Position numbers and translations under genes: made by a program. A model generated the notes under the pieces. That model was not told the DNA's origin and made no database searches. It saw only the letters and a list, made by a program, of their open reading frames with translations. Positions 1 through 64,000 of a stretch of DNA of 64,000 nucleotides are shown in pieces (position 1 is the first letter of the stretch; the number at the start of each line of letters is the position of its first letter). The stretch lies in NCBI GenBank assembly GCA_947034885.2, contig OX344751.2:14260001-14324000 (forward strand). Reading direction: 5' to 3'. This DNA comes from Thuidium tamariscinum (Eukaryota > Streptophyta > Bryopsida > Hypnales > Thuidiaceae).

Positions 1-640
1 CAAAATTTATGAGGAGTTTTAGTTTCTAGGCAATTATAGAATATCTAATTTTCTACCTTAAAATAAACTTTAAAGTCCTTTATCTTTTGAAATTTCAATA
101 TTTTTTGGGAAAGAAAATCACAAGATGTAGATTGTTTATTACAACCATTGGAATTGGAATTTTCCAATTCCATAACAAATTAAATTCTTTACAATTTTGT
201 ATTTTGAGTCATTTTCTACTTCTTTCTATTTTCTAATTTTTTCACTACAATTCCAAATGACGTGAAATTTTTTAAGCATGTATCCGACTTGTCTTAGAAA
301 AATAATCCGAAGAAGCACCACCATTTGGGACATTTTTTCATAGAAAAGTGAGCTTGTGAAGTATAGCTACCTTGTTTTTTGGAAGGTCAAAAAAATAATT
401 TGAGTGAATTTGAATGTTTATATCTTGCAATCCATGAAGTGAACATTTTTGAAATTTTTCCACATGATCTCAAATCATCATACTACAAGATCCTATGGTT
501 ATTATGTGTTTAAAAAAAATTCAAAAACTTGGTACTTGTAATAAAAATGGTAGTTTTAGAGCATTTTTGGTGAAAACATAGTCAAGAACTTAAAGGGTTA
601 AATACAAGTCTATATTAAAAATCTGATTAAGACTTTAAGA
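1..640 (+). repeat. Dispersed repeat R, copy 1 (cut by window start)
   Basis: AT-rich non-coding sequence that recurs, diverged, at about 31885-32860 (same strand), 45255-46225 (opposite strand) and 46570-47345 (same strand). Shared landmarks in order are a run like aaataaactttaaagtcc, a stretch like ttattacaac followed by ggaattgg, then tatcttgcaatcca, a run like aagatcctatgg, and a closing aagggttaaat. No coding capacity is seen. The parent element type is unknown. This is the only copy outside the giant hAT. Confidence 0.6.
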
Positions 641-1090
641 GCCCAATATGTAAGTGCTTCTTTTCCAAAAATTTAAAAGGTACTGGAAGGAAGTATTATG
701 GTTTTTAGTCTTTTTGCTAAATTATTAGTCTTTGAAAAGTTAGAATTAGGAAGACTAACCAAGTTAAAAGCAATGAAGACTCCTTTTAAAGCACCAAAGA
801 CATATAGGGATGTGTAAGGTAGATGTACTCATTACTAATCAGTGCCCCATCAACAATAAATAGGGTACCCTATTTCCAACCAAGATTGGAATGAATTTCT
901 ATTTTCTCCTTGAAATGTATGTCACTCTTTGTACTTTTTTAAAGGTTGGACCAATAAATAAATGACACATACACTAGAAGGGGGAGGGGTGATTTAAGTA
1001 GGAATTTAAGGTAAAAGAACCATACTATAAGGTCATGTATTTTCAGTAGGATTTGCTTAAAAGCATGTGTCTAGGACTTGCATTAATGTA
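641..1090. other. AT-rich intergenic stretch, no gene seen
   Basis: No ORF or structured element is recognisable. Base composition changes at about 1090, where sequence typical of the CACTA flank begins, so the left edge of the outer CACTA may lie near here. Confidence 0.4.
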
Positions 1091-1667
1091 CACGTTCTAA
1101 AGGTCAGTCCCTACCGTTTCAGTAGCGACCTCTGACTTTCCAGCGCGAGAGAATGATAGTGACGCACGATTACGATTTACAGTCGCCCTGGGGAATTCAC
1201 CGATTCCTGATTTATTGTTTTTTAACTTCTCGTAGGATTGGGACACTTGGCGCTGTGACCTCGTCGACAGAGATAATCCGCTAAGAGCTTGCATTTTATT
1301 CGATTGGATATTCTATTTCTTTTAAAAGAGATTCCATTGTACACGTTTCCAGTCCTCATATACGGTACGTATAAACACGTTGCGATATTGCTTTTTATTT
1401 CAAAAAATGACCTTCCTTGCGGATGGACTTCTGGCTACAATACTCTTTTTTGGAGTGTCCGCTTTAATACTACTGCACATATCAATATCTCACTCTCATG
1501 GTCACTGAGAGCTATTGACATGCTTGACACCATATAACCTTCTACTTCTCAACGTACACGCTGCACTGTACAGTACTACCCTCCTAGAATGAAGAAGCGT
1601 GAACTCCTTCTTCTTTGATCCCTTACATCTACATAATTAACGGAACTGCACTTACTTTCTACAACAG

Positions 1668-1955
1668 CTACACGCCTCCAATAGGCTGTAGAAGCATATC
1701 CGGCCACAATATCATTCGCCCATTCACTTCTTTGATGGTCTTACTCTTCAACTGCTCGACCCAACCAAGTGGAAATGGACAAATTTTCGATGCTCCACTT
1801 TCAGTGAATGATGTCACTTTGATGCACCTCCATGTTGTCGGAATAACTTTCTTGGCGAACTTGGAACCTGACAGTCCCATCACTATAGCTTTCACAATCT
1901 CCTCCTTAATACCTACAGTGTAAGCGAAAACTCTCACCACGTCGCCGCAATCCAT
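1668..1955 (-). CDS. Putative C-terminal exon of the TNPA-like CACTA gene
   Basis: An open minus-strand stretch of about 95 codons reads CPFPLGWVEQLK then GRMILWPDML. CACTA-associated TNPA/Ptta-type proteins often end with a region in which a Pro-rich turn is followed by an aromatic-Trp-Pro motif. The position, on the same strand and downstream of the larger TNPA-like block at 5239-7516, fits a last exon after long introns. Splice sites were not worked out. It could instead be a chance ORF: the family match is by general resemblance only, and the opposite strand of the same interval is also open. Confidence 0.4.
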   Translation of the reverse strand: MDCGDVVRVFAYTVGIKEEIVKAIVMGLSGSKFAKKVIPTTWRCIKVTSFTESGASKICPFPLGWVEQLKSKTIKEVNGRMILWPDMLLQPIGGV

Positions 1956-4900
1956 TTGCCACCATCCGTGCAGACCTAGTCAAACTCGGTCTTCAAATTG
2001 CAGGGTCGACCGCTGAGAACAGGAGTAATTACTGACACAGTTCAGGTAGTGGATGCGGTCCACAAACACTACCTTCATAGCTTCGTTTTCCCTCAATGTC
2101 AGGAGCAATTCAAGAATTCAGAAATTCCCTCACTCCTCATGGACAGCACGGCAATCGACGGCACGTTCTCACTCTCAACATTATTTCATTAACACTGAAT
2201 TTCAATCCCCTGGACAAGTGACAAAACTTCGGGATCGACACTCTCTCTAATTCCCCACTAATTTCTTCATGTCCACAGAAGCTCACCGTATCGTTTTCCA
2301 GAAATTTTCACGTCACCGAAGTTCAGTACTGGGACATGACATACTTCAATCATAACTGTACATGAAGAACCTGTCCTGACGGGCAACTTCAAGAACCCGT
2401 TGACACATGTGAAAAATTTTGTTACCTCCAATTCTGTTATGTCTATGTGACACTCCTTCGATTGACTTTTGCTCGCACTTCCCTACACCACATCCGACGA
2501 ATACTTCCCTACCTCTTGCAAAGAACAAGCACTTCCTTTTCTGTCCTCTTCTTTCACCTTCTTCGCAACGCCAGTCTGTTTCAACAAAACCATATCCAAA
2601 TTCTTAGGCTGGACGTTCTCCTTCATGGTTTTCGAAACTGCAAATGAACAGTGACGAATGTTAGATGTACATTGAAGAAGTCAAAGTTCTTGCATGATTA
2701 CTTTGCTATCCAATTACCCTGCAAGCACCGCCTACCACCGCCTGTGGTCTCCGTCTCTATCGTTTTGCGTTGATCCCTGTACATGGACAACAGTGCAGGA
2801 GTCCGTATGGACTGCTGACTCTCTCTCATTCTCTCATTCCTTTAACCGGTACTTGCTGATGCCATTATACACACTGCATTCCTTTCGAAGGTTGGCATAC
2901 GCTAGGCCAAGGAACCTGTTCCCAACTCCGATTACTGAATTTGAAATAACCAACTTCCATCCATGCAGCGCGACCACTTCAATTCTCAGTCACAGTGAAT
3001 GAGCAGTACTTCGATGCATAATACTGTCAACAGGTCCAATTGCAACCTCCATCATTTACACACATTTACGTAAAGTACCTCAAAATCTTCAGATTAAAAC
3101 AACAAATTCTCCGTTGACTAAAAACACTTCTCCCCGTGCACTGTAGAATGAGTTTCTGAATGTCAGAAGCCCATGGACACACAATCACACTTACATTTCT
3201 GGTACATCTCATGTCATATTCTTTTTACGCAAACACATCAGCCTACCCTGACCTCGTAATTCTTTGCATCCTTCTTCATGACGTCTTAAACTTCTTTGGC
3301 TTTACGTGATTCAGTCCGGAAAAATGCACTCCTACAACAGTCCTTGAAACATACACGCCACTTCTACTGTGACGGCCCCGGAGGAAAAATGTGGAACTAC
3401 CAATCACCCATCCAACATACATTTTTTATCATTCACTCTGCCGTCTGAATTCCCACATGTGCTCTTCCCTCCTGAAAATTAAAGACATAACCTCCTTTAC
3501 TCATGTACCTCTTTCATTCAATGAGAAGTCCATGTCCACTCCTGCTACCGAAAACAAGCCACTGTTCTTACTTATGCGTTCACAGTTCTCATGTCATCTT
3601 ATTTGAATTGACAATTACCAGCAACTTTAAAAACTTTTTCCTACATGCCAACATTCTCTGTTCAAATACAATCATCAATGAACCACACTTCCGCATCCCC
3701 TCCCTCAATTTCGTATATGCAAACCCCCCTCCCAGAAATAAAACCACTTCTAAGACAAGACGGAAATGAAGTGACCTTCTGTTCATGAACTCCCCACTAC
3801 ATATTCAACATTGGTTGACCTTATAGTTCCGTAGGATAAACACGTCAACAGTGCACCTGATAGAGCACCTACTTCTTCACAATGCACTTCGGAATTCAAT
3901 TATTCTCATTAACAAACAGGGTTTTCTAAATTCGTGTGCTACAAGGCTCATGTTTTCAGTCAATCCAACTTCTTAATCAGTGACATTCACATACTACTTA
4001 AGAGACGCATTCAACAACAATCTTCAGATGCTCAAGAAATGTGTTCAGTGACTTCCATTCTCTGACTATTATCACTACCCACTACAAACATGTGCTTTGA
4101 AAGATTCCTTTTCCCTCCACATGACCACGTTACCCAGGGCTAATTACATCCCAGACATTGGAGTCCCAACTATGGACACTCATGACTGTAGAGCACCGAA
4201 CCTACTCAACATTCGAAGAGGACATACCCACAACTTCTCAATGCAATTCGAGAGCAAGTCAAACTTACCCAGAACTAGATTCCACTACGACGACATGCTG
4301 GATTAATTACCTTTGTCCACTCCTGAGTTCACTCCAATTCTTGGCAACTCTTCCCCTTCACCAACGCCATCTTCGTTGACCTGCACAAAACCTACCTGTA
4401 CAGCACAGAAGAATGCAGTGCCAATGTATGGAGATTTCCAGTAAAAACATGATGCTTTCCTGTTAAATCAAGAATATGAACTCGACCTCACTGTACTTGT
4501 AACCTCGGAAGCATGCATTCGTGCCCTGCACTTCAGAGTGTCCTGTACCAGTCACAGATTCAATACGCTCTCTATGTCATCAAAGAAAATCATCCTCTAT
4601 ACATAATCACTTTCATTGCTCGATTGTGCTCTCCTTGTCACAAGAACTGCATAAAAAAAAATTCTCACACCATCCTCACATGACATCAGCATGTTTTCAT
4701 TATGAACTTCACCTCTCTAGATTTCTGAAGACGTAGAAGCTCGTCTTGGAGAATCCGTATTCTCTCGTCTACAGCCTCCTCCTTCGACACTGGAGTCCTA
4801 GAGCCACAACCTTCTTTCATCGTCATCAGCGTCTTCGGTGCACAGTGAGACTCCTACAAAAAATATATACAAAATCCTTATTCTTTTTGCATGATACAGA

Positions 4901-5238
4901 TCTTTGACGTCAACCCTCTCCCAGGGAATAAAGGAAGCATCACTATAAACATGCTCTAATGATTTAATACGTCATCGGCGTCCGTAAGGTGCATCAATTC
5001 ATGTAATCATTTTCAGCATTGTCGTCATGAAGGTCTCCATTCCCAATGACCCGCATAAAAAATTCAATAATATAAGAGCAGCACTTCTTCTTATTCTTAC
5101 ACGGCTCAGGGTACTCAGCTTCTTATTCTGCTTCACACGTAAACCGACAAACGCATAAGAGAATGAACCACAAACACCTTTTTCTCTGTAAAACGTTCAA
5201 GAAGGAGAAGACGACTTTCGAAGCCCCCCCCGTTCACA
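1956..5238. other. Non-coding stretch between TNPA-like exons
   Basis: Only short overlapping ORFs occur on both strands, and none has recognisable domain content. If 1668-1955 is the last exon, this is intron sequence of the TNPA-like gene. Otherwise it is subterminal CACTA DNA. I see no tandem array or structural RNA. Confidence 0.4.
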
Positions 5239-7516
5239 CTAAAAACTTGAATGATTTACAGCTTGGTTCCGCGGCGACTCCATGTCAAACTCATCGCGCA
5301 ACAGAAGTGTTCCCTTCCCCTTGCAGTTACTGCCGTCCACCTGAGGTGAGGGAATTTCCTTGGTACCTTTATTTGTCGCACTGAGAATTCCCTTCCAATG
5401 ACTTCCACTGACGTCGTCTGGCTTGGAGTCATCCACAATTTTTTGACACTTGTACTTTAGTTGCATCTTCCTATTTCGCATGCACTTCGTTGCGGACCTC
5501 TCGAACATCTCTCTAGCCCGGTGTGAGAATCCCTCAAACTCCCACTCCTTCTGCAGAGCTTGCCATATACTGTCGACCACATGCTTCGGATGGTGATTAA
5601 TGTTGTCCATTGTAGGATCCAGACGTCCACACTGACCTCGTAGTGCAGAACGCCAAACATGCTTGTGTATTCCTTTGGCTTTGGCCATTCCGTCCACATG
5701 CAACACGTACGGACGCTTCTTGAATGCTTTGCGGTTGTTCATGAGATCCGTGGCCTGCTTCTGCCTCAAACGATTCAACCTTCTCGTCCGCACTACTCTC
5801 TACTGAGGGGTTTCGTTCTCAGGAATCGGCAAGTCCTTCTGTGAATCAGACCCCTCTCTCGCTGAAGTCCTAGTCATTTGCGTCTCTCTTCGACGTCTGG
5901 CCTTAACAATGTTGTATGTACGTTGACTCCAAGTTTTGGGTGCATCAACATCGGCCGAATTCTCTGCACCAGATGCAGCCGGCCCGCCTTCTGAAAGAGG
6001 TCCGGAAGACGCCGGGAGCCCACTCAAGGCCCTTCTAGACTGCATCAACACCCGAAAAACCATCTCCTGAAACTGATTACCAAAAGCGGCTGCCAAGTGT
6101 GCATGCGCTGCATCTAAACTCGCCGATGCTGAAATGCCATCGTCATGCTCTATCTTCACTTCCTTCTCCACCTGAGGCGCTGGAACAGCTCTACTCTTGT
6201 TCGCTTCCATGTCAATTTCGACTGTATACATGCTGTCCAAAGAAACATCCGTGCTGTACCCATCACCCTGTTGAATTCTGTCCATTCTTTCGCTCCAGAC
6301 AAGTACCTGCTTACAGTAACAGACTTCGCGTAAACTCTTTCTGAACTCATTCCATCGAGTACCAGTTCAGAAAAGTGAAATTTCAGTCACATGTCCCTTC
6401 ATTTTCGAAATTGAATTTAACAAAATTTGGAATTGGCACTTACTGCTTCCTCATAGGGCGCAGCGACTTGGGTATCAGTCCTCCTCAAGATATCAAGCTC
6501 CTCCTCCGGTCGACTATAGTTCGCCTTCTCATGAAATTCCGAGTTACATTTCGCAGGACCTCCTGAGTAGACAGAAGAAGCCTCTGCGAACTCAGCTATC
6601 CTTGGACTCCGTCGTGGAGTTTTCCCAACCCGCACTGTAGGCTGCCTGGTTTTTCCTCTCGGAGATGGCGATGCTTTCTCTGCACGCCCGAAACTACGCT
6701 AACACGGCATTCACTGTGAATAAGAACGTCTTCCACTATGACCACTTTTACTATTATTGAGAATCTTAATATGGCAGGTGCACTCCGCAGACTTCACAAT
6801 CAATGTACATTCCGTAGGTGAAACAAATCGGCCACGTGAAAATGGGTCAACCGCACTACCTTTTCCGTGTTCCACCTAAATTTAAGGAGAGGTAATTCCA
6901 TGGCAACCAGTAATATCACTTTAGTTTCTCAGACAATGCCAAAAAAAGCCTAAATGTAGATGCATTCTTTAAATGCTGAACTCGAACTCCGTGCTCCATG
7001 ACGGCTGGACGTCGAAGCTTTCAACACATCAAACCTACCTACTTCATGGAACCTCCAATGAAGAAAGACGTAGAGTTTCCGAGAGGATCTAATGCAACCT
7101 GCGGTGCGTTCCTATAATTTGTCTTCTCCAACTCCTCATCCTCGAATTCTGCATGGAGTGCATGTCTAAAGAAAACTGTGGGACACAAGGAGCTCATGAA
7201 ACGATTTTCAGTAGTCCATGTAGATTCAAAGAGTACCTCACACATCAAAAAAGGTTCTCTTCCCTCAGAGTTCACAGACAGTAGTGACTGAAGGAATGCA
7301 TGCAGTGCATGCTAGGTAATGAAGACGACACCATCGAAGCTGTTGTCTGATATGCTTAAGTAGTCCAGGAACACTACATGAAGTCCACGGTATTGAAGAA
7401 AATATAAGTACGCACCTTTCTGGAATTAAACCAAGGATTCGCATCATGTCGTTGTTCCTCTGCACATTCTTGTTGCGCATTTCCTCGTAAGACGAGCAAT
7501 GCTCTGTTGAAGCCAT
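5239..7516 (-). pseudogene. TNPA/Ptta-type accessory gene of the outer CACTA element
   Basis: En/Spm-type elements encode, besides the transposase, a DNA-binding TNPA protein acting at subterminal repeats. Here the minus strand starts at 7516 (ATG) with MASTEHC then SYEEMRNKNVQRNN and LGLIPE, the short YEExRxxN N-terminus common in this protein class, followed by a GT donor near 7415. Further blocks are about 7039-7275, 6417-6635 (GKTPRRSPRI, a basic stretch) and 5800-6285. The core block at 5239-5793 has the pattern WxxLxxEWEF...MFERSATKCMRNRK typical of plant Ptta/En-Spm transposase-24-like domains. The 5800-6285 and 5239-5793 blocks share one frame and are separated by an in-frame TAG at 5800-5802. 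Exon limits are approximate. The in-frame stop makes a pseudogene likely. Confidence 0.6.
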
Positions 7517-8074
7517 CCTGTTCAAGTGCACAGGAACACGAGAAACGTAAGCAACGACAGGTCTACTAATACATTTTCTTCAATAAAATCAAACGCCACC
7601 TCTACGTTGTGAAACTGAAAAACGCCCACCCCAGTAATCCACCTACCCAGTTCAAAGGCATTTGAAGTCAACCTCATTCACTCAAGAGGAAAGCAATCCA
7701 AAGCCGCTCATTCAATAAATTTTAAGTATCAATACAACCACAGATGAGGAAATCCTGCCTTCCACTCTGCTGTCGTTACGGGCGAAAAGGAATTCGTGTA
7801 CCGTAGTGCGCCAAGACTACTCATCAGTCACACCGAATTTCTCAAGTAAGCCATACTACGAGCTACATGCATGGAGTACTATTCCCGTGCTGCTTAAAAC
7901 AAATATAAATAAATGCCATGTCACGGGGGAACAAGTGACCCACTTTCCGAGGAGAAGAGGATGCCTTCCAAGTACTTAGGGTTCAAAAATACGAGCGACG
8001 TTAACCCTAATCAATTTTCTCATTCTCTGCTTGCCGAGCGGCATCTAATCTTCTTGGGCGACAGTTCGTAGACA

Positions 8075-8296
8075 ATGGAAGTAGACACGGCAAGCGGCGA
8101 CGGGACATTCTCTCTGTTGGCTAATACACTGAATGCCCTTGAGCGCTCTCGTGCCAACGAGAGGTTGCTCGGGAGCTACAAATGCCCTTGCAATCTCTGC
8201 ATAGGAAGAGGGCGACCAGTACTGCGGGACACAATAGAGACGCACTTATGTCGACATGGATGAGATCCAACTCTCACCCACTCTATGCTGCTACGT
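8075..8296 (+). pseudogene. First exon of CACTA TNP2-like transposase, cut by Ty3 insertion
   Basis: The ATG at 8075 opens a 62-codon frame ending YKCPCNLCIGRG...TIETHLCRHG. A Cys-Pro-Cys-x2-Cys followed by His-Leu-x-x-His-Gly is the usual N-terminal zinc-binding signature of TNP2-type CACTA transposases. The frame meets TGA right after CRHG. The Ty3 5' LTR begins 33 bp downstream at 8297. The body of the same gene lies beyond the Ty3 element, from about 54130. The gene is divergent from the TNPA-like gene, whose start is about 560 bp to the left. Confidence 0.65.
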
Positions 8297-10288
8297 TGTC
8301 GTGATATAAATAAGTACACTATTTAAAATGTATAGGTATTTTGTATTTAAATTAGATTTTAGAATTCAAATTCTAGAATCTATATTTATGTTTGAAGTTC
8401 AACACTAAAATGTTGAATTGGAGGGTTTTTATGAAGTCATGAGATTTAGAATCTTAGGATTCTTCTTTGACTTTAGTTTTTACCTCCATTTAGTTTAGTT
8501 GAAGTTTAATATCTAATTTTAATCTTATATTTTATCTATATGTTTAGAAGATAAGATTATGAGTTAGAATTAGTTTATTTTTTAGTTTGATCTTTGAGTT
8601 TCATTGGCTTTGGAGAGTAAACTTGAACTTATGTTCTTGTTCTTTTCCTTTGGTCAATAGTTGTTTGGAGATCCATTTGGGCATCTCCCACTTAACTTAG
8701 GGTTGGTGAGTGATCTTCTTCCTCCTCTTAAGGGGGTTTGGAGAGTTTTTCATGAGGAGTTTTTTTGGTTAGTTGGTGTGTAGAGAGAGAAGTGTGTGTG
8801 TGTGTGTTTTGGAGAGTTTTGGCCGAATTTCGGGTTAATGTAGCTCATTGAGCATGAAGAATTGAGTAATGAAATTTTGACATGACATTTCTTATGTTTA
8901 GAGCTTTCCAAGGAGTGTTCACAAGTTGAATTTGGAGTTAAGAGTCAAAAGTTATGAGAGTTTGAAATTGTGAAGACCCAAGTATCTCCATTGAGAGGTC
9001 AGAGGCTTCAACAAGCTATAACTTTTGTAATACTTGTTTGTTTGACTTGAGATTTGGAGGGTGTATTGTCCTTGTGTGTATCTTTCTAAAAAGATATGAT
9101 ACTTGTCGTTTACAATTTTTATCAAAAAGTTATGAGGTGCCAAACTTTGGAGTGGAGTTTGGACTTGAAGGAGGGAGGCCGTATCTTCAACGCCCACAAC
9201 TTTTGGTCAGTTTTTTTTATGGAATTGAAACTTTGAGACGTGATAAATCATCATTTTATCTTTCCAAATTGAGTTTATTTGTATGAATTGGAATTGTGAT
9301 GCAAAGGTTATGTAGTATCAAAGGTTGAAGAATTTCATACCTTCTTATTTGAGAAGGCCGAGACTATACCTTTCATAACTTTTGGATAATATCTTAGATC
9401 ATTGTGATATTTTCAAAAGTTATAGATATTAGTGAGAGATTTCTAAATTTCTCTCACACTTAATATTTGGAGTTTTCAATCAAAAGTTATTGAGATTTAA
9501 AGAGGCAGTGATTGTTTAGGAAGAAGGAAGAGGACCTCAACTTTGCTTTCATATAACTTTTGGACAGTATCTTAGAATAGGCTCAAATTTTGTGAGTGAT
9601 TAGTTCATGCTCTTAGCTTTCTAAATTGCTAAAGCACTTAGTATTTGAGTTTCTAAAGCACCTGTGATATTGGATGGAAGGTCGCAGCTTGTATGAAACT
9701 TAGTTTTACTTAGTTCTTGTTAAGATTTCTTCAAGTTTGAAAGTGAAAGAAGTTTTCAAGACTCAAGGTTGAAGATTTGAGACTCAAGGGGGGAGAAGAT
9801 TGAAGATTCGTGTGTGTGACTTGTGGCTTGTTTTTCCTAGCCGGTTTTGGAGGCTAGTTGTTATTTCAATTTTTGCATCGTAAACTTGGTTGCGGGCTAT
9901 GAAGTCATTCTTATGACAGTTATTAGCCCCATTTTGTGTTTGTGGCGACGAAGTGGGGTTAATGGCCCACATGGTCGATCTTTTATGTTGTTCCCATTGA
10001 TGAAAGGCGCTTCCTGGTCATCGTGGGTTTGAAGTTTAGGGGCCCATCATCCGGACGGTCACTCGTGTTGGCTGTCCCATTTTACCCGTCCGAAGCCTTG
10101 TTTCTTATTACACACCCTTACCCTTGGCCCCATAGAGCCATCACAGGATAGGCTTATAGAAGATTCAAGTGAAGATTGAAGTGAAGATCGAGTGAAGATT
10201 CAAATTTTCGACATTACCTGTCACTCACTCAACGACTTGCAGCTAGGCATCCCGCGTGTTCCCTAAGGGCGCTCCTCTCTATCCGACA
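8297..10288 (+). repeat. Ty3/gypsy 5' LTR (1992 bp)
   Basis: It starts TGTCGTGATA and ends TCCGACA, giving TG...CA ends. It is nearly identical to 51126-53117. It contains a short (gt)n run near 8787-8807 and at least eight spaced copies of ATAACTTTT or its complement between about 8945 and 9560. No gene is encoded; short ORFs here are duplicated in the other LTR only because the LTRs are identical. Confidence 0.95.
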
Positions 10289-10312
10289 TTTGGTGCTTCC
10301 ACTAAGAGAGCT
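10289..10312 (+). promoter_or_regulatory. Probable primer-binding site of the Ty3 element
   Basis: Two bases after the LTR end the sequence reads TGGTGCTTCCACTAAGAGAG. It begins with TGG, the complement of a tRNA 3' CCA end, at the correct place for a minus-strand primer site. I did not identify the tRNA. Confidence 0.6.
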
Positions 10313-10335
10313 TAGGGGCGGTTGTTGAGTTGAAG

Positions 10336-11814
10336 ATGGAAGACCACGGAGGGGATATTGATGGAGGGACTAGTAGTCGACCTCAAGTTCCCATGGATGA
10401 CCAAGGAGAGAACGTTGGAGGAAGACCTACCGGTTGACCTCAGATTCCCATGGAAGATCTTTTGGGTGCATTAACAATGTTCATGCAACAACAAAGAGCT
10501 AATCAAGGTAGGCATGAGGCTACCAAGGCTCTAAAGACTGTTGTTATGAAGATTGGGAGATTTGATGGCAAGAACATCTCTAAGTTTTTGAGAACCTATG
10601 TTTGTGAAATGGAGGTGCAACAAGTTGGAGAGCCCTTCATGCTACAAACATTTGACATGGCGGTTGTATCTGACATCAGAGAGCGGGTACATGAAATCCG
10701 TGTGGCCGCTGCTTCATGGGTTAGATTTGCTGAGCAGCTACGAGATGAGTTCTTTGAAGAAGACTCAGAGAGGATGACCAAGAGAGCCTTTTTTAAGTGG
10801 GTTGAACAACGACCGGGCAACAATATGGGCCCAAATGAGTTGCTTAGAGATTTTGAGAAGAAGTATGCTCAACTGCCTTTAGCAGAAAGGCGCCTTCTTG
10901 ATTCTAGGAAGGCAGAGTTATTTCTTCAAGCAGCCGATGATGTTCTTGAAGACAAACTTCTACTGCTTCTTGGAGATCGTACTACCGAAGGCGGTTTCAC
11001 TAATGATTGGAGGAGTGTGGAGGAGATAGTTACTCTTTTGGCCAAGCAACGACGTGTGAAGTCAAGAGGAGTAGGAGCAAGGATTGACATAGAGCCTATC
11101 TACACTTTTAAAACTCCTAAGATGTCTTTTGCTCCTTCACCTTCTATACCTTCTACTTCTTCACCTTCCATTCCTTCAACTCCTACCATAAAGAACGTGA
11201 AGCCCAATGAAGAAAGTGCCCTTGAAGAGCTCATCAAAGGCTTTCGAGAGTTAAGGGTTGAGTTCACAGAGCTGAAGAAATCTAGGGGAGCTTCTTCTTC
11301 CTCTCAACCATTAGATGGAGCAATGAAATATCCTAGGAGATGTGTTTGGTGTGATGAAGACACTGAACATACCTTGAGAGGATGTGAATCTTATGAGGAA
11401 ATGCTCAAGAATGGTCATGTTTTCTATAAAGATGGCAAAATACATGAAGCATCCATAGACTCACCTTTAAGGACCAATTTTGGAAGAAGAGGCATGAAGA
11501 AACTTATGGAAGAGAAAATGGGAAGATCCATCTTTGTACAAGTGTATGCATCTGAGACATATTACATTTAAGTGAAACAACATATAATTGATGCATCTCC
11601 TGTTCAAAATCGTGTAGTAATGAAGAGAGGAGCTCAAGCTATAAGAAAGGCAACTGGATGGGAAGATCTTGTAGATGCAAGAAGCATTAGAGCCTTTTTA
11701 CATGAGGAAGGAATCCATGATGGAGTTTATGATGCTTCAGTTGAAGAGAAGCGTGTGAGATTTGATGATGAAGATGATGAAGAGCCAGCATCAAAGAGAA
11801 GACCTCCAATATAG
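10336..11814 (+). pseudogene. Ty3/gypsy gag
   Basis: The Gag frame opens at the ATG at 10336, meets an in-frame TGA in the gap before 10450, then stays open for 373 codons to a TAA at 11569-11571, and continues in frame to a TAG at 11812-11814. The N-terminal part is capsid-like (FDGKNISKFLRTY). A Ser/Pro-rich linker follows near 11130-11190. A single Cys-rich knuckle-like motif, CVWCDEDTEHTLRGC, is encoded near 11341-11385. The nucleocapsid would package RNA and the capsid would form particles. Stops in frame without shifts make it non-functional as read. The start at 10336 is chosen because it is the first ATG after the primer site and is in frame. Confidence 0.8.
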
Positions 11815-13339
11815 AGTGACCCTACAAAGCAAATGAGGAAGAGAGTTCCTACAAGGTCAAAGACTACTAGCCCTGAATTTGTGCATCCGGGAGATGCTCC
11901 ACTACGTGATAAAGATTGGAGGCAATCTAGTGGCACCAAGAAGGATCAAGTGAAAGAAGACTCGAGCAAAGGCAAAACAAAGGACCCTGCTTACAAACTC
12001 TCATCAGACATTGAAAACTCCATTGATTTGAAGGGCGTTTTAGAGGAGAGAATCTTAGATGCCAAGATTGAATTCACCTTAAGGGAGGCACTTGGCATTG
12101 CCAAGAAAGATTTCCACAAGCTGATCATAGATATTATCAAAAGAAAGAGGCAAATGACCGTTGAGGTAGTGATGGTGAGTGCTTTGGACACCCACGTGAC
12201 TAAAGATGAAGAAACAGAGATTGATGAAGTTTTTGCCAAGATTGATGAAGTTTTTGCCATGATGGATGAGCCTATAGTTCGAAGAGATGAAAATACAAAT
12301 CTTCGTGTGGTGGAAGAAAGACTAGAGGGGGTGGCCAATTCAAAGATGGAGGCCAATACTTATAATGTAAAGATTGAGGCATTGGAGGAGGATGATTCAA
12401 AGGTTGAGACTCAAACTTTTGAATGTGCCTATGATCATAATGTGAAGGGAAAGTATGATGAGAAGGATGAATTTCACCTTCCATTTTGGGCTAGAGCCAC
12501 TACGGAGACCAAAGTAAAGCTTGAAGGATTAGATGAACTTGTACTTGTTCTTGTTGATCATGACTTTGAAATTAACATCATTTCTAGAGGTGTGTATGAG
12601 AAGGGCAAATGGCCAATTGACAACGAGCATGGTTGGATCATGAGAGCAGCTAACAGCGGGCGCACTTGATTGCACGGAGCTTGTCCATCTCTTTCCACAA
12701 AAATTGGAGATGTATACGTTGAACAAAATTTTTTTGTTCAAAATTTCAGTGCATACCTTGTACTTTTGGACCAACCGTTTATCACTGCTTCACGAATGGA
12801 GACTAAAGTATTGGATGATGGATCACACTATGCTCGAATTCGAAGCATTGATGGAAAGAAGTCAGTACAATTTTTGACTGTAAGAGCCAATAGTGAAAGG
12901 CACCGACTTCAACTTCGGGAGACTCCTCTTCCTACTTCCATTAACTTTCCAAATTTTTAGAGAACACAAGTGGAGTGAGGGGATCCACTAGTGCCAAGAT
13001 ATTTGAAGGTGTTAAAGTCCCCAATGTACATACTACTGTTGGATGTGGAATTTTGAGTGTGACTAGAGATGAGGTTATCAATTTTACAAGTGTTCAAGAC
13101 TTAGAACTTGTATGTAAAAGATTTGTGAGAAAGATGGAGAAAAACCTAAAAAGAGTGAAGATTTTAGAAGAAAATGAAGCCATCTCAGGAGTTTATGAGG
13201 AGAATGGTATACTTGATAATTTTTTGCAAATTTTGCAAGAAATAAAGGAAAACGAAGAAACTCATATGGCTGATCCTCATATAATGAATGTCCATTCAGC
13301 TTCATTGTATCATGAGATTTCAACAGCATTTACGGAGCT
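11815..13339 (+). pseudogene. Ty3/gypsy linker and aspartic protease region, broken by hAT
   Basis: The same frame as gag continues from 11833 through an acidic linker into a retropepsin-like segment encoded near 12520-12660 (LVLVDHDFEINIISRGVYEK), where the Asp in VDHDFE sits at the protease active-site position. A TGA at 12667-12669 interrupts it. The next block to 12960 contains LDQPFITASRMETKVLDDG, typical of the region after the protease in these polyproteins. After a stop and frameshift near 12960, another frame runs from 12975 to the hAT insertion point after STAFTEL. ORF codons past 13340 belong to the hAT terminus and are not Ty3 coding. Confidence 0.75.
13332..13339. repeat. Left 8-bp target-site duplication of the giant hAT
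   Basis: The sequence acggagct is immediately left of CAGGG and is repeated exactly at 47907-47914 immediately after the right TIR. An 8-bp TSD is diagnostic of the hAT superfamily. Joining the flanks restores the Ty3 reading frame. Confidence 0.95.
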
Positions 13340-13605
13340 CAGGGCTGTGCGGACGTCCAACGTCCAGCGTTCGGCACCCCGCGGACGTCCTGTGACATTT
13401 GAATTTCCTGTATTTAGTGCGCCCGATAAAAAACTGAGGCGGACGGTCGCCTCGGCAGCCGACATCGGAGGTCCCGTTCGACCGCCCGTCCGCCAACATT
13501 GGAGGTCCCGTCCGCTACGCCCGTCTCAGCGTCCGCCACGACCGCGACTGCATCTCGCCATCCGCTCCGACCGACCGCGTCCGTGATGGCGTCCGCATCG
13601 ACCCT
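13340..13605. repeat. hAT left TIR plus subterminal GC-rich cluster A
   Basis: The 15-bp TIR is followed by GC-rich DNA with at least three GTCCGCC or GGCGGAC motifs (for example gaggcggacggtc, gcgtccgccacg) and many near variants. In hAT elements such as maize Ac, the transposase binds short motifs repeated in subterminal DNA, so this is the natural candidate binding region. Confidence 0.75.
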
Positions 13606-14312
13606 GATGAGAATGTCTGAAAAAAATTAAAACTTTTCACTGTATAAGGTAACTAGTCAATTTAAGAGCTGAAACTGAATTTTGGGGAGGGGAAACATCT
13701 TAAAATATTTTCCAGTAAATTGCTTTTGAAAGAGAAGTGGAATTGACATCTAACCGAAATTGTTTTATAATTTTTGAAGTTTTGTGGAATTAGTTATGAA
13801 TTTTTGAAGTTGAAAGGGCATAGGGCTTTGAAAACGCCCACCCCTGCAATGTACACCCTTTGTACATTGTTGAAGGCTACAAAAAGCAACATGTACAAGT
13901 AGTGAAAGTAGGCGGTTTTAGGCGCATTGAACTTGCAATTGGTGGGGAAATTCATAATTAATTTTTGGAACAATGTACTTGATTACTTGAACAAGTTAAC
14001 AAGAAGATTGACAAGTTGGTTTTCTTTAAAAAAATTTAATCATGAAGATTTTGATTTTTGACATTCCTTTCAGGACAAGTTTTTAGTATTTTGAAGTGCA
14101 TTTGGGGCACGGGTCCTTTTGGGGTTAATGGCATTTTTGAATTTTGAATCATGATTTGTCCATGTCATGATTTTATTTAAAATTGCCATGAATTTCTCAG
14201 AGCTCCGCAAAAGGAATTTTGTCATTTGAATTTCATTTGTGAAATGTTTGTACACCTCTGAAAAATATATAACTCTCTTGAAGTTCACCCTAACATACTC
14301 AGATTGCAAGTC
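13606..14312. other. AT-rich hAT interior, no gene seen
   Basis: Non-coding AT-rich sequence lies between the left terminal cluster and the first 3.6-kb element copy. Short minus-strand ORFs lack recognisable content. Confidence 0.5.
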
Positions 14313-14470
14313 AGGGTGTCGTAACACAAGGTAAGTAAATTCCCCATTATACTCACAAAAATCACTGTAGAGTATAACTAAGTGACTCTAAAGATCGAAC
14401 CCACGAGATTCTGTGAAGTATCTGGCTTAGTTAAGCGATTAAGATAGGACAGCTCCAAATCTCTATAATC

Positions 14471-14490
14471 CGGTTCTAGATCTAGAACCG
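14471..14490. repeat. Perfect 20-bp palindrome in the 3.6-kb element, copy 1
   Basis: cggttctagatctagaaccg is a perfect palindrome (22 bp with the flanking c and g). It is found at the equivalent place in copy 2 (42381-42400). Another palindrome, GGAACGGATCCGTTCC, is at 14561-14576. Both are candidates for binding a dimeric protein or forming a hairpin. Confidence 0.8.
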
Positions 14491-15561
14491 GAAACCCACA
14501 AACAACTCGAGACAACAACCCGTTATCCCGTTCAAAACTGATATTCTAGCAATCTGGTCCGGAACGGATCCGTTCCCTCACTTTTCCAGTTTTCTGGAAT
14601 TTATCCGTTCCTTCAGACTGCAACGGATCCGCTCCTGGTTCCCTCTCTGGACCAATCCGTTCCGGATGATCCGTCCACACCCGTTCCTTAATCCGGTTTA
14701 ACTTTGCCTCTGTTTTACCATTAGAGGGTTCGCCGCTTGATTTTGTGAGCGGTAGGTCCACCGCTCCTTCCTTGACTTATAGTGGCTGAAGACCCACTTT
14801 CTACCCGTTAACTCTAAAATTACTCCAGATCCGGTTTGATCCCTCACAACAGTATAGATGAAAATCCGGACTGTAGGTCACACAGAGATCCCCCGTACGA
14901 TCTTCTCATACTACAACGACTTTGACACTGCTTTTCGTTCATGGGGAGTCAGGTGGCTACAAGTGTATCCGTCCGTTCCAACGTCAACCAGAACTCTTCC
15001 GTTTGCCACAAAGGCGGTGAGATCTCACAGGAGATCGGACACTCAACTGGGTTTCCCACCCAGGAGCTCTAGTACGACTAAGGAATCCCTCCCTCTCGCC
15101 TAGCCTAACAACGGCTTTCTCACCCGGAATCTTAAGTCCTAGAAGCGTTGAGGCACTAGAATTACACTCCCAACTCTTCTCTACCCGTTCCCATATACTC
15201 AAACACGGAAAATAAGCACCAAAGGGAGAATGTCGCCTGCAAAACCACTTGTGCCTTCCTAACTCCGCGTCACGCCGCACTGCCAAACTCGGGAGATACA
15301 CGCGCAAAGCAAGAGAGAATAAAATACACAAGGAAAATGCAAAAGAAAGACTCCCAGTCCACCGCGAGGGGATTGACTTAAATAATGGGCAAAAAGCAAA
15401 AAGCGCCATACAAGTCCGCCGCGATTAACACTCGGCGGATCCGTTCCTACCTACTCCTGAACCGGAACGGATTCCAACCCGCTCCAAGATCCTAATCCGG
15501 ACCGGATTACTTCCCGATCCGTTTCTAAGTCAAAAACTAAAAATACAGGAAAACCTAACAC

Positions 15562-17229
15562 CTACGTATCCGGCTCTGCTACCCTAGAACCTATAGTTGG
15601 GCTTTTCGCCCTACTGATCTGCTCGAAGACCTCGGTGAGGTTCCGATTCCGTTCTCCGTCTGTTGCAACCGGAGCTCCAGTAACCGGACTCGCAAGAGAC
15701 TCCGACAACTGAATTGCCGCCTCCCGGTTGCCCGTTGACGCCCGCTCCGACTTCTTAGACTGCGGCGTCTTGTCCTTCCCTGGCCTCTAAGGCAACCCTT
15801 CGGAAAGATCCGGAAGAGACAGATCGGAGAGTCTGATCGGAATTTCCGTCAATCTCCGGCTGCAGTCTTCCATCCGTTCGGCCGCCTCCCGAACCTTCAC
15901 TAGAGTTGTCTCTACCTTCTCGGAGAAGTTGGACAGAATCCGGACTATCCGGCTTCCGGATAGTTTCTTCTCCTTGTGCACCTCCTCATCAAACAGTTGA
16001 GCCCGGATGGCAGCCGATCCGGGTTCCCCGAATGTCGCCTTCACTTGCTCCGCCAGTCTGATGGTCTCCGTCGCCATCTCCTTGGTAGCGGTCTCGTTGT
16101 CCCTGAGAACAAGGAGCTCCGCCTTCAACCGGTCAACTTCCTCCTGAAGTTTTCGGTTTTCCTCCTCCTGCTTGGCGAGATCCGCAGGCGAGGCGATGCA
16201 ATTCCCTACCACGGTCAGGAGAGTATGATCCGGTTTGCCATTGACCATCCCCGCGATGTTCTCCAGAACGATCCGCTTGATCTCCCAATCCGCTCGGATG
16301 TTGCACAGGATGTCTGTCAACTTCGCGATTGGATCTTCAGGATCCGATTCTTCTGCTGCCGATTCGGACGGTCCCGCTCTGCCTTCCGTTCCCAAATTGT
16401 GTCGGACCAGAGGAGATCCCCTCGTATTCGGCGGTGTGGTCTTCTGCCGCTTCACGAGCGGAACTTCCGGTTCCTCCCCTTTGTCCGAGTCCTCCCGCTC
16501 TGTCTCGGATTCAGAGGACTCGTCATCATCTGTTGACGTCTCCCCGTACGTCAGGACTATCTCCTGAGTGTGCCACGTCTTCTCCTCCGTATCCAAGAGG
16601 AGCTGCAGATGGTGGTAGAGGTGGAAGAGGTAGGGAGAGATCGGAGTTGCCCTACTCCCTCCGAGGTTCTTCAGTAACCGGGTGATCAGCTCCTGTATGA
16701 TCCGGCCCCAGTCTACTTTCCGGTCTCCGATCAAGGCGCCGAAGATCGTGTTGGCCAGGCCAATTGTCACCCGGGTTGGCTTTTCCGGATGCAAGACCGG
16801 AAGCAGAAACTTCAACAAGCGTCGATGCCTGTCTTCGTTACAGTCCATCACCCGATATCCGTCCTTCGGGTGAGGGGTGCCGTGAAACCTGTTTTGGAGG
16901 AAGTCTACCTTCCTCCCGGCCGGTCCGTGCCCCTGGTGTTTGAACCCGTACACGGCCCTCCAGTGCGCCTCCGTCCATTTGTGCGACATTCCCCACGCCG
17001 TGTTGTCGAACTGATTCGACACCTTGCCCCTCAGTTCCTTCACCATCCGCTCCTCCTTGAATCCCTAGGGTATCTCTACTAACCCTAGACACCCCATTGC
17101 GGTCAAGTCCGCCATCAAGTTGCCTTTCTCCGGCTCTGTAGAAGGGATGATCGGAACTACTTTCTTTAGCTTTATCCCTGAGGGTGGGGGTGTAGTGGAC
17201 TCGGTTCTCTTCCGGCGTAGCTGCGGCAT
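15562..17229 (-). pseudogene. Coiled-coil protein gene of 3.6-kb element, copy 1
   Basis: This is the homologue of the intact 560-residue ORF at 39610-41292. The start ATG is at 17229. A TAG at 17067-17065 replaces the Trp of IPWGFKEE and a TAG at 15789-15787 replaces the Gln after the KGLP-like segment. The frame otherwise stays open, including a 419-codon stretch at 15787-17046. Both changes fit G:C to A:T transitions at CAG (CHG) sites. Compared with copy 2 there are several substitutions and some length differences in the middle, for example in the segment after the acidic region. Protein function is unknown; see the copy 2 entry. Confidence 0.8.
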
Positions 17230-17905
17230 GGCAACTATCCGGAAAACTACCTCACTTCCCTCCTAGCCGCATGTCCCGTTCCTCACACACTCACAATCAC
17301 AAAAAAACTAAACTGCCCGTAATAACCACCTACACAAAAACACACACACAGTCCTCCGCGCCCACCAGCGCCTGGGCGCACCGTCTGAAACCCGCGCACA
17401 CTGACAATCGCCCACCCTAACAAGTACCAGGCGCTACCATTGACAGCCGCGCCACAAAAAGTCGCGCCACCAAACATACGCAGAAAACAAACTCACAGAA
17501 AGGCAGAAAACGCTGAGAGTTTAAAAACGCACAATGAAGCGCCTAAGAGCAAATGGGCCAACTGAAAATGTCAGGCCTTATATACTTTCCAGAAATGGAT
17601 CCGGTCTTCCGTTCCTGATCATCCGTTCCCATCTGATCGGTCCAAGTTCGGAAAGCATCCGTTCCGTTCTGGAACTGAATTCGGATAGAATCCGTTCCGG
17701 TTTCGTAGGGTTCGGAATTATTTCCGTTCCGGTTTTCCATCCTCCTAAACCGGATATATTCCGCTACCGGTTGCTTATAGCATTATCCGGTACTACTACA
17801 GGATCTTACCCGTTCCAGGAGAAATCCCGGTTACTAAGTTCCTGACTTCCGCCCCCAAGACTTGCTAAACGAAAAAAAATCAAAAATATACCTTGCCACA
17901 CAGGG

Positions 17906-18320
17906 TGCTAATAGATACTTCTACCTTACTTACTACGTAGACCTTATACATCATGCAAATTGTTACACAACCTTATCAAGTATCTATGTGCACAACAACA
18001 TCTACCAACAATAAATACTATTGATCTCATTCCCCCCCCCATGAATACGTTTGCTTATCAAGTATCAAAGATCATAAACATTAATAGCTGAAATTTTCAA
18101 ATGCTTTTAGTAATTCAAAAAATATATTAGATTTCATTTGGGTTGCCATATATTGGTGCTCCATATATATACTACGTATTATATATGTTGCACATGTACA
18201 TTCTCTCTATAACATAGACTATATATCATTCTATACTTATGTATGCTACTAGACTATGCCGATCTATTCATATGAATGCCGAAAGTGTTCATTGGGAATA
18301 GGTCAGTTGAAAGTACTGGT
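17906..18320. other. AT-rich stretch downstream of the kinase-like gene
   Basis: Non-coding AT-rich DNA with repeated tatata-like runs lies between the 3.6-kb element and the kinase-like gene's end. It presumably holds that gene's 3' flank. No clear structure is seen. Confidence 0.4.
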
Positions 18321-19766
18321 TCAACGATTGATGATGCGTGCCAAACCGCCCGCATTCTCCGGGCCGTCTTTGCAAGGGCGCTCCAAGTACGCACGAAATG
18401 ACATTGCCAATGCTTGGTGATCAAATTTGCTCATGCTTGCCGTTTTCATGTTCAACTTGTGGTACTCCTCTGACATGTAATCCCTGTTAATTGCCATGGC
18501 TATTTTGCACACCGCGTACTCCTCTGTTGCAATGGATAAACTTGGAATTATTTGCACATTTTTGTCTTTTTCGTGCAAATATGCAATCTTCTTTGTCACC
18601 CACCAACGGTTTTGCAAAGCAGCGTCCATCTCTTGTTTGGATGTGAACACATACAATGACTTCGGTGGTTCTGTAACGTACGAAGTCATGCCCTAATTGC
18701 ACACTCCAATGTACACGCGCGACTCGTTCGCGGGAAAGTGCAACATAATGTTGTCCAGTGAAATATCATTGTGCAAATATCCTGCATCGTGCACCGCATG
18801 CATGATATGCAGCAACGCCCATGCTAGCTCCGTATGTTTCTTCCGAAATTGTGCAAGATGGTCCGCGGCAATGACATCCGCATCCGTTGGCGAGCTATAT
18901 TGCAAGTGTATACGTATATTATCTAGATAAATTCTATCCAAATGCATCATCTTCCGCAAGGTCCCGCCATTCCACCAATATGCATATCCTTCATTCCTCC
19001 TTGCATGAACTGCAGAAAACCGTATCACTCCGGGATGGCAAATCCGCACCGCTATGGACTCGTTTTGGTGTTCCGCCTTTGCAAGATGAGGTAGCATCTA
19101 CTGTACATTAGATAGCTTTGCTGCAAACTCCCAATACTTAGGTATTTCACGGCATCCCCGAATTTGCACCCTCCGAATTGTTGCGTACCCACCTTTGGTC
19201 ATGACATCATCACAAAAAATCACGGTCGCCGTGTTTGAAAGTGCTATTAGATGCTTCCTGCCTTTCGTCAATTCAACCATTCCATCACTAGTTTTCCACC
19301 AACCCATAGATCCTCGTCTGTTCCTGGCAGACGTGAATGGAGCACATCGACCGACAAACAATTCAGCCCTTAGAATGACTTGCTCAAATGCGGCATCATG
19401 TTGACGGTGATGCTTCCCATACTTTGTTAAGATGTCCTTCGCATTCCACAACGCATCATGCACCTTATTTTTCAATAACTGCTCAAAGCCACTCTTATCC
19501 ATCTCACTATGCCATTGTGGAACAGAAACTGCATCCATAAACCGTCGCCACATGTCGTCCTTGAATTTTTTAGGACAGTCCTCATTGTAGCGAACATACT
19601 TCATCTGCAAGGACATCGTGCTCTCCGATTCGTAGAAATCCACGATCACTTTAATCATCATATTATTCAATGCTTCAGAGGGCTTGTTTGCATGTGCCTC
19701 CTCTTTAGATGGACCTGCCACCTCCTCTAGTTTCCTTTTACCCGCCTTCTTTGTTCGTGCCATCAT
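18321..19766 (-). pseudogene. Atypical protein-kinase-like gene carried by the hAT
   Basis: Starting at the MMARTKK methionine (19766), one frame runs about 480 codons with two in-frame TAGs (19100-19098 and 18695-18693) and no frameshift. The N-terminal third is basic and unrecognised. A glycine-loop-like TKGGYATIRRV is followed by SIAVRICHPGVIRF, then GGTLRKMM. The catalytic-loop motif is YLHNDISLDNIMLHF, where HND...N matches the kinase HxD...N pattern. The usual DFG position reads IGVCN-stop-G, which suggests an original N-W-G with TGG changed to TAG, so the metal-binding Asp may already have been replaced. The HND-I-S loop resembles fungal FunK1-like kinases more than plant receptor kinases, by eye only. 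GC-rich cluster B lies 160 bp upstream. The substrate is unknown. Confidence 0.65.
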
Positions 19767-19924
19767 GATAAAAATCACGTCAAAACTTCAAAAAAAAGCA
19801 ACAAGGGGGCCCCAATAATGTCACCCTTGCTTTCCCTAGGAGGGGAACCAATGGAGACTTAAGAACTTAAGCTACTAAACTTTCCACTCCACGCTTGCAA
19901 AATGCAAGGGAGAAAACAAGAGTG

Positions 19925-20207
19925 AGGGCGGACGGCCTAAACCGCCCCTCTTATACCCTGGCGGACGCCCTAAACCTGTGCGAACGACCCCGACGAGGCG
20001 CTGTCCGCTGTCAGCCGTCCGTGCGATCGGACGGTCGCGGACGGGCGGACGGATATGCGTCCGCCTTGTCAGACAGTAGCAGTCCGTTTGCCGACGCAAT
20101 GCACGTCGGAAACGCGTCCGCCCGATCGGGCGGACTAGAAGTCCGCTGTCCGATCGATCCGACGGACGACCATGATCGGGCGGGTGCCGTCCGCCTAATC
20201 CAACGGT
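19925..20207 (-). promoter_or_regulatory. GC-rich cluster B, putative promoter of kinase-like gene
   Basis: There are at least seven exact GGCGGAC/GTCCGCC motifs in about 280 bp. On the gene-proximal side the minus strand has TATAAGAGGGGCGG (19955-19942), about 185 bp before the start codon. The motif matches that of the hAT termini. The promoter role is inferred from position. Confidence 0.6.
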
Positions 20208-20650
20208 CTACTTTGTAAAAGGCCTTCATTTGAAATTTCACGTGAAGAGGGGCCAAAAAAATATAGAGAGGTTGAAATTTCTTAGAACATTTGTGTTCTA
20301 TGACAAATTTCCATTCAGAAATTGAAATTGCCTACTTTTTGTGAGATTCCAAAAAATAGGCTACATTGCGATATTTGGATTTTTTTGCTAAGTGCCTTAT
20401 TCATTTGAAAATTGAAGTGAAAAGGGCCGACAAAAATATGGAGAAGTTGGAATGTCATAGGACATTTATGTTCTATGACAAATTTCCATTCCACATTTGA
20501 AATTGTCTAGTTTTGATTTTTTTTCAAAAAATACGCCACGTAGCCATTTCTGGGTCTACTTTGTAAATGGCCTATTCATTTGAAATTTCACGTGAAGAGG
20601 GGCCAAAAAAAATATGGAGAGGTTGGAATGTCATAAACAATTGGAGAAAT
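20208..20650. repeat. Tandem repeat of about 175 bp, two and a half copies
   Basis: Units starting near 20208, 20389 and 20556 share the order tttgtaaa-ggcc, catttgaaatttcacgtgaa, gaggggccaaaaaaatat, gagaggttg, ttctatgacaaatttccatt. The array abuts cluster B directly. The copies are diverged, so the array is not very recent. Confidence 0.75.
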
Positions 20651-21238
20651 TGGAATGTCATTGAATTTCGACTACGGATGAGGAATTAGGGCCTCTCTTA
20701 TTTTATTCTCATAAATTTAAATAAACTAATATGTAAGTCTTCTATTTCTTTTAACCCCCAAATGACCAAGTACTGCCTTGACAATTTTCACAATTTTCAA
20801 AATGGGTCATCAAAATAATATTAGGTTCAAAGGCATAACAAGCATAACCCCAATCAAGTTTTTAGCTTATTAAATTCTACTTCAGAATTCTGAGTTGTTA
20901 AAACTATGTTTCAAATATAAGTTCGAGGAGGCATTGTAACCGGAGTACTAGAAAATAGGGGAAAATATCCCGATGCAATATTCATATTTAAATAATAACA
21001 ATAGCTACATATTGGTTAATTTTAATACTACAGGTCAAAGGTCCCATCTACAGATCCAATATTGTACTTACGCATTTCAAAAATTTGTATTTTCATAAAT
21101 ACTTATAGGTCCGTGAGTACCCCTCACCAACATTACAATACCATGCTTGCCACCACCTCCGGTACATGGCAGTGGATTACAATCATTACACCGTAGTGCA
21201 GACTAGCCACTACAAGAGTGTAGTCTTTTTGTTGTACT
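20651..21238. other. AT-rich stretch, no gene seen
   Basis: Non-coding DNA between the tandem repeat and the 3' end of the Gly/Tyr-rich gene. A small inverted motif, ccactacaagagtgtagt, lies near 21206-21223 and could be part of the gene's 3' flank. Confidence 0.4.
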
Positions 21239-21405
21239 TCACTCGGAATCTGAGTCGGTATCATCTCTCTGATTATGGCCTACAGAACTAGATCCATACA
21301 CCCCCATATATGGTCCTCCACCGTACACGTCTCCTGCTCCACTTCCCGCTCCTCCTTGTCCATAGTTCCCGTAATGAGGCCCTCCAAAGGTTGGAGGAGG
21401 AACTG

Positions 21406-21420
21406 AATCTCCATAGTAGG
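21406..21420. repeat. LINE target-site duplication, left copy
   Basis: aatctccatagtagg recurs at 28575-28589 directly after the poly(A) tract. The leading A bases are ambiguous with the tail, leaving at least 13 certain bases. Confidence 0.93.
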
Positions 21421-21895
21421 CTACCGGGGTTGGGAGCACGATGCGAATCGCAGGAGGAACGCCGGAGCCGACGTCCTGCCGATCTTCTTACTCAACTAAG
21501 TCATCGATCGCTCCCGGAAGAGATTATCCAGCACAGAAGGGGGGCGCATTCCGAGGGCGTGCGAATAGTGGTTTTGAATCTGGATTCTGACCACTCTCTC
21601 ATTCTCTGTTAGATTACTCGTCTTTTGAGATCTACTTTCGAACCCTAAATGCGTTTAGAGGTACTAAACAGGCTTAGCGGGCAGATCTCAGATCTGGATA
21701 CAGTAGCCACACCATATTCGACAGTATAAAATTTAGCCAGGTTACGGTGGGGACCCGTGAGTTTTCAGATCTAGGAAGTTGGATCGTTACACCCCAGATC
21801 TGGTTTAGTAGAAACAATATATAAACATCAGTGGAGGTTCAGCCACGAATCAGCTTAGTAGATATACAAAGATTCGGATCTAGAAAGCCGAATCG

Positions 21896-24180
21896 ATGGA
21901 ATCGTATAGCGACGTAGTCAGAAGAGGAAGATCATATTCGGCTGATGAATACCTGGAGCTACACCGTCAGCAAGCCGGACATGCCAGAACGGAGGGGTAC
22001 CACCACGGTTCCAGAGACACAAGGATGCCCCAACTTCGACCAGGTCCACAAAGCCAGATTCGCGCACAGCCTTCCGTACCAGTGCGTTAGCAAGCGCCAT
22101 TCAATGGAGCAGGGAGCCACGAGGAGCACACCCGGAACGGTTCCAAGGGAACGGACTTCACATGGAATCGGTTCCATAATGAGCGAGAGGAAGCGCAAAG
22201 GTCTTCACAGCAGGTTCCATCTTACAACCCTTTATCGGCAGAAGCAGAGGAAGCTCTTCCACAAAACCTAAAACGCAACTGGGCAGGTTTACTCCTCCGA
22301 GAACAGTAGGTACTCTCACATGAGATTATCGATCACTCATCTCTCACCCGTGAAATTTCTTTCTTGCAAGATCATGTAATTATTGCAAGCTTCATCGGAG
22401 GATATCTAGCAGATGAGAATATCGATGACTGGCTCTTAGATCTCGGGAAAATTCTGTCACCATATTGTATTTCCCTACACAAACCGGCAGGAAACGGTTT
22501 CAGATACGTGAAACTGCAATGTAAGGAGGCAGTAGACAAGGTGGTTAACCTCCCATTACATAGGTTTAATGGAGGTGAGGCTGCTTATCATAGATGGATC
22601 CCATCTTTCAAACCTGCATCCGCTTGCAGCATTCAACACCCTGTCTGGCTTACACTAGATAACGTACCTCTTGAGTTTACCCCCTTTTCTCGAATCATCG
22701 CCGGAATGCTAGGGACGGTTCGGGCTGTCGATATCCTCAACCCGGCGACTCATCCCCACAGATTTTGCGTAGACTTAAAAATCGAAGGTGGTTGGACATC
22801 AATGATACACATTGAGGGAGGACCCTACGGCCATGCAGAAATCCAAGTTAGTTACGAAGACGTGAGACTTAGCTGTGAAATTTGTAGGGACCCAACCCAT
22901 CTTGCAAACAAATGTCCAAACAAACAATGGAACCGCCACCTCGGGGACAGGAAACCACAGCATGCTACACATGGTAGAAACGCTGATCGAACATCCACGG
23001 ATGATTCGAACCAGAAGACCAACACCCGTAGACCAGCTTCCTCAGTCCAGTCTAGGGCAAACACATCTCGGAACCACCCTAGGAGAACCCCATCCAATTT
23101 GATCCAGCGCAACAATCGATCGGCTTTGCGCTCATCGACAGGCCCTGACGCAGAGGGTTTCATCCCCGTCGAATACAGAAGGAGAGGTAGATTTCAACGC
23201 AGATCGGAAACACCGGCCAGCTCGAGCCACTATTGGGCACGGCGTATATCTGTCGAGCGTAGAAGGAAGGAACGACACCAGCAAAGCATGGAACCGAAAC
23301 CAAACGATAGCAAGGATGGTCCTAACACGCCGATATCTAGCAATACCAACAGATCAAAAACCAGCTTACCGTCCCCCCCACCATTAGATCCACGGACAAC
23401 CCCGTACGGTTTTGCGAGGTAGAACAACTAGCCTCCCAACCTATACATGCTGGAAATCACTCGCCAAACCCACAGACTAAATCCCCACAATCGATCCCAA
23501 TAGATAGTGAAGCCTCTAATCAAAATAGACCTAGATCACTCGAGACTAACCCCAGAGCCAGTAGTCCACTGCGGGTGTTCAATATTCCCAAGAACACATC
23601 TCAATCAGTGTTAGTTGGTACACACTCATCAGCCAAACCAATTGAGAATACATGCCTAACGATAGTTCCACCCCAAACCGTTTCTCCACCACAGGGCATA
23701 AACTCGTTACTCGATTTATCAAATATACCTTGTGAACCTAGTAACTCACCCAACAGCTCTGCTAACATAACCTCTGAAAAATTAAAACAACCCTTAGAGC
23801 AAGATTTGTTCTTAGATGCACAACCTGATCTACCTAACACTAAAGACCTATCTAGACCTTCATCCCCAGGAGTAGATAACGGTACAACACTCGCAATTAG
23901 AGTCTTCAACCAAATCACTGGATCATTACCAAACTGGGCAACAACTAGCCTTAGTGAACTAGAACCAACCGTTAGACATCATACACCTATGCGAGCTATT
24001 AAGTCCTCAGCGAGAAATATCCGTGAAGCCCCGCACCAGTATAATACCCGGACAAATCAGCTCGGGTCGTCATCATCCGACAACACTCTCACCACCTGGG
24101 GCTATCCGGACAACCAAAAATCAAATCGACAGAGTGGTGTGGTGAGCTCCCAACAAAACACCCAAAAATCTTTACCATGA
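21896..24180 (+). pseudogene. LINE ORF1, RNA-binding protein with zinc knuckle
   Basis: ORF1 proteins of plant L1 elements bind the element RNA. The frame from MESYSDVVRRG (21896) passes a TAG at 22088-22090 and another near 22310, then runs open from 22364 to 23422. That part includes a DUF4283-like region (VWLTLDNVPLEF, with ILNPATHPHR downstream) and a CCHC knuckle, CEICRDPTHLANKC (C-x2-C-x4-H-x4-C). A frameshift near 23400-23420 moves the Pro/Ser/Asn-rich tail to another frame, which runs to 24180. The terminal TGA overlaps the ORF2 start codon as ATGA, suggesting translation coupling. Confidence 0.8.
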
Positions 24181-27100
24181 TTTTTAAAATTCTATCCCAA
24201 AACGTTCACGGTCTAAATGACCCCTCAACTGTCGATAACATGAGACAGTACCTACGTAGCTATCCAGTAGATTTCCTGTTCATCCAGGAACACAAACTCC
24301 GTGGTATTGGCGTAACTCAACTAGGTCCAAAACTTTGGAAACGAGCAGCGTATCTTAGCACTGAAGCTTCCCCAGGTTATACCGTAGACGGGAATAAAGC
24401 TGGCAAGGGTGGGGTGGCATCCTTCATTGCCCCCAAATGGAAAAGACTGATCGCTCAATCAGGTACACTTCTAGGAGGACGCGCACTTTGGTTTATCATT
24501 ACACACATCCCGGGGGGAGACATAGGATTTGTAAATATTTATGCTCCTAACTCAACTCATCTCAGATGCATATTATGGGAGACCCTAGCGAGGGAGCTCC
24601 CTAACACTTGTAGATGGTTTCTCATGGGTGACTTTAATATGGTCGAGTCCCGGAGAGACAAATCGAGCACATGCGGGCGTATGCTATCCGCGTAAGAAAG
24701 ACTGCTTTTCGAGGGACTCAAGGAAGCGTTACAGATCGAAGAAATCCCTCTGACCACCCCCAACCTGGTTTTCTCTTGGGATAACTCAAGATCTGCAAAC
24801 AATCGTATCATGGCTCGATTAGATAGAATCTACATCTTCAAGGATCCTATAGCTTGCCAACGGAGGGTCTCCCAATACAGAATTAGGGGGGATCACACAC
24901 GCTCAGACCACTGCCCTGTATTCATGACGATAGAGGTAGAGAAACCACCATCACGATCAAGCAGGTGGAAACTGTCCAATTTCCATCTTGATGAAGCTGA
25001 TGTTGGAATTAGAAAGGTATGGTCAGACGCTCCACAACACTCGTCTTTTTTTTCAAAACTCAGAAGAGTCACTAGGTGGTATCGAAGCTTTTGCATCCAG
25101 AAAGCTAGGCAATTTAAAGAAGTCGAAGAGTCTCTCAGATCTAACCTAGACAAAAAACAACAGGAGCTCCAAAATACACCTCTGTTAGAATTAGCACAAA
25201 AGGAGGTTGAGGCTGCTAGAGCTAACTTGGCAGGGGTAGAGCTTAGAAAGCTGGAAGGCCAAAAGGTTAGATCGAGAGCCAGGTGGAGATTATATGGCGA
25301 CCGAAATTCTTCCGTTTTCTTCCAGACAGTGAAAGAGGGGCCGATAAATACCACGATCATCCAACTACGGGATGAGAATGGAGTTATGCAGCATGAAAGA
25401 GCTCAATTAGAAACTATATGCACGAACTTCTACGCCAAATTATACGACCAACCGCCTCTGACTCCCCAAGACCTTTCTAACCGAGCTGAGATTCTAGCTT
25501 GCGTCAAATCCAGCCTCACCCCAACGATGATTCAAATTCTAGAATCACCACTTTCACAAGATGAACTCTACACAGCTCTCAAGCAAATGGCATCTGGAAG
25601 AAGTCCAGGGCCAGACAGAATTACGACGAAGTTTTTTTGTCAATTTTGGGACACGTTGGGAGCGGACTTCTCAAACATGATCAACAGAGCCATCCAGGAG
25701 GGACACTTCCCTGAAGGTATGACTTCAGGATCCATCATTCTATTATTTAAAGCTGGGGACGCAGCAAACCTATCTAATTGGCGCCCTATTACACTCCTGA
25801 ATGTTTCATATAAGATTGTTGCAAAGGCTTTGCAGATTAGATTGCAAGGGATTCTCCAGGAGATTATAAGCCCAGAGCAATCAGCTTTCTTACCTTCCAG
25901 GCACATCTTAACAAACATTCTCCTTTAGCATGAGACAATGGAGTGGGCTAAGGAATCTGACCAGGATCTAATTTTCCTTCAGTTAGACTTCACCAAAGCC
26001 TATGACACGGTTTCTTGGGACTTCCTTTTTCTTGTCATGAGACAAATGGGGTTTCCAGATTACTTTTGCCACATGGTTAAGATGCTTCTGCAGGATGCAT
26101 CAACTTCGGTGCTCCTAAATGGCACAAACACTTCTCCATTTAGCATCTTTCGTGGCGTGAGACAAGGGTGCCCACTGGCACCCTATCTCTTCCTCATTAT
26201 TGGCGAAGCATTATCTATGGCTGCATCGATGGAACAGAGTAAAGGTACTATCCAGGGCATTAAATTGCCAAACACTGACTCTCAACAATTTGTAGCTCAA
26301 TACGCTGATGATACAGGGCTATCCATTCTTGGGAAAGAAATATTTTTGCAGAACACAATACTCCTTTTACGCAAATTTGGTGCAGCATCAGGTCTTATCA
26401 TGAATTGGCCCAAATGCATTGGATACTGGTTCTCAAAACTATGTCGACCAGCATGGACAGACCTGTACGAATTTACTTGGGCTCCCCCAGGTTCACTAAC
26501 CAAACTTCTTGGTGCTCCTTTTGGGATAACATTGCAGACGGAAAATATTGATGAATTTCTTCAGGGAAAGATCAAGAAGAAACTCACATACTAGACTTCA
26601 CAGAAATTGTCACTTGTAGGGAGAGTCACCATTGTGAACACCATCCTCCTGTTGACTCTCTATTATTTTATAGCGATCTGGAGTGGATCTATCCAAGCAA
26701 TCAGGAACATTAGGGGAAGTCTGCGTGATTATCTATGGAGCGGCTCAGACCATCGTTCACGGGCAAGAGTCAACTGGGACGACTGTTGTCTCCCTAAAAC
26801 CATAGGTGGGCTAAAGTTATTAGATCCTGAGGTTTCCCTCACGGCTCTCCTTGCCAAATGGATTTGTTTTGCAATTGAGCCCGGAATATCCCACCTCAAA
26901 ATCCTGCTTAGATTTAGGATTGACAAACTCAAACCACATCCACGGGAAGGCTATTGGTTCCCCAACCCTGCCTGGCTTATGCTCCAACGACCATCAATAT
27001 CCCGTGGTTCCAGGGTATGGAACAGAATTACAAGCGCATGGAGACGCCTGACAAAATTTATCGAACCTGTCCCGCCCACCAATATCGATGAAACTCTCAC

Positions 27101-28442
27101 AACCAATCTGTGGTGGGCAACGAGCTTCATAGGTTCTAATTTTCAGTTTACCAGGTCTAGAGCTCGGGAACTTGCTCGAGAGGGACTCCGGACGATCCAG
27201 GATTTGTGGGATATGGATCGTCGCCACTTTAAATTGTGGGATGTAATTTTAGCTCGATTCAAGCTCACAGAGGACGATTATCAACCATGGCAGTTTTTAA
27301 TTTCGCACATTCCTTTAGAATGGATGGCGTTCCTCACTAAAGAAGCTGACTTTCTTCAAGCTGGCGAATGGGTAGGGTTATTCTCAAACCTCGATGACGA
27401 GATCCCTAGGCTAGTGTAGAAGGCAGGTAGTCAAGGGCTAGTGCTCTCACCAACCCAGATGACAGTCCTTACCATTCCCGCAGAAGTAACTCAAGCGACA
27501 GTCCGCCTAGTTTTGAGAAAACTAGCCTTCATCGACCCAAGACCAACTGTTACCACGCTTAGAGGTTTCACTCGTCGGATTCGAGTCATCCTGAGACAGC
27601 CTAGTAACACGAAGTTTCCCAACGCCTTTTTTTATGGAGACTTTCGCTCATTAGTTTTTGATCCTGGTAGATGGAAGTGGACAAACGGCCAATATCTCAT
27701 GTAATATTCGACGGCAGTTGGCAGGAAACTCATCATACAACCTAACAGCCTCAAGCGCCCTATCCCTTTGAAATGGCCAGACCTTCTCGACCAAGATTTC
27801 CTCCCCGATTGGCGCAACTTATGGCACAAGACGCGTTCACAGAAAGAAGCTGCTTTCTTGTGGTCTGTGTGGCATAATGCAGTGGCTGTGAACTCATGGA
27901 GGGCTCGAATTAACCCCGGCATTGATAGCAAATGTTGCTGTTGCACGGTCGGTATCCCGGAGACTCCTGTTCATAGATTCTACCTATGCCCAAGAGCTCT
28001 CGACGTATGGGACTACGCACAGTCAATCTTACTCCAAATCGAAGGGTCCCAATTGACAGCAGGACCGTTCCCTCGGTTCAACCCCATTCAGTGCATTTTC
28101 GGAGACCCAATTCCACGTAAGTTTAGCAAGGTTAAAATGATTTGGTCGCTTCTGAGGGGATCAGCTATTTGGATTATTTGGATCGCAAGAAATAGTCTTG
28201 TGTTCAATCAACACCCATGGCCGCAGGAGTTTGCTCAAACAGCTTTGTGGCAGGCCTTACTCGACTCCGGCAGAGCGGCTCAGCTCAGAACGCAGCAAGC
28301 TGCTCGCATCAGACCTCAACAAGCCCAGAACATTTGGCAGAAATTTGATCAGACCTGGCTGCGTTCTCCAGTCTTGGCTAGTAGGACTAACGAAATTATT
28401 CTTTGGCACAGTAAAGGCCCTATTAATCTCACTTTTACGTAG
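24177..28442 (+). pseudogene. LINE ORF2: endonuclease, reverse transcriptase, zinc-binding C-terminus
   Basis: One frame of 1421 codons has five in-frame stops (TAA 24693, TAG 25926, TAG 26592, TAG 27417, TAA 27702) and no frameshift. The endonuclease domain has SQNVHGLND, the Glu of FIQEHKLRG, GDFNMVES and SDHCPVF, all expected for AP-type endonucleases that nick target DNA. The RT domain has KMASGRSPGPDRI, LDFTKAYDTVSWDF, RGVRQGCPLAPYLF and the catalytic QYADDTG near 26299. The C-terminus near 27770-28020 matches the zinc-binding RT domain (FLWSVWHNAV, CCCCTVGIPETPVHRFYLC). The protein would nick target DNA and prime reverse transcription from the LINE RNA. Confidence 0.93.
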
Positions 28443-28599
28443 GTTCAGCATGTTTGGTTCCAACTGTGGCTCGGTTGGTTCGGTGGCCGGCTTTGGCTTG
28501 GCTCTGTTTTCTGTGTTTGTGTTCTTTTAATGCAGTGGGTTTGTCCCTCTTGTTCAAAAAAAAAAAAAAAAAAAAATCTCCATAGTAGGAGCCTCCTTC

Positions 28600-29774
28600 A
28601 TTTGAACGGCCATGGTAAGACCCTCCATGATGCCCATAATTTCCATATGAACCACCTCCACTAGACCTCGAATGGTATTGGGAGCCTTCTTGGGTAGAAG
28701 GAGCATTGTGCGCGGTTCCGGGGCTTCCTCCTACGATTTGAGAACGACTTTGCCCACCTCGTGGGTCATGTGTACCACGTTCACGTCCATAGTGCCCATC
28801 GTAACCATATTGTGGACCACGATCTTCTATGCTTCTCCGCATTGCCTCACGCATTTCATGCTCGTATTGAATGTCCTCTCGAGCTTCTCTACATTCATAC
28901 CTCTCTCCATCGGCCACGGGTGCAGTAGCCTCTTCAACATCATCATCATCATCTGGGACGAGCTCGTCTGCATCCGGCATCACTGTTGTAGGAAATCCAA
29001 ATTGGCCTCGATTGGACCATTCGGGCATGCAATCGCTTGCATTAGTCCAGCTCATATAAATGACTGCTTCGTTGCGATTGAGAGTCGCCACATCTTTTCC
29101 GTATATTGTGCGCCAATCAACATCTTTGTGAAGTACAATCTTTGCCCAGACCATGGCCATATTCGTATAATTCATGACATTTGGTTTGGAGTCACGTATA
29201 CCAGCATTACGCGTCACTTCATCATATCAGTGAACAAAGTGCCTATTGAGACACGTGGATGTTTGCCCTTCCCAACGGCGAACTTGTTGCGCTGCACGGT
29301 CCGATGCCCACAATTTGGCAATGTGCGTCATTTTCACGTACTTCTTGCACGTAGTGGCGGTCCAAACTTTCTTTGGTTCACTCTCTCATCCGGGTTCACC
29401 AACACACATTGGATCATTCCAATCATCCCAATTTATGCTTTGGGATTTCCCCTTGTTTTTCTTGTTTTCATCATGAGGCATGGTGGCGTTGACTAAAATG
29501 AGAGCAACTGATGACTTCGTTCACACTAATTCCAGCAATAAGAAATCGAAATGCTTCAAAGTTACAATGCGATGTAGTTTAGATGAAGTTGTAGTCCCTC
29601 AGAGCCTGATCATTACTTCAACTAAAGTTCGTTAAACATTTTAGTGATGATTAATGAAGCACAACCGTTTGCACACAATGTCGGAAGGGGTGCGCAGAGC
29701 CACAGATTAAAATCGGGCACTGGATTGTCCACTCCGGAGGGAAACAGTTGTAGCCAAATGAGCCGTCTGCCCCG
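28600..29774 (-). other. 5' part of cargo gene S1 and its upstream flank
   Basis: The coding portion of S1 upstream of the LINE lies at 28590-29481. The leader between the start codon and cluster C, 29482 to about 29774, has no ORF of note. It would hold the 5' untranslated region and core promoter. Confidence 0.5.
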
Positions 29775-30030
29775 CTTCTTATGCTGAGCCGACGGCCGGA
29801 CCGAGGCGGACGGCCAGATGCTCATCCGACGGCAGAGAGGCGGACACCAGAATCCAGCGGACAGAAATCGGCGTCCGCTGGATCGCACGGACATCGGGTG
29901 GACTCACCGAGAGACGGACGACACAGACGGTGCCCGTCGGGGGCGGATGCAGGGACGGACGGACCGACGGGCGGACGGGGCACCGAGGGGCGGATGGCGG
30001 CACCGATGGAAGAGCGGACGGACGGGCGGG
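29775..30030 (-). promoter_or_regulatory. GC-rich cluster C, putative promoter of gene S1
   Basis: It has at least three exact GGCGGAC motifs plus close variants (for example ggggcggatgg, cgtccgctgg). The gene-proximal edge reads CATAAGAAGCGGGG on the minus strand (29783-29770), closely resembling the TATA-containing edge of cluster B. It lies about 300 bp upstream of the S1 ATG. Confidence 0.55.
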
Positions 30031-31884
30031 GGGTTTGAAACCCTCAAAGACCTACATCGATACTTGAATTCTTGAAATTCATTGAGTAGGCAATTTACAC
30101 TGGTTTAGGTTCTGAAACTAGCCAAGTTGATGTTGAATCTTCTCGAAAATCAGAAATAAATGCTAGATTCTCTTTGCAATTTGCATGCATTTTGGGGAAT
30201 TTGAACACTTCATGGAATAACTATGACTTTAGGTTTCAATGTTCAAATTATATGTATCCAAAATTCACCTTAGGACCTGATAGAGAGGAATGATTTATAT
30301 TACTGTAGTACGTTTTCAATTTCAACAAAAATTAATTTCTTTTGGAAGAATTTGTAATTCTAGGAAATTATAATGATACTAGTCTTAAATATTGGAAATT
30401 GTCAATATCATTTGTTGAAATTCAGGTGATTCAAATTGTTCCAAACATAGTAACACACCTTCTATGACAAAGGAATATTCAAATTTAATGAAATTCCAAT
30501 TGAAAGTTGGAATCCTAAAGGATCATTCACTTTTGGCCCTTGTGGGGAAACATGGGATTTGTGATAGTACCTACGGGCTGAAATTTAATATTTGATCCTC
30601 GTTTTTAGTTTTTATAAACTTCTTCAAAAGATAAAAAAGTTGATTAACTTCCATGGAATGTAATTTTTTTCACAATTGATTCCCAATAACAACATTTATG
30701 ATCCAATGAACTCAAAATATTGAAAATAAGGGACGGGGGGTTGAAAAAAACTAGAACAATCTCACCATTGAGATTATTGTGTTTCAATCCCATGTTAGAG
30801 CTATTAATGATTTAGTTTTTCTTTCAATCTTGGACTTACTTGTACTTAACAATTTTTTGAATAATGAAAATCAAGCCTATTTTTCTTGAAATTTTTGTCT
30901 TAGAATTTCAACTCCCATCCAAGTTCTTCAAATTCCTTCAAAATTTTTAATTCAAGGTCCATACTCCGTACTCTATAGTTCCAAAAAATTCCACGAATAG
31001 CGATCAAAGTCATCTGATATTTTTGCCACTTTTTCCTAGATAAGTAAAGTACAAGATCCTAAGGTTAGATCTGAAGAAAAGTATTTTCTTGGTTTTCTTA
31101 TAGTGAATGCAACAGAAATGATAGTTCTGAATGGTTTGTAACAAAAAAATGGCCTTGGTCCTTTAAAGGTTAACAATAAAGGGAGAGATTTATATTTTAT
31201 AACCATGTTTTATTGCAAGACATTCTCAACTCTCAAGTTGTAACTTGTAAGGGCCTAATATAACAATTTCTAAACAAATTAGAAAAATGTATCACCATAC
31301 TTTCTACAATTCTACAGTTGGAAGATGGTGACATTCATGATTGCATTAGAGGATGAGTCAAATTTGAAAATGATGCAATTATACTTGAAAAAAGATTTCA
31401 AAATGTGAAAAATTATAGAATCCTTCATTTGAATGTAAGTGAATGTAAACATGAAGGAGTGTACTTCAAATGATTTTACCCCTTATTGCCTTACTGGTTT
31501 GCATTTAGAAATATGTAAAGAGTATATGTTTTCTCTATTAAAGTAGGGTGCATACATTTTTTAAATTAATAATGTGTTGGATCCTTGAATCATTCATCAA
31601 TTTATTTTCACTATTTATTATTTTATATGACACCCATAAAGCAAAAATGATGAAGAAGCTAGGGTTTAGGTTCTAGGGTTTAAGGTTTAGAGTTTGGGCT
31701 TGTCTACACTCTACAAAAGTGGACGTCGATGCTATTCGGATAGGGTATAGGGTTGAGGACTTACTTTCTTTAAAATTTTTAATGTGCAGAATGAAACTCA
31801 ATTTCACACATACATTGAACATTGGATGCTTTTCCAACCCTTCCCATTTTTACCCCTAAAAGCCCGCACTTTTTTTTTGGGATG
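30031..31884. other. Central non-coding region of the hAT
   Basis: AT-rich DNA without convincing ORFs separates the two leftward from the two rightward cargo genes. Apart from the telomere-like stretch at 31661-31698 I see no structure. Confidence 0.5.
31661..31698 (+). repeat. Degenerate plant telomere-like repeats
   Basis: agggtttaggttctagggtt followed by taaggtttagagtttggg holds about five imperfect units of the plant telomere repeat TTTAGGG. It may be chance, a telo-box-like regulatory motif, or a relic of end repair. Confidence 0.5.
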
Positions 31885-32860
31885 TATAGAAATTTTGGGT
31901 AGGTACCTACTACTTACGAGCGGGGATATCCAGATTTGAGGCTAAAATTTGAATGGAATTGACCAATGTGGGGGCAAGGAAGATCTGTCATATGCACCAA
32001 ATTTTCATGGCATTTGAAAATACCGGTCAGAAGTTATAGCCTAATATGTTACTTTTTTTTTGTAACAGGGCATTTCATGCAAATCAGAGAAAATCACTTA
32101 TTTCATAAACAAGAATTCCACAAATTCATTTTCTAGAGTTCTGTATACGCGTGAAGTTTTGAATCATTCCATTTTGATGAATGAGTCAAAAGTGATGTGG
32201 ATTTTCTGTTTCCGGGTAATTTTGGATTTCCTACTCTAAAATAAACTTTGAAATCCTTTATCTTACCCAACTTCCAATATTTTTGGACGAAAATAAAATC
32301 GTAGGATGTAGATACATTATTACAACATTTCAAATTTGCGACCATTGGAAATTTGGGATTGGGAATTTTCAATTCTATATTTCAACTGTAAATAATGTAG
32401 TGCGTTTTATCATTCTCTACTACTATGTATTTACTATTTTTTTCCTATACGTTGTACTATTCCAAATGATTTGAAAATTTTTAATCATGTGTCCAACTTC
32501 TGTAGGAAAACAAATCCAAAGAAGCACGACCATTTAGGTCATTTTTTCATAGAAATGTGAGCTTGGGAAGTGCAGCTGCCTTGTTTTTCGGCTTTCGCAG
32601 GGTAAAAAAAATGATTTCAGTTAATTTGAATGCTTATATCTTGCAATCCACTCGGTGGAAATGTTTGAAATTTTTACCACATGCTTTTGATACTATATAA
32701 TACAATATCCTACGATCAGATATGTCAAAAAAAGTTTTTTTCCAAAGATTTTGGTACTTGTACTAGAAATGGCAGTTTTGGTTTTTTGGAGGCAATTGGA
32801 GCGCTTTTGGTGAAAGTATATTGATGGTCCTTTAAGGGTTCAAGCTTTAAATATGACTTC
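31885..32860 (+). repeat. Dispersed repeat R, copy 2
   Basis: Shares with copies 1, 3 and 4 the series agaaattttgggtaggta, ataaactttgaaatcc, tgtagatacattattacaac, atcttgcaatccac and tcctttaagggtt. It lies just left of cluster D, as copy 4 lies just left of cluster F. Confidence 0.7.
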
Positions 32861-32944
32861 TGGAGAACCCAATGTTCAGTTTGGACTTGTAGAATCCAAT
32901 GTCGACTTTTCACTTCTGGAATCCAATGTTCAGTTTGGACTTGA

Positions 32945-33230
32945 AATCTGAGCGGTCGGCAGGGCGGACGCCTTTGTCAGACGCCTAGTCAGTCGGCAAG
33001 GCGGACAGGCAAGGCCGAAGGGCGGACGTTGGGCGGTCGACAGAGCGGACGTCCATCGGACGGGCGGATGGCTGGCGGGGCGGTCGGACGATAGGTCCGC
33101 CGGACGGGCCTGTCGTTGGACGACCCGAGGCGGACGCCCCGTACGACGACGGTCCGCACTGGCCGTCCGCCGGTCCAGTGCCGGACCGGTCTAGGTCTGG
33201 CGGTGGACGGGTATATGGTCGGACGGCCCC
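32945..33230 (+). promoter_or_regulatory. GC-rich cluster D, putative promoter of gene S2
   Basis: It has at least six GGCGGAC/GTCCGCC motifs (for example agggcggacgcc, aggcggacgcc, ccgtccgccgg). Its downstream edge has a TATA-like GTATATGG at 33211-33218, about 240 bp before the S2 ATG. Confidence 0.6.
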
Positions 33231-33456
33231 TTCATTTTCCCTCACTTCTTCTCTCCTCACGAAGTGCCCCAAGTTGGATGTGCTGCTTATTGCCACGTGT
33301 GAGTGCGTGGTGCTAGTTGCTCCTACTTGGCGGAGAGAAGGGGTCATTATTTTTTCACGTCGAAGCTTTGACCGATTGTATTACGAAGACACATTTCATA
33401 CCCTCCGGTTCACAGAATTTTGATTTGCAAGGGCTTGTAAATTCGGATTGTCTATC

Positions 33457-35671
33457 ATGGCTACAGACAGCGGTGCAGGTATTGATGGGATGAATTCAGG
33501 AGGTGACCAGAAAAAGCGAAATAAAGTGAAGGGGACTACACATGGACTACACTATGAAATTTTGGATGATCCGAACATCATAGCAGAGAGTGGTTGGGAA
33601 AATGAGACCGCAGATTATTGGACCTCTAAACTATGTAAGCAGTACATTAAAATGTACCACATCAACAAGTTGTGGCCTTGGGATGCACACGCACGCTAGA
33701 CTGCGGATTTCAACTATAAACCACACAGTTGCATTGACCCGCACTTTGTCCATTGAGCGACAGAGGTGTGGAGGGCCATGTTTGGCCCTAAACCAATGTC
33801 TAAAGGGTACATCAACTACAGCTTGGCGTCCATGGTGTATGCAGAACTGAGATTGAAACGCAAGGTGGATTGGAGCACGTTCCAAACAACAAAGAAGAAT
33901 CCTCTACTACTGTAGCAAAATCAAAAGGATATTCCTGATTCCTGGCCGCAGACGGCGCAGAGGGTACAACCAATCTTACAAAATCCAGCAACGCCTACAA
34001 CGATGGCCTTAGCAAGCGCATGTGCGAAACCGCAGTTGGATTCGAGGGAGACGACATCGAAAGTTATGAACGTTTCTGCGGTTCATGTGAATGACCAAAA
34101 CAAATCTCCCAACCGGGAAGAGCTCGTCAACAAAAATGGTGGCCCGTCTTCTCCGAAGACAGACCCCACGGACGAAGAGGTTGTAGGGGCCAATGTCACA
34201 ATTGGACATTATATAGACAACGGTGTTTTAGATAGTTTGGGATATGCAGCTCCAAATCCACAGTTGCCAACATCGGAGAGCCCATTGTGTACTCCAATCA
34301 TGCATTCAAGACACTAGAAGAAAACCCTGTTAGAATTTCAGAAATCACGTCATGTAGTTTGTGTTGTGGTCATGTTGCAAAACGCAGTCAAAATGCTGTG
34401 AAAACACAAAAAAACGCAGAAAAATGTTTTTTCTGCGTTTTTTTGTGTTTTCACAGCATTTTGACTGCGTTTTGCAACATGACCACAACACAAACTACAT
34501 GACGTGATTTCTGAAATTCTAACAGGGTTTTCTTCTAGTGAGAGGACCTGTCAAGAACGAATGTACAACAACCCAATGCTGCAAAGACGAATGTGATAGT
34601 GGATACATATGAGTTTATAAAAAAGTATCCACATTTGTCAAGTTTAGACTCAACTAGCTTCAAGAATCTTGTTGCAATGCCACAGATTCCGCATTTGGAA
34701 GGCTTGCTTGACCTTAGTATCAAGTGGAAGACAGTTGAAGAACGTTTGTTTCCATTTGAGCAACGGACTCAACAGAACGAGCCGGAAAGCAGTACTCCAC
34801 CGAAGAAAGTATATTGACCCGCTGACTTTCCACATGCCGCTCTGGCATTGACAAGAACTGCCACATGGATAGATGAATTGGCTCCAAGGGTTGGTGCGTT
34901 TGCCGATGAATTAGCATCCCTAGCTCCTACACTATTGAGCGATGCGACGGCTTTCCTGCACTTCACCAATCAAATGTTACCAATTCTCATGTCCGCGATT
35001 CATTGTGAAGAAAGCATGTTGAATTGAAGGAGGAGCTAAAAGACAGTGCAAGAGAAATTATAATGTTGAAGACTGAGCTCAACAAGGAACTAGAAAAACC
35101 CGAATACGAGGAAAGGATTCAAAGGACGGTTGAATCATTGAAATGTATTGAACCAAGTCAAGGGACTCAAGGTAGCGATCAACTCTCTCTTCCAATGGAC
35201 AAGGGCAAAGCTCATGTCGAGCCAGACCAACAAACTTTGCCGATTGGCCGTAAAAGTTGGCTTGACTTGCAAAAAGAATTGGACCAGTCCAATGCCGAAA
35301 AAGCCCTTCTTCAGTCCAAGTTGGATCAAATGATACGAGTGCAGGCCATGGATGAATATTTGCCTAGGAGCGGATCGGAGTCTCGTTGGTTGGGATGGGT
35401 ACAAAAACTTCAAGACCCACCCTTATTAGCAGCTCGAGAAATGAACAAGCTTCGTACGATTGCATTGAAGGGTAACGATGAATGCAATGCCGTCGAGAAA
35501 CATTTGAAGAAGTTCGAGAGCGAGGTGGATCGCCATCCAATTGAGAGTGCTTCAATCACATGTTGGGGAAACACAGATGCTATGATGGAGCGCTTGAACC
35601 ACACAAAGAAAGCGGAGGGTGGAAATATCAATTGGGCCTTGGAAGTAGAGGAAGGATGGGTCCCTTACTAA
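33457..35671 (+). pseudogene. Cargo gene S2: conserved unknown domain plus coiled coil
   Basis: From ATG 33457 one frame runs to the MITE at 34312 with stops TAG 33697, TGA 33754 and TAG 33913. The domain CKQYIKMYHINKLW, DPHFVH-stop-ATEV, MVYAELRLKRKVDW is paralogous to gene S1 on the other strand, and TGA follows HFVH in both. After the MITE and a frameshift, the region near 34590-35010 contains a segment like FADELASLAPTLLSD. From 35024 a Leu/Lys/Glu-rich coiled coil follows (LKEELKDSAREIIMLKTEL, KSWLDLQKELDQSNAEKALL). The TAA at 35669-35671 is in frame with the RING segment that follows, so S2 and the RING part may once have been one protein. Function unknown. Confidence 0.6.
34312..34540. 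mobile_element. Palindromic CACTA-type MITE
   Basis: 229 bp, almost perfectly self-complementary over its whole length with a minimal loop near 34425. It begins CACTAGAAGAAAACCC and ends with the reverse complement ...CTTCTAGTG. It is flanked by the 3-bp duplication aga (34309-34311 and 34541-34543). CACTA ends and a 3-bp TSD place it with CACTA elements. It encodes nothing and interrupts gene S2. Confidence 0.9.
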
Positions 35672-35710
35672 ACGCTTTCAGCACACATCAACAATAAGGA
35701 GAAGCGTGTT

Positions 35711-36823
35711 ATGCATAATTTTGATGCAGGTCATAAAATGTTGGATGGTATTTGTACAGTTTGCCAATACGCTTTTGGACCTGAAGGAGCCATAACCTTG
35801 GGCCATTGTGGCCACACTTTTCACATGCGGTGCATCATTCAAGCATCAATGTTTAGCTCGGTTTGTGCCGAATGTCGTTCTCCTTTGAGTCCTAGGTTTT
35901 ATGAATTGTTTGGACTCTTGGATGTTATGCCCCCCGGCCAGGAATACAATAGGTGGACCCTTCCATTGGACCAAGGGCCATACGAATTTGTGAATTATAA
36001 GCATTGGGGAAAACTTCTACAATGGAACCCAACAGAACGGAAGCATGCATTGTACGATGAAGTTGATGGTCCAGTGGATGCTTTCAATTGGATGACCCAA
36101 ACGAACGAGGTGGAAATACGTGCCCATTCAATTGACGATGATGAGGGTCGTGAATTGTTTTGTCGCAATATGGGGGGGCATTGGAGCGTGCAACGTAATA
36201 AGTTCTTCCGGTTTCCAGAGAAGCACGTGGAGAAAACAAAAGGTGGAGAATGGGTTGCCGTGGAGGATTCAGAAGAATTCAAGGAACAATATGCGGCATA
36301 CAACCACGGTTTGATAGGTCGGGCCTTGTTGTTGTCAAAGTTGGAAGAAGCTGCTAAATATCGTGCTTCCGTGGACATAGATGCGGAATGGAACACAAGC
36401 GAACCAATGGTGGAGGTGGTGGAGGCGTTTGACCGGCGGGTTGGGGAAATTATAAAGTAGTAGAGGACACTTCTATTCGAAGGATGTACAACCGAAAAAT
36501 CATTGAATGAATTCTCATTTGAAGTGGCCAACAAAGTGGTAAACGAGGTCTTACTTCGATTGCAGTCTACTTTGTCAGCCTTGAAGTTGAGGTCTGTAGA
36601 TTTGACTCCCAAAAGAGAGAAGAAACGGAAGTTGGAAGATGATGATGATTATACAATGGACATAGCAGAAGCATTCAAAGTAGTTGAGTGGATTAACAAA
36701 TCCGCACGGCTAGCTAGCCCTGAGGCCCAAGCTCGTCGAGAAAGTCTAAGAAGTGTAGCTCGACGCACTAAAGATGAATCGTCTCGTAGTTCGGGAGAGG
36801 GTAGTAGTAGTAAAACAAAGTAG
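35711..36823 (+). pseudogene. RING-H2 segment with basic C-terminal tail
   Basis: An open block of 249 codons has a RING-type zinc finger near its start. The first pair is CTVC, then HCGHTFHMRC supplies the middle ligands, then CAEC follows about ten residues later, the C-x2-C...C-x-H-x2-H-x2-C...C-x2-C pattern of RING-H2 ubiquitin ligases. The rest has no recognised domain. It ends in a double stop (TAG TAG at 36458-36463), but the same frame reopens (LNEFSFEVANKVVNEVLL) and runs to 36823 with a basic, nuclear-signal-like KREKKRKLEDDDD. The frame is also shared with the coiled-coil block upstream across the TAA at 35669. If expressed it would be predicted to recruit an E2 enzyme; the target is unknown. 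Confidence 0.65.
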
Positions 36824-37814
36824 ACATGGACCTATACGTTTTATATGAGTTTTTGATTGAACCATCGTATTGTATGGACTATGGATGGTTAGATGGTGAT
36901 GTGGATTTTAGAAGGATAGAGCAATACTAGGTAAACGTACACAGAATATGCTTTGACTTATTATCAGTTTTTAATATGAACATATATATGGAATTATTTA
37001 TCTATCTATTCATTTATCTATCTATTTATGTATGTATCAATTAGTCAATGTACGTATTCACTATGCACAATACTTTTTGATGTGGAATGTATGCTATTAG
37101 AGGTATGGTATTGGATGTAAGAAATTATGATTGAATATTATAATCTTTGAATTCTTAATTGATTTTGATTTGTTTTGTTTCTGTATATGATCTCTAATAT
37201 GCCTAGTTTCAATTGGCATGGTTACCATGCAGAAAAAGAAATACACAACTTATAAAAATGTTTGTTGTTTGTTCAATTTGAACAAATTCGTCGAAGCTCA
37301 AAATAGGCCTTGGACATTTATGGGTAAACACTAGAGGTGTTTCCAATAAAATATTATTTTTAGTAAACATGTATAGTTGTGAAATAATTTCTAAGAACTA
37401 CTTCTGTTGGTAGATTTGAAGTTGCTTTCTATGAGCAAATCCTTAGAACTTGAAATTTGGCATACATATTATCAACATAGAGATGATCTCATACCAAGAA
37501 TTTTATGGCCAAATTTTAATTTCTCAATCTTTGCTTCTTTGGAAGGGTGTCAAAGTTGGTAGCATTGGAATTTTAGTCACAACCACACATGTACGTAGAT
37601 TTTGAAATATCTTTTTCTGGGCAAATCTTTTGGCCTTGAAATTTGACGCATGTGTTATTAACATAGAGACGATCTTGTGCAGAAAATTAAATGTAAAAAA
37701 AACAATTTTTGAGCCCTAGGGAGGGCATCAAAGATGGCAGCAGCAGGGGATTTTTTTTCCATGTGACAGCAAGAATTCGTAAATGAAGTAGACCTTACTG
37801 TATATGTTTTATGC
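36824..37814. other. AT-rich stretch downstream of the RING segment
   Basis: No ORF is supported. It contains a degenerate tetranucleotide run, tatctatctattcatttatc, near 36999-37035. Two related passages near 37430-37520 and 37600-37690 share phrases such as gagcaaatcctt/gggcaaatctttt, cttgaaatttg and ttatcaacatagagatgatct, suggesting a diverged duplication. Confidence 0.5.
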
Positions 37815-37970
37815 ACGGTCAGTCCGCCTGGACTGAAGTCGCCGTCCGCCCCGACCGAACTGGCCGTCTGCCCTGACCGATTTTGCCATCCGCTTCGATT
37901 CAGCGACTATTGCAACGGGTATTTGACTGTCTGCCCCAACGGTCAGCTGCGCTCAGTTTACTATAAGTAG
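37815..37970 (+). promoter_or_regulatory. GC-rich cluster E, putative promoter of the hAT transposase
   Basis: Two exact GTCCGCC motifs (agtccgcctgg, ccgtccgcccc) occur with several variants (ccgtctgccc, ccatccgctt). A TATA-like CTATAAGTAG lies at 37961-37970, about 230 bp upstream of the transposase ATG. It is the weakest cluster but is in the same relative position as the others. Confidence 0.55.
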
Positions 37971-38923
37971 ACTGAGAGAAGTCATTTGTAAGCACTCCTG
38001 ATGAACTGAACACTAAGATTTCCAAGGGCTAGGCGTTGCAAATTTATTTGTGTCCCTTGCTTGGTAATGCATAGTTTGGTGGAAGGGGGGGCTTTCATTT
38101 TGAAGGCTTTTTGCACTCAGTGCTTATTTGATTGTAGACTTTTACAACACAGTGCTAACGTTACCAATTACAATTGAAGGGAAAAAGAATTCAATATGAG
38201 CAAAGACTTCACCACTTGGTACACGATCCCGGAAACAAACAAAATACAATGCAAGGCTTGCAAGTGTGTGTTCGCCCGAAAAAACTAGCCGTATGTTGAG
38301 CCACTTGGGATACGAAGGCCCTACGGGACAGCGTGATAGGGGCATCGGCTTGTGCTCGTAGTTGACATCCAGAACAAAATCCTTATTTGTTAATTGCAAA
38401 GGGCTGTTTCCAAAAAGACCTGTTGCGGACGGAACGGATGGCAACGACATGCCAATGTCCACAAGCAATCTTTTAAATGATAGGGGCACGCCGTGTTCTA
38501 CGCAAGAAGATTCATGTACCGCACCGGAAGAAGTGGTCGCTGTGGGTTTGCAAATAACTCCAAATACGGAATCAGGTGGTAATCAGCATACTTCGAGGGC
38601 ATCAAGCAGTAGGCCTGCAACGCAGAGTAGGCTAGTGGATGGATTTGATGAAGTCAACAGACGCAAATTACATGCAACGTGGGCTCATTTTTTTTATTCG
38701 GCGAATATACCATTTTCAGTAGCTCACAATCCAGCCTTCCGGGAAGCGGTGAAGTTGACGGCTGAGTTTAAAAAGTCCTACACTCCTCCATCATACAATG
38801 ATCTGCGACATAAATTGCTTGAGCAAGCGAAGTCAGATATTCAAACGAAGTTGCTTCTGAGGACTGAAGACAGTGTGAGGAAGTTCGGAGCAACAGTGTC
38901 TTTTGATGGATGGAGCTCGGTGA

Positions 38924-38928
38924 CAAAC
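38924..38928. repeat. 5-bp TSD of 3.6-kb element copy 2, left
   Basis: caaac directly precedes TGTGGCAAG and recurs at 42556-42560 directly after GCGACA. Joining the flanks restores the hAT transposase frame at SSVTN-RPLIN. Confidence 0.93.
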
Positions 38929-39250
38929 TGTGGCAAGACATATTTTTGATCTTTCCATTTAAAGTCAGTATGGAGCGGAAACTCCGGAAAGTCGAAAATT
39001 TAGCAACCGGATTTGTTCAGGGAACGGGTAAGATCCAGAAGTAGTACCAGATAATGTTGTAGAGACCGGTGGCAGAATAATTCCGGTTTATTACGACGGA
39101 ATACCGGAACGGAAAAATTCCGGACCCTACAGAACGGATTCTATCCGGATTAAGTCCCAGAACGGAACGAATGATTTCCGGACTTGGACCGATCGGATGA
39201 GAACGGGAACGGATGATCAGGAACGGAAGACCGGATCCATTTCTGGAAAG

Positions 39251-39258
39251 TATATAAG
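39251..39258 (+). promoter_or_regulatory. TATA box of the 3.6-kb element
   Basis: TATATAAG, conserved in copy 1 within an otherwise diverged region. It lies about 355 bp upstream of the ORF start at 39610. The stretch around it (ttctggaaagtatataaggc) is essentially identical in both copies, which argues for function. Confidence 0.7.
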
Positions 39259-39609
39259 GCCTGACATTTTCAGTTGGCCCATTTGCTCTCAGGCGCTTCG
39301 TTGTGTGTTTTTCAACCCTTAGCGTTTTCCGCCTTTTCTGTGAGTTGGTTTTCCGCGCGTGTTTGGTGGCGCAATTTTCTGTGACGCGGCTGTTAGTATT
39401 AGCAGCGGTTGTTTTGTCAGAGCGGGCAGTTGTCAGCGGCGCGGGTTTCAGACTGTGCGCTGAGGCGCTGGTGTGTGGAGAGGAGTGTGTGTGTGTATGT
39501 GCAGGTGGTTATTACGGGCAGATTACTTTTGTATTTGTGATTGTGAGTGTGTGTGAGGAACGGGACGTGCGGCTAGGAGAGGAGTGAGGTAGTTTTCCGG
39601 ATAGTTGCC

Positions 39610-41292
39610 ATGCCGCAGCTACGCCAGAAGAGAACCGAGTCCACTACACCCCCACCCTCAGGGATAAAGCTGAAGAAAGTAGTTCCGCTCATCCCTTCCA
39701 CAGAGCCGGAGAAAAGCAACTTGATGGCGGACTTAACCGCAATGGGGTGTCTAGGGTTAGCAGAGATACCCTGGGGTTTCAAGGAGGAGCGGATGGTGAA
39801 GGAGCTGAAGGGCAAGGTGTCGAATCAGTTCGACAACACGGCGCGGGGAATGCCGCACAAATGGACGGAGGCGCACTGGAGGGCCGTATACGGGTTCAAA
39901 CACCAGGGGCACGGACCGGCCGGGAGGAAGGTAGACTTTCTCCAAAACAAGTTTAGTGGCACCCCTCACCCGAAGGACGGATACCGGATCATGGACTGCA
40001 ACGAAGACAGGCATAGGCGCCTGTTGAAGTTTCTGCTTCCGGTCCTTCATCCGGAGAAACCAACCCGGATCACAATCGGCCTGGCCAACACCATTTTCGG
40101 TGCGCTGATCGGAGACCGGAAAGTGGACTGGGGCCGGATCATACAGGACCTGATCACCCGGTTACTGAAGAACCTCGGAGGGAGTAGGGCAACTCCGATC
40201 TCCCCCTACCTCTTCCACCTCTACCACCATCTACAACTCCTTTCGGATACGGAAGAGAAGATGTGGCACACCCAGAAGATAGTCTTGACGTACGGGGAGA
40301 CGTCAACGGATGATGAGGAGAGCTCCGAGTCCGAGACAGAGCGGGAGGACTCGGATAAGGGAGAGGAACCGGAAGTTCCGCTCGTGAAGCGGCAGAAGAC
40401 CACACCGCCGAACACGAGGGGATCTCCTCCGGTCCGACACAATCCGGGAACGGAAGGCAGAGTGGAACCATCCGAACCGGGTCAGGCCGAACCAGCAACA
40501 GAGGAAACGGATCCCAGTGATCCGTTCGTGCAACTGACGGAAATCCTGTGCAACATCCGAGCGGATTGGGAGGTCAAGCGGATCGTCCTAGAGAACATCG
40601 CGGGGATGGTCAATGGCAAACCGGATCATACTCTTCCGACCGTGGTAGGGAATTGCATCGCCTCGCCTGCGGATCTCGCCAAGTTGGAGGAGGAAAACCG
40701 GAAACTTCAGGAGGAAGTTGACGGTTTGAAGGCGGAGCTCCTTGTTCTCAGGGACAACGAGGCCGCTACCAAGGAGATGGCGGCAGAGACCGTCAAATTG
40801 GCGGAGCACGTGAAGGCAACATTCGGGGAACCCGGATCGGCTGTCATCCGGGCTCAACTGTTTGACGAAGAAGTGCACAAGGAGAAGAAACTATCCGGAA
40901 GCCGGATAGTCCGGATTCTGTCCGACTTCTCCGAAAAGGTGGAGACGACTTTGGTGAAGGTTCGGGAGGCGGCCGAACGGATGGAAGACTGTAGCTGGAG
41001 ACTGACGGAAATTCCGGTCAGACTCTCCGATCTGTCTCTACCGGATATTTCCAAAGGGTTGCCTCAGAGACCAGGGAAGGACAGGACGCCGCAATCCAAA
41101 AAGTCAGGGCGAGCGTCAACGGGCAACCGGGAGGCGGCAATTCAGTTGTCGGAGTCTCCTGCGAGTCCGATTACTGGAGCTCCGGTTGCAACAGACGGAG
41201 AACGGAATCGGAACCTCACCGAGGTCTTCGAGCAGATCAGTAGGGCGGAAAGCCCGACTATAGGATCTAGGGTAGCAAAGCCGGATACGTAG
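39610..41292 (+). CDS. Coiled-coil protein of the 3.6-kb element, intact 560 residues
   Basis: This is the longest intact gene in the window. The start (gccATGccgcag) follows a TATA box by 355 bp. I do not recognise the family. Residues about 55-220 form a conserved, basic, Trp-rich domain (MPHKWTEAHWRAVYGFKHQG, DCNEDRHRRLLKFLLPVLHP) of globular appearance. Residues about 230-260 are acidic and Ser-rich (SSESETEREDSDKGEE). Residues about 355-395 are a strong coiled coil (LEEENRKLQEEVDGLKAELL). A Ser/Arg/Lys-rich tail follows. There is no zinc knuckle, RT, protease or DDE signature. Candidate roles are a Gag-like protein or a DNA-binding accessory protein acting on the subterminal GGAACGG motifs; both are speculation. 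Copy 1 holds a homologue with two nonsense codons. Confidence 0.8.
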   Translation: MPQLRQKRTESTTPPPSGIKLKKVVPLIPSTEPEKSNLMADLTAMGCLGLAEIPWGFKEERMVKELKGKVSNQFDNTARGMPHKWTEAHWRAVYGFKHQGHGPAGRKVDFLQNKFSGTPHPKDGYRIMDCNEDRHRRLLKFLLPVLHPEKPTRITIGLANTIFGALIGDRKVDWGRIIQDLITRLLKNLGGSRATPISPYLFHLYHHLQLLSDTEEKMWHTQKIVLTYGETSTDDEESSESETEREDSDKGEEPEVPLVKRQKTTPPNTRGSPPVRHNPGTEGRVEPSEPGQAEPATEETDPSDPFVQLTEILCNIRADWEVKRIVLENIAGMVNGKPDHTLPTVVGNCIASPADLAKLEEENRKLQEEVDGLKAELLVLRDNEAATKEMAAETVKLAEHVKATFGEPGSAVIRAQLFDEEVHKEKKLSGSRIVRILSDFSEKVETTLVKVREAAERMEDCSWRLTEIPVRLSDLSLPDISKGLPQRPGKDRTPQSKKSGRASTGNREAAIQLSESPASPITGAPVATDGERNRNLTEVFEQISRAESPTIGSRVAKPDT

Positions 41293-42555
41293 GTATTAGG
41301 ACTTTCCTGTTTTTGTAGTTTTTAACTTAGGAACGGATCAGGAGGAAATCCGGTCCGGTTTAGGAACTTGGAGCGGGTTGGAATCCGTTCCGGTTCAGAA
41401 GTAGGTAGGAACGGATCCGCCGAGCGTTAATCGCGGCGGACTTGTATGGCGCTTTTTGCTTTTTGCCCATTATTTAAGTCAGTCCCCTCGCGGTGGACTG
41501 GGAGTCTTTTCCTTTGCATTATCTTTGTGTATTCTATTCCCTCTTGCTTTGCGCGTGTATCTCCCGGGTTTGGCAGGGCGGCGTGACGCGGAGTTAGGAA
41601 GGCGCAAGTGGTTTTGCAGGCGACGTTCTCCCTTTGGTGTTTATTTTTCGCGTCTGAGTATATGAGAACGGGTAGAGAAGAGTTGGGAGTAATTCTAGTG
41701 CCTCAGTGCTTCTAGGACTTAAGATTCCGGGTGAGAAAGCCGTTGTTAGGCTAGACGAGAGGGAGGGATTCCTTAATCGTGCTAGAGCTCCTGGGTGGGA
41801 AACCCAGTTGAGTGTCCGATCTCCTGTGAGGTCTCACCGTCTTTGTGGCAAACGGAAGAGTTCCGGTTGACGTTGGAACGGACGGATACACTTGTAGCCA
41901 CCTGGCTCCCCAGGAACGGAAAGTAGTGTCAAAGTCGTTGTAGTATGAGAAGATCGTACGGGGGATCTCTGTGTGACCTACAGTCCGGATCTTTGTCTGG
42001 ATTGTTGTGAGGGATCAAACCGGATCTAAAGTATTTTTAGAATTAACAGGTAGAAAGTGGGTCTTCAGCCACTATAAGTCACGGAAGGAGCGGTGGGCCT
42101 ACCGCTCACAAAATCAAGCGGCGACCCCTCTGATGGTAAAACAGAGGCAAAGCTAAACCGGATTGAGGAACGGGTGTGGACGGATCATCCGGAACGGATT
42201 GATCCAGAGAGGAAACCAGGAGCGGAACTCGTTAGGGAGCGGATCCGTTGCAGTCTGACGGAACGGATAAAATCCGGGAAACCGGAAAAGTGAAGGAACG
42301 GATCCGTTCCGGACCAGATTGCTAGAATATCAGTTTTGAACGGGATAACGGGTTGTCGTCTCGGGTTGTTTGTGTATTTCCGGTTCTAGATCTAGAACCG
42401 AATTATAGAGTTTTGGGAGCTGTCCTATCTTAATCGCTTAACTAAGCCAGATACTTCACAAAATCTCGCGGGTTCGATCTTTAGAGTCACTTAGTTATAC
42501 TCTACAGTGATTTTTGTGAGTATAATAGGGAATTTACTTACCCTGTGTTGCGACA
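41293..42555 (+). other. 3' non-coding part of the 3.6-kb element
   Basis: About 1.26 kb with no ORF of note. It holds TATTTAAG (41471-41478), repeated GGAACGG-type motifs, GGAACGGATCCGTTCC (42295-42310), the 20-bp palindrome at 42381-42400, and gcgggttcgatctttag near 42468, which superficially resembles a tRNA B box. If the element is an LTR, the region after 41471 would be R and U5. Confidence 0.5.
42381..42400. repeat. Perfect 20-bp palindrome in the 3.6-kb element, copy 2
   Basis: cggttctagatctagaaccg, identical to that in copy 1 at 14471-14490 although the surrounding DNA has diverged. Confidence 0.85.
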
Positions 42556-45254
42556 CAAACCGTCCATTAATAAATGCAATGCTCATATCTTCAGCAGGTG
42601 AACAATTCCTTGGATCGGTGGATACAAGTGGACAGAAGAAGACAGTACCGTATGTGGCTTCTATCTTGGAAGAATTCATAGAGCAAGTGGGCCCCAAGAA
42701 TGTAGTGCAAGTGACTGCGGATAATACCAATACAAACCCCACAGCATGGAATTTGGTGTCCCATAAATATCCACACATATATTTTCAAGGATATGTGGTG
42801 CATGCCTTGAACTTGTTGCTTAAGGAATGGGCGAAGCAGCCATGGATCAAAGATTACGTGAAGGCTGCTGAGGTCATTGTCAAATTCTTCAGAAAGAGGC
42901 ACATGCCACTTGCCATATTTTGGAAGTACGAGACGAGGTTCAGTTTGTTGAAGCCGTTGGAAACAAGGTTTGCTTCTTATTTCATCATGATTGACCGCTT
43001 GTTGGAAGTGAAGGATGCGTTGAAGCAGAGTGTGGTGGATCCACAATGGGTGGCGTACGTGAACACCTTGGATGATAGAGACAAAGGCAAATCACGATCG
43101 CAGTCAAGGAACGTGTACAATACAGTTGTGGATGAGCATTTCTGGGACCAGTTGACCAATGTGCGGGAATTGACAGCCCCAGTTGTATTCGGTCTATGTG
43201 ATTTGGATGCAAAGACGCCGTGCATGGGGAAGGTATTGCATATTATGCGGAATTTAGAAAAACATGTGTTTGGTCTACGAAGAGCACCTTTTTGTTTGGA
43301 CCTTGACCGAGCAATACCATTGGAGGAGTCCTTCGTAAAATGACAAAAGATGGGGGAGACAGACCTCCATTATGCAGGCGCTCTTTTGAACTCGTATCTT
43401 CTCCACGACAAAGAACTAGCCGACGATCAAAATGCAACAGAGAGATGCAAGAAGGTTCTAACTTCTAACGAAGATATGTTCTAGCGAAGAGTATGCGAAG
43501 GTGGTGAAGGAATTTGTAGCCTTCCGCCATAGGGAACCTCCATTCGATACCATGTTGGAGCCACAAGAACAAATGTTGTCGGCCCATGCTTGGTGGGATT
43601 TTGAAGGTGCACATGGGAAGCTAATTGCTCCCATTGCCAAGAGGATTTTGGCCCAACCGGTGTCATCATTTGCATGCGAACGAAATTGGAGTAGCTACTC
43701 TTATGTTCACAACAAATCTCAGAACAAATTGGCAACAACCCGGGCAGCAGACTTGGTGTATGTGTACACCAATTCAAAAGTTGTGGGCGCATCGAAGAAC
43801 AAGGATGAGAAGAAATGGTACAGAGACAATGTGGACTACGAGTCCTCCGATGCGGGAAGCGATGCGGAAGACATTGATGATGGACCTCATCCACTTGACC
43901 AACTGGATGAAGATGACGAGGACAATGACATGGACAATTTGTATGACGAAACGTACCATAGTCCTAATCCAACGAATGGTGGGTGGAGAGGCAATAATAC
44001 AAGCATCTATGACTTTCAATCCGATGAGGAGAATGATGGGTACGGTGAAGATGAACCTCGTATAGCAAGATTCGTGGATGGATCCGGGTTTTTGAATAGC
44101 GAATCTATTCTATCGCAGAAGGAGGAGGCTTTTGTAGAGATAGCGGAGGCGGATGGGACAATACTTCCCGATGGTGGGGATGGTGGCACGAATGAAGGCA
44201 TTCGTATTTGTCAATCTCCATCCACAGGAGGGGTTCAAGAAAAGGATAATGATGAAGAAAATGATGGAGAAAGGGGTTGTACGGACAATGAAGAGGTCCC
44301 GATCAATACAATTGCAGTAAAGGAAAATGGTACTGAACGTGTAGAAGAGGCTGAGAGTCCAAGCTTTGGCAATACACTCAAACGTAGAGAAGAGCTCATG
44401 CAAGATTCCCCAAAACCACCTCGGAGCGGTGCACCGGGTGCCATATTTGGAACTAGTAGCCACAATCCGGACGGTTCAAGGAGCTTAGGGCTTGGACATC
44501 AGCTTGTTAATGTTGGCAAGGCAAAGCAGCCTTGCATCGAATTTACTGCCACTGTATTATCATCCACCGATGATGATGGAGATGTGACATTGGCACAGAT
44601 GAAACATAATTTAGCTTTGCACACCGCACCGCCACGATGCAATCTGAAATCAGCAGCCTCTCCACCGCAATCTTCGAGGGCCACAAACATAATCATTCAT
44701 GGATGTCCCCAGGTAGTGAAATTAGAGGTCAAAGTAGGCAATGAAGGTAATAAAAAAAGACCTATGCAGCCTTTCGCGGTTTCACCAATGAAGAAATTGA
44801 ATGCAGATAGAACCCTCCTTCATGCATGCCTACCTGTTGCGAAGAGGAAAATGAAACCGGTCGCGTGTCTAAATTCTAGGGAAGAAATTAGCAAAGCCAT
44901 ATTGACAGTAAAAGAGGAATACAAGAAGCCAATCAAGCGAAGGAAAGCAAAGAGAAGTAAGCAAGTAGAAGGTGCAGGATCTTCATCAGATGGTATGGAG
45001 AACACATCGAACGATGAAGACATAGGATACAGACGAGGATGCGAGAGTAGTGGGGCAGAGGTGAAAGGAGATGATGATTATTGTCCTTCTAATTGAAGGG
45101 ATGTAAGCTTAGGGCTTTAGATGCTCATATATACCAAGAGTAGGTGATTATCATCTGTTGTTGAGGAAGACTTTAATAAACAAGGTTTGTTTTTGTCTTT
45201 CATGAATGGTACAACATCTTTGCAAAATCAGAGTATTGGACATCAAATGCAATA

Positions 45255-46225
45255 TGAATGTTTAAATGTGCGCCTAAGGGATTGTAGTTTCACAAATGGG
45301 AATCGACGAAAACCTAAACCCCTAAAGTTCCATGACTATGTATTCACCAAAAACGCTCAAAAACTACCATTTCTAGTACAACTACCAATTTCCTTGATAA
45401 AAACATTTTTTGATACACGTAACTATAGGATCTTGGAGTATAATGTCTACAAAACATGTGGTAAAAATTTCAGAAAATTCCACCATGTGGATCAAAAGAT
45501 ATAAGCATTCAAATTCACCTAAACCATTTTTTCAATCCTGCAAAGAATTGGACAGCTACACTTCACAAGCTCACTTCTCAAGGAAAAAATGTTGAAAATG
45601 GTGGTGCCTCTTTGAATTCAGTTTCCTAAACAAGATGGAGATATGCTCAAAAAATTTCATGTCATTTGGAATTGTACAACATATAGGAAAAAAATAGTAA
45701 GTAAAAAGAAGTAGAGAATGATTCATAATACTAAATTGTTAAGAATTTAATTATAGAATTAAAAAATGACAATCCCAATGGTTGTAATGTTGTAATAATC
45801 AATCTTCATCCTAGGGTTTTATTTTTTTACAAAAACATTGAAAATTGAGTGAAATAAACAACTTCAAAGTTTCTTTGATAGTGGAGAATCCATTACTGCC
45901 CGCAAACAAAAAAACCTCATAACTTTTGACTCTTTGATTGAAATGGAATGATTCAAAGCTTTCCACTTATATATAAATGTAGAAAACCAGTTAAAAATTT
46001 TCATTTTTTAAAAAAGTGATTTTTTCTGATCTGCCCGAAGTCCCGAACTACCCACTTACGAAAAAAAGCAACATATTAGGCCATAACTTTTGAGTCATAT
46101 CTCCAAATGTCATGAAATTTGATACACATGAAGATATTCCTCACCCCCACCTTCTATTAAAATTTCAGCCCAAAATATTCAAATTTCTAATCACACGTAC
46201 CTGCCCAAAATTTCTATACGGCCCA
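45255..46225 (-). repeat. Dispersed repeat R, copy 3 (inverted)
   Basis: Reverse-complement orientation relative to copies 1, 2 and 4. It begins with cacctaaacccctaaa-like sequence complementary to the closing motif of the others and ends near ctgcccaaaatttctatac, the complement of the opening of copy 2. With copy 4 it forms a large imperfect inverted repeat downstream of the transposase. Confidence 0.65.
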
Positions 46226-46569
46226 AAAATGCATGTTGGTCCTTTAGGGGTTAAAATGTTAAAATATTTGCCTAAAACCTAAGGGGTTGTAGGTTCATAA
46301 ATCCTAATTCAATTTCAATATTGAAATGTTTAAATGTGTGGTTAAGGGGTTGTAGGTTCATGAATGGGAACCTAAAGAAACATTGAAATGTTTAACCCCT
46401 AAATGCCCAAACTGCGTTTTTTGGCAACATAGCAATTTTGGGCAGCTCACTACGAATGGAGTGTTTATTTTTTTCCTTTGAAATTCTCATACAACGTGTG
46501 TCCGAGGAGTAGCTTTAAGGCCCAACAATTTTCATAACTTTTGACAACATGAATAAAAAGTTATTGCAT

Positions 46570-47345
46570 GATATGTGATTTTTTTTGCTCGGCGGGCAGC
46601 TCGGGCAGCTGAAAAAAATTCTTCAAAAATCACTTTTTCTAAAATTTGAAATTTGAAATTCATTCTTTAGATTTTTATCTACTTGGAAAGCTTTTAATTA
46701 TTCCATTTTGATTTGTGAAATGAAAGTTATGGGAGTTTTAGTTTGAAGGTAGTTTGTGGGAAGTTATGGAATCTCTACTCCAAAATAAACTTTGAAGTCC
46801 ATTATTTTACTCAATTTTTAATATTTTTGAAAAAAAATAAACAAATTAGGTGAAGATTGTCTATTACAACATTACAACCATTGGGATTGGAAATTTTCAA
46901 TTTCAAAAATTAATTATTACTATTTTAATATTTTGATTCATTTTCTACCTCTTTCTACTTACTAATTGTTTTCTACATGTTGTAGAACTCCAAATGATTT
47001 GAAATTTTTTAGGCATGTAGCTTACTTGACTAAAAGAATGAATCGAAAGATTAACAACCATTTTGGACTTTTTTTCATACAAAAGTGAACTACTGAAGTG
47101 CAGCTGCCCGGATTTTCGCAGGGACAAAAAAAGCATTTTTGACAATTCAGACACTATTATCTTGCAATCTATACGGTGGAAATTTCTGAAATTTTTTCCA
47201 CATATTCTCAAACTAGTTTACTATAAGATCCTACGGTTACATTTGTCTTAAAATGTTTTAAAAAAAAGATTTTGCTGTTGTACTAGAAGTGGCAGTTTTG
47301 AAGTGTTTTTGGCAAAACATAGTCAAATACATTTAGGGGTTAAAT
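46570..47345 (+). repeat. Dispersed repeat R, copy 4
   Basis: Same orientation as copies 1 and 2: aaaataaactttgaagtcc, ttgtctattacaac, tatcttgcaatctat, aagatcctacggtt, then tttaggggttaaat. It lies next to the right terminal cluster F. Confidence 0.7.
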
Positions 47346-47454
47346 ATTTGCTTAGGACGTTGTAGGTACACGAACCTGAATCCCAATAAATATGTGAATG
47401 TTAAAGGACACTATGAACCCCCCTAAGACCCAAGGTCGAGGGTTGAAAAATAAA

Positions 47455-47906
47455 AAGGGGTCCGTCTAAAGCCGTCCGCCGTCCGCCCATTCCGCCATCC
47501 TGTCCGCCGTCTCGTCCGCCAACGCATCGCCCGTCTGCCCATTCCGCCATCCCGGCCGCCAACGGACCGCCCGGCCGCCACTCGGTCCTCCCGTCCGCCA
47601 TCGCATCCGCCTGTCGGTCCTCTCGTCCGCCGTACTGTCCGCCAAAATTCCCGCCGTCTGCCACAATACACACCGTCCGCCCGCCGTCCGCGCAAATTCA
47701 ACGGCCCCCCGATCATCTTGCTTCCCCGTACTCGACGTCCGACAACCCGTCCGCCGGGAAAAACGCCGTCCGCCACGGTAATTTGGCCATCCGCCACGCT
47801 AATTTGGCCGTCCACCATTTTACCCAACGTCCGCTGCGCCCGCTGCGTCCGGACGTCCGGATTTTGGGCGTAATTTTACAAAAGACGTAGAGTCCGCACA
47901 ACCCTG
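47455..47906. repeat. hAT right subterminal cluster F and TIR
   Basis: This is the densest cluster, with at least ten exact GTCCGCC motifs plus many variants (cgtctgcc, ccggccgcc, cattccgccatcc). It ends with gtccgcacaaccctg, the right TIR. Short ORFs here simply reflect the repetitive motif. Confidence 0.85.
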
Positions 47907-50900
47907 ACGGAGCTATATGATTCAAATATGGATGGGCATGGACTGGAAGTTGCAGTGCATACCAAGTACAAGACTGTGGCCAAGAAAGTGAAGCCCGTGG
48001 CTACTCAGCTACCATCTGATACTGATGAGCATATCAAGCAAGCTGAAAAAGAGCCAAGCTTGAGGAAGACAAGAAAGATTGGACACAAGTTTACTAAAGA
48101 GAGTTTGGGAAGTTTGAAGATTGGAAGAGATGATTTCTTGACTGAGCCGGAGAAGAAGAAATTTGAAGACATGCTTGCTTTGCATGGGAAGGTCTTTGCT
48201 TCTTCGCCAAATGAGATTGGTTGTGTGCAACCAAGTGTTGTAACACCTATGGTAATTTTCACAGTGCCTCATGTGTCGTGGGATCTGAAGCCCATACCTG
48301 TGCCTAGAGCTTTGCTTCCAAAACTTGTGGAGTTGCTTAAAAAGAAGGTCAAGATGGGTATACTTGAGTCATCAATGGCTCCTTATTGAAACCGATGGTT
48401 CACCGTTTTAAAAAAATCAGGAGCATTGAGATTTATTCAAGACATGCAACCTGCTAATAAGGTGACTATTAGGAATAAAGGATCCGGTCCAATTGTTGAT
48501 GAAGTGGTTGAAGCATTTGCTGGACATGCAATTTATTCCATTGGAGACCTATATTCTGGTTATAATCAATTTCAATTGGCTACTGAGAGTAGAGATTTGA
48601 CAACCATGAAGACTCCACTCGGTTTAGTACGCATGTGCACATTGCCTCAAGGTGCCACCAATTCAGTGGCACATATGCAAAGCGCCATGAATCAAATCTT
48701 GAGAGATTTTGTGCCTGAGAAGACCTTACCATTTGTAGATGATATACCTATGAAAGGATGTGAGGAGAAGAAGAAAGATTTGACAATTCAAGATGACGGT
48801 TGTAGAATCTTTGTGAACGATCATATCAAAGATGTAGCCAAAATCTTGAGCAGACTTGAAGAAGTGAATTTGACTCTTTCCATTGAAAAGTAAAAGTTTG
48901 GGGTTGATGAGATTTTGGTCGTTGGACATTTATGTGGTTCCTATGGAAGAAAACCTAATCCCGAAAAAGTTGATGCTATTGGAAGAATGAAGGCCTGCAA
49001 CAGTGTCACTAAAGTAAGGAGATTTTTGGGAGCATGTGTCTTCTACCAAATTTGGATCCCTCATTTTGCTCATGTTTCAGAGCCATTATATAAACTTTTG
49101 CGTAAAAAGAACAAGTTTCTTTGACAACATGAACAAAACTTGGCTATGGAGGAGTTGAAGAAAATTTTGAGATCACCACCGGTTCTTAAGCAAGTAAACT
49201 ATGATTGTGGAAGACCAGTGATAGTAACTGTTGATACAAGTCCAATTGCTATTGGATGGGCTATTGGACAAGATGATGAGGAAGGGAAGAGGTTTGCTAT
49301 CCGATTTGGAGCAAGAATTTTGACTGAGCGGCAAAGAGCATATCCACAAGTTAAGAGAGAACTATGGGGAGCACTCACAGCTCTCAAAGCCAACAGAAAC
49401 TATCTAATTGGAGCAGAAGTGGTAGTAGAGACGGATTGCTTACCTTTGTTAGGGATGATATCAAATTGTAATTCACCAGACATTGCTATGTTACGATGGA
49501 TAGCCTATATCAAGTCTTTAAACCCTGTTCTAGTTCACATTGAAGGCAAAAAGAACTGTATTGCCGATATGTTGTCTAGAGCAAAGTATTTTTCCGAAGA
49601 AGAGATGATGGCTGAAGAAATTGATGAAGAACTATCTCATGGGAGTTATGTAATGACAACAAATGGAGAGAGCTCTGCTAATGAAGTTTTACCTTTCAAA
49701 GAAGAATTATACGAGGGAAGATTGAAAGAAATCGGACAATATTTGAGTACTTTGCAAAGGTATGAAGGTTGGTTAGATAAGACATTCAAAGATATCAGGC
49801 ATCAATCTTACGGATATCTTTTGAGAGACGAATTTCTGTGGAAGAGAACAAAGAGGAGAAATGAAATGCCGTTGAGAATGGTTGGAGATTTTGAGACCAA
49901 ATCCAAGGTTCTTCAAGAGTTTCATGATACACTTTGGGCTGGTCATAGAGGAATTTGGGCCACTTACACGAAGATCAAAGAACGTTATTGGTGGAAGGGA
50001 TTATACAAGGACGTTGAGGAATTTGTAGCTTCATGCACTACATGTCAATTACAATCTAAAATTCGACACAGAGATGAGTTACATCCGACATATCCTCCTT
50101 CCATTCATTTTCGATGGATGATTGATCTAGTTGCCATGCCATCGGCGATGTGGGGCATGAAATATCTTGTTTTGGCAAGAGAGGAACTTTCAAACTTTGT
50201 AGAGGGAAGAGCTCTTTGAACCAAAACAACAGAGAATGTCTGCCGTTTTATACTTGAAGATATTTTTAGTCGATATGGAAGTATTGGTGCAATGAGAGCG
50301 GACAGAGGAGAACTTGATGCAGCTGAAGCAAGAGTTTTTTCAATAGGTATGGTGTGCAATTGAAGTTGACAACAGCTTATAATCCTGAAGCCAATGGCAA
50401 AAGTGAGAAAGGTCATCCTCCTATTATTCAAGCATTGGTTAAAGCCTATAGAGGACGGCCAAATATTTGGCCTAAACTACTTCCATTTGCTCTATGAGCT
50501 GACAGAACTACACATAGTACTGTTACAGGGTATATGCCTATTGAACTTATGCATGGACATAAACCTTTGTTGCCAGGAGAAGAATCTGTTCTCTCATGGA
50601 TATTTCTATCATGGAAAGATGGTATTAGTACGGAAAGACTACTTCAGCTTCGTATTCAACAACTTGAGAGGTTGCCAGAAGACCATCAAATTGCATTGGA
50701 GAAGATGAAAGCTACGAGGTTACACAACAAGGAGAGGTTTGACAGAACTCATCGATTGAGGGCAAGAAAAATTAAAGAAAGAGATTGGGTGCTTGTGTTT
50801 GACAATACGTTAGAACATCAACATAGTACCGTGAGGAAATTTGCCCGGAGATGGTTTGGACCATATGTGGTAGTCACAGTACACAACAACACCACATATT

Positions 50901-51115
50901 CACTACGAGAATTGGATGGGACTCCTCTACGAAATCCTATTGCTGGTAAATGTATCAAAGTATTTCGGCGAAGAGATGAAGATTTTCGCAATGAAGATTT
51001 GGATGCTTTTCTACCTTCAGCACAAACACAAGAGACAAATGAAGTACGAGATGAGAGTGCAGAAGATGATCAAGAAGAGCCTACTTGGCACATACCAAAG
51101 GATGTGCAAGTTTAG
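47907..51115 (+). pseudogene. Ty3/gypsy pol, downstream part: RT, RNase H, integrase
   Basis: The polyprotein resumes at ACG GAG CTA TAT. RT: SIGDLYSGYNQFQLA and the catalytic LPFVDDIP near 48730, where the common YVDD Tyr is Phe. RNase H: IVTVDTSPIAIGWAIG and VVETDCLPLLGM. Integrase: an H2C2 zinc motif (HRG, then CTTCQLQSK), core Asp in RWMIDLVAM, Asp in MRADRGEL and Glu in GKSEKGH. A C-terminal segment around RRWFGPYVV extends to the TAG at 51113. In-frame stops occur at 48387, 48891, 49122 and 50217, and a frameshift near 50335. The enzymes would copy the RNA and insert the cDNA. Dead as read, and the DNA upstream to gag is separated by the hAT. Confidence 0.92.
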
Positions 51116-51125
51116 AGGGGGTGAA
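51110..51125 (+). promoter_or_regulatory. Polypurine tract of the Ty3 element
   Basis: agagggggtgaa immediately precedes the 3' LTR start TGTCGTGATG, the standard place for plus-strand priming. Confidence 0.8.
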
Positions 51126-53117
51126 TGTCGTGATGTAAATAAGTATATTATTTAAAATGTATACGTATTTTGTATTTAAATTAGATTTTAGAATTCAAAT
51201 TCTAGAATCTATATTTATGTTTGAAGTTCAACACTAAAATGTTGAATTGGAGGGTTTTTATGAAGTCATGAGATTTAGAATCTTAGGATTCTTCTTTGAC
51301 TTTAGTTTTTACCTCCATTTAGTTTAGTTGAAGTTTAATATCTAATTTTAATCTTATATTTTATCTATATGTTTAGAAGATAAGATTATGAGTTAGAATT
51401 AGTTTATTTTTTAGTTTGATCTTTGAGTTTCATTGGCTTTGGAGAGTAAACTTGAACTTATGTTCTTGTTCTTTTCCTTTGGTCAATAGTTGTTTGGAGA
51501 TCCATTTGGGCATCTCCCACTTAACTTAGGGTTGGTGAGTGATCTTCTTCCTCCTCTTAAGGGGGTTTGGAGAGTTTTTCATGAGGAGTTTTTTTGGTTA
51601 GTTGGTGTGTAGAGAGAGAAGTGTGTGTGTGTGTGTTTTGGAGAGTTTTGGCCGAATTTCGGGTTAATGTAGCTCATTGAGCATGAAGAATTGAGTAATG
51701 AAATTTTGACATGACATTTCTTATGTTTAGAGCTTTCCAAGGAGTGTTCACAAGTTGAATTTGGAGTTAAGAGTCAAAAGTTATGAGAGTTTGAAATTGT
51801 GAAGACCCAAGTATCTCCATTGAGAGGTCAGAGGCTTCAACAAGCTATAACTTTTGTAATACTTGTTTGTTTGACTTGAGATTTGGAGGGTGTATTGTCC
51901 TTGTGTGTATCTTTCTAAAAAGATATGATACTTGTCGTTTACAATTTTTATCAAAAAGTTATGAGGTGCCAAACTTTGGAGTGGAGTTTGGACTTGAAGG
52001 AGGGAGGCCGTATCTTCAACGCCCACAACTTTTGGTCAGTTTTTTTTATGGAATTGAAACTTTGAGACGTGATAAATCATCATTTTATCTTTCCAAATTG
52101 AGTTTATTTGTATGAATTGGAATTGTGATGCAAAGGTTATGTAGTATCAAAGGTTGAAGAATTTCATACCTTCTTATTTGAGAAGGCCGAGACTATACCT
52201 TTCATAACTTTTGGATAATATCTTAGATCATTGTGATATTTTCAAAAGTTATAGATATTAGTGAGAGATTTCTAAATTTCTCTCACACTTAGTATTTGGA
52301 GTTTTCAATCAAAAGTTATTGAGATTTAAAGAGGCAGTGATTGTTTAGGAAGAAGGAAGAGGACCTCAACTTTGCTTTCATATAACTTTTGGACAGTATC
52401 TTAGAATAGGCTCAAATTTTGTGAGTGATTAGTTCATGCTCTTAGCTTTCTAAATTGCTAAAACACTTAGTATTTGAGTTTCTAAAGCACCTGTGATATT
52501 GGATGGAAGGTCGCAGCTTGTATGAAACTTAGTTTTACTTAGTTCTTGTTAAGATTTCTTCAAGTTTGAAAGTGAAAGAAGTTTTCAAGACTCAAGGTTG
52601 AAGATTTGGGACTCAAGGGGGGAGAAGATTGAAGATTTGTGTGTGTGGCTTGTGGCTTGTTTTTCCTAGCCGGTTTTGGAGGCTAGTTGTTATTTCAATT
52701 TTTGCATCGTAAACTTGGTTGCGGGCTATGAAGTCATTCTTATGACAGTTATTAGCCCCATTTTGTGTTTGTGGCGACGAAGTGGGGTTAATAGCCCACA
52801 TGGTCGATCTTTTATATTGTTCCCATTGATGAAAGGCGCTTCCTGGTCATCGTGGGTTTGAAGTTTAGGGGCCCATCATCCGGACGATCACTCGTGTTGG
52901 CTGTCCCATTTTACCCGTCCGAAGCCTTGTTTCTTATTACACACCCTTACCCTTGGCCCCATAGAGCCATCACAGGATAGGCTTATAGAAGATTCAAGTG
53001 AAGATTGAAGTGAAGATCGAGTGAAGATTCAAATTTTCGACATTACCTGTCACTCACTCAACGACTTGCAGCTAGGCATCCCGCGTGTTCCCTAAGGGCG
53101 CTCCTCTCTATCCGACA
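51126..53117 (+). repeat. Ty3/gypsy 3' LTR (1992 bp)
   Basis: Same length as the 5' LTR, with about a dozen single-base differences by eye, mostly transitions. It ends TCCGACA. Confidence 0.95.
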
Positions 53118-54130
53118 ATGTATCCATCGCTCTTCTCCTACCCTTTCGAAAAGCAATGTAATTAGTCAATGCAGTGGGGGAATATATTTTCTTCATAGGA
53201 ATTGCAATCAATATGTTTGCCTACTGGTTCAATTCAATAGCATACCTGATCAGAACCGAACGACTTCAAATTTAGGGTTCCTCGATTAGTCCGCCAATGT
53301 TTCTGCAGAATACTCATTTTCTAGGCAATCATCAACTGTGGAATGCTCTCAGAAGAAGTGTGGAACTTAATTTCTCTTGCTCAAAGAAATTCATGTCTAT
53401 TGAACACGCTTTTACAGTTCATTGAGAAGGTCCGCATCCATGTCTGATAGGATTGCCCTAGTCATAGTCGCTTACACTCGAACGTTGTTAGACATTGATC
53501 GACTGAAATTAATAGTGGACAGTTATCGGTGGACCTGTTCACCGACTTGAAGTCCATAAATGGTTCTCCGCACACATAAGAAAGAAGGTACTGCCTCACA
53601 ACGTGAAGAGAAAGAAACCCTAAAAATTGTGAGATTTCCAATGTCACGAACCTGACTTCGGTACACAATGATAGTGCCAAGTACGGCTTCCGCAGTACTA
53701 CCTCAGATTTGATTTATAGTGACATTCACAAAGGTAAGCGTGCTCCAACGTAGGAATGTTCATGTGCTTGCATTTTCGGGTTTTGTAATCAAACTATACT
53801 CATCAAAAAAGAGCGTCTCCCATGGGAAATTAATGTCCTATAACTGCTATAAGAGCACCTTCCTCTTCAATAATCATAGTACTAGAAAATGTACCTCAAT
53901 GATTGATCAACAACGTCCTTCTACCTTGGAGTCGTCATTTCGTAGTCCTCCTTCACTGACCACTTCACTGTCCTCTGCAATCACGGACATATTCATTTTA
54001 AATGTCAACAGTGCAATGACGTCTTGCACATTTTCGTCGTTGTGATGGTGTACCTGTAATTTGTGAAATTCTTTTTCCACCAAGACAACGCCCATTTCCC
54101 AATGCTAACATTGTACGAAGACTTCATACT
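53118..54130 (+). other. Interior of the CACTA transposase gene, poorly coding
   Basis: It continues the outer CACTA element after the Ty3 insertion. No clear exon is seen up to about 54130, so it is probably intron or degraded N-terminal coding sequence between the first exon (8075) and the main block. Confidence 0.45.
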
Positions 54131-57100
54131 GACTTGCTCTATGTCAGTAGCCAGAAGACGGTGACATCCACGAACGAAATGACAAAAATGTAGAGCATCC
54201 TCCTCGACCTCAAAATGGAAGTGAAGAAATTCCGATAGACTCTTCTTTCGACGAGGGCTTCGACTTCAGGAGATTAACTTCAGAATGGTTCAAGCACGTT
54301 GATGAGAGGAGACCAACTTTCGCTGAAAATGACGATGTGGAGCATGGAAGCATGGGAGGATCACCAGACAAAGAACCTGATGTTGAGAATCCTGACATGG
54401 AGGAATGGCTTCATCACAGTCACGTACCCCTTTTCGAAGGATCAAAAATATCCTGTCTCGCATGTGTGCTTGTGCTAATGAATTTAGCACATCTGCACAA
54501 CGTTAGCAACTCATTTATGAATGAGTTGTTTTCGTTTCTTAGATTAGATGTGCTTCCTCCAACAAACGGCTTATCGCAAACTCGTCATCAAGCACGCAGA
54601 TTCATAGACCGATTAGGATTATCGTTTCATACTATCCATGTCTGTCGAAATGGGTGCACGTTGTTCTGGAAGGATAGAGCGGAATTATCAGAGTGTCCTA
54701 AATGCCGAATGTCTAGATATGTAGAGGGGAGCACGACAATTCCAGTGAAAGTACTTAGACATTTTCCTTTGATTCCTAGACTTCTACGAATGTACCGTTG
54801 TTATGACATTGCGTCCCTCATGAGGTGGCATGAGACTAATTCTTCCATTGATGGAAAAATGAGGTCTGCTCTTGATAGCCCTGCTTGGAAAGAAGTCCAG
54901 AAAATCGATAGAACATTTTTTGAAGAGGGTAGGAATGTGAAGCTTGGCTTAGCATTGGATGGCATGAATCCTTTTGCAGACAAGTCCTCTAAACATTCAA
55001 CGTGGCCAGTTTTCCTTTTGAATTATAACTTGCCCGGTTGGTTGGTCACAAAACAGTTTTTCGTCATGCTATCCCTTCTCATACCTGGTAAAGAGTCTGT
55101 GAAATCCGAGAACATCGATGTCTACCTAGAACCTCTAGTGGACGAATTGTTGGTACTTTGGGATGGTGTCCCTGTAGTGGACATGTCAAATGCGAACAGT
55201 CCAAGCAAATTCACACTTCGTGCGATGTTGCTCTAGACTATACATGATTACCCTACGTATGGCCTTATTTCTGGATGTGCTACAAAAGGGTATGTTGGGT
55301 GTCCCATTTGTAGACCTCAGGGAGACTCCAGGTTCTCCAAAAGTCTGCGGAAAAACATTTTCCAAGGTCACAGGCGATATTTGCCCGAAAACCATCATTT
55401 TCGGTCAATGACTGATGCATTCAATAGGAAGTCGAAACACCATCACAAGCCTAGCAGAGTTACGGGTGCACAACAGCGAAGGCGAGGTGCAGCAAGGTAG
55501 AGGTGGTTAGATGCGGGTGGATCAGTTGGGGCGGAAAACGATCCTGTCAAAATCTATGGCGTCAAGCGTCACTCCGTGCTCTTCAGTTTGCCATACTGGG
55601 ATGTGAATTGGAACTGAATCTTTATGCTTGCAGGTTGTAGATAGGTTAATATATTTTTGTGTCTGTGCATTGCAGAAGCTTTTAGTGAGACATGTGCTCG
55701 ATGTCATGCACTACGAGAAGAACATTGCGGAGAACGTGTTCACGACTTTGTTTGGATTAAAAGATGGTGTGCCCGTCAGAAATGACATGAAGGAGGTCGG
55801 CTGCAAGAAGTCTTTGCATATAAGACCAGCGAAACCGCCTTCCACAGGTTTTGTTGTTCCTCCAGCGCCTTATGTTCTATCTATTGAGAACAGGAAGAAG
55901 TTCATTAACGGGCTTCGAAACCTAAAAATGCCGTCAGGGTACATGTCCAATTTGAAATCAAAGATTGATGCAGATGGAACAGTGCATGGTCTGAAAAGCC
56001 ATGATTACCATGTGCTTCTTCAACAAGTTATTCCATTCTGTTTACGTGGCTTGCTTCCACATCGGATTATGAAGTGTGTTTTACAAATAAGTCATGTTTT
56101 CAAACAAATATGCAAGAAGACAGTACTTCTAGAGGCCATGGAGAAATTAGACGAAGAGGTGGCTATTGCGCTATGCTCACTCGAAAGGGATTTCCCACCA
56201 TCCTTTTTTGATTGTATGTCACATTTGCCTATTCACTTAGTGGAAGAGCTGGAGTTGTGTGGTCCGGTTTAGAATAGGTGGATGTACCCTCTCGAGAGGT
56301 ACATGAAGTACATGAAGTCTTATGTACACAGCAGGGCGTGCCCCGAAGGATGCATGGCCACAGGAACTGCAATGGAAGTTGGCTTGGGATTGTCCACAAA
56401 ATATATTTTAGAATGCGAATCCACACGGAAGAGAGTTTGGGATGCGGAAGAGGAAATGGGAGACAATGGAGTAGTCCTATGCTCAGCTTATCAAATGCGA
56501 AATCTTTCAATTGAAGAGTGTCAGTGGATGCACTCTTATGTGCTGGAGAATTCTAGCTGCTTGGAAGAATTGAGGGAGTAAGTGTATAGGGTCGTGTTTT
56601 TTTTTCTGTCGTGCAGTAATGTGTGTTGGTTCTATCATTATGGTATATTCATTCGTGAAATCAAAGTATTCATTCGTTATTTTGCTTTCCATTGTATTGA
56701 GTGTTCTCAGTAGGGACTCGATTAGGCTAATTCTGTTGTGATATTTTTACAGAACCCACAGACGTTTATCAGCAGACATCATGAATGCAAGGGCCTCGTA
56801 CAGGCGAGGAGTGTATCCAAGACAAAGATGACGAATGAACTATCCCACAGAATTGAATGTTATTCCGGAATTCGCTTAGTGGTTGCAGAGTGTTGTCCAT
56901 GCAGGGGAACAAACTTTTCTAGACGATGTCCTAAATTTGTCTATGCCTCCTTGCATGAGAGTGAAGTCATTCAAGTCTATTAAAGCTTACGGGAACAGTT
57001 TCCGGGTGTGGGACTTGGAGCGGAATTTGCTGACCGAGGACTCTGGAGTCAGCACTACCTGCGAGATGTTACAGCACAACGGACTCTCTGATCTGAATCT

Positions 57101-57653
57101 AGTATCGGGTGCAGTTACGTATTACGGCAGGGTGAAGGAAATTTTGGAACTGGATTATGGACAAGTGAAACCTATTGTAATGTTGTGTGACTAGGTTTCG
57201 CCAATTTGGAGAGGTCCGCATCCTTGCATGAAAAAAGATATTTACGACTTCACTTTGTTGAAGTTCAGCAGGTTGATGAGGAGGTCGGCCAATTCATTTG
57301 TCTTCCCAGTACAGGCATCTCAATGTTTTTTTTTCAACGTGCATTGAAGATCCAGATTAGTGTGTCGTTCTACACACCGAGCCGCGGTCGGCAAGAGTAT
57401 TTCAGGATCGAGATCTGGAAGGACGTGGTTCCATGAGCGATATGGGAGATGTTGATTTGTCAAGCACTCATGACGATGTCTTAGAGGAGGCCGAATTGGA
57501 ACAAGTAGATGGAAGGACGCAAAATGAGTGGCAGCATGTCATGGAGGAAGAGTTGGTTATCAACAAAGCTTTCCATCGCTCTGGTAGTGGAGGCATTGAA
57601 GAAGGTCTTTCAGAAGAAGATTCAGTCTTCGAGGACTCGACTGATGAAGTTTG
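54130..57653 (+). pseudogene. Outer CACTA TNP2-like transposase, main part
   Basis: TNP2 proteins catalyse excision of CACTA elements. The block from about 54337 matches the family order: LFEGSKISCLACVLVL, VCRNGCTLFWKDR, CPKCRMSRY, KVLRHFPLIPRLLRMY, LGLALDGMNPFADK, YNLPGWLVTKQFF and LSLLIPGKES. A TAG at 55234 replaces Trp before TIHDYPTYG. An intron with GT...AG ends fits 55603-55675, joining LPYW to KLLVRHVLDVMHYEKN. The DUF4218-like block follows (NLKMPSGYMSNLKSKI, SHDYHVLLQQVIPF), ending in CGPV, TAG (56270), NRWMYPLERYMK. A second intron runs about 56580-56753. The DUF4216-like tail ends in an acidic segment at 57653 with further stops. Several CAG/TGG to TAG changes make it dead. Confidence 0.85.
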
Positions 57654-57659
57654 AGGTAG

Positions 57660-59246
57660 TTCAGACGATGAAAGATGGTGGTCAGTGTTATTTTCAGTGT
57701 TTGTGTTTTACCGAATGCTTATGACGGCATGCTCTGTGAAGGTTCAGGAAGTCCTCCATACCTGATTACTTTCATGTTAGGTAGTCCTGTAGCTTGTTTT
57801 CTCATGTAGGCTTTGCAGGAATAAGAGTAAGTCGGGGTACTCAGTATTTGCCGCCATTGCGAAGTATTTTACAAACTTGATTTACCATCGCATGTAGATG
57901 AATGTCGTTGTTGTCTGAAGTTGGCGAGGAAATAATTGCAATTCAGGAATGTGAGGTTGTTGACGACTGTGTGGATAGGCAAAGAAAGGAATGCAATGAG
58001 AATTCATTGACTAGTTCATAATTGGAACGTGGTTTTCTAAAGGAAAAACTTTTTTTTTGATGTGCAGTATGGTATAAGTGCGAACTGCGAAGGCAACGTT
58101 TTTTCAGAAGCGGCAGTCGTGGTCTCCCATTCTGTAACGGACTGTAGTAAATTACCGTGCATGGAGGACGGGAAACAGATTCTTCCGTGGTATAACGCAA
58201 TAGTCTTCTGGAGTGCATGCTTAGGAAGGTCTAATTAACAGTAGGTCATGAGTATTATGAGATGAAAGTATTGTGAAATAGAGAGTAGAGTACAGTTGAA
58301 CTCAGTTTCATTTTGAGGGCACTTGGTCGTGGTCGGTGTAAATGGCTACAGACATATTGTATGTGCTCGGGTCATATCAATTTTTCCAGTGCCGGGGATA
58401 TTGTCTGACGACCACAATTGGAAACCTCAATGCAGGGGAGTTTTATTATGTGTGACGTAGTTCCTGTGTTAACTTCACAGTTAAGTGAATGTGAAACATG
58501 CAGATTGCAGTGTCCTAAAGAGCGTATCCTGCTGTCGGTTGTCCTCAGGAGCAGTGTGTACTTAAGTACGGAGTCCTAGAGCCTGAAGGGAAGACGAAGT
58601 CCTGGTCTTTAATTACATTGGAATTAGCAATGTTGCATGCATTGTTGTTATTGATTTTGTATATTCTCAACGTCTTCTTTGAGTGCCGTATTGTCAGATT
58701 TGCAAATGCAGGTGGGAGCAGCATTTTAATATTGACGGTGGTCATGGTAAAGTGAGATTTGTGTTGTTGAAATGATGTCGTCCGTTGCTGAGACTATGGA
58801 AATGAGTTCTTCCTTTCTGTAGTCGTCGCTTATGGTTGTTTTCAGGAGGCGGAGGTTGTAAGAACCAATTGTAGGGGTAAACGGAGTGGAGGCGTTTAGC
58901 TTCTTCGGATGATTCGGTTTTCAGACTTGGTTTACTTGTAGAAGAGAAGCTATTTTCAGGTGTGAGGTACAGCCATTGCTGGATGAAAGTCACATTATGG
59001 CGCGGCCGGGGAGATGGGGAGTGCCTTCGTGGATTCAGAATACAAACCTGCTGGTTTCCGACGTCGACCTCTTGTTGAGAAGGTATGGCAGTTTTTGAGT
59101 AGATTTTCAAGTCAGTTCAAGTAAATGAGATCACCTCCGAGCATGTGATAAGGTAGGGCTTTTCAAGCATGAATGGATTCCTGCAGTGGGATGAGCTCCT
59201 ATTTTTTGGGAGGAAGCCGTGTAGTTACCCTTATGAGGGTAGCCAT
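57660..59246. other. Non-coding flank between the two CACTA genes
   Basis: Only short, overlapping ORFs. It probably includes the 3' flank and right terminus of the outer CACTA, which I could not locate. Confidence 0.4.
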
Positions 59247-59260
59247 CACTACTGGAGATC
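59247..59260 (+). repeat. Candidate terminus of the second CACTA element
   Basis: CACTACTGGAGATC matches the CACTACTGGAGA-type start of many plant CACTA elements. It sits about 1.8 kb beyond the 3' end of the minus-strand CACTA gene at 61077. The partner end is outside the window, so the TSD cannot be tested. Confidence 0.45.
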
Positions 59261-61076
59261 CGTCCTAAATCAAGACATAATGAACAGAATGCTGTTGAAA
59301 GCAACAGGGATAGCGAATGAGGTTGGGTAGTTGGTTTTTAGCGTCCCCATGAACATAGTCTGTGTTGCTTCCTACTTGCACCGTGCATACTCTGTCATGA
59401 ATAGTGACGGAGAAAAGGGAATTCCTGAGCTCGCTTCTGCCTGACACGTGCTGTGTTCGCACTTGCTTCTCGGACGTGTACATTTCTCGTTCATATGACT
59501 CTTTTTCTTAGACATTACAGCTTTCTATGTTTATATTAATATTCATTTTGAACGGCTACATCTGCCAACACAGTTGTCAGTGACGTAGTAGTGGTGGAGA
59601 AAAGATACATGTGCTATGTCACAGCGAAGTTAAAATTTAAATTGAAGGACTCCTCATCCTGTGGTTGAAACTGAAAGTGCTGACGGACTGATGCCGTCAC
59701 GGTGTGCTACAGAGAAGTTGTGCATTGCTCACAGACTACTAGTTTCTATAGCTTGCTGTTTGTGAAGTGCAAACCTCACTAGCGCAGTGGTCATTGTCCC
59801 CAGACAAAAAGCAGGACCTCCTCGTGGTAAAAAGAAATTGGGGGCCATCTGAATTGCTCTCTTTCGTTAGTAGAATGATTTTTTGGCCATTCTGCCTGCA
59901 CAACGTCTGCAGCCATGCTGAATTGAAGTATTGTAGTGGCAGTGAAAGTCATGGATTAGGAAAATAGTTTCTTAGTGCCGTTGAAAGCTCGCTTGATTAG
60001 CAAAGTTCAGTGTTCCATATCCAACCTGCTGTGGACGTTGACATCGTCCCAGTGCACGAATTACAAACCGTTCCTTAATCTTTCACATATCACTTCAAGT
60101 TCTACTTACGTCATTTTTTTTAAAGCCGCTTCCGTTACTTGGGTGACGTACTGCAATTATTTGTTGTTTGATAGAATCCTATGAAAACAACATCCGACGA
60201 TATGCCCACTTTCAGCTGCAGTCCTGTCCTGCGCAGTGTGCATTCATAGAATACATACATGTGCATTCACTGAAGTTCTTAGAGCATAAGGTGCGGGACT
60301 TATCTTGCTCATGTCATTCCACATCGCTGAACTTGTGAACGGAATTGCCAGCCAAGAAAATACAGAACCCCTCTCAGTAGAGGAAACCAAGTGATGTCTT
60401 AGCATTACCTTTTGGCATTTCCTCAAACATGGATACGCTTGCATACCGTGGCATGTATTGCTTCTGCGCATTATAGTAGCGTAGGTGCTGAGTTCCAAGT
60501 TTGTAGTGCCTGTGCACCGTGAACATCATTCAGTGTTACGTCGTAGTGTTCGCACAGTCGTGACGTACATGTGTGCAATGGAAAGATTCTAGCCCACTAC
60601 GGTTCTGATGAGAAATGTCCGCTACCCAAATTTGCAATTCTCACTGAGAGCTCCTTTCTTCCTCTCTATAATCGCGTTTTCCCTGCTCATTTGTGTACAA
60701 GTAGGAATTGTTGCTCCATGTGCATTCCATGTCGTATACCTGCACTACTGATATAGCTTCAGTCCACTGTATGATATATCCGCAGGACGCTGCTGGGACT
60801 GAGCACGCATGCACATGGCGATTCCGCCCTGCCATTCGTGAAACTCCCTTCCTTGTATGAACAGTTTGAAAAAGTAATTTCTATCTTCACCTTTACCGCT
60901 GTCTGCTAGAGAACGACAGCATGGGAGGCCCTTCTTCGTCACACCACTGTAGTAGGACGCCAGTGAGGAGCACGTACGTATACTTCTTGTTCAGTGAGGA
61001 ATTTGCGAAAGTACTCTTCATGACAGGACGGTCCTCCTGTGAGACAAGCAAGACATTCACCGTAGTCGTAGAATTT
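59261..61076. other. Subterminal stretch of the second CACTA, no gene seen
   Basis: No convincing exon in either direction. It is consistent with long subterminal DNA of a CACTA element downstream of its transposase gene. Confidence 0.4.
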
Positions 61077-63313
61077 TCAGCAGTCGGAGCCAGATGACAG
61101 CCCCAGGTCCCGATCAATGAATTCGTCCTCGTCTTCTCTTTCTTGAAATATATCCTCCCTTCGTATCTGCCTGACAGTTGATGGGCACCTCTGTGGCTCC
61201 TCGGATACCATGTGAGCAACATGAAGACCTTCATAATCACAATCCCGACCTCTATCAAGAAGACTGGGGTTCTCATTTTCGTGCAAGGAATTGTCCACTC
61301 GCTTTCCTCGAATGTCACGTCTTAAGACAACTCTCCAGCCAAGTAAGTCTGGAGCATCGTTGAAGAAAACTTGCTCATAGTGTTTTGGAAAAACGAAAGA
61401 CTCCTTGCCAAAACGTTGACAAGAACGGAAATTAGCGACTGTGAAGCCCCACTTGTCCTTTTTCACAGTCGCATTTGGCCCACGGTAGTTTGCTTTTACC
61501 CATCTGCATACGAAAACCACGACACATGTTCGTCGACAGTCCAGTTCTACTATCTCTTCCAGTTCGCCCACATAATCAACATCCGCTTCCACAAGGTTCT
61601 TGTCCCTTGCACTTGCACGCCACGGTCTGGTGAAGGTTGCTGCTACTTCGCTATCTCGTGTTTCCAACTTGCTTTCGTAGCTTCTCACTCGAAATCGGCT
61701 GCCGAATGCCCACATGCTCCTAAATTTCCGGCACTCGAATCTAGGAGGAACAAACAGATCCACTACAGTGTCTGCAACCTCCATTCCTGTCGCCAATGCC
61801 GACTTCACGTCTTCCTCTAACCAGCTTCCAAAGCTCGGGACATCACTTAAATTCTCCGGGAATGGCAGGGCTCGCCGACCTCTCCTCTGAGGATGTCTTC
61901 GGCGCCACATCCTTCTAGCCTCCTCTGTTTCTACTTTCTGACGCTCGTATCGTCTGCATCGTATGAAATTGTCCATTAGGCATTGCTATGAATATTACAT
62001 GTTCTTCTCACAGAACTGGTAATAATGCATGCTTTACTCTGCCTCCTTCAAGTGGACATGGACAACGTTTGTACAAATCTAAAACAAGCAACAGGGACTT
62101 GTGAGACGGTCACATTAGTTAGATGTTCACGAAGCTCTGCACTTCAGTATCCGTACATGCACCTAAAAAAAGAAGAGCTCGGCGTTCTGCCTTGTGTTCT
62201 CAGCTAATTGAAGCCCTACCGTTGCTTCACGATGTTGTGCCCATTGAACAGAAAGCATTTCTCTATGAATTTCTCAGTGCAGCCCTTCACTGAATTCTGT
62301 AGAATCTTCTGCTCATATTCAATGCACATATTCGTCCTCCGCTCCTCAACAAGTCATCTTATGTATGCCATTGACAATACACAATACGAGTTCAAGGGAG
62401 AACTTACAGATGGTGATCTTCACAGATTCCCGAGGTGTCAATGACGAAGTCATGGAAAAGTAGCCTACGTTCATCAGATAATGTCCTCGGCACTCCATGT
62501 CCCTCCAAAATTTCATCTGTCATTGTAGGATCTTCCTGAGAATCCCAAATCCTCCTAGAAGTGGAAGTGTAGTTTGACATGTACTCTGTGACATAGCCCA
62601 CAGCTTCTTCCACCTCATAACTGGCTACCATACTCCCTTCTGGTTTTGCTAGATTCCTCACAGAACTCTTCAATCCTTTGTAGTAACGCTCGTATGGATA
62701 CATCCAGCGATTGTGGACGGGCCCGCAAATGAAGACTTCTTCTACTATATGATAAGGTAAGTGCATCATGATTGTGAATGCCGATGGCGGCAGCTGCTTC
62801 TCCAATAGTACCATAGTTTCTGCTACGTCTGATAGAAGTTGGTTCTTGCTGTCTTCGCTTATGACTTTGTCACACACTCTTTGAAACACCTTGCTCAATT
62901 TGATAATTGCACAAGCCAATTCCTGGTTCTCAATGTTTCGGACGCATACTGGCAGAATCTGCTGCATTATGATGTGGAAGTCGTGGGACTTCAGTCCTCG
63001 TAACTTCCCTTGCTCAATTTTGCTCCGAATATTGGAGACGTACCGGCTGGGCATCTTCAACTCTCGCAATGTCTTGAAAAAGAGGTCTCTGTCCCGCTTC
63101 GACAACACGTACTCCGCATCGGGCATGACAAACTTGTCACTACCTGGGAAGGTCTCACGCACCCAAAGATGCTCACGCTGATGTCGTGCCTACAAATCCA
63201 AGCGCACTGTGGGTGTATCCTTCTCGCCAAGAATGAATTTCAGAAGAGCCTCACAAATGTTCTTCTCATAGTGCATGACATCAAGCGTGTGTCTGCACAA
63301 GAGATGCTGCGAC
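61077..63313 (-). pseudogene. Second CACTA transposase, C-terminal part
   Basis: Reading right to left, an exon from about 63313 gives HLLCRHTLDVMHYEKN, then a TAG at about 63192 (after PTVRLDL), and LKMPSRYVSNIRSKIEQG, SHDFHIIMQQILPVC and GPVHNRWMYPYERYYKG, the same DUF4218-like block as the outer CACTA. After an intron (about 62392 to 61985) the DUF4216-like tail follows (ELDCRRTCVVVFVCRW, DKWGFTVANF, SFVFPKHYEQVFF) and ends with an acidic tail at 61077. The 299- and 252-codon blocks are otherwise open, so it is better preserved than the outer copy. The N-terminal catalytic half would lie right of the window or in the unresolved last 700 bp. Confidence 0.8.
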
Positions 63314-63319
63314 ACAACA

Positions 63320-64000
63320 ACATCAACGAATGAGAAGGTCTTCAATTACAGTAGTAATGGCATGCAATTCCAATCATTGAACACTTTCATGTCACACGAG
63401 ATTCCTCAATGAACAGTTGCAAAGGACATGGCGCTCCACACTTAGGCCAATACTGATTGTGTAAATCACCTTAGCCTTATGATAGAGGACTTCTCATTCT
63501 AGCGTACCATGCGTCTCATTTCTGTGTGTCACACTTCTAGTCTGCCTTACAAAGTATTCATGTAACGACAGCGACCCCTGCAATTATGCACTTCAAAATA
63601 TTCTTACTCGGGTTAAAGTGGACATGAAACCTGTAGAACTTTTGACAACTCCACTCAGTCCTGCATTACTTATATCCTACTGGGTGGCCGACGTTTTCAG
63701 TTGCCGATTGTTCAGTCCATCACTACAGATTTGCGTACGCGTGGACTACCATTAAGAAAAAAGCGTGATGACTCACGCACCATAGCTTCCATTATTGTGA
63801 ATCAGAAGTGCACTAGCTATCATGACGAACACACCCTGTATTCATACTCTTCATTTCGCAGTACATGACCTTCTGAGGCCATGTTCATTTGTCATTGCAC
63901 ACTTCTTTGAAGGCATCCTTCACACTGACAGACTGCAGCATCCTGCCTAGTTCTCACAGCACATGATCGCATTGCAGAAGAAAGCATGATTGCTTTCTAG
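63320..64000 (-). other. Upstream part of the second CACTA transposase, mostly intron-like
   Basis: A possible acceptor (ttgtgtcgcag on the minus strand) precedes the exon at 63313. The rest to the window end shows no clear exon on either strand. Confidence 0.4.

Follow-up and report, generated by a model that had tools for sequence, protein, structure and literature searches.

A decayed hAT element and its four genes

The window, a stretch of 64,000 nucleotides (C3:14260001-14324000 in a genome of 363 Mb and 19 contigs, which we searched), holds a decayed copy of a hAT element (Table 1). The genome is that of a land plant, to judge by the CCCTAAA repeats at the start of C3, which are complementary to TTTAGGG, and by 37 WRKY matches, of which many are single exons. 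Its 15-bp TIRs, CAGGG(C/T)TGTGCGGAC, lie at 13340-13354 and 47892-47906 and agree at 14 of 15 bases, and they are flanked by the 8-bp TSD ACGGAGCT at 13332-13339 and 47907-47914; short TIRs and a TSD of this length are those of the hAT superfamily. No further TIR-like site with fewer than three mismatches occurs in the window. Nested insertions account for the length of the copy (a LINE, a different element of 3.6 kb present twice, and a small palindrome), and by arithmetic the element is about 20 kb long when these are taken out.

Table 1. Positions in the window of the element, its genes and its motif arrays.
Feature	Position	Strand	Content or state	Basis or remarks
hAT element, decayed copy	13340..47906	+	34,567 bp	TIRs, TSD, sister copies
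Array A, left end	13350..13595		8 CGGAC	
Kinase-like gene	18321..19763	-	stops interrupt frame	Pkinase profile match
Array B, putative kinase promoter	19929..20193		15 CGGAC	TATAAG at 19955-19950, minus strand
S1 gene	21239..29481	-	split by LINE at about 21421-28574	ORFs, sister copies
Array C, putative S1 promoter	29797..30023		12 CGGAC	TATA mutated to CATAAG, 29783-29778
Array D, putative S2 promoter	32965..33224		13 CGGAC	TATATG at 33212-33217
S2 gene	33457..36823	+	S1-like domain and RING finger, broken	palindromic insert at 34312-34540
Array E, putative transposase promoter, decayed	37815..37960		2 CGGAC	TATAAG at 37962-37967
hAT transposase gene	38196..45096	+		BED-like finger, DUF659, hAT dimerisation domain
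Array F, right end	47460..47896		19 CGGAC	not the start of any gene

The two 3.6 kb copies (14317-17901 and 38926-42555) are inverted relative to each other and carry a 571-aa ORF, for which nothing above cut-off was found in Pfam; their likeness to a third copy, located in a sister element, is 90 and 98%. The palindrome within S2 is perfect, with 113-bp arms, and is not present in the sister copies compared.

The element encodes a kinase-like protein, S1, S2 with its RING finger and the hAT transposase, and every one of these genes is broken in the window. The Pkinase match (cut-off 31.7) falls below cut-off in the window copy and in a sister copy (23.5 bits) and lies above it in family IV (35.6), a relative described below. 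The genome contains at least 150 matches to the kinase (150 scored of 505 candidates) and at least 150 to S1 (150 scored of 238 candidates). The RING finger of S2 matches zf-RING_2 at 8.1e-07. The transposase gene is interrupted by a 3.6 kb insert at about 38932-42555 and, upstream of that insert, by breaks in the frame; it matches both DUF659 (PF04937, 2.8e-24, 86 bits against a cut-off of 34.7) and Dimer_Tnp_hAT (PF05699, 9.8e-07, 28.9 bits against 21.4), the C-terminal dimerisation domain of hAT transposases. One sister copy has a zf-BED match (PF02892, 8.3e-04) that, at 19.8 bits, is just under the cut-off of 20.6; in the same Pfam search the proteins of families II and IV had no zf-BED entry.

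S1 and S2 have a domain of about 110 residues in common. Its fold is predicted with fair confidence, no Pfam family matches it above cut-off (one S1 has a sub-threshold zf-C3HC match) and structure searches found no solved structure resembling the prediction, so that reading the domain as SANT is unproven.

Motif arrays at the ends and above the genes

The original prediction placed clusters of GGCGGAC at both ends of the element and before each of its four genes, and this is what we see. The heptamer occurs 37 times in the window where 3.0 are expected, a number reached by 0 of 100 shuffles, and 31 of the 37 fall in six clusters (A 3, B 7, C 3, D 6, E 2, F 10), with 6 elsewhere. When a cluster is defined as four or more CGGAC sites with gaps of up to 120 bp, arrays A, B, C, D and F take up 67 of the 115 CGGAC sites of the element and 48 lie outside. 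In each of these five arrays, both CGGAC and GCGGAC are more frequent than in any of 500 dinucleotide shuffles of that array. In the window array E is weak (2 CGGAC, reached by 44 of 500 shuffles; 2 GCGGAC, reached by 1 of 500) and stronger in three sister copies, which have 7, 7 and 5 CGGAC, the first two being one duplication (550 of 550 bases identical around D).

The density of the motif was also predicted to exceed that of other GC-rich DNA, which agrees with our two controls. GCGGAC reaches 36, 23 and 29 per kb in arrays B, C and D and 0 in three stretches of inserted arms in the window; because these arms are less GC-rich (about 52-58%) than arrays A-D and F (64-71%), the shuffles were added as a second control. 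A position weight matrix derived from A and F of two copies, the check named in the original prediction, was a poor mixture of strands. It ranked F, D, B, A and C on top and failed to single out E, which with 4 hits ties with background near 5.7, 16.7 and 39.7 kb.

We calculate that the edge of the CGGAC sites facing the gene is separated from the ATG by 166 bp for B, 316 for C, 233 for D and 346 for E, close to the 160-300 bp suggested beforehand. The TATA-like box expected on the gene side of each internal cluster is present at B, D and E and lost at C, where two of three sister copies read TATAAG and the third has no such stretch.

Sister copy 2 (C1:21379247-21404757, 25,511 bases) is better preserved. 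It has six CGGAC clusters, corresponding to A-F, and no others along its 25,511 bases; they contain 85 of its 112 CGGAC sites, and 27 are scattered. The motif type of these arrays, GCGGACGG, contains two CpGs.

An AT-rich module lies beside D (32129-32780), near F (45347-46024 and 46625-47312) and at the left window edge (1-600). Its copies are roughly 70-83% alike in pieces, and the two near F are inverted relative to each other, hinting that an "AT-rich module plus array" was duplicated.

Related families in the same genome

The transposase has at least 145 matches in the genome, the number scored among 604 candidates, and they divide into 73 of family I, that of the window element, and 72 of family II, whose transposase is 56-59% identical in amino acids. 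Among the matches scored, those to the kinase, S1 and S2 fall mainly in the same two groups; a further group of relatives, on C11 and C2, appears among the kinase and S2 matches. A family II copy at C8:1173243-1195714, flanked by the 8-bp TSD CAGCCTGG and read in parts amounting to 9.4 kb, has the gene order S1(+), kinase(-), S2(+), transposase(+), as judged by the places of the matches.

A third family, IV, is represented by a copy nested in a family I copy (joined L037-L040 coordinates 14987-33955, 8-bp TSD GGATACTT). Read as a whole, it shows transposase(+), kinase(-) and S2(+), and S1 was not seen in it. Its transposase has at least 136 matches (136 scored of 615 candidates), which brings the three families to at least 281. 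Since these matches are 95-100% alike and include many long open frames, family IV was probably active recently. Over 334 codons its transposase is 36% identical to that of family II. The gene orders of families II and IV thus differ from that of family I; the array layout is the same.

The transposases of families I and II differ by a dN of 0.35 and a dS of 1.53 (252 codons), and their S1 genes by 0.18 and 1.56 (139 codons); for the kinase (86 codons) and S2 (29 codons) dN is 0.40 and 0.46, with dS beyond measure. Silent sites are therefore at or near saturation (dS 1.5 to infinite). The original prediction had spoken of cargo genes, a term that we drop. Because the kinase and the RING protein recur in all three families and dN is well below dS for the transposase and S1, with which the short kinase and S2 stretches agree, the kinase, S1, S2 and the transposase look like the element's own gene set rather than random cargo.

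Turnover and shift of the motif

Five pairs of arrays, those of the kinase, S2, transposase and S1 genes and of the right end, were aligned between families I and II. Four of the five scores are within the range of 9-mer block shuffles, and the fifth, that of S2, equals the best of 100 such shuffles. GCGGAC nevertheless reaches 23-50 per kb in the eight promoters of the two families, that of the family I transposase being taken from sister copy 2, and at 27 and 34 per kb at the ends. Because four of the five array pairs align no better than shuffles, silent sites are near saturation and the density of GCGGAC is retained, the comparison indicates that the sites have been replaced while the motif was kept. 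The prediction that each gene's promoter shares the terminal motif holds up when the diverged families II and IV are brought in, the latter with a motif shifted at end and promoters together.

In family IV the motif is shifted. The density of GCGGAC drops to 1.9 per kb at its right end and, in its promoters, to 0, 2.4 and 11 per kb, and at end and promoters alike it is replaced by GACGGCC and [T/C]GACGG; the array words are TGGACGGCC or TCGACGG, where families I and II have GCGGACGG. The shift is partial, as clusters of CGGAC persist at both family IV ends (11 and 7 sites). Every array contains the GACGG core, at 12-51 per kb against 2-4 in the controls. In 6-mer excess, all three family IV promoters correlate best with the family IV end (0.22, 0.32 and 0.45; at most 0.18 with the others) and seven of the eight family I and II promoters are closer to the family I ends than to the family IV end. 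The exception is the family II kinase array (0.26 with the family IV end, 0.25 with the family I ends, 0.20 with its own right end). Three GC-rich control stretches give correlations of 0.06 or lower.

TATA layout in three families

We examined the stretch before the ATG of 11 genes (four of family I, four of family II and three of family IV), taking S1 of family I from sister copy 2 because the window copy has no box. A TATA[AT][AG] box lies 165-302 bp before the ATG in all 11, with one match per gene apart from two overlapping matches in the family IV kinase; shuffled 400-bp stretches contain such a box in 2-24% of cases. The 400 bp above the box hold 4-45 motif cores, and between box and ATG there are 0-4. 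The left terminal array doubles as the S1 promoter array in family II and as the transposase promoter array in family IV.

The motif elsewhere in the genome

Genome-wide, the triple motif gives 449 and 491 occurrences and its reversed control 9 and 2. Among the matches listed, 30 triple-motif loci merge into 17 clusters, all on C1, of which 14 resemble these elements and three do not; the two double-motif loci examined are both without similarity to them.

Reduced derivatives of the element also occur. All eight sampled, a biased set given that they were found through the motif itself, have at least one D-type array and an F array. None of the 13 D-type arrays at these eight loci has a TATA box within 100 bp on its outer side, nothing in the derivatives matched the element's coding parts at the DNA level, and their longest stop-to-stop frames are 152-211 aa. 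Because such gene-less derivatives keep arrays with neither TATA box nor gene, the arrays may also serve something besides promoters, or may hitchhike. One derivative, L041:126-6969 (C1:12790126-12796969), has both ends and the 8-bp TSD TTCCAAGC, together with inverted AT-rich cores, tandem repeats and D-type arrays.

Discussion

The original observation is confirmed, and it is stronger than its author knew. At the level of sequence, the comparisons demonstrate a common motif, a promoter layout, conservation through turnover of sites and a change that family IV made in parallel. The persistence of the layout in distant relatives suggests that movement of the element and control of its genes go through a single recognition system. 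We infer who the binder is and that a single protein reads ends and promoters. We propose that arrays of the GCGGACGG type would be binding sites for one DNA-binding protein encoded by the element, most likely the transposase acting through its N-terminal BED-like finger. At both ends the arrays would assemble the transposition complex; just above the TATA boxes they would tune transcription of the kinase, S1, S2 and the transposase jointly. Protein and motif would drift together, giving a family-specific variant at ends and promoters alike. As to the sign of control, repression by excess transposase is a guess.

That the arrays are bound by one element protein, and that the element forms a self-contained regulon of ends and gene promoters, has in our estimate an even chance of being right. 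In its favor count the restriction of clusters to six places in sister copy 2, the TATA layout of 11 of 11 genes, the parallel shift in family IV, turnover with the motif kept, and the union of left end and promoter in one array in families II and IV. Against it count the D-type arrays that gene-less derivatives keep without TATA box or gene, the family II kinase array that is slightly closer to the family IV end, the partial nature of the family IV shift, and the chance that copying within an element, and not a common binder, keeps its arrays alike.

Ac is a hAT element with a short TIR, an 8-bp TSD and one gene, and in En/Spm TNPA controls the element's own promoter. Like Ac/Ds and Herves, the present element has a hAT transposase, a short TIR, an 8-bp TSD and a subterminal motif, of the kind that the Herves transposase is described as binding (PMC3143072); it differs from Ac/Ds in having four genes, each with its own array. 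The transposase is our first candidate reader because of its borderline BED match and this property of Herves. TNPA is described as an element-encoded protein on subterminal repeats (PMC2613891), and here the arrays front several genes. The element does not belong to CACTA, as it has CAGGG ends and an 8-bp TSD in place of CACTA ends and a 3-bp TSD.

The closest working model comes from another superfamily. VANC21 of the Mutator-like VANDAL21 of Arabidopsis is described as binding a short motif in noncoding, including terminal, regions of its own element (PMC5735166), a related VANC as using a different motif, and the arrays as evolving by tandem-repeat turnover (PMC5735166; PMC10398659). A multi-gene element with motif arrays in noncoding and terminal DNA, family-specific motifs and repeat turnover are common to both systems. 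Ours differs in its hAT transposase, its TIRs and 8-bp TSD and in arrays placed at the ends and above TATA boxes; the likeness considered here is that of the motif arrays and their turnover. With hAT domains in place of a Mutator-like transposase, the element is not a VANDAL. By analogy with VANC, S1 and S2 are second candidates for the reader.

This analogy leads to an alternative in which S1, S2 or both, and not the transposase, would bind the arrays and keep the element unmethylated, ends and promoters having the same motif because both must stay open. We regard it as unlikely, if worth keeping in mind. The VANC precedent of element-specific motifs and array turnover (PMC5735166; PMC10398659) speaks for it, as do the domain common to S1 and S2, the conservation of S1 between families I and II and the two CpGs of the motif. 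CpG transitions outpace other transitions in the four arrays compared, and the same holds in two coding stretches and one AT-rich stretch, so that this signal is not special to arrays. DNA binding by the S domain is moreover unproven, given that it has neither an above-cut-off Pfam family nor a solved relative, and the family IV copy shows S2 without S1.

It is less probable still that two proteins are at work, a host transcription factor, or a GC-rich promoter type, at the internal arrays and the transposase at the ends, with the likeness due to common origin or array copying. Arrays D and F have similar AT-rich DNA next to them, so that copying inside the element, rather than a common binder, might indeed keep the arrays alike, and three of the 17 triple-motif clusters and both double-motif loci are unlike these elements. 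Yet 14 of the 17 clusters sampled belong to these families, and a common host factor would hold the promoter motif constant, whereas in family IV it differs in parallel at end and promoters. We consider it most doubtful that the arrays serve transposition only, the internal ones being extra transposase sites that fold or compact the 20 kb element and their position above genes being incidental. The derivatives fit such a role: all eight in our biased sample keep D-type and F arrays, with no TATA box beside any of the 13 D-type arrays, no coding DNA match and longest frames of 152-211 aa, and one has both ends and a TSD. The arrays of sister copy 2, however, lie solely at the ends and above TATA boxes, a layout that fits all 11 genes.

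That one motif can couple transposition to gene control is already known in outline for a few elements, and what is new here is a hAT version of that principle. The comparison makes it testable, with three families of different gene order in the same genome and a single joint shift of end and promoter motif. We are evenly divided between belief and doubt over the wider proposal that in this land plant a clan of multi-gene hAT elements forms a regulon of its own, in which one element protein would read a family-specific motif for end synapsis and gene control, motif and reader would co-evolve so that families are regulated apart in the same nucleus, and the kinase and RING protein would be part of the control and not cargo. 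If the binding is real, it would explain how several large DNA transposon families are regulated separately in one nucleus, and it would make the kinase and the RING protein standing parts of a hAT element.

An inward TATAAGG occurs near 13643, immediately within the family I left end, where no gene starts. It is kept in sister copy 2 and in one of the two small elements examined, with occurrences at L033 and L041, and is perhaps a relic of a left-end promoter like those of families II and IV.
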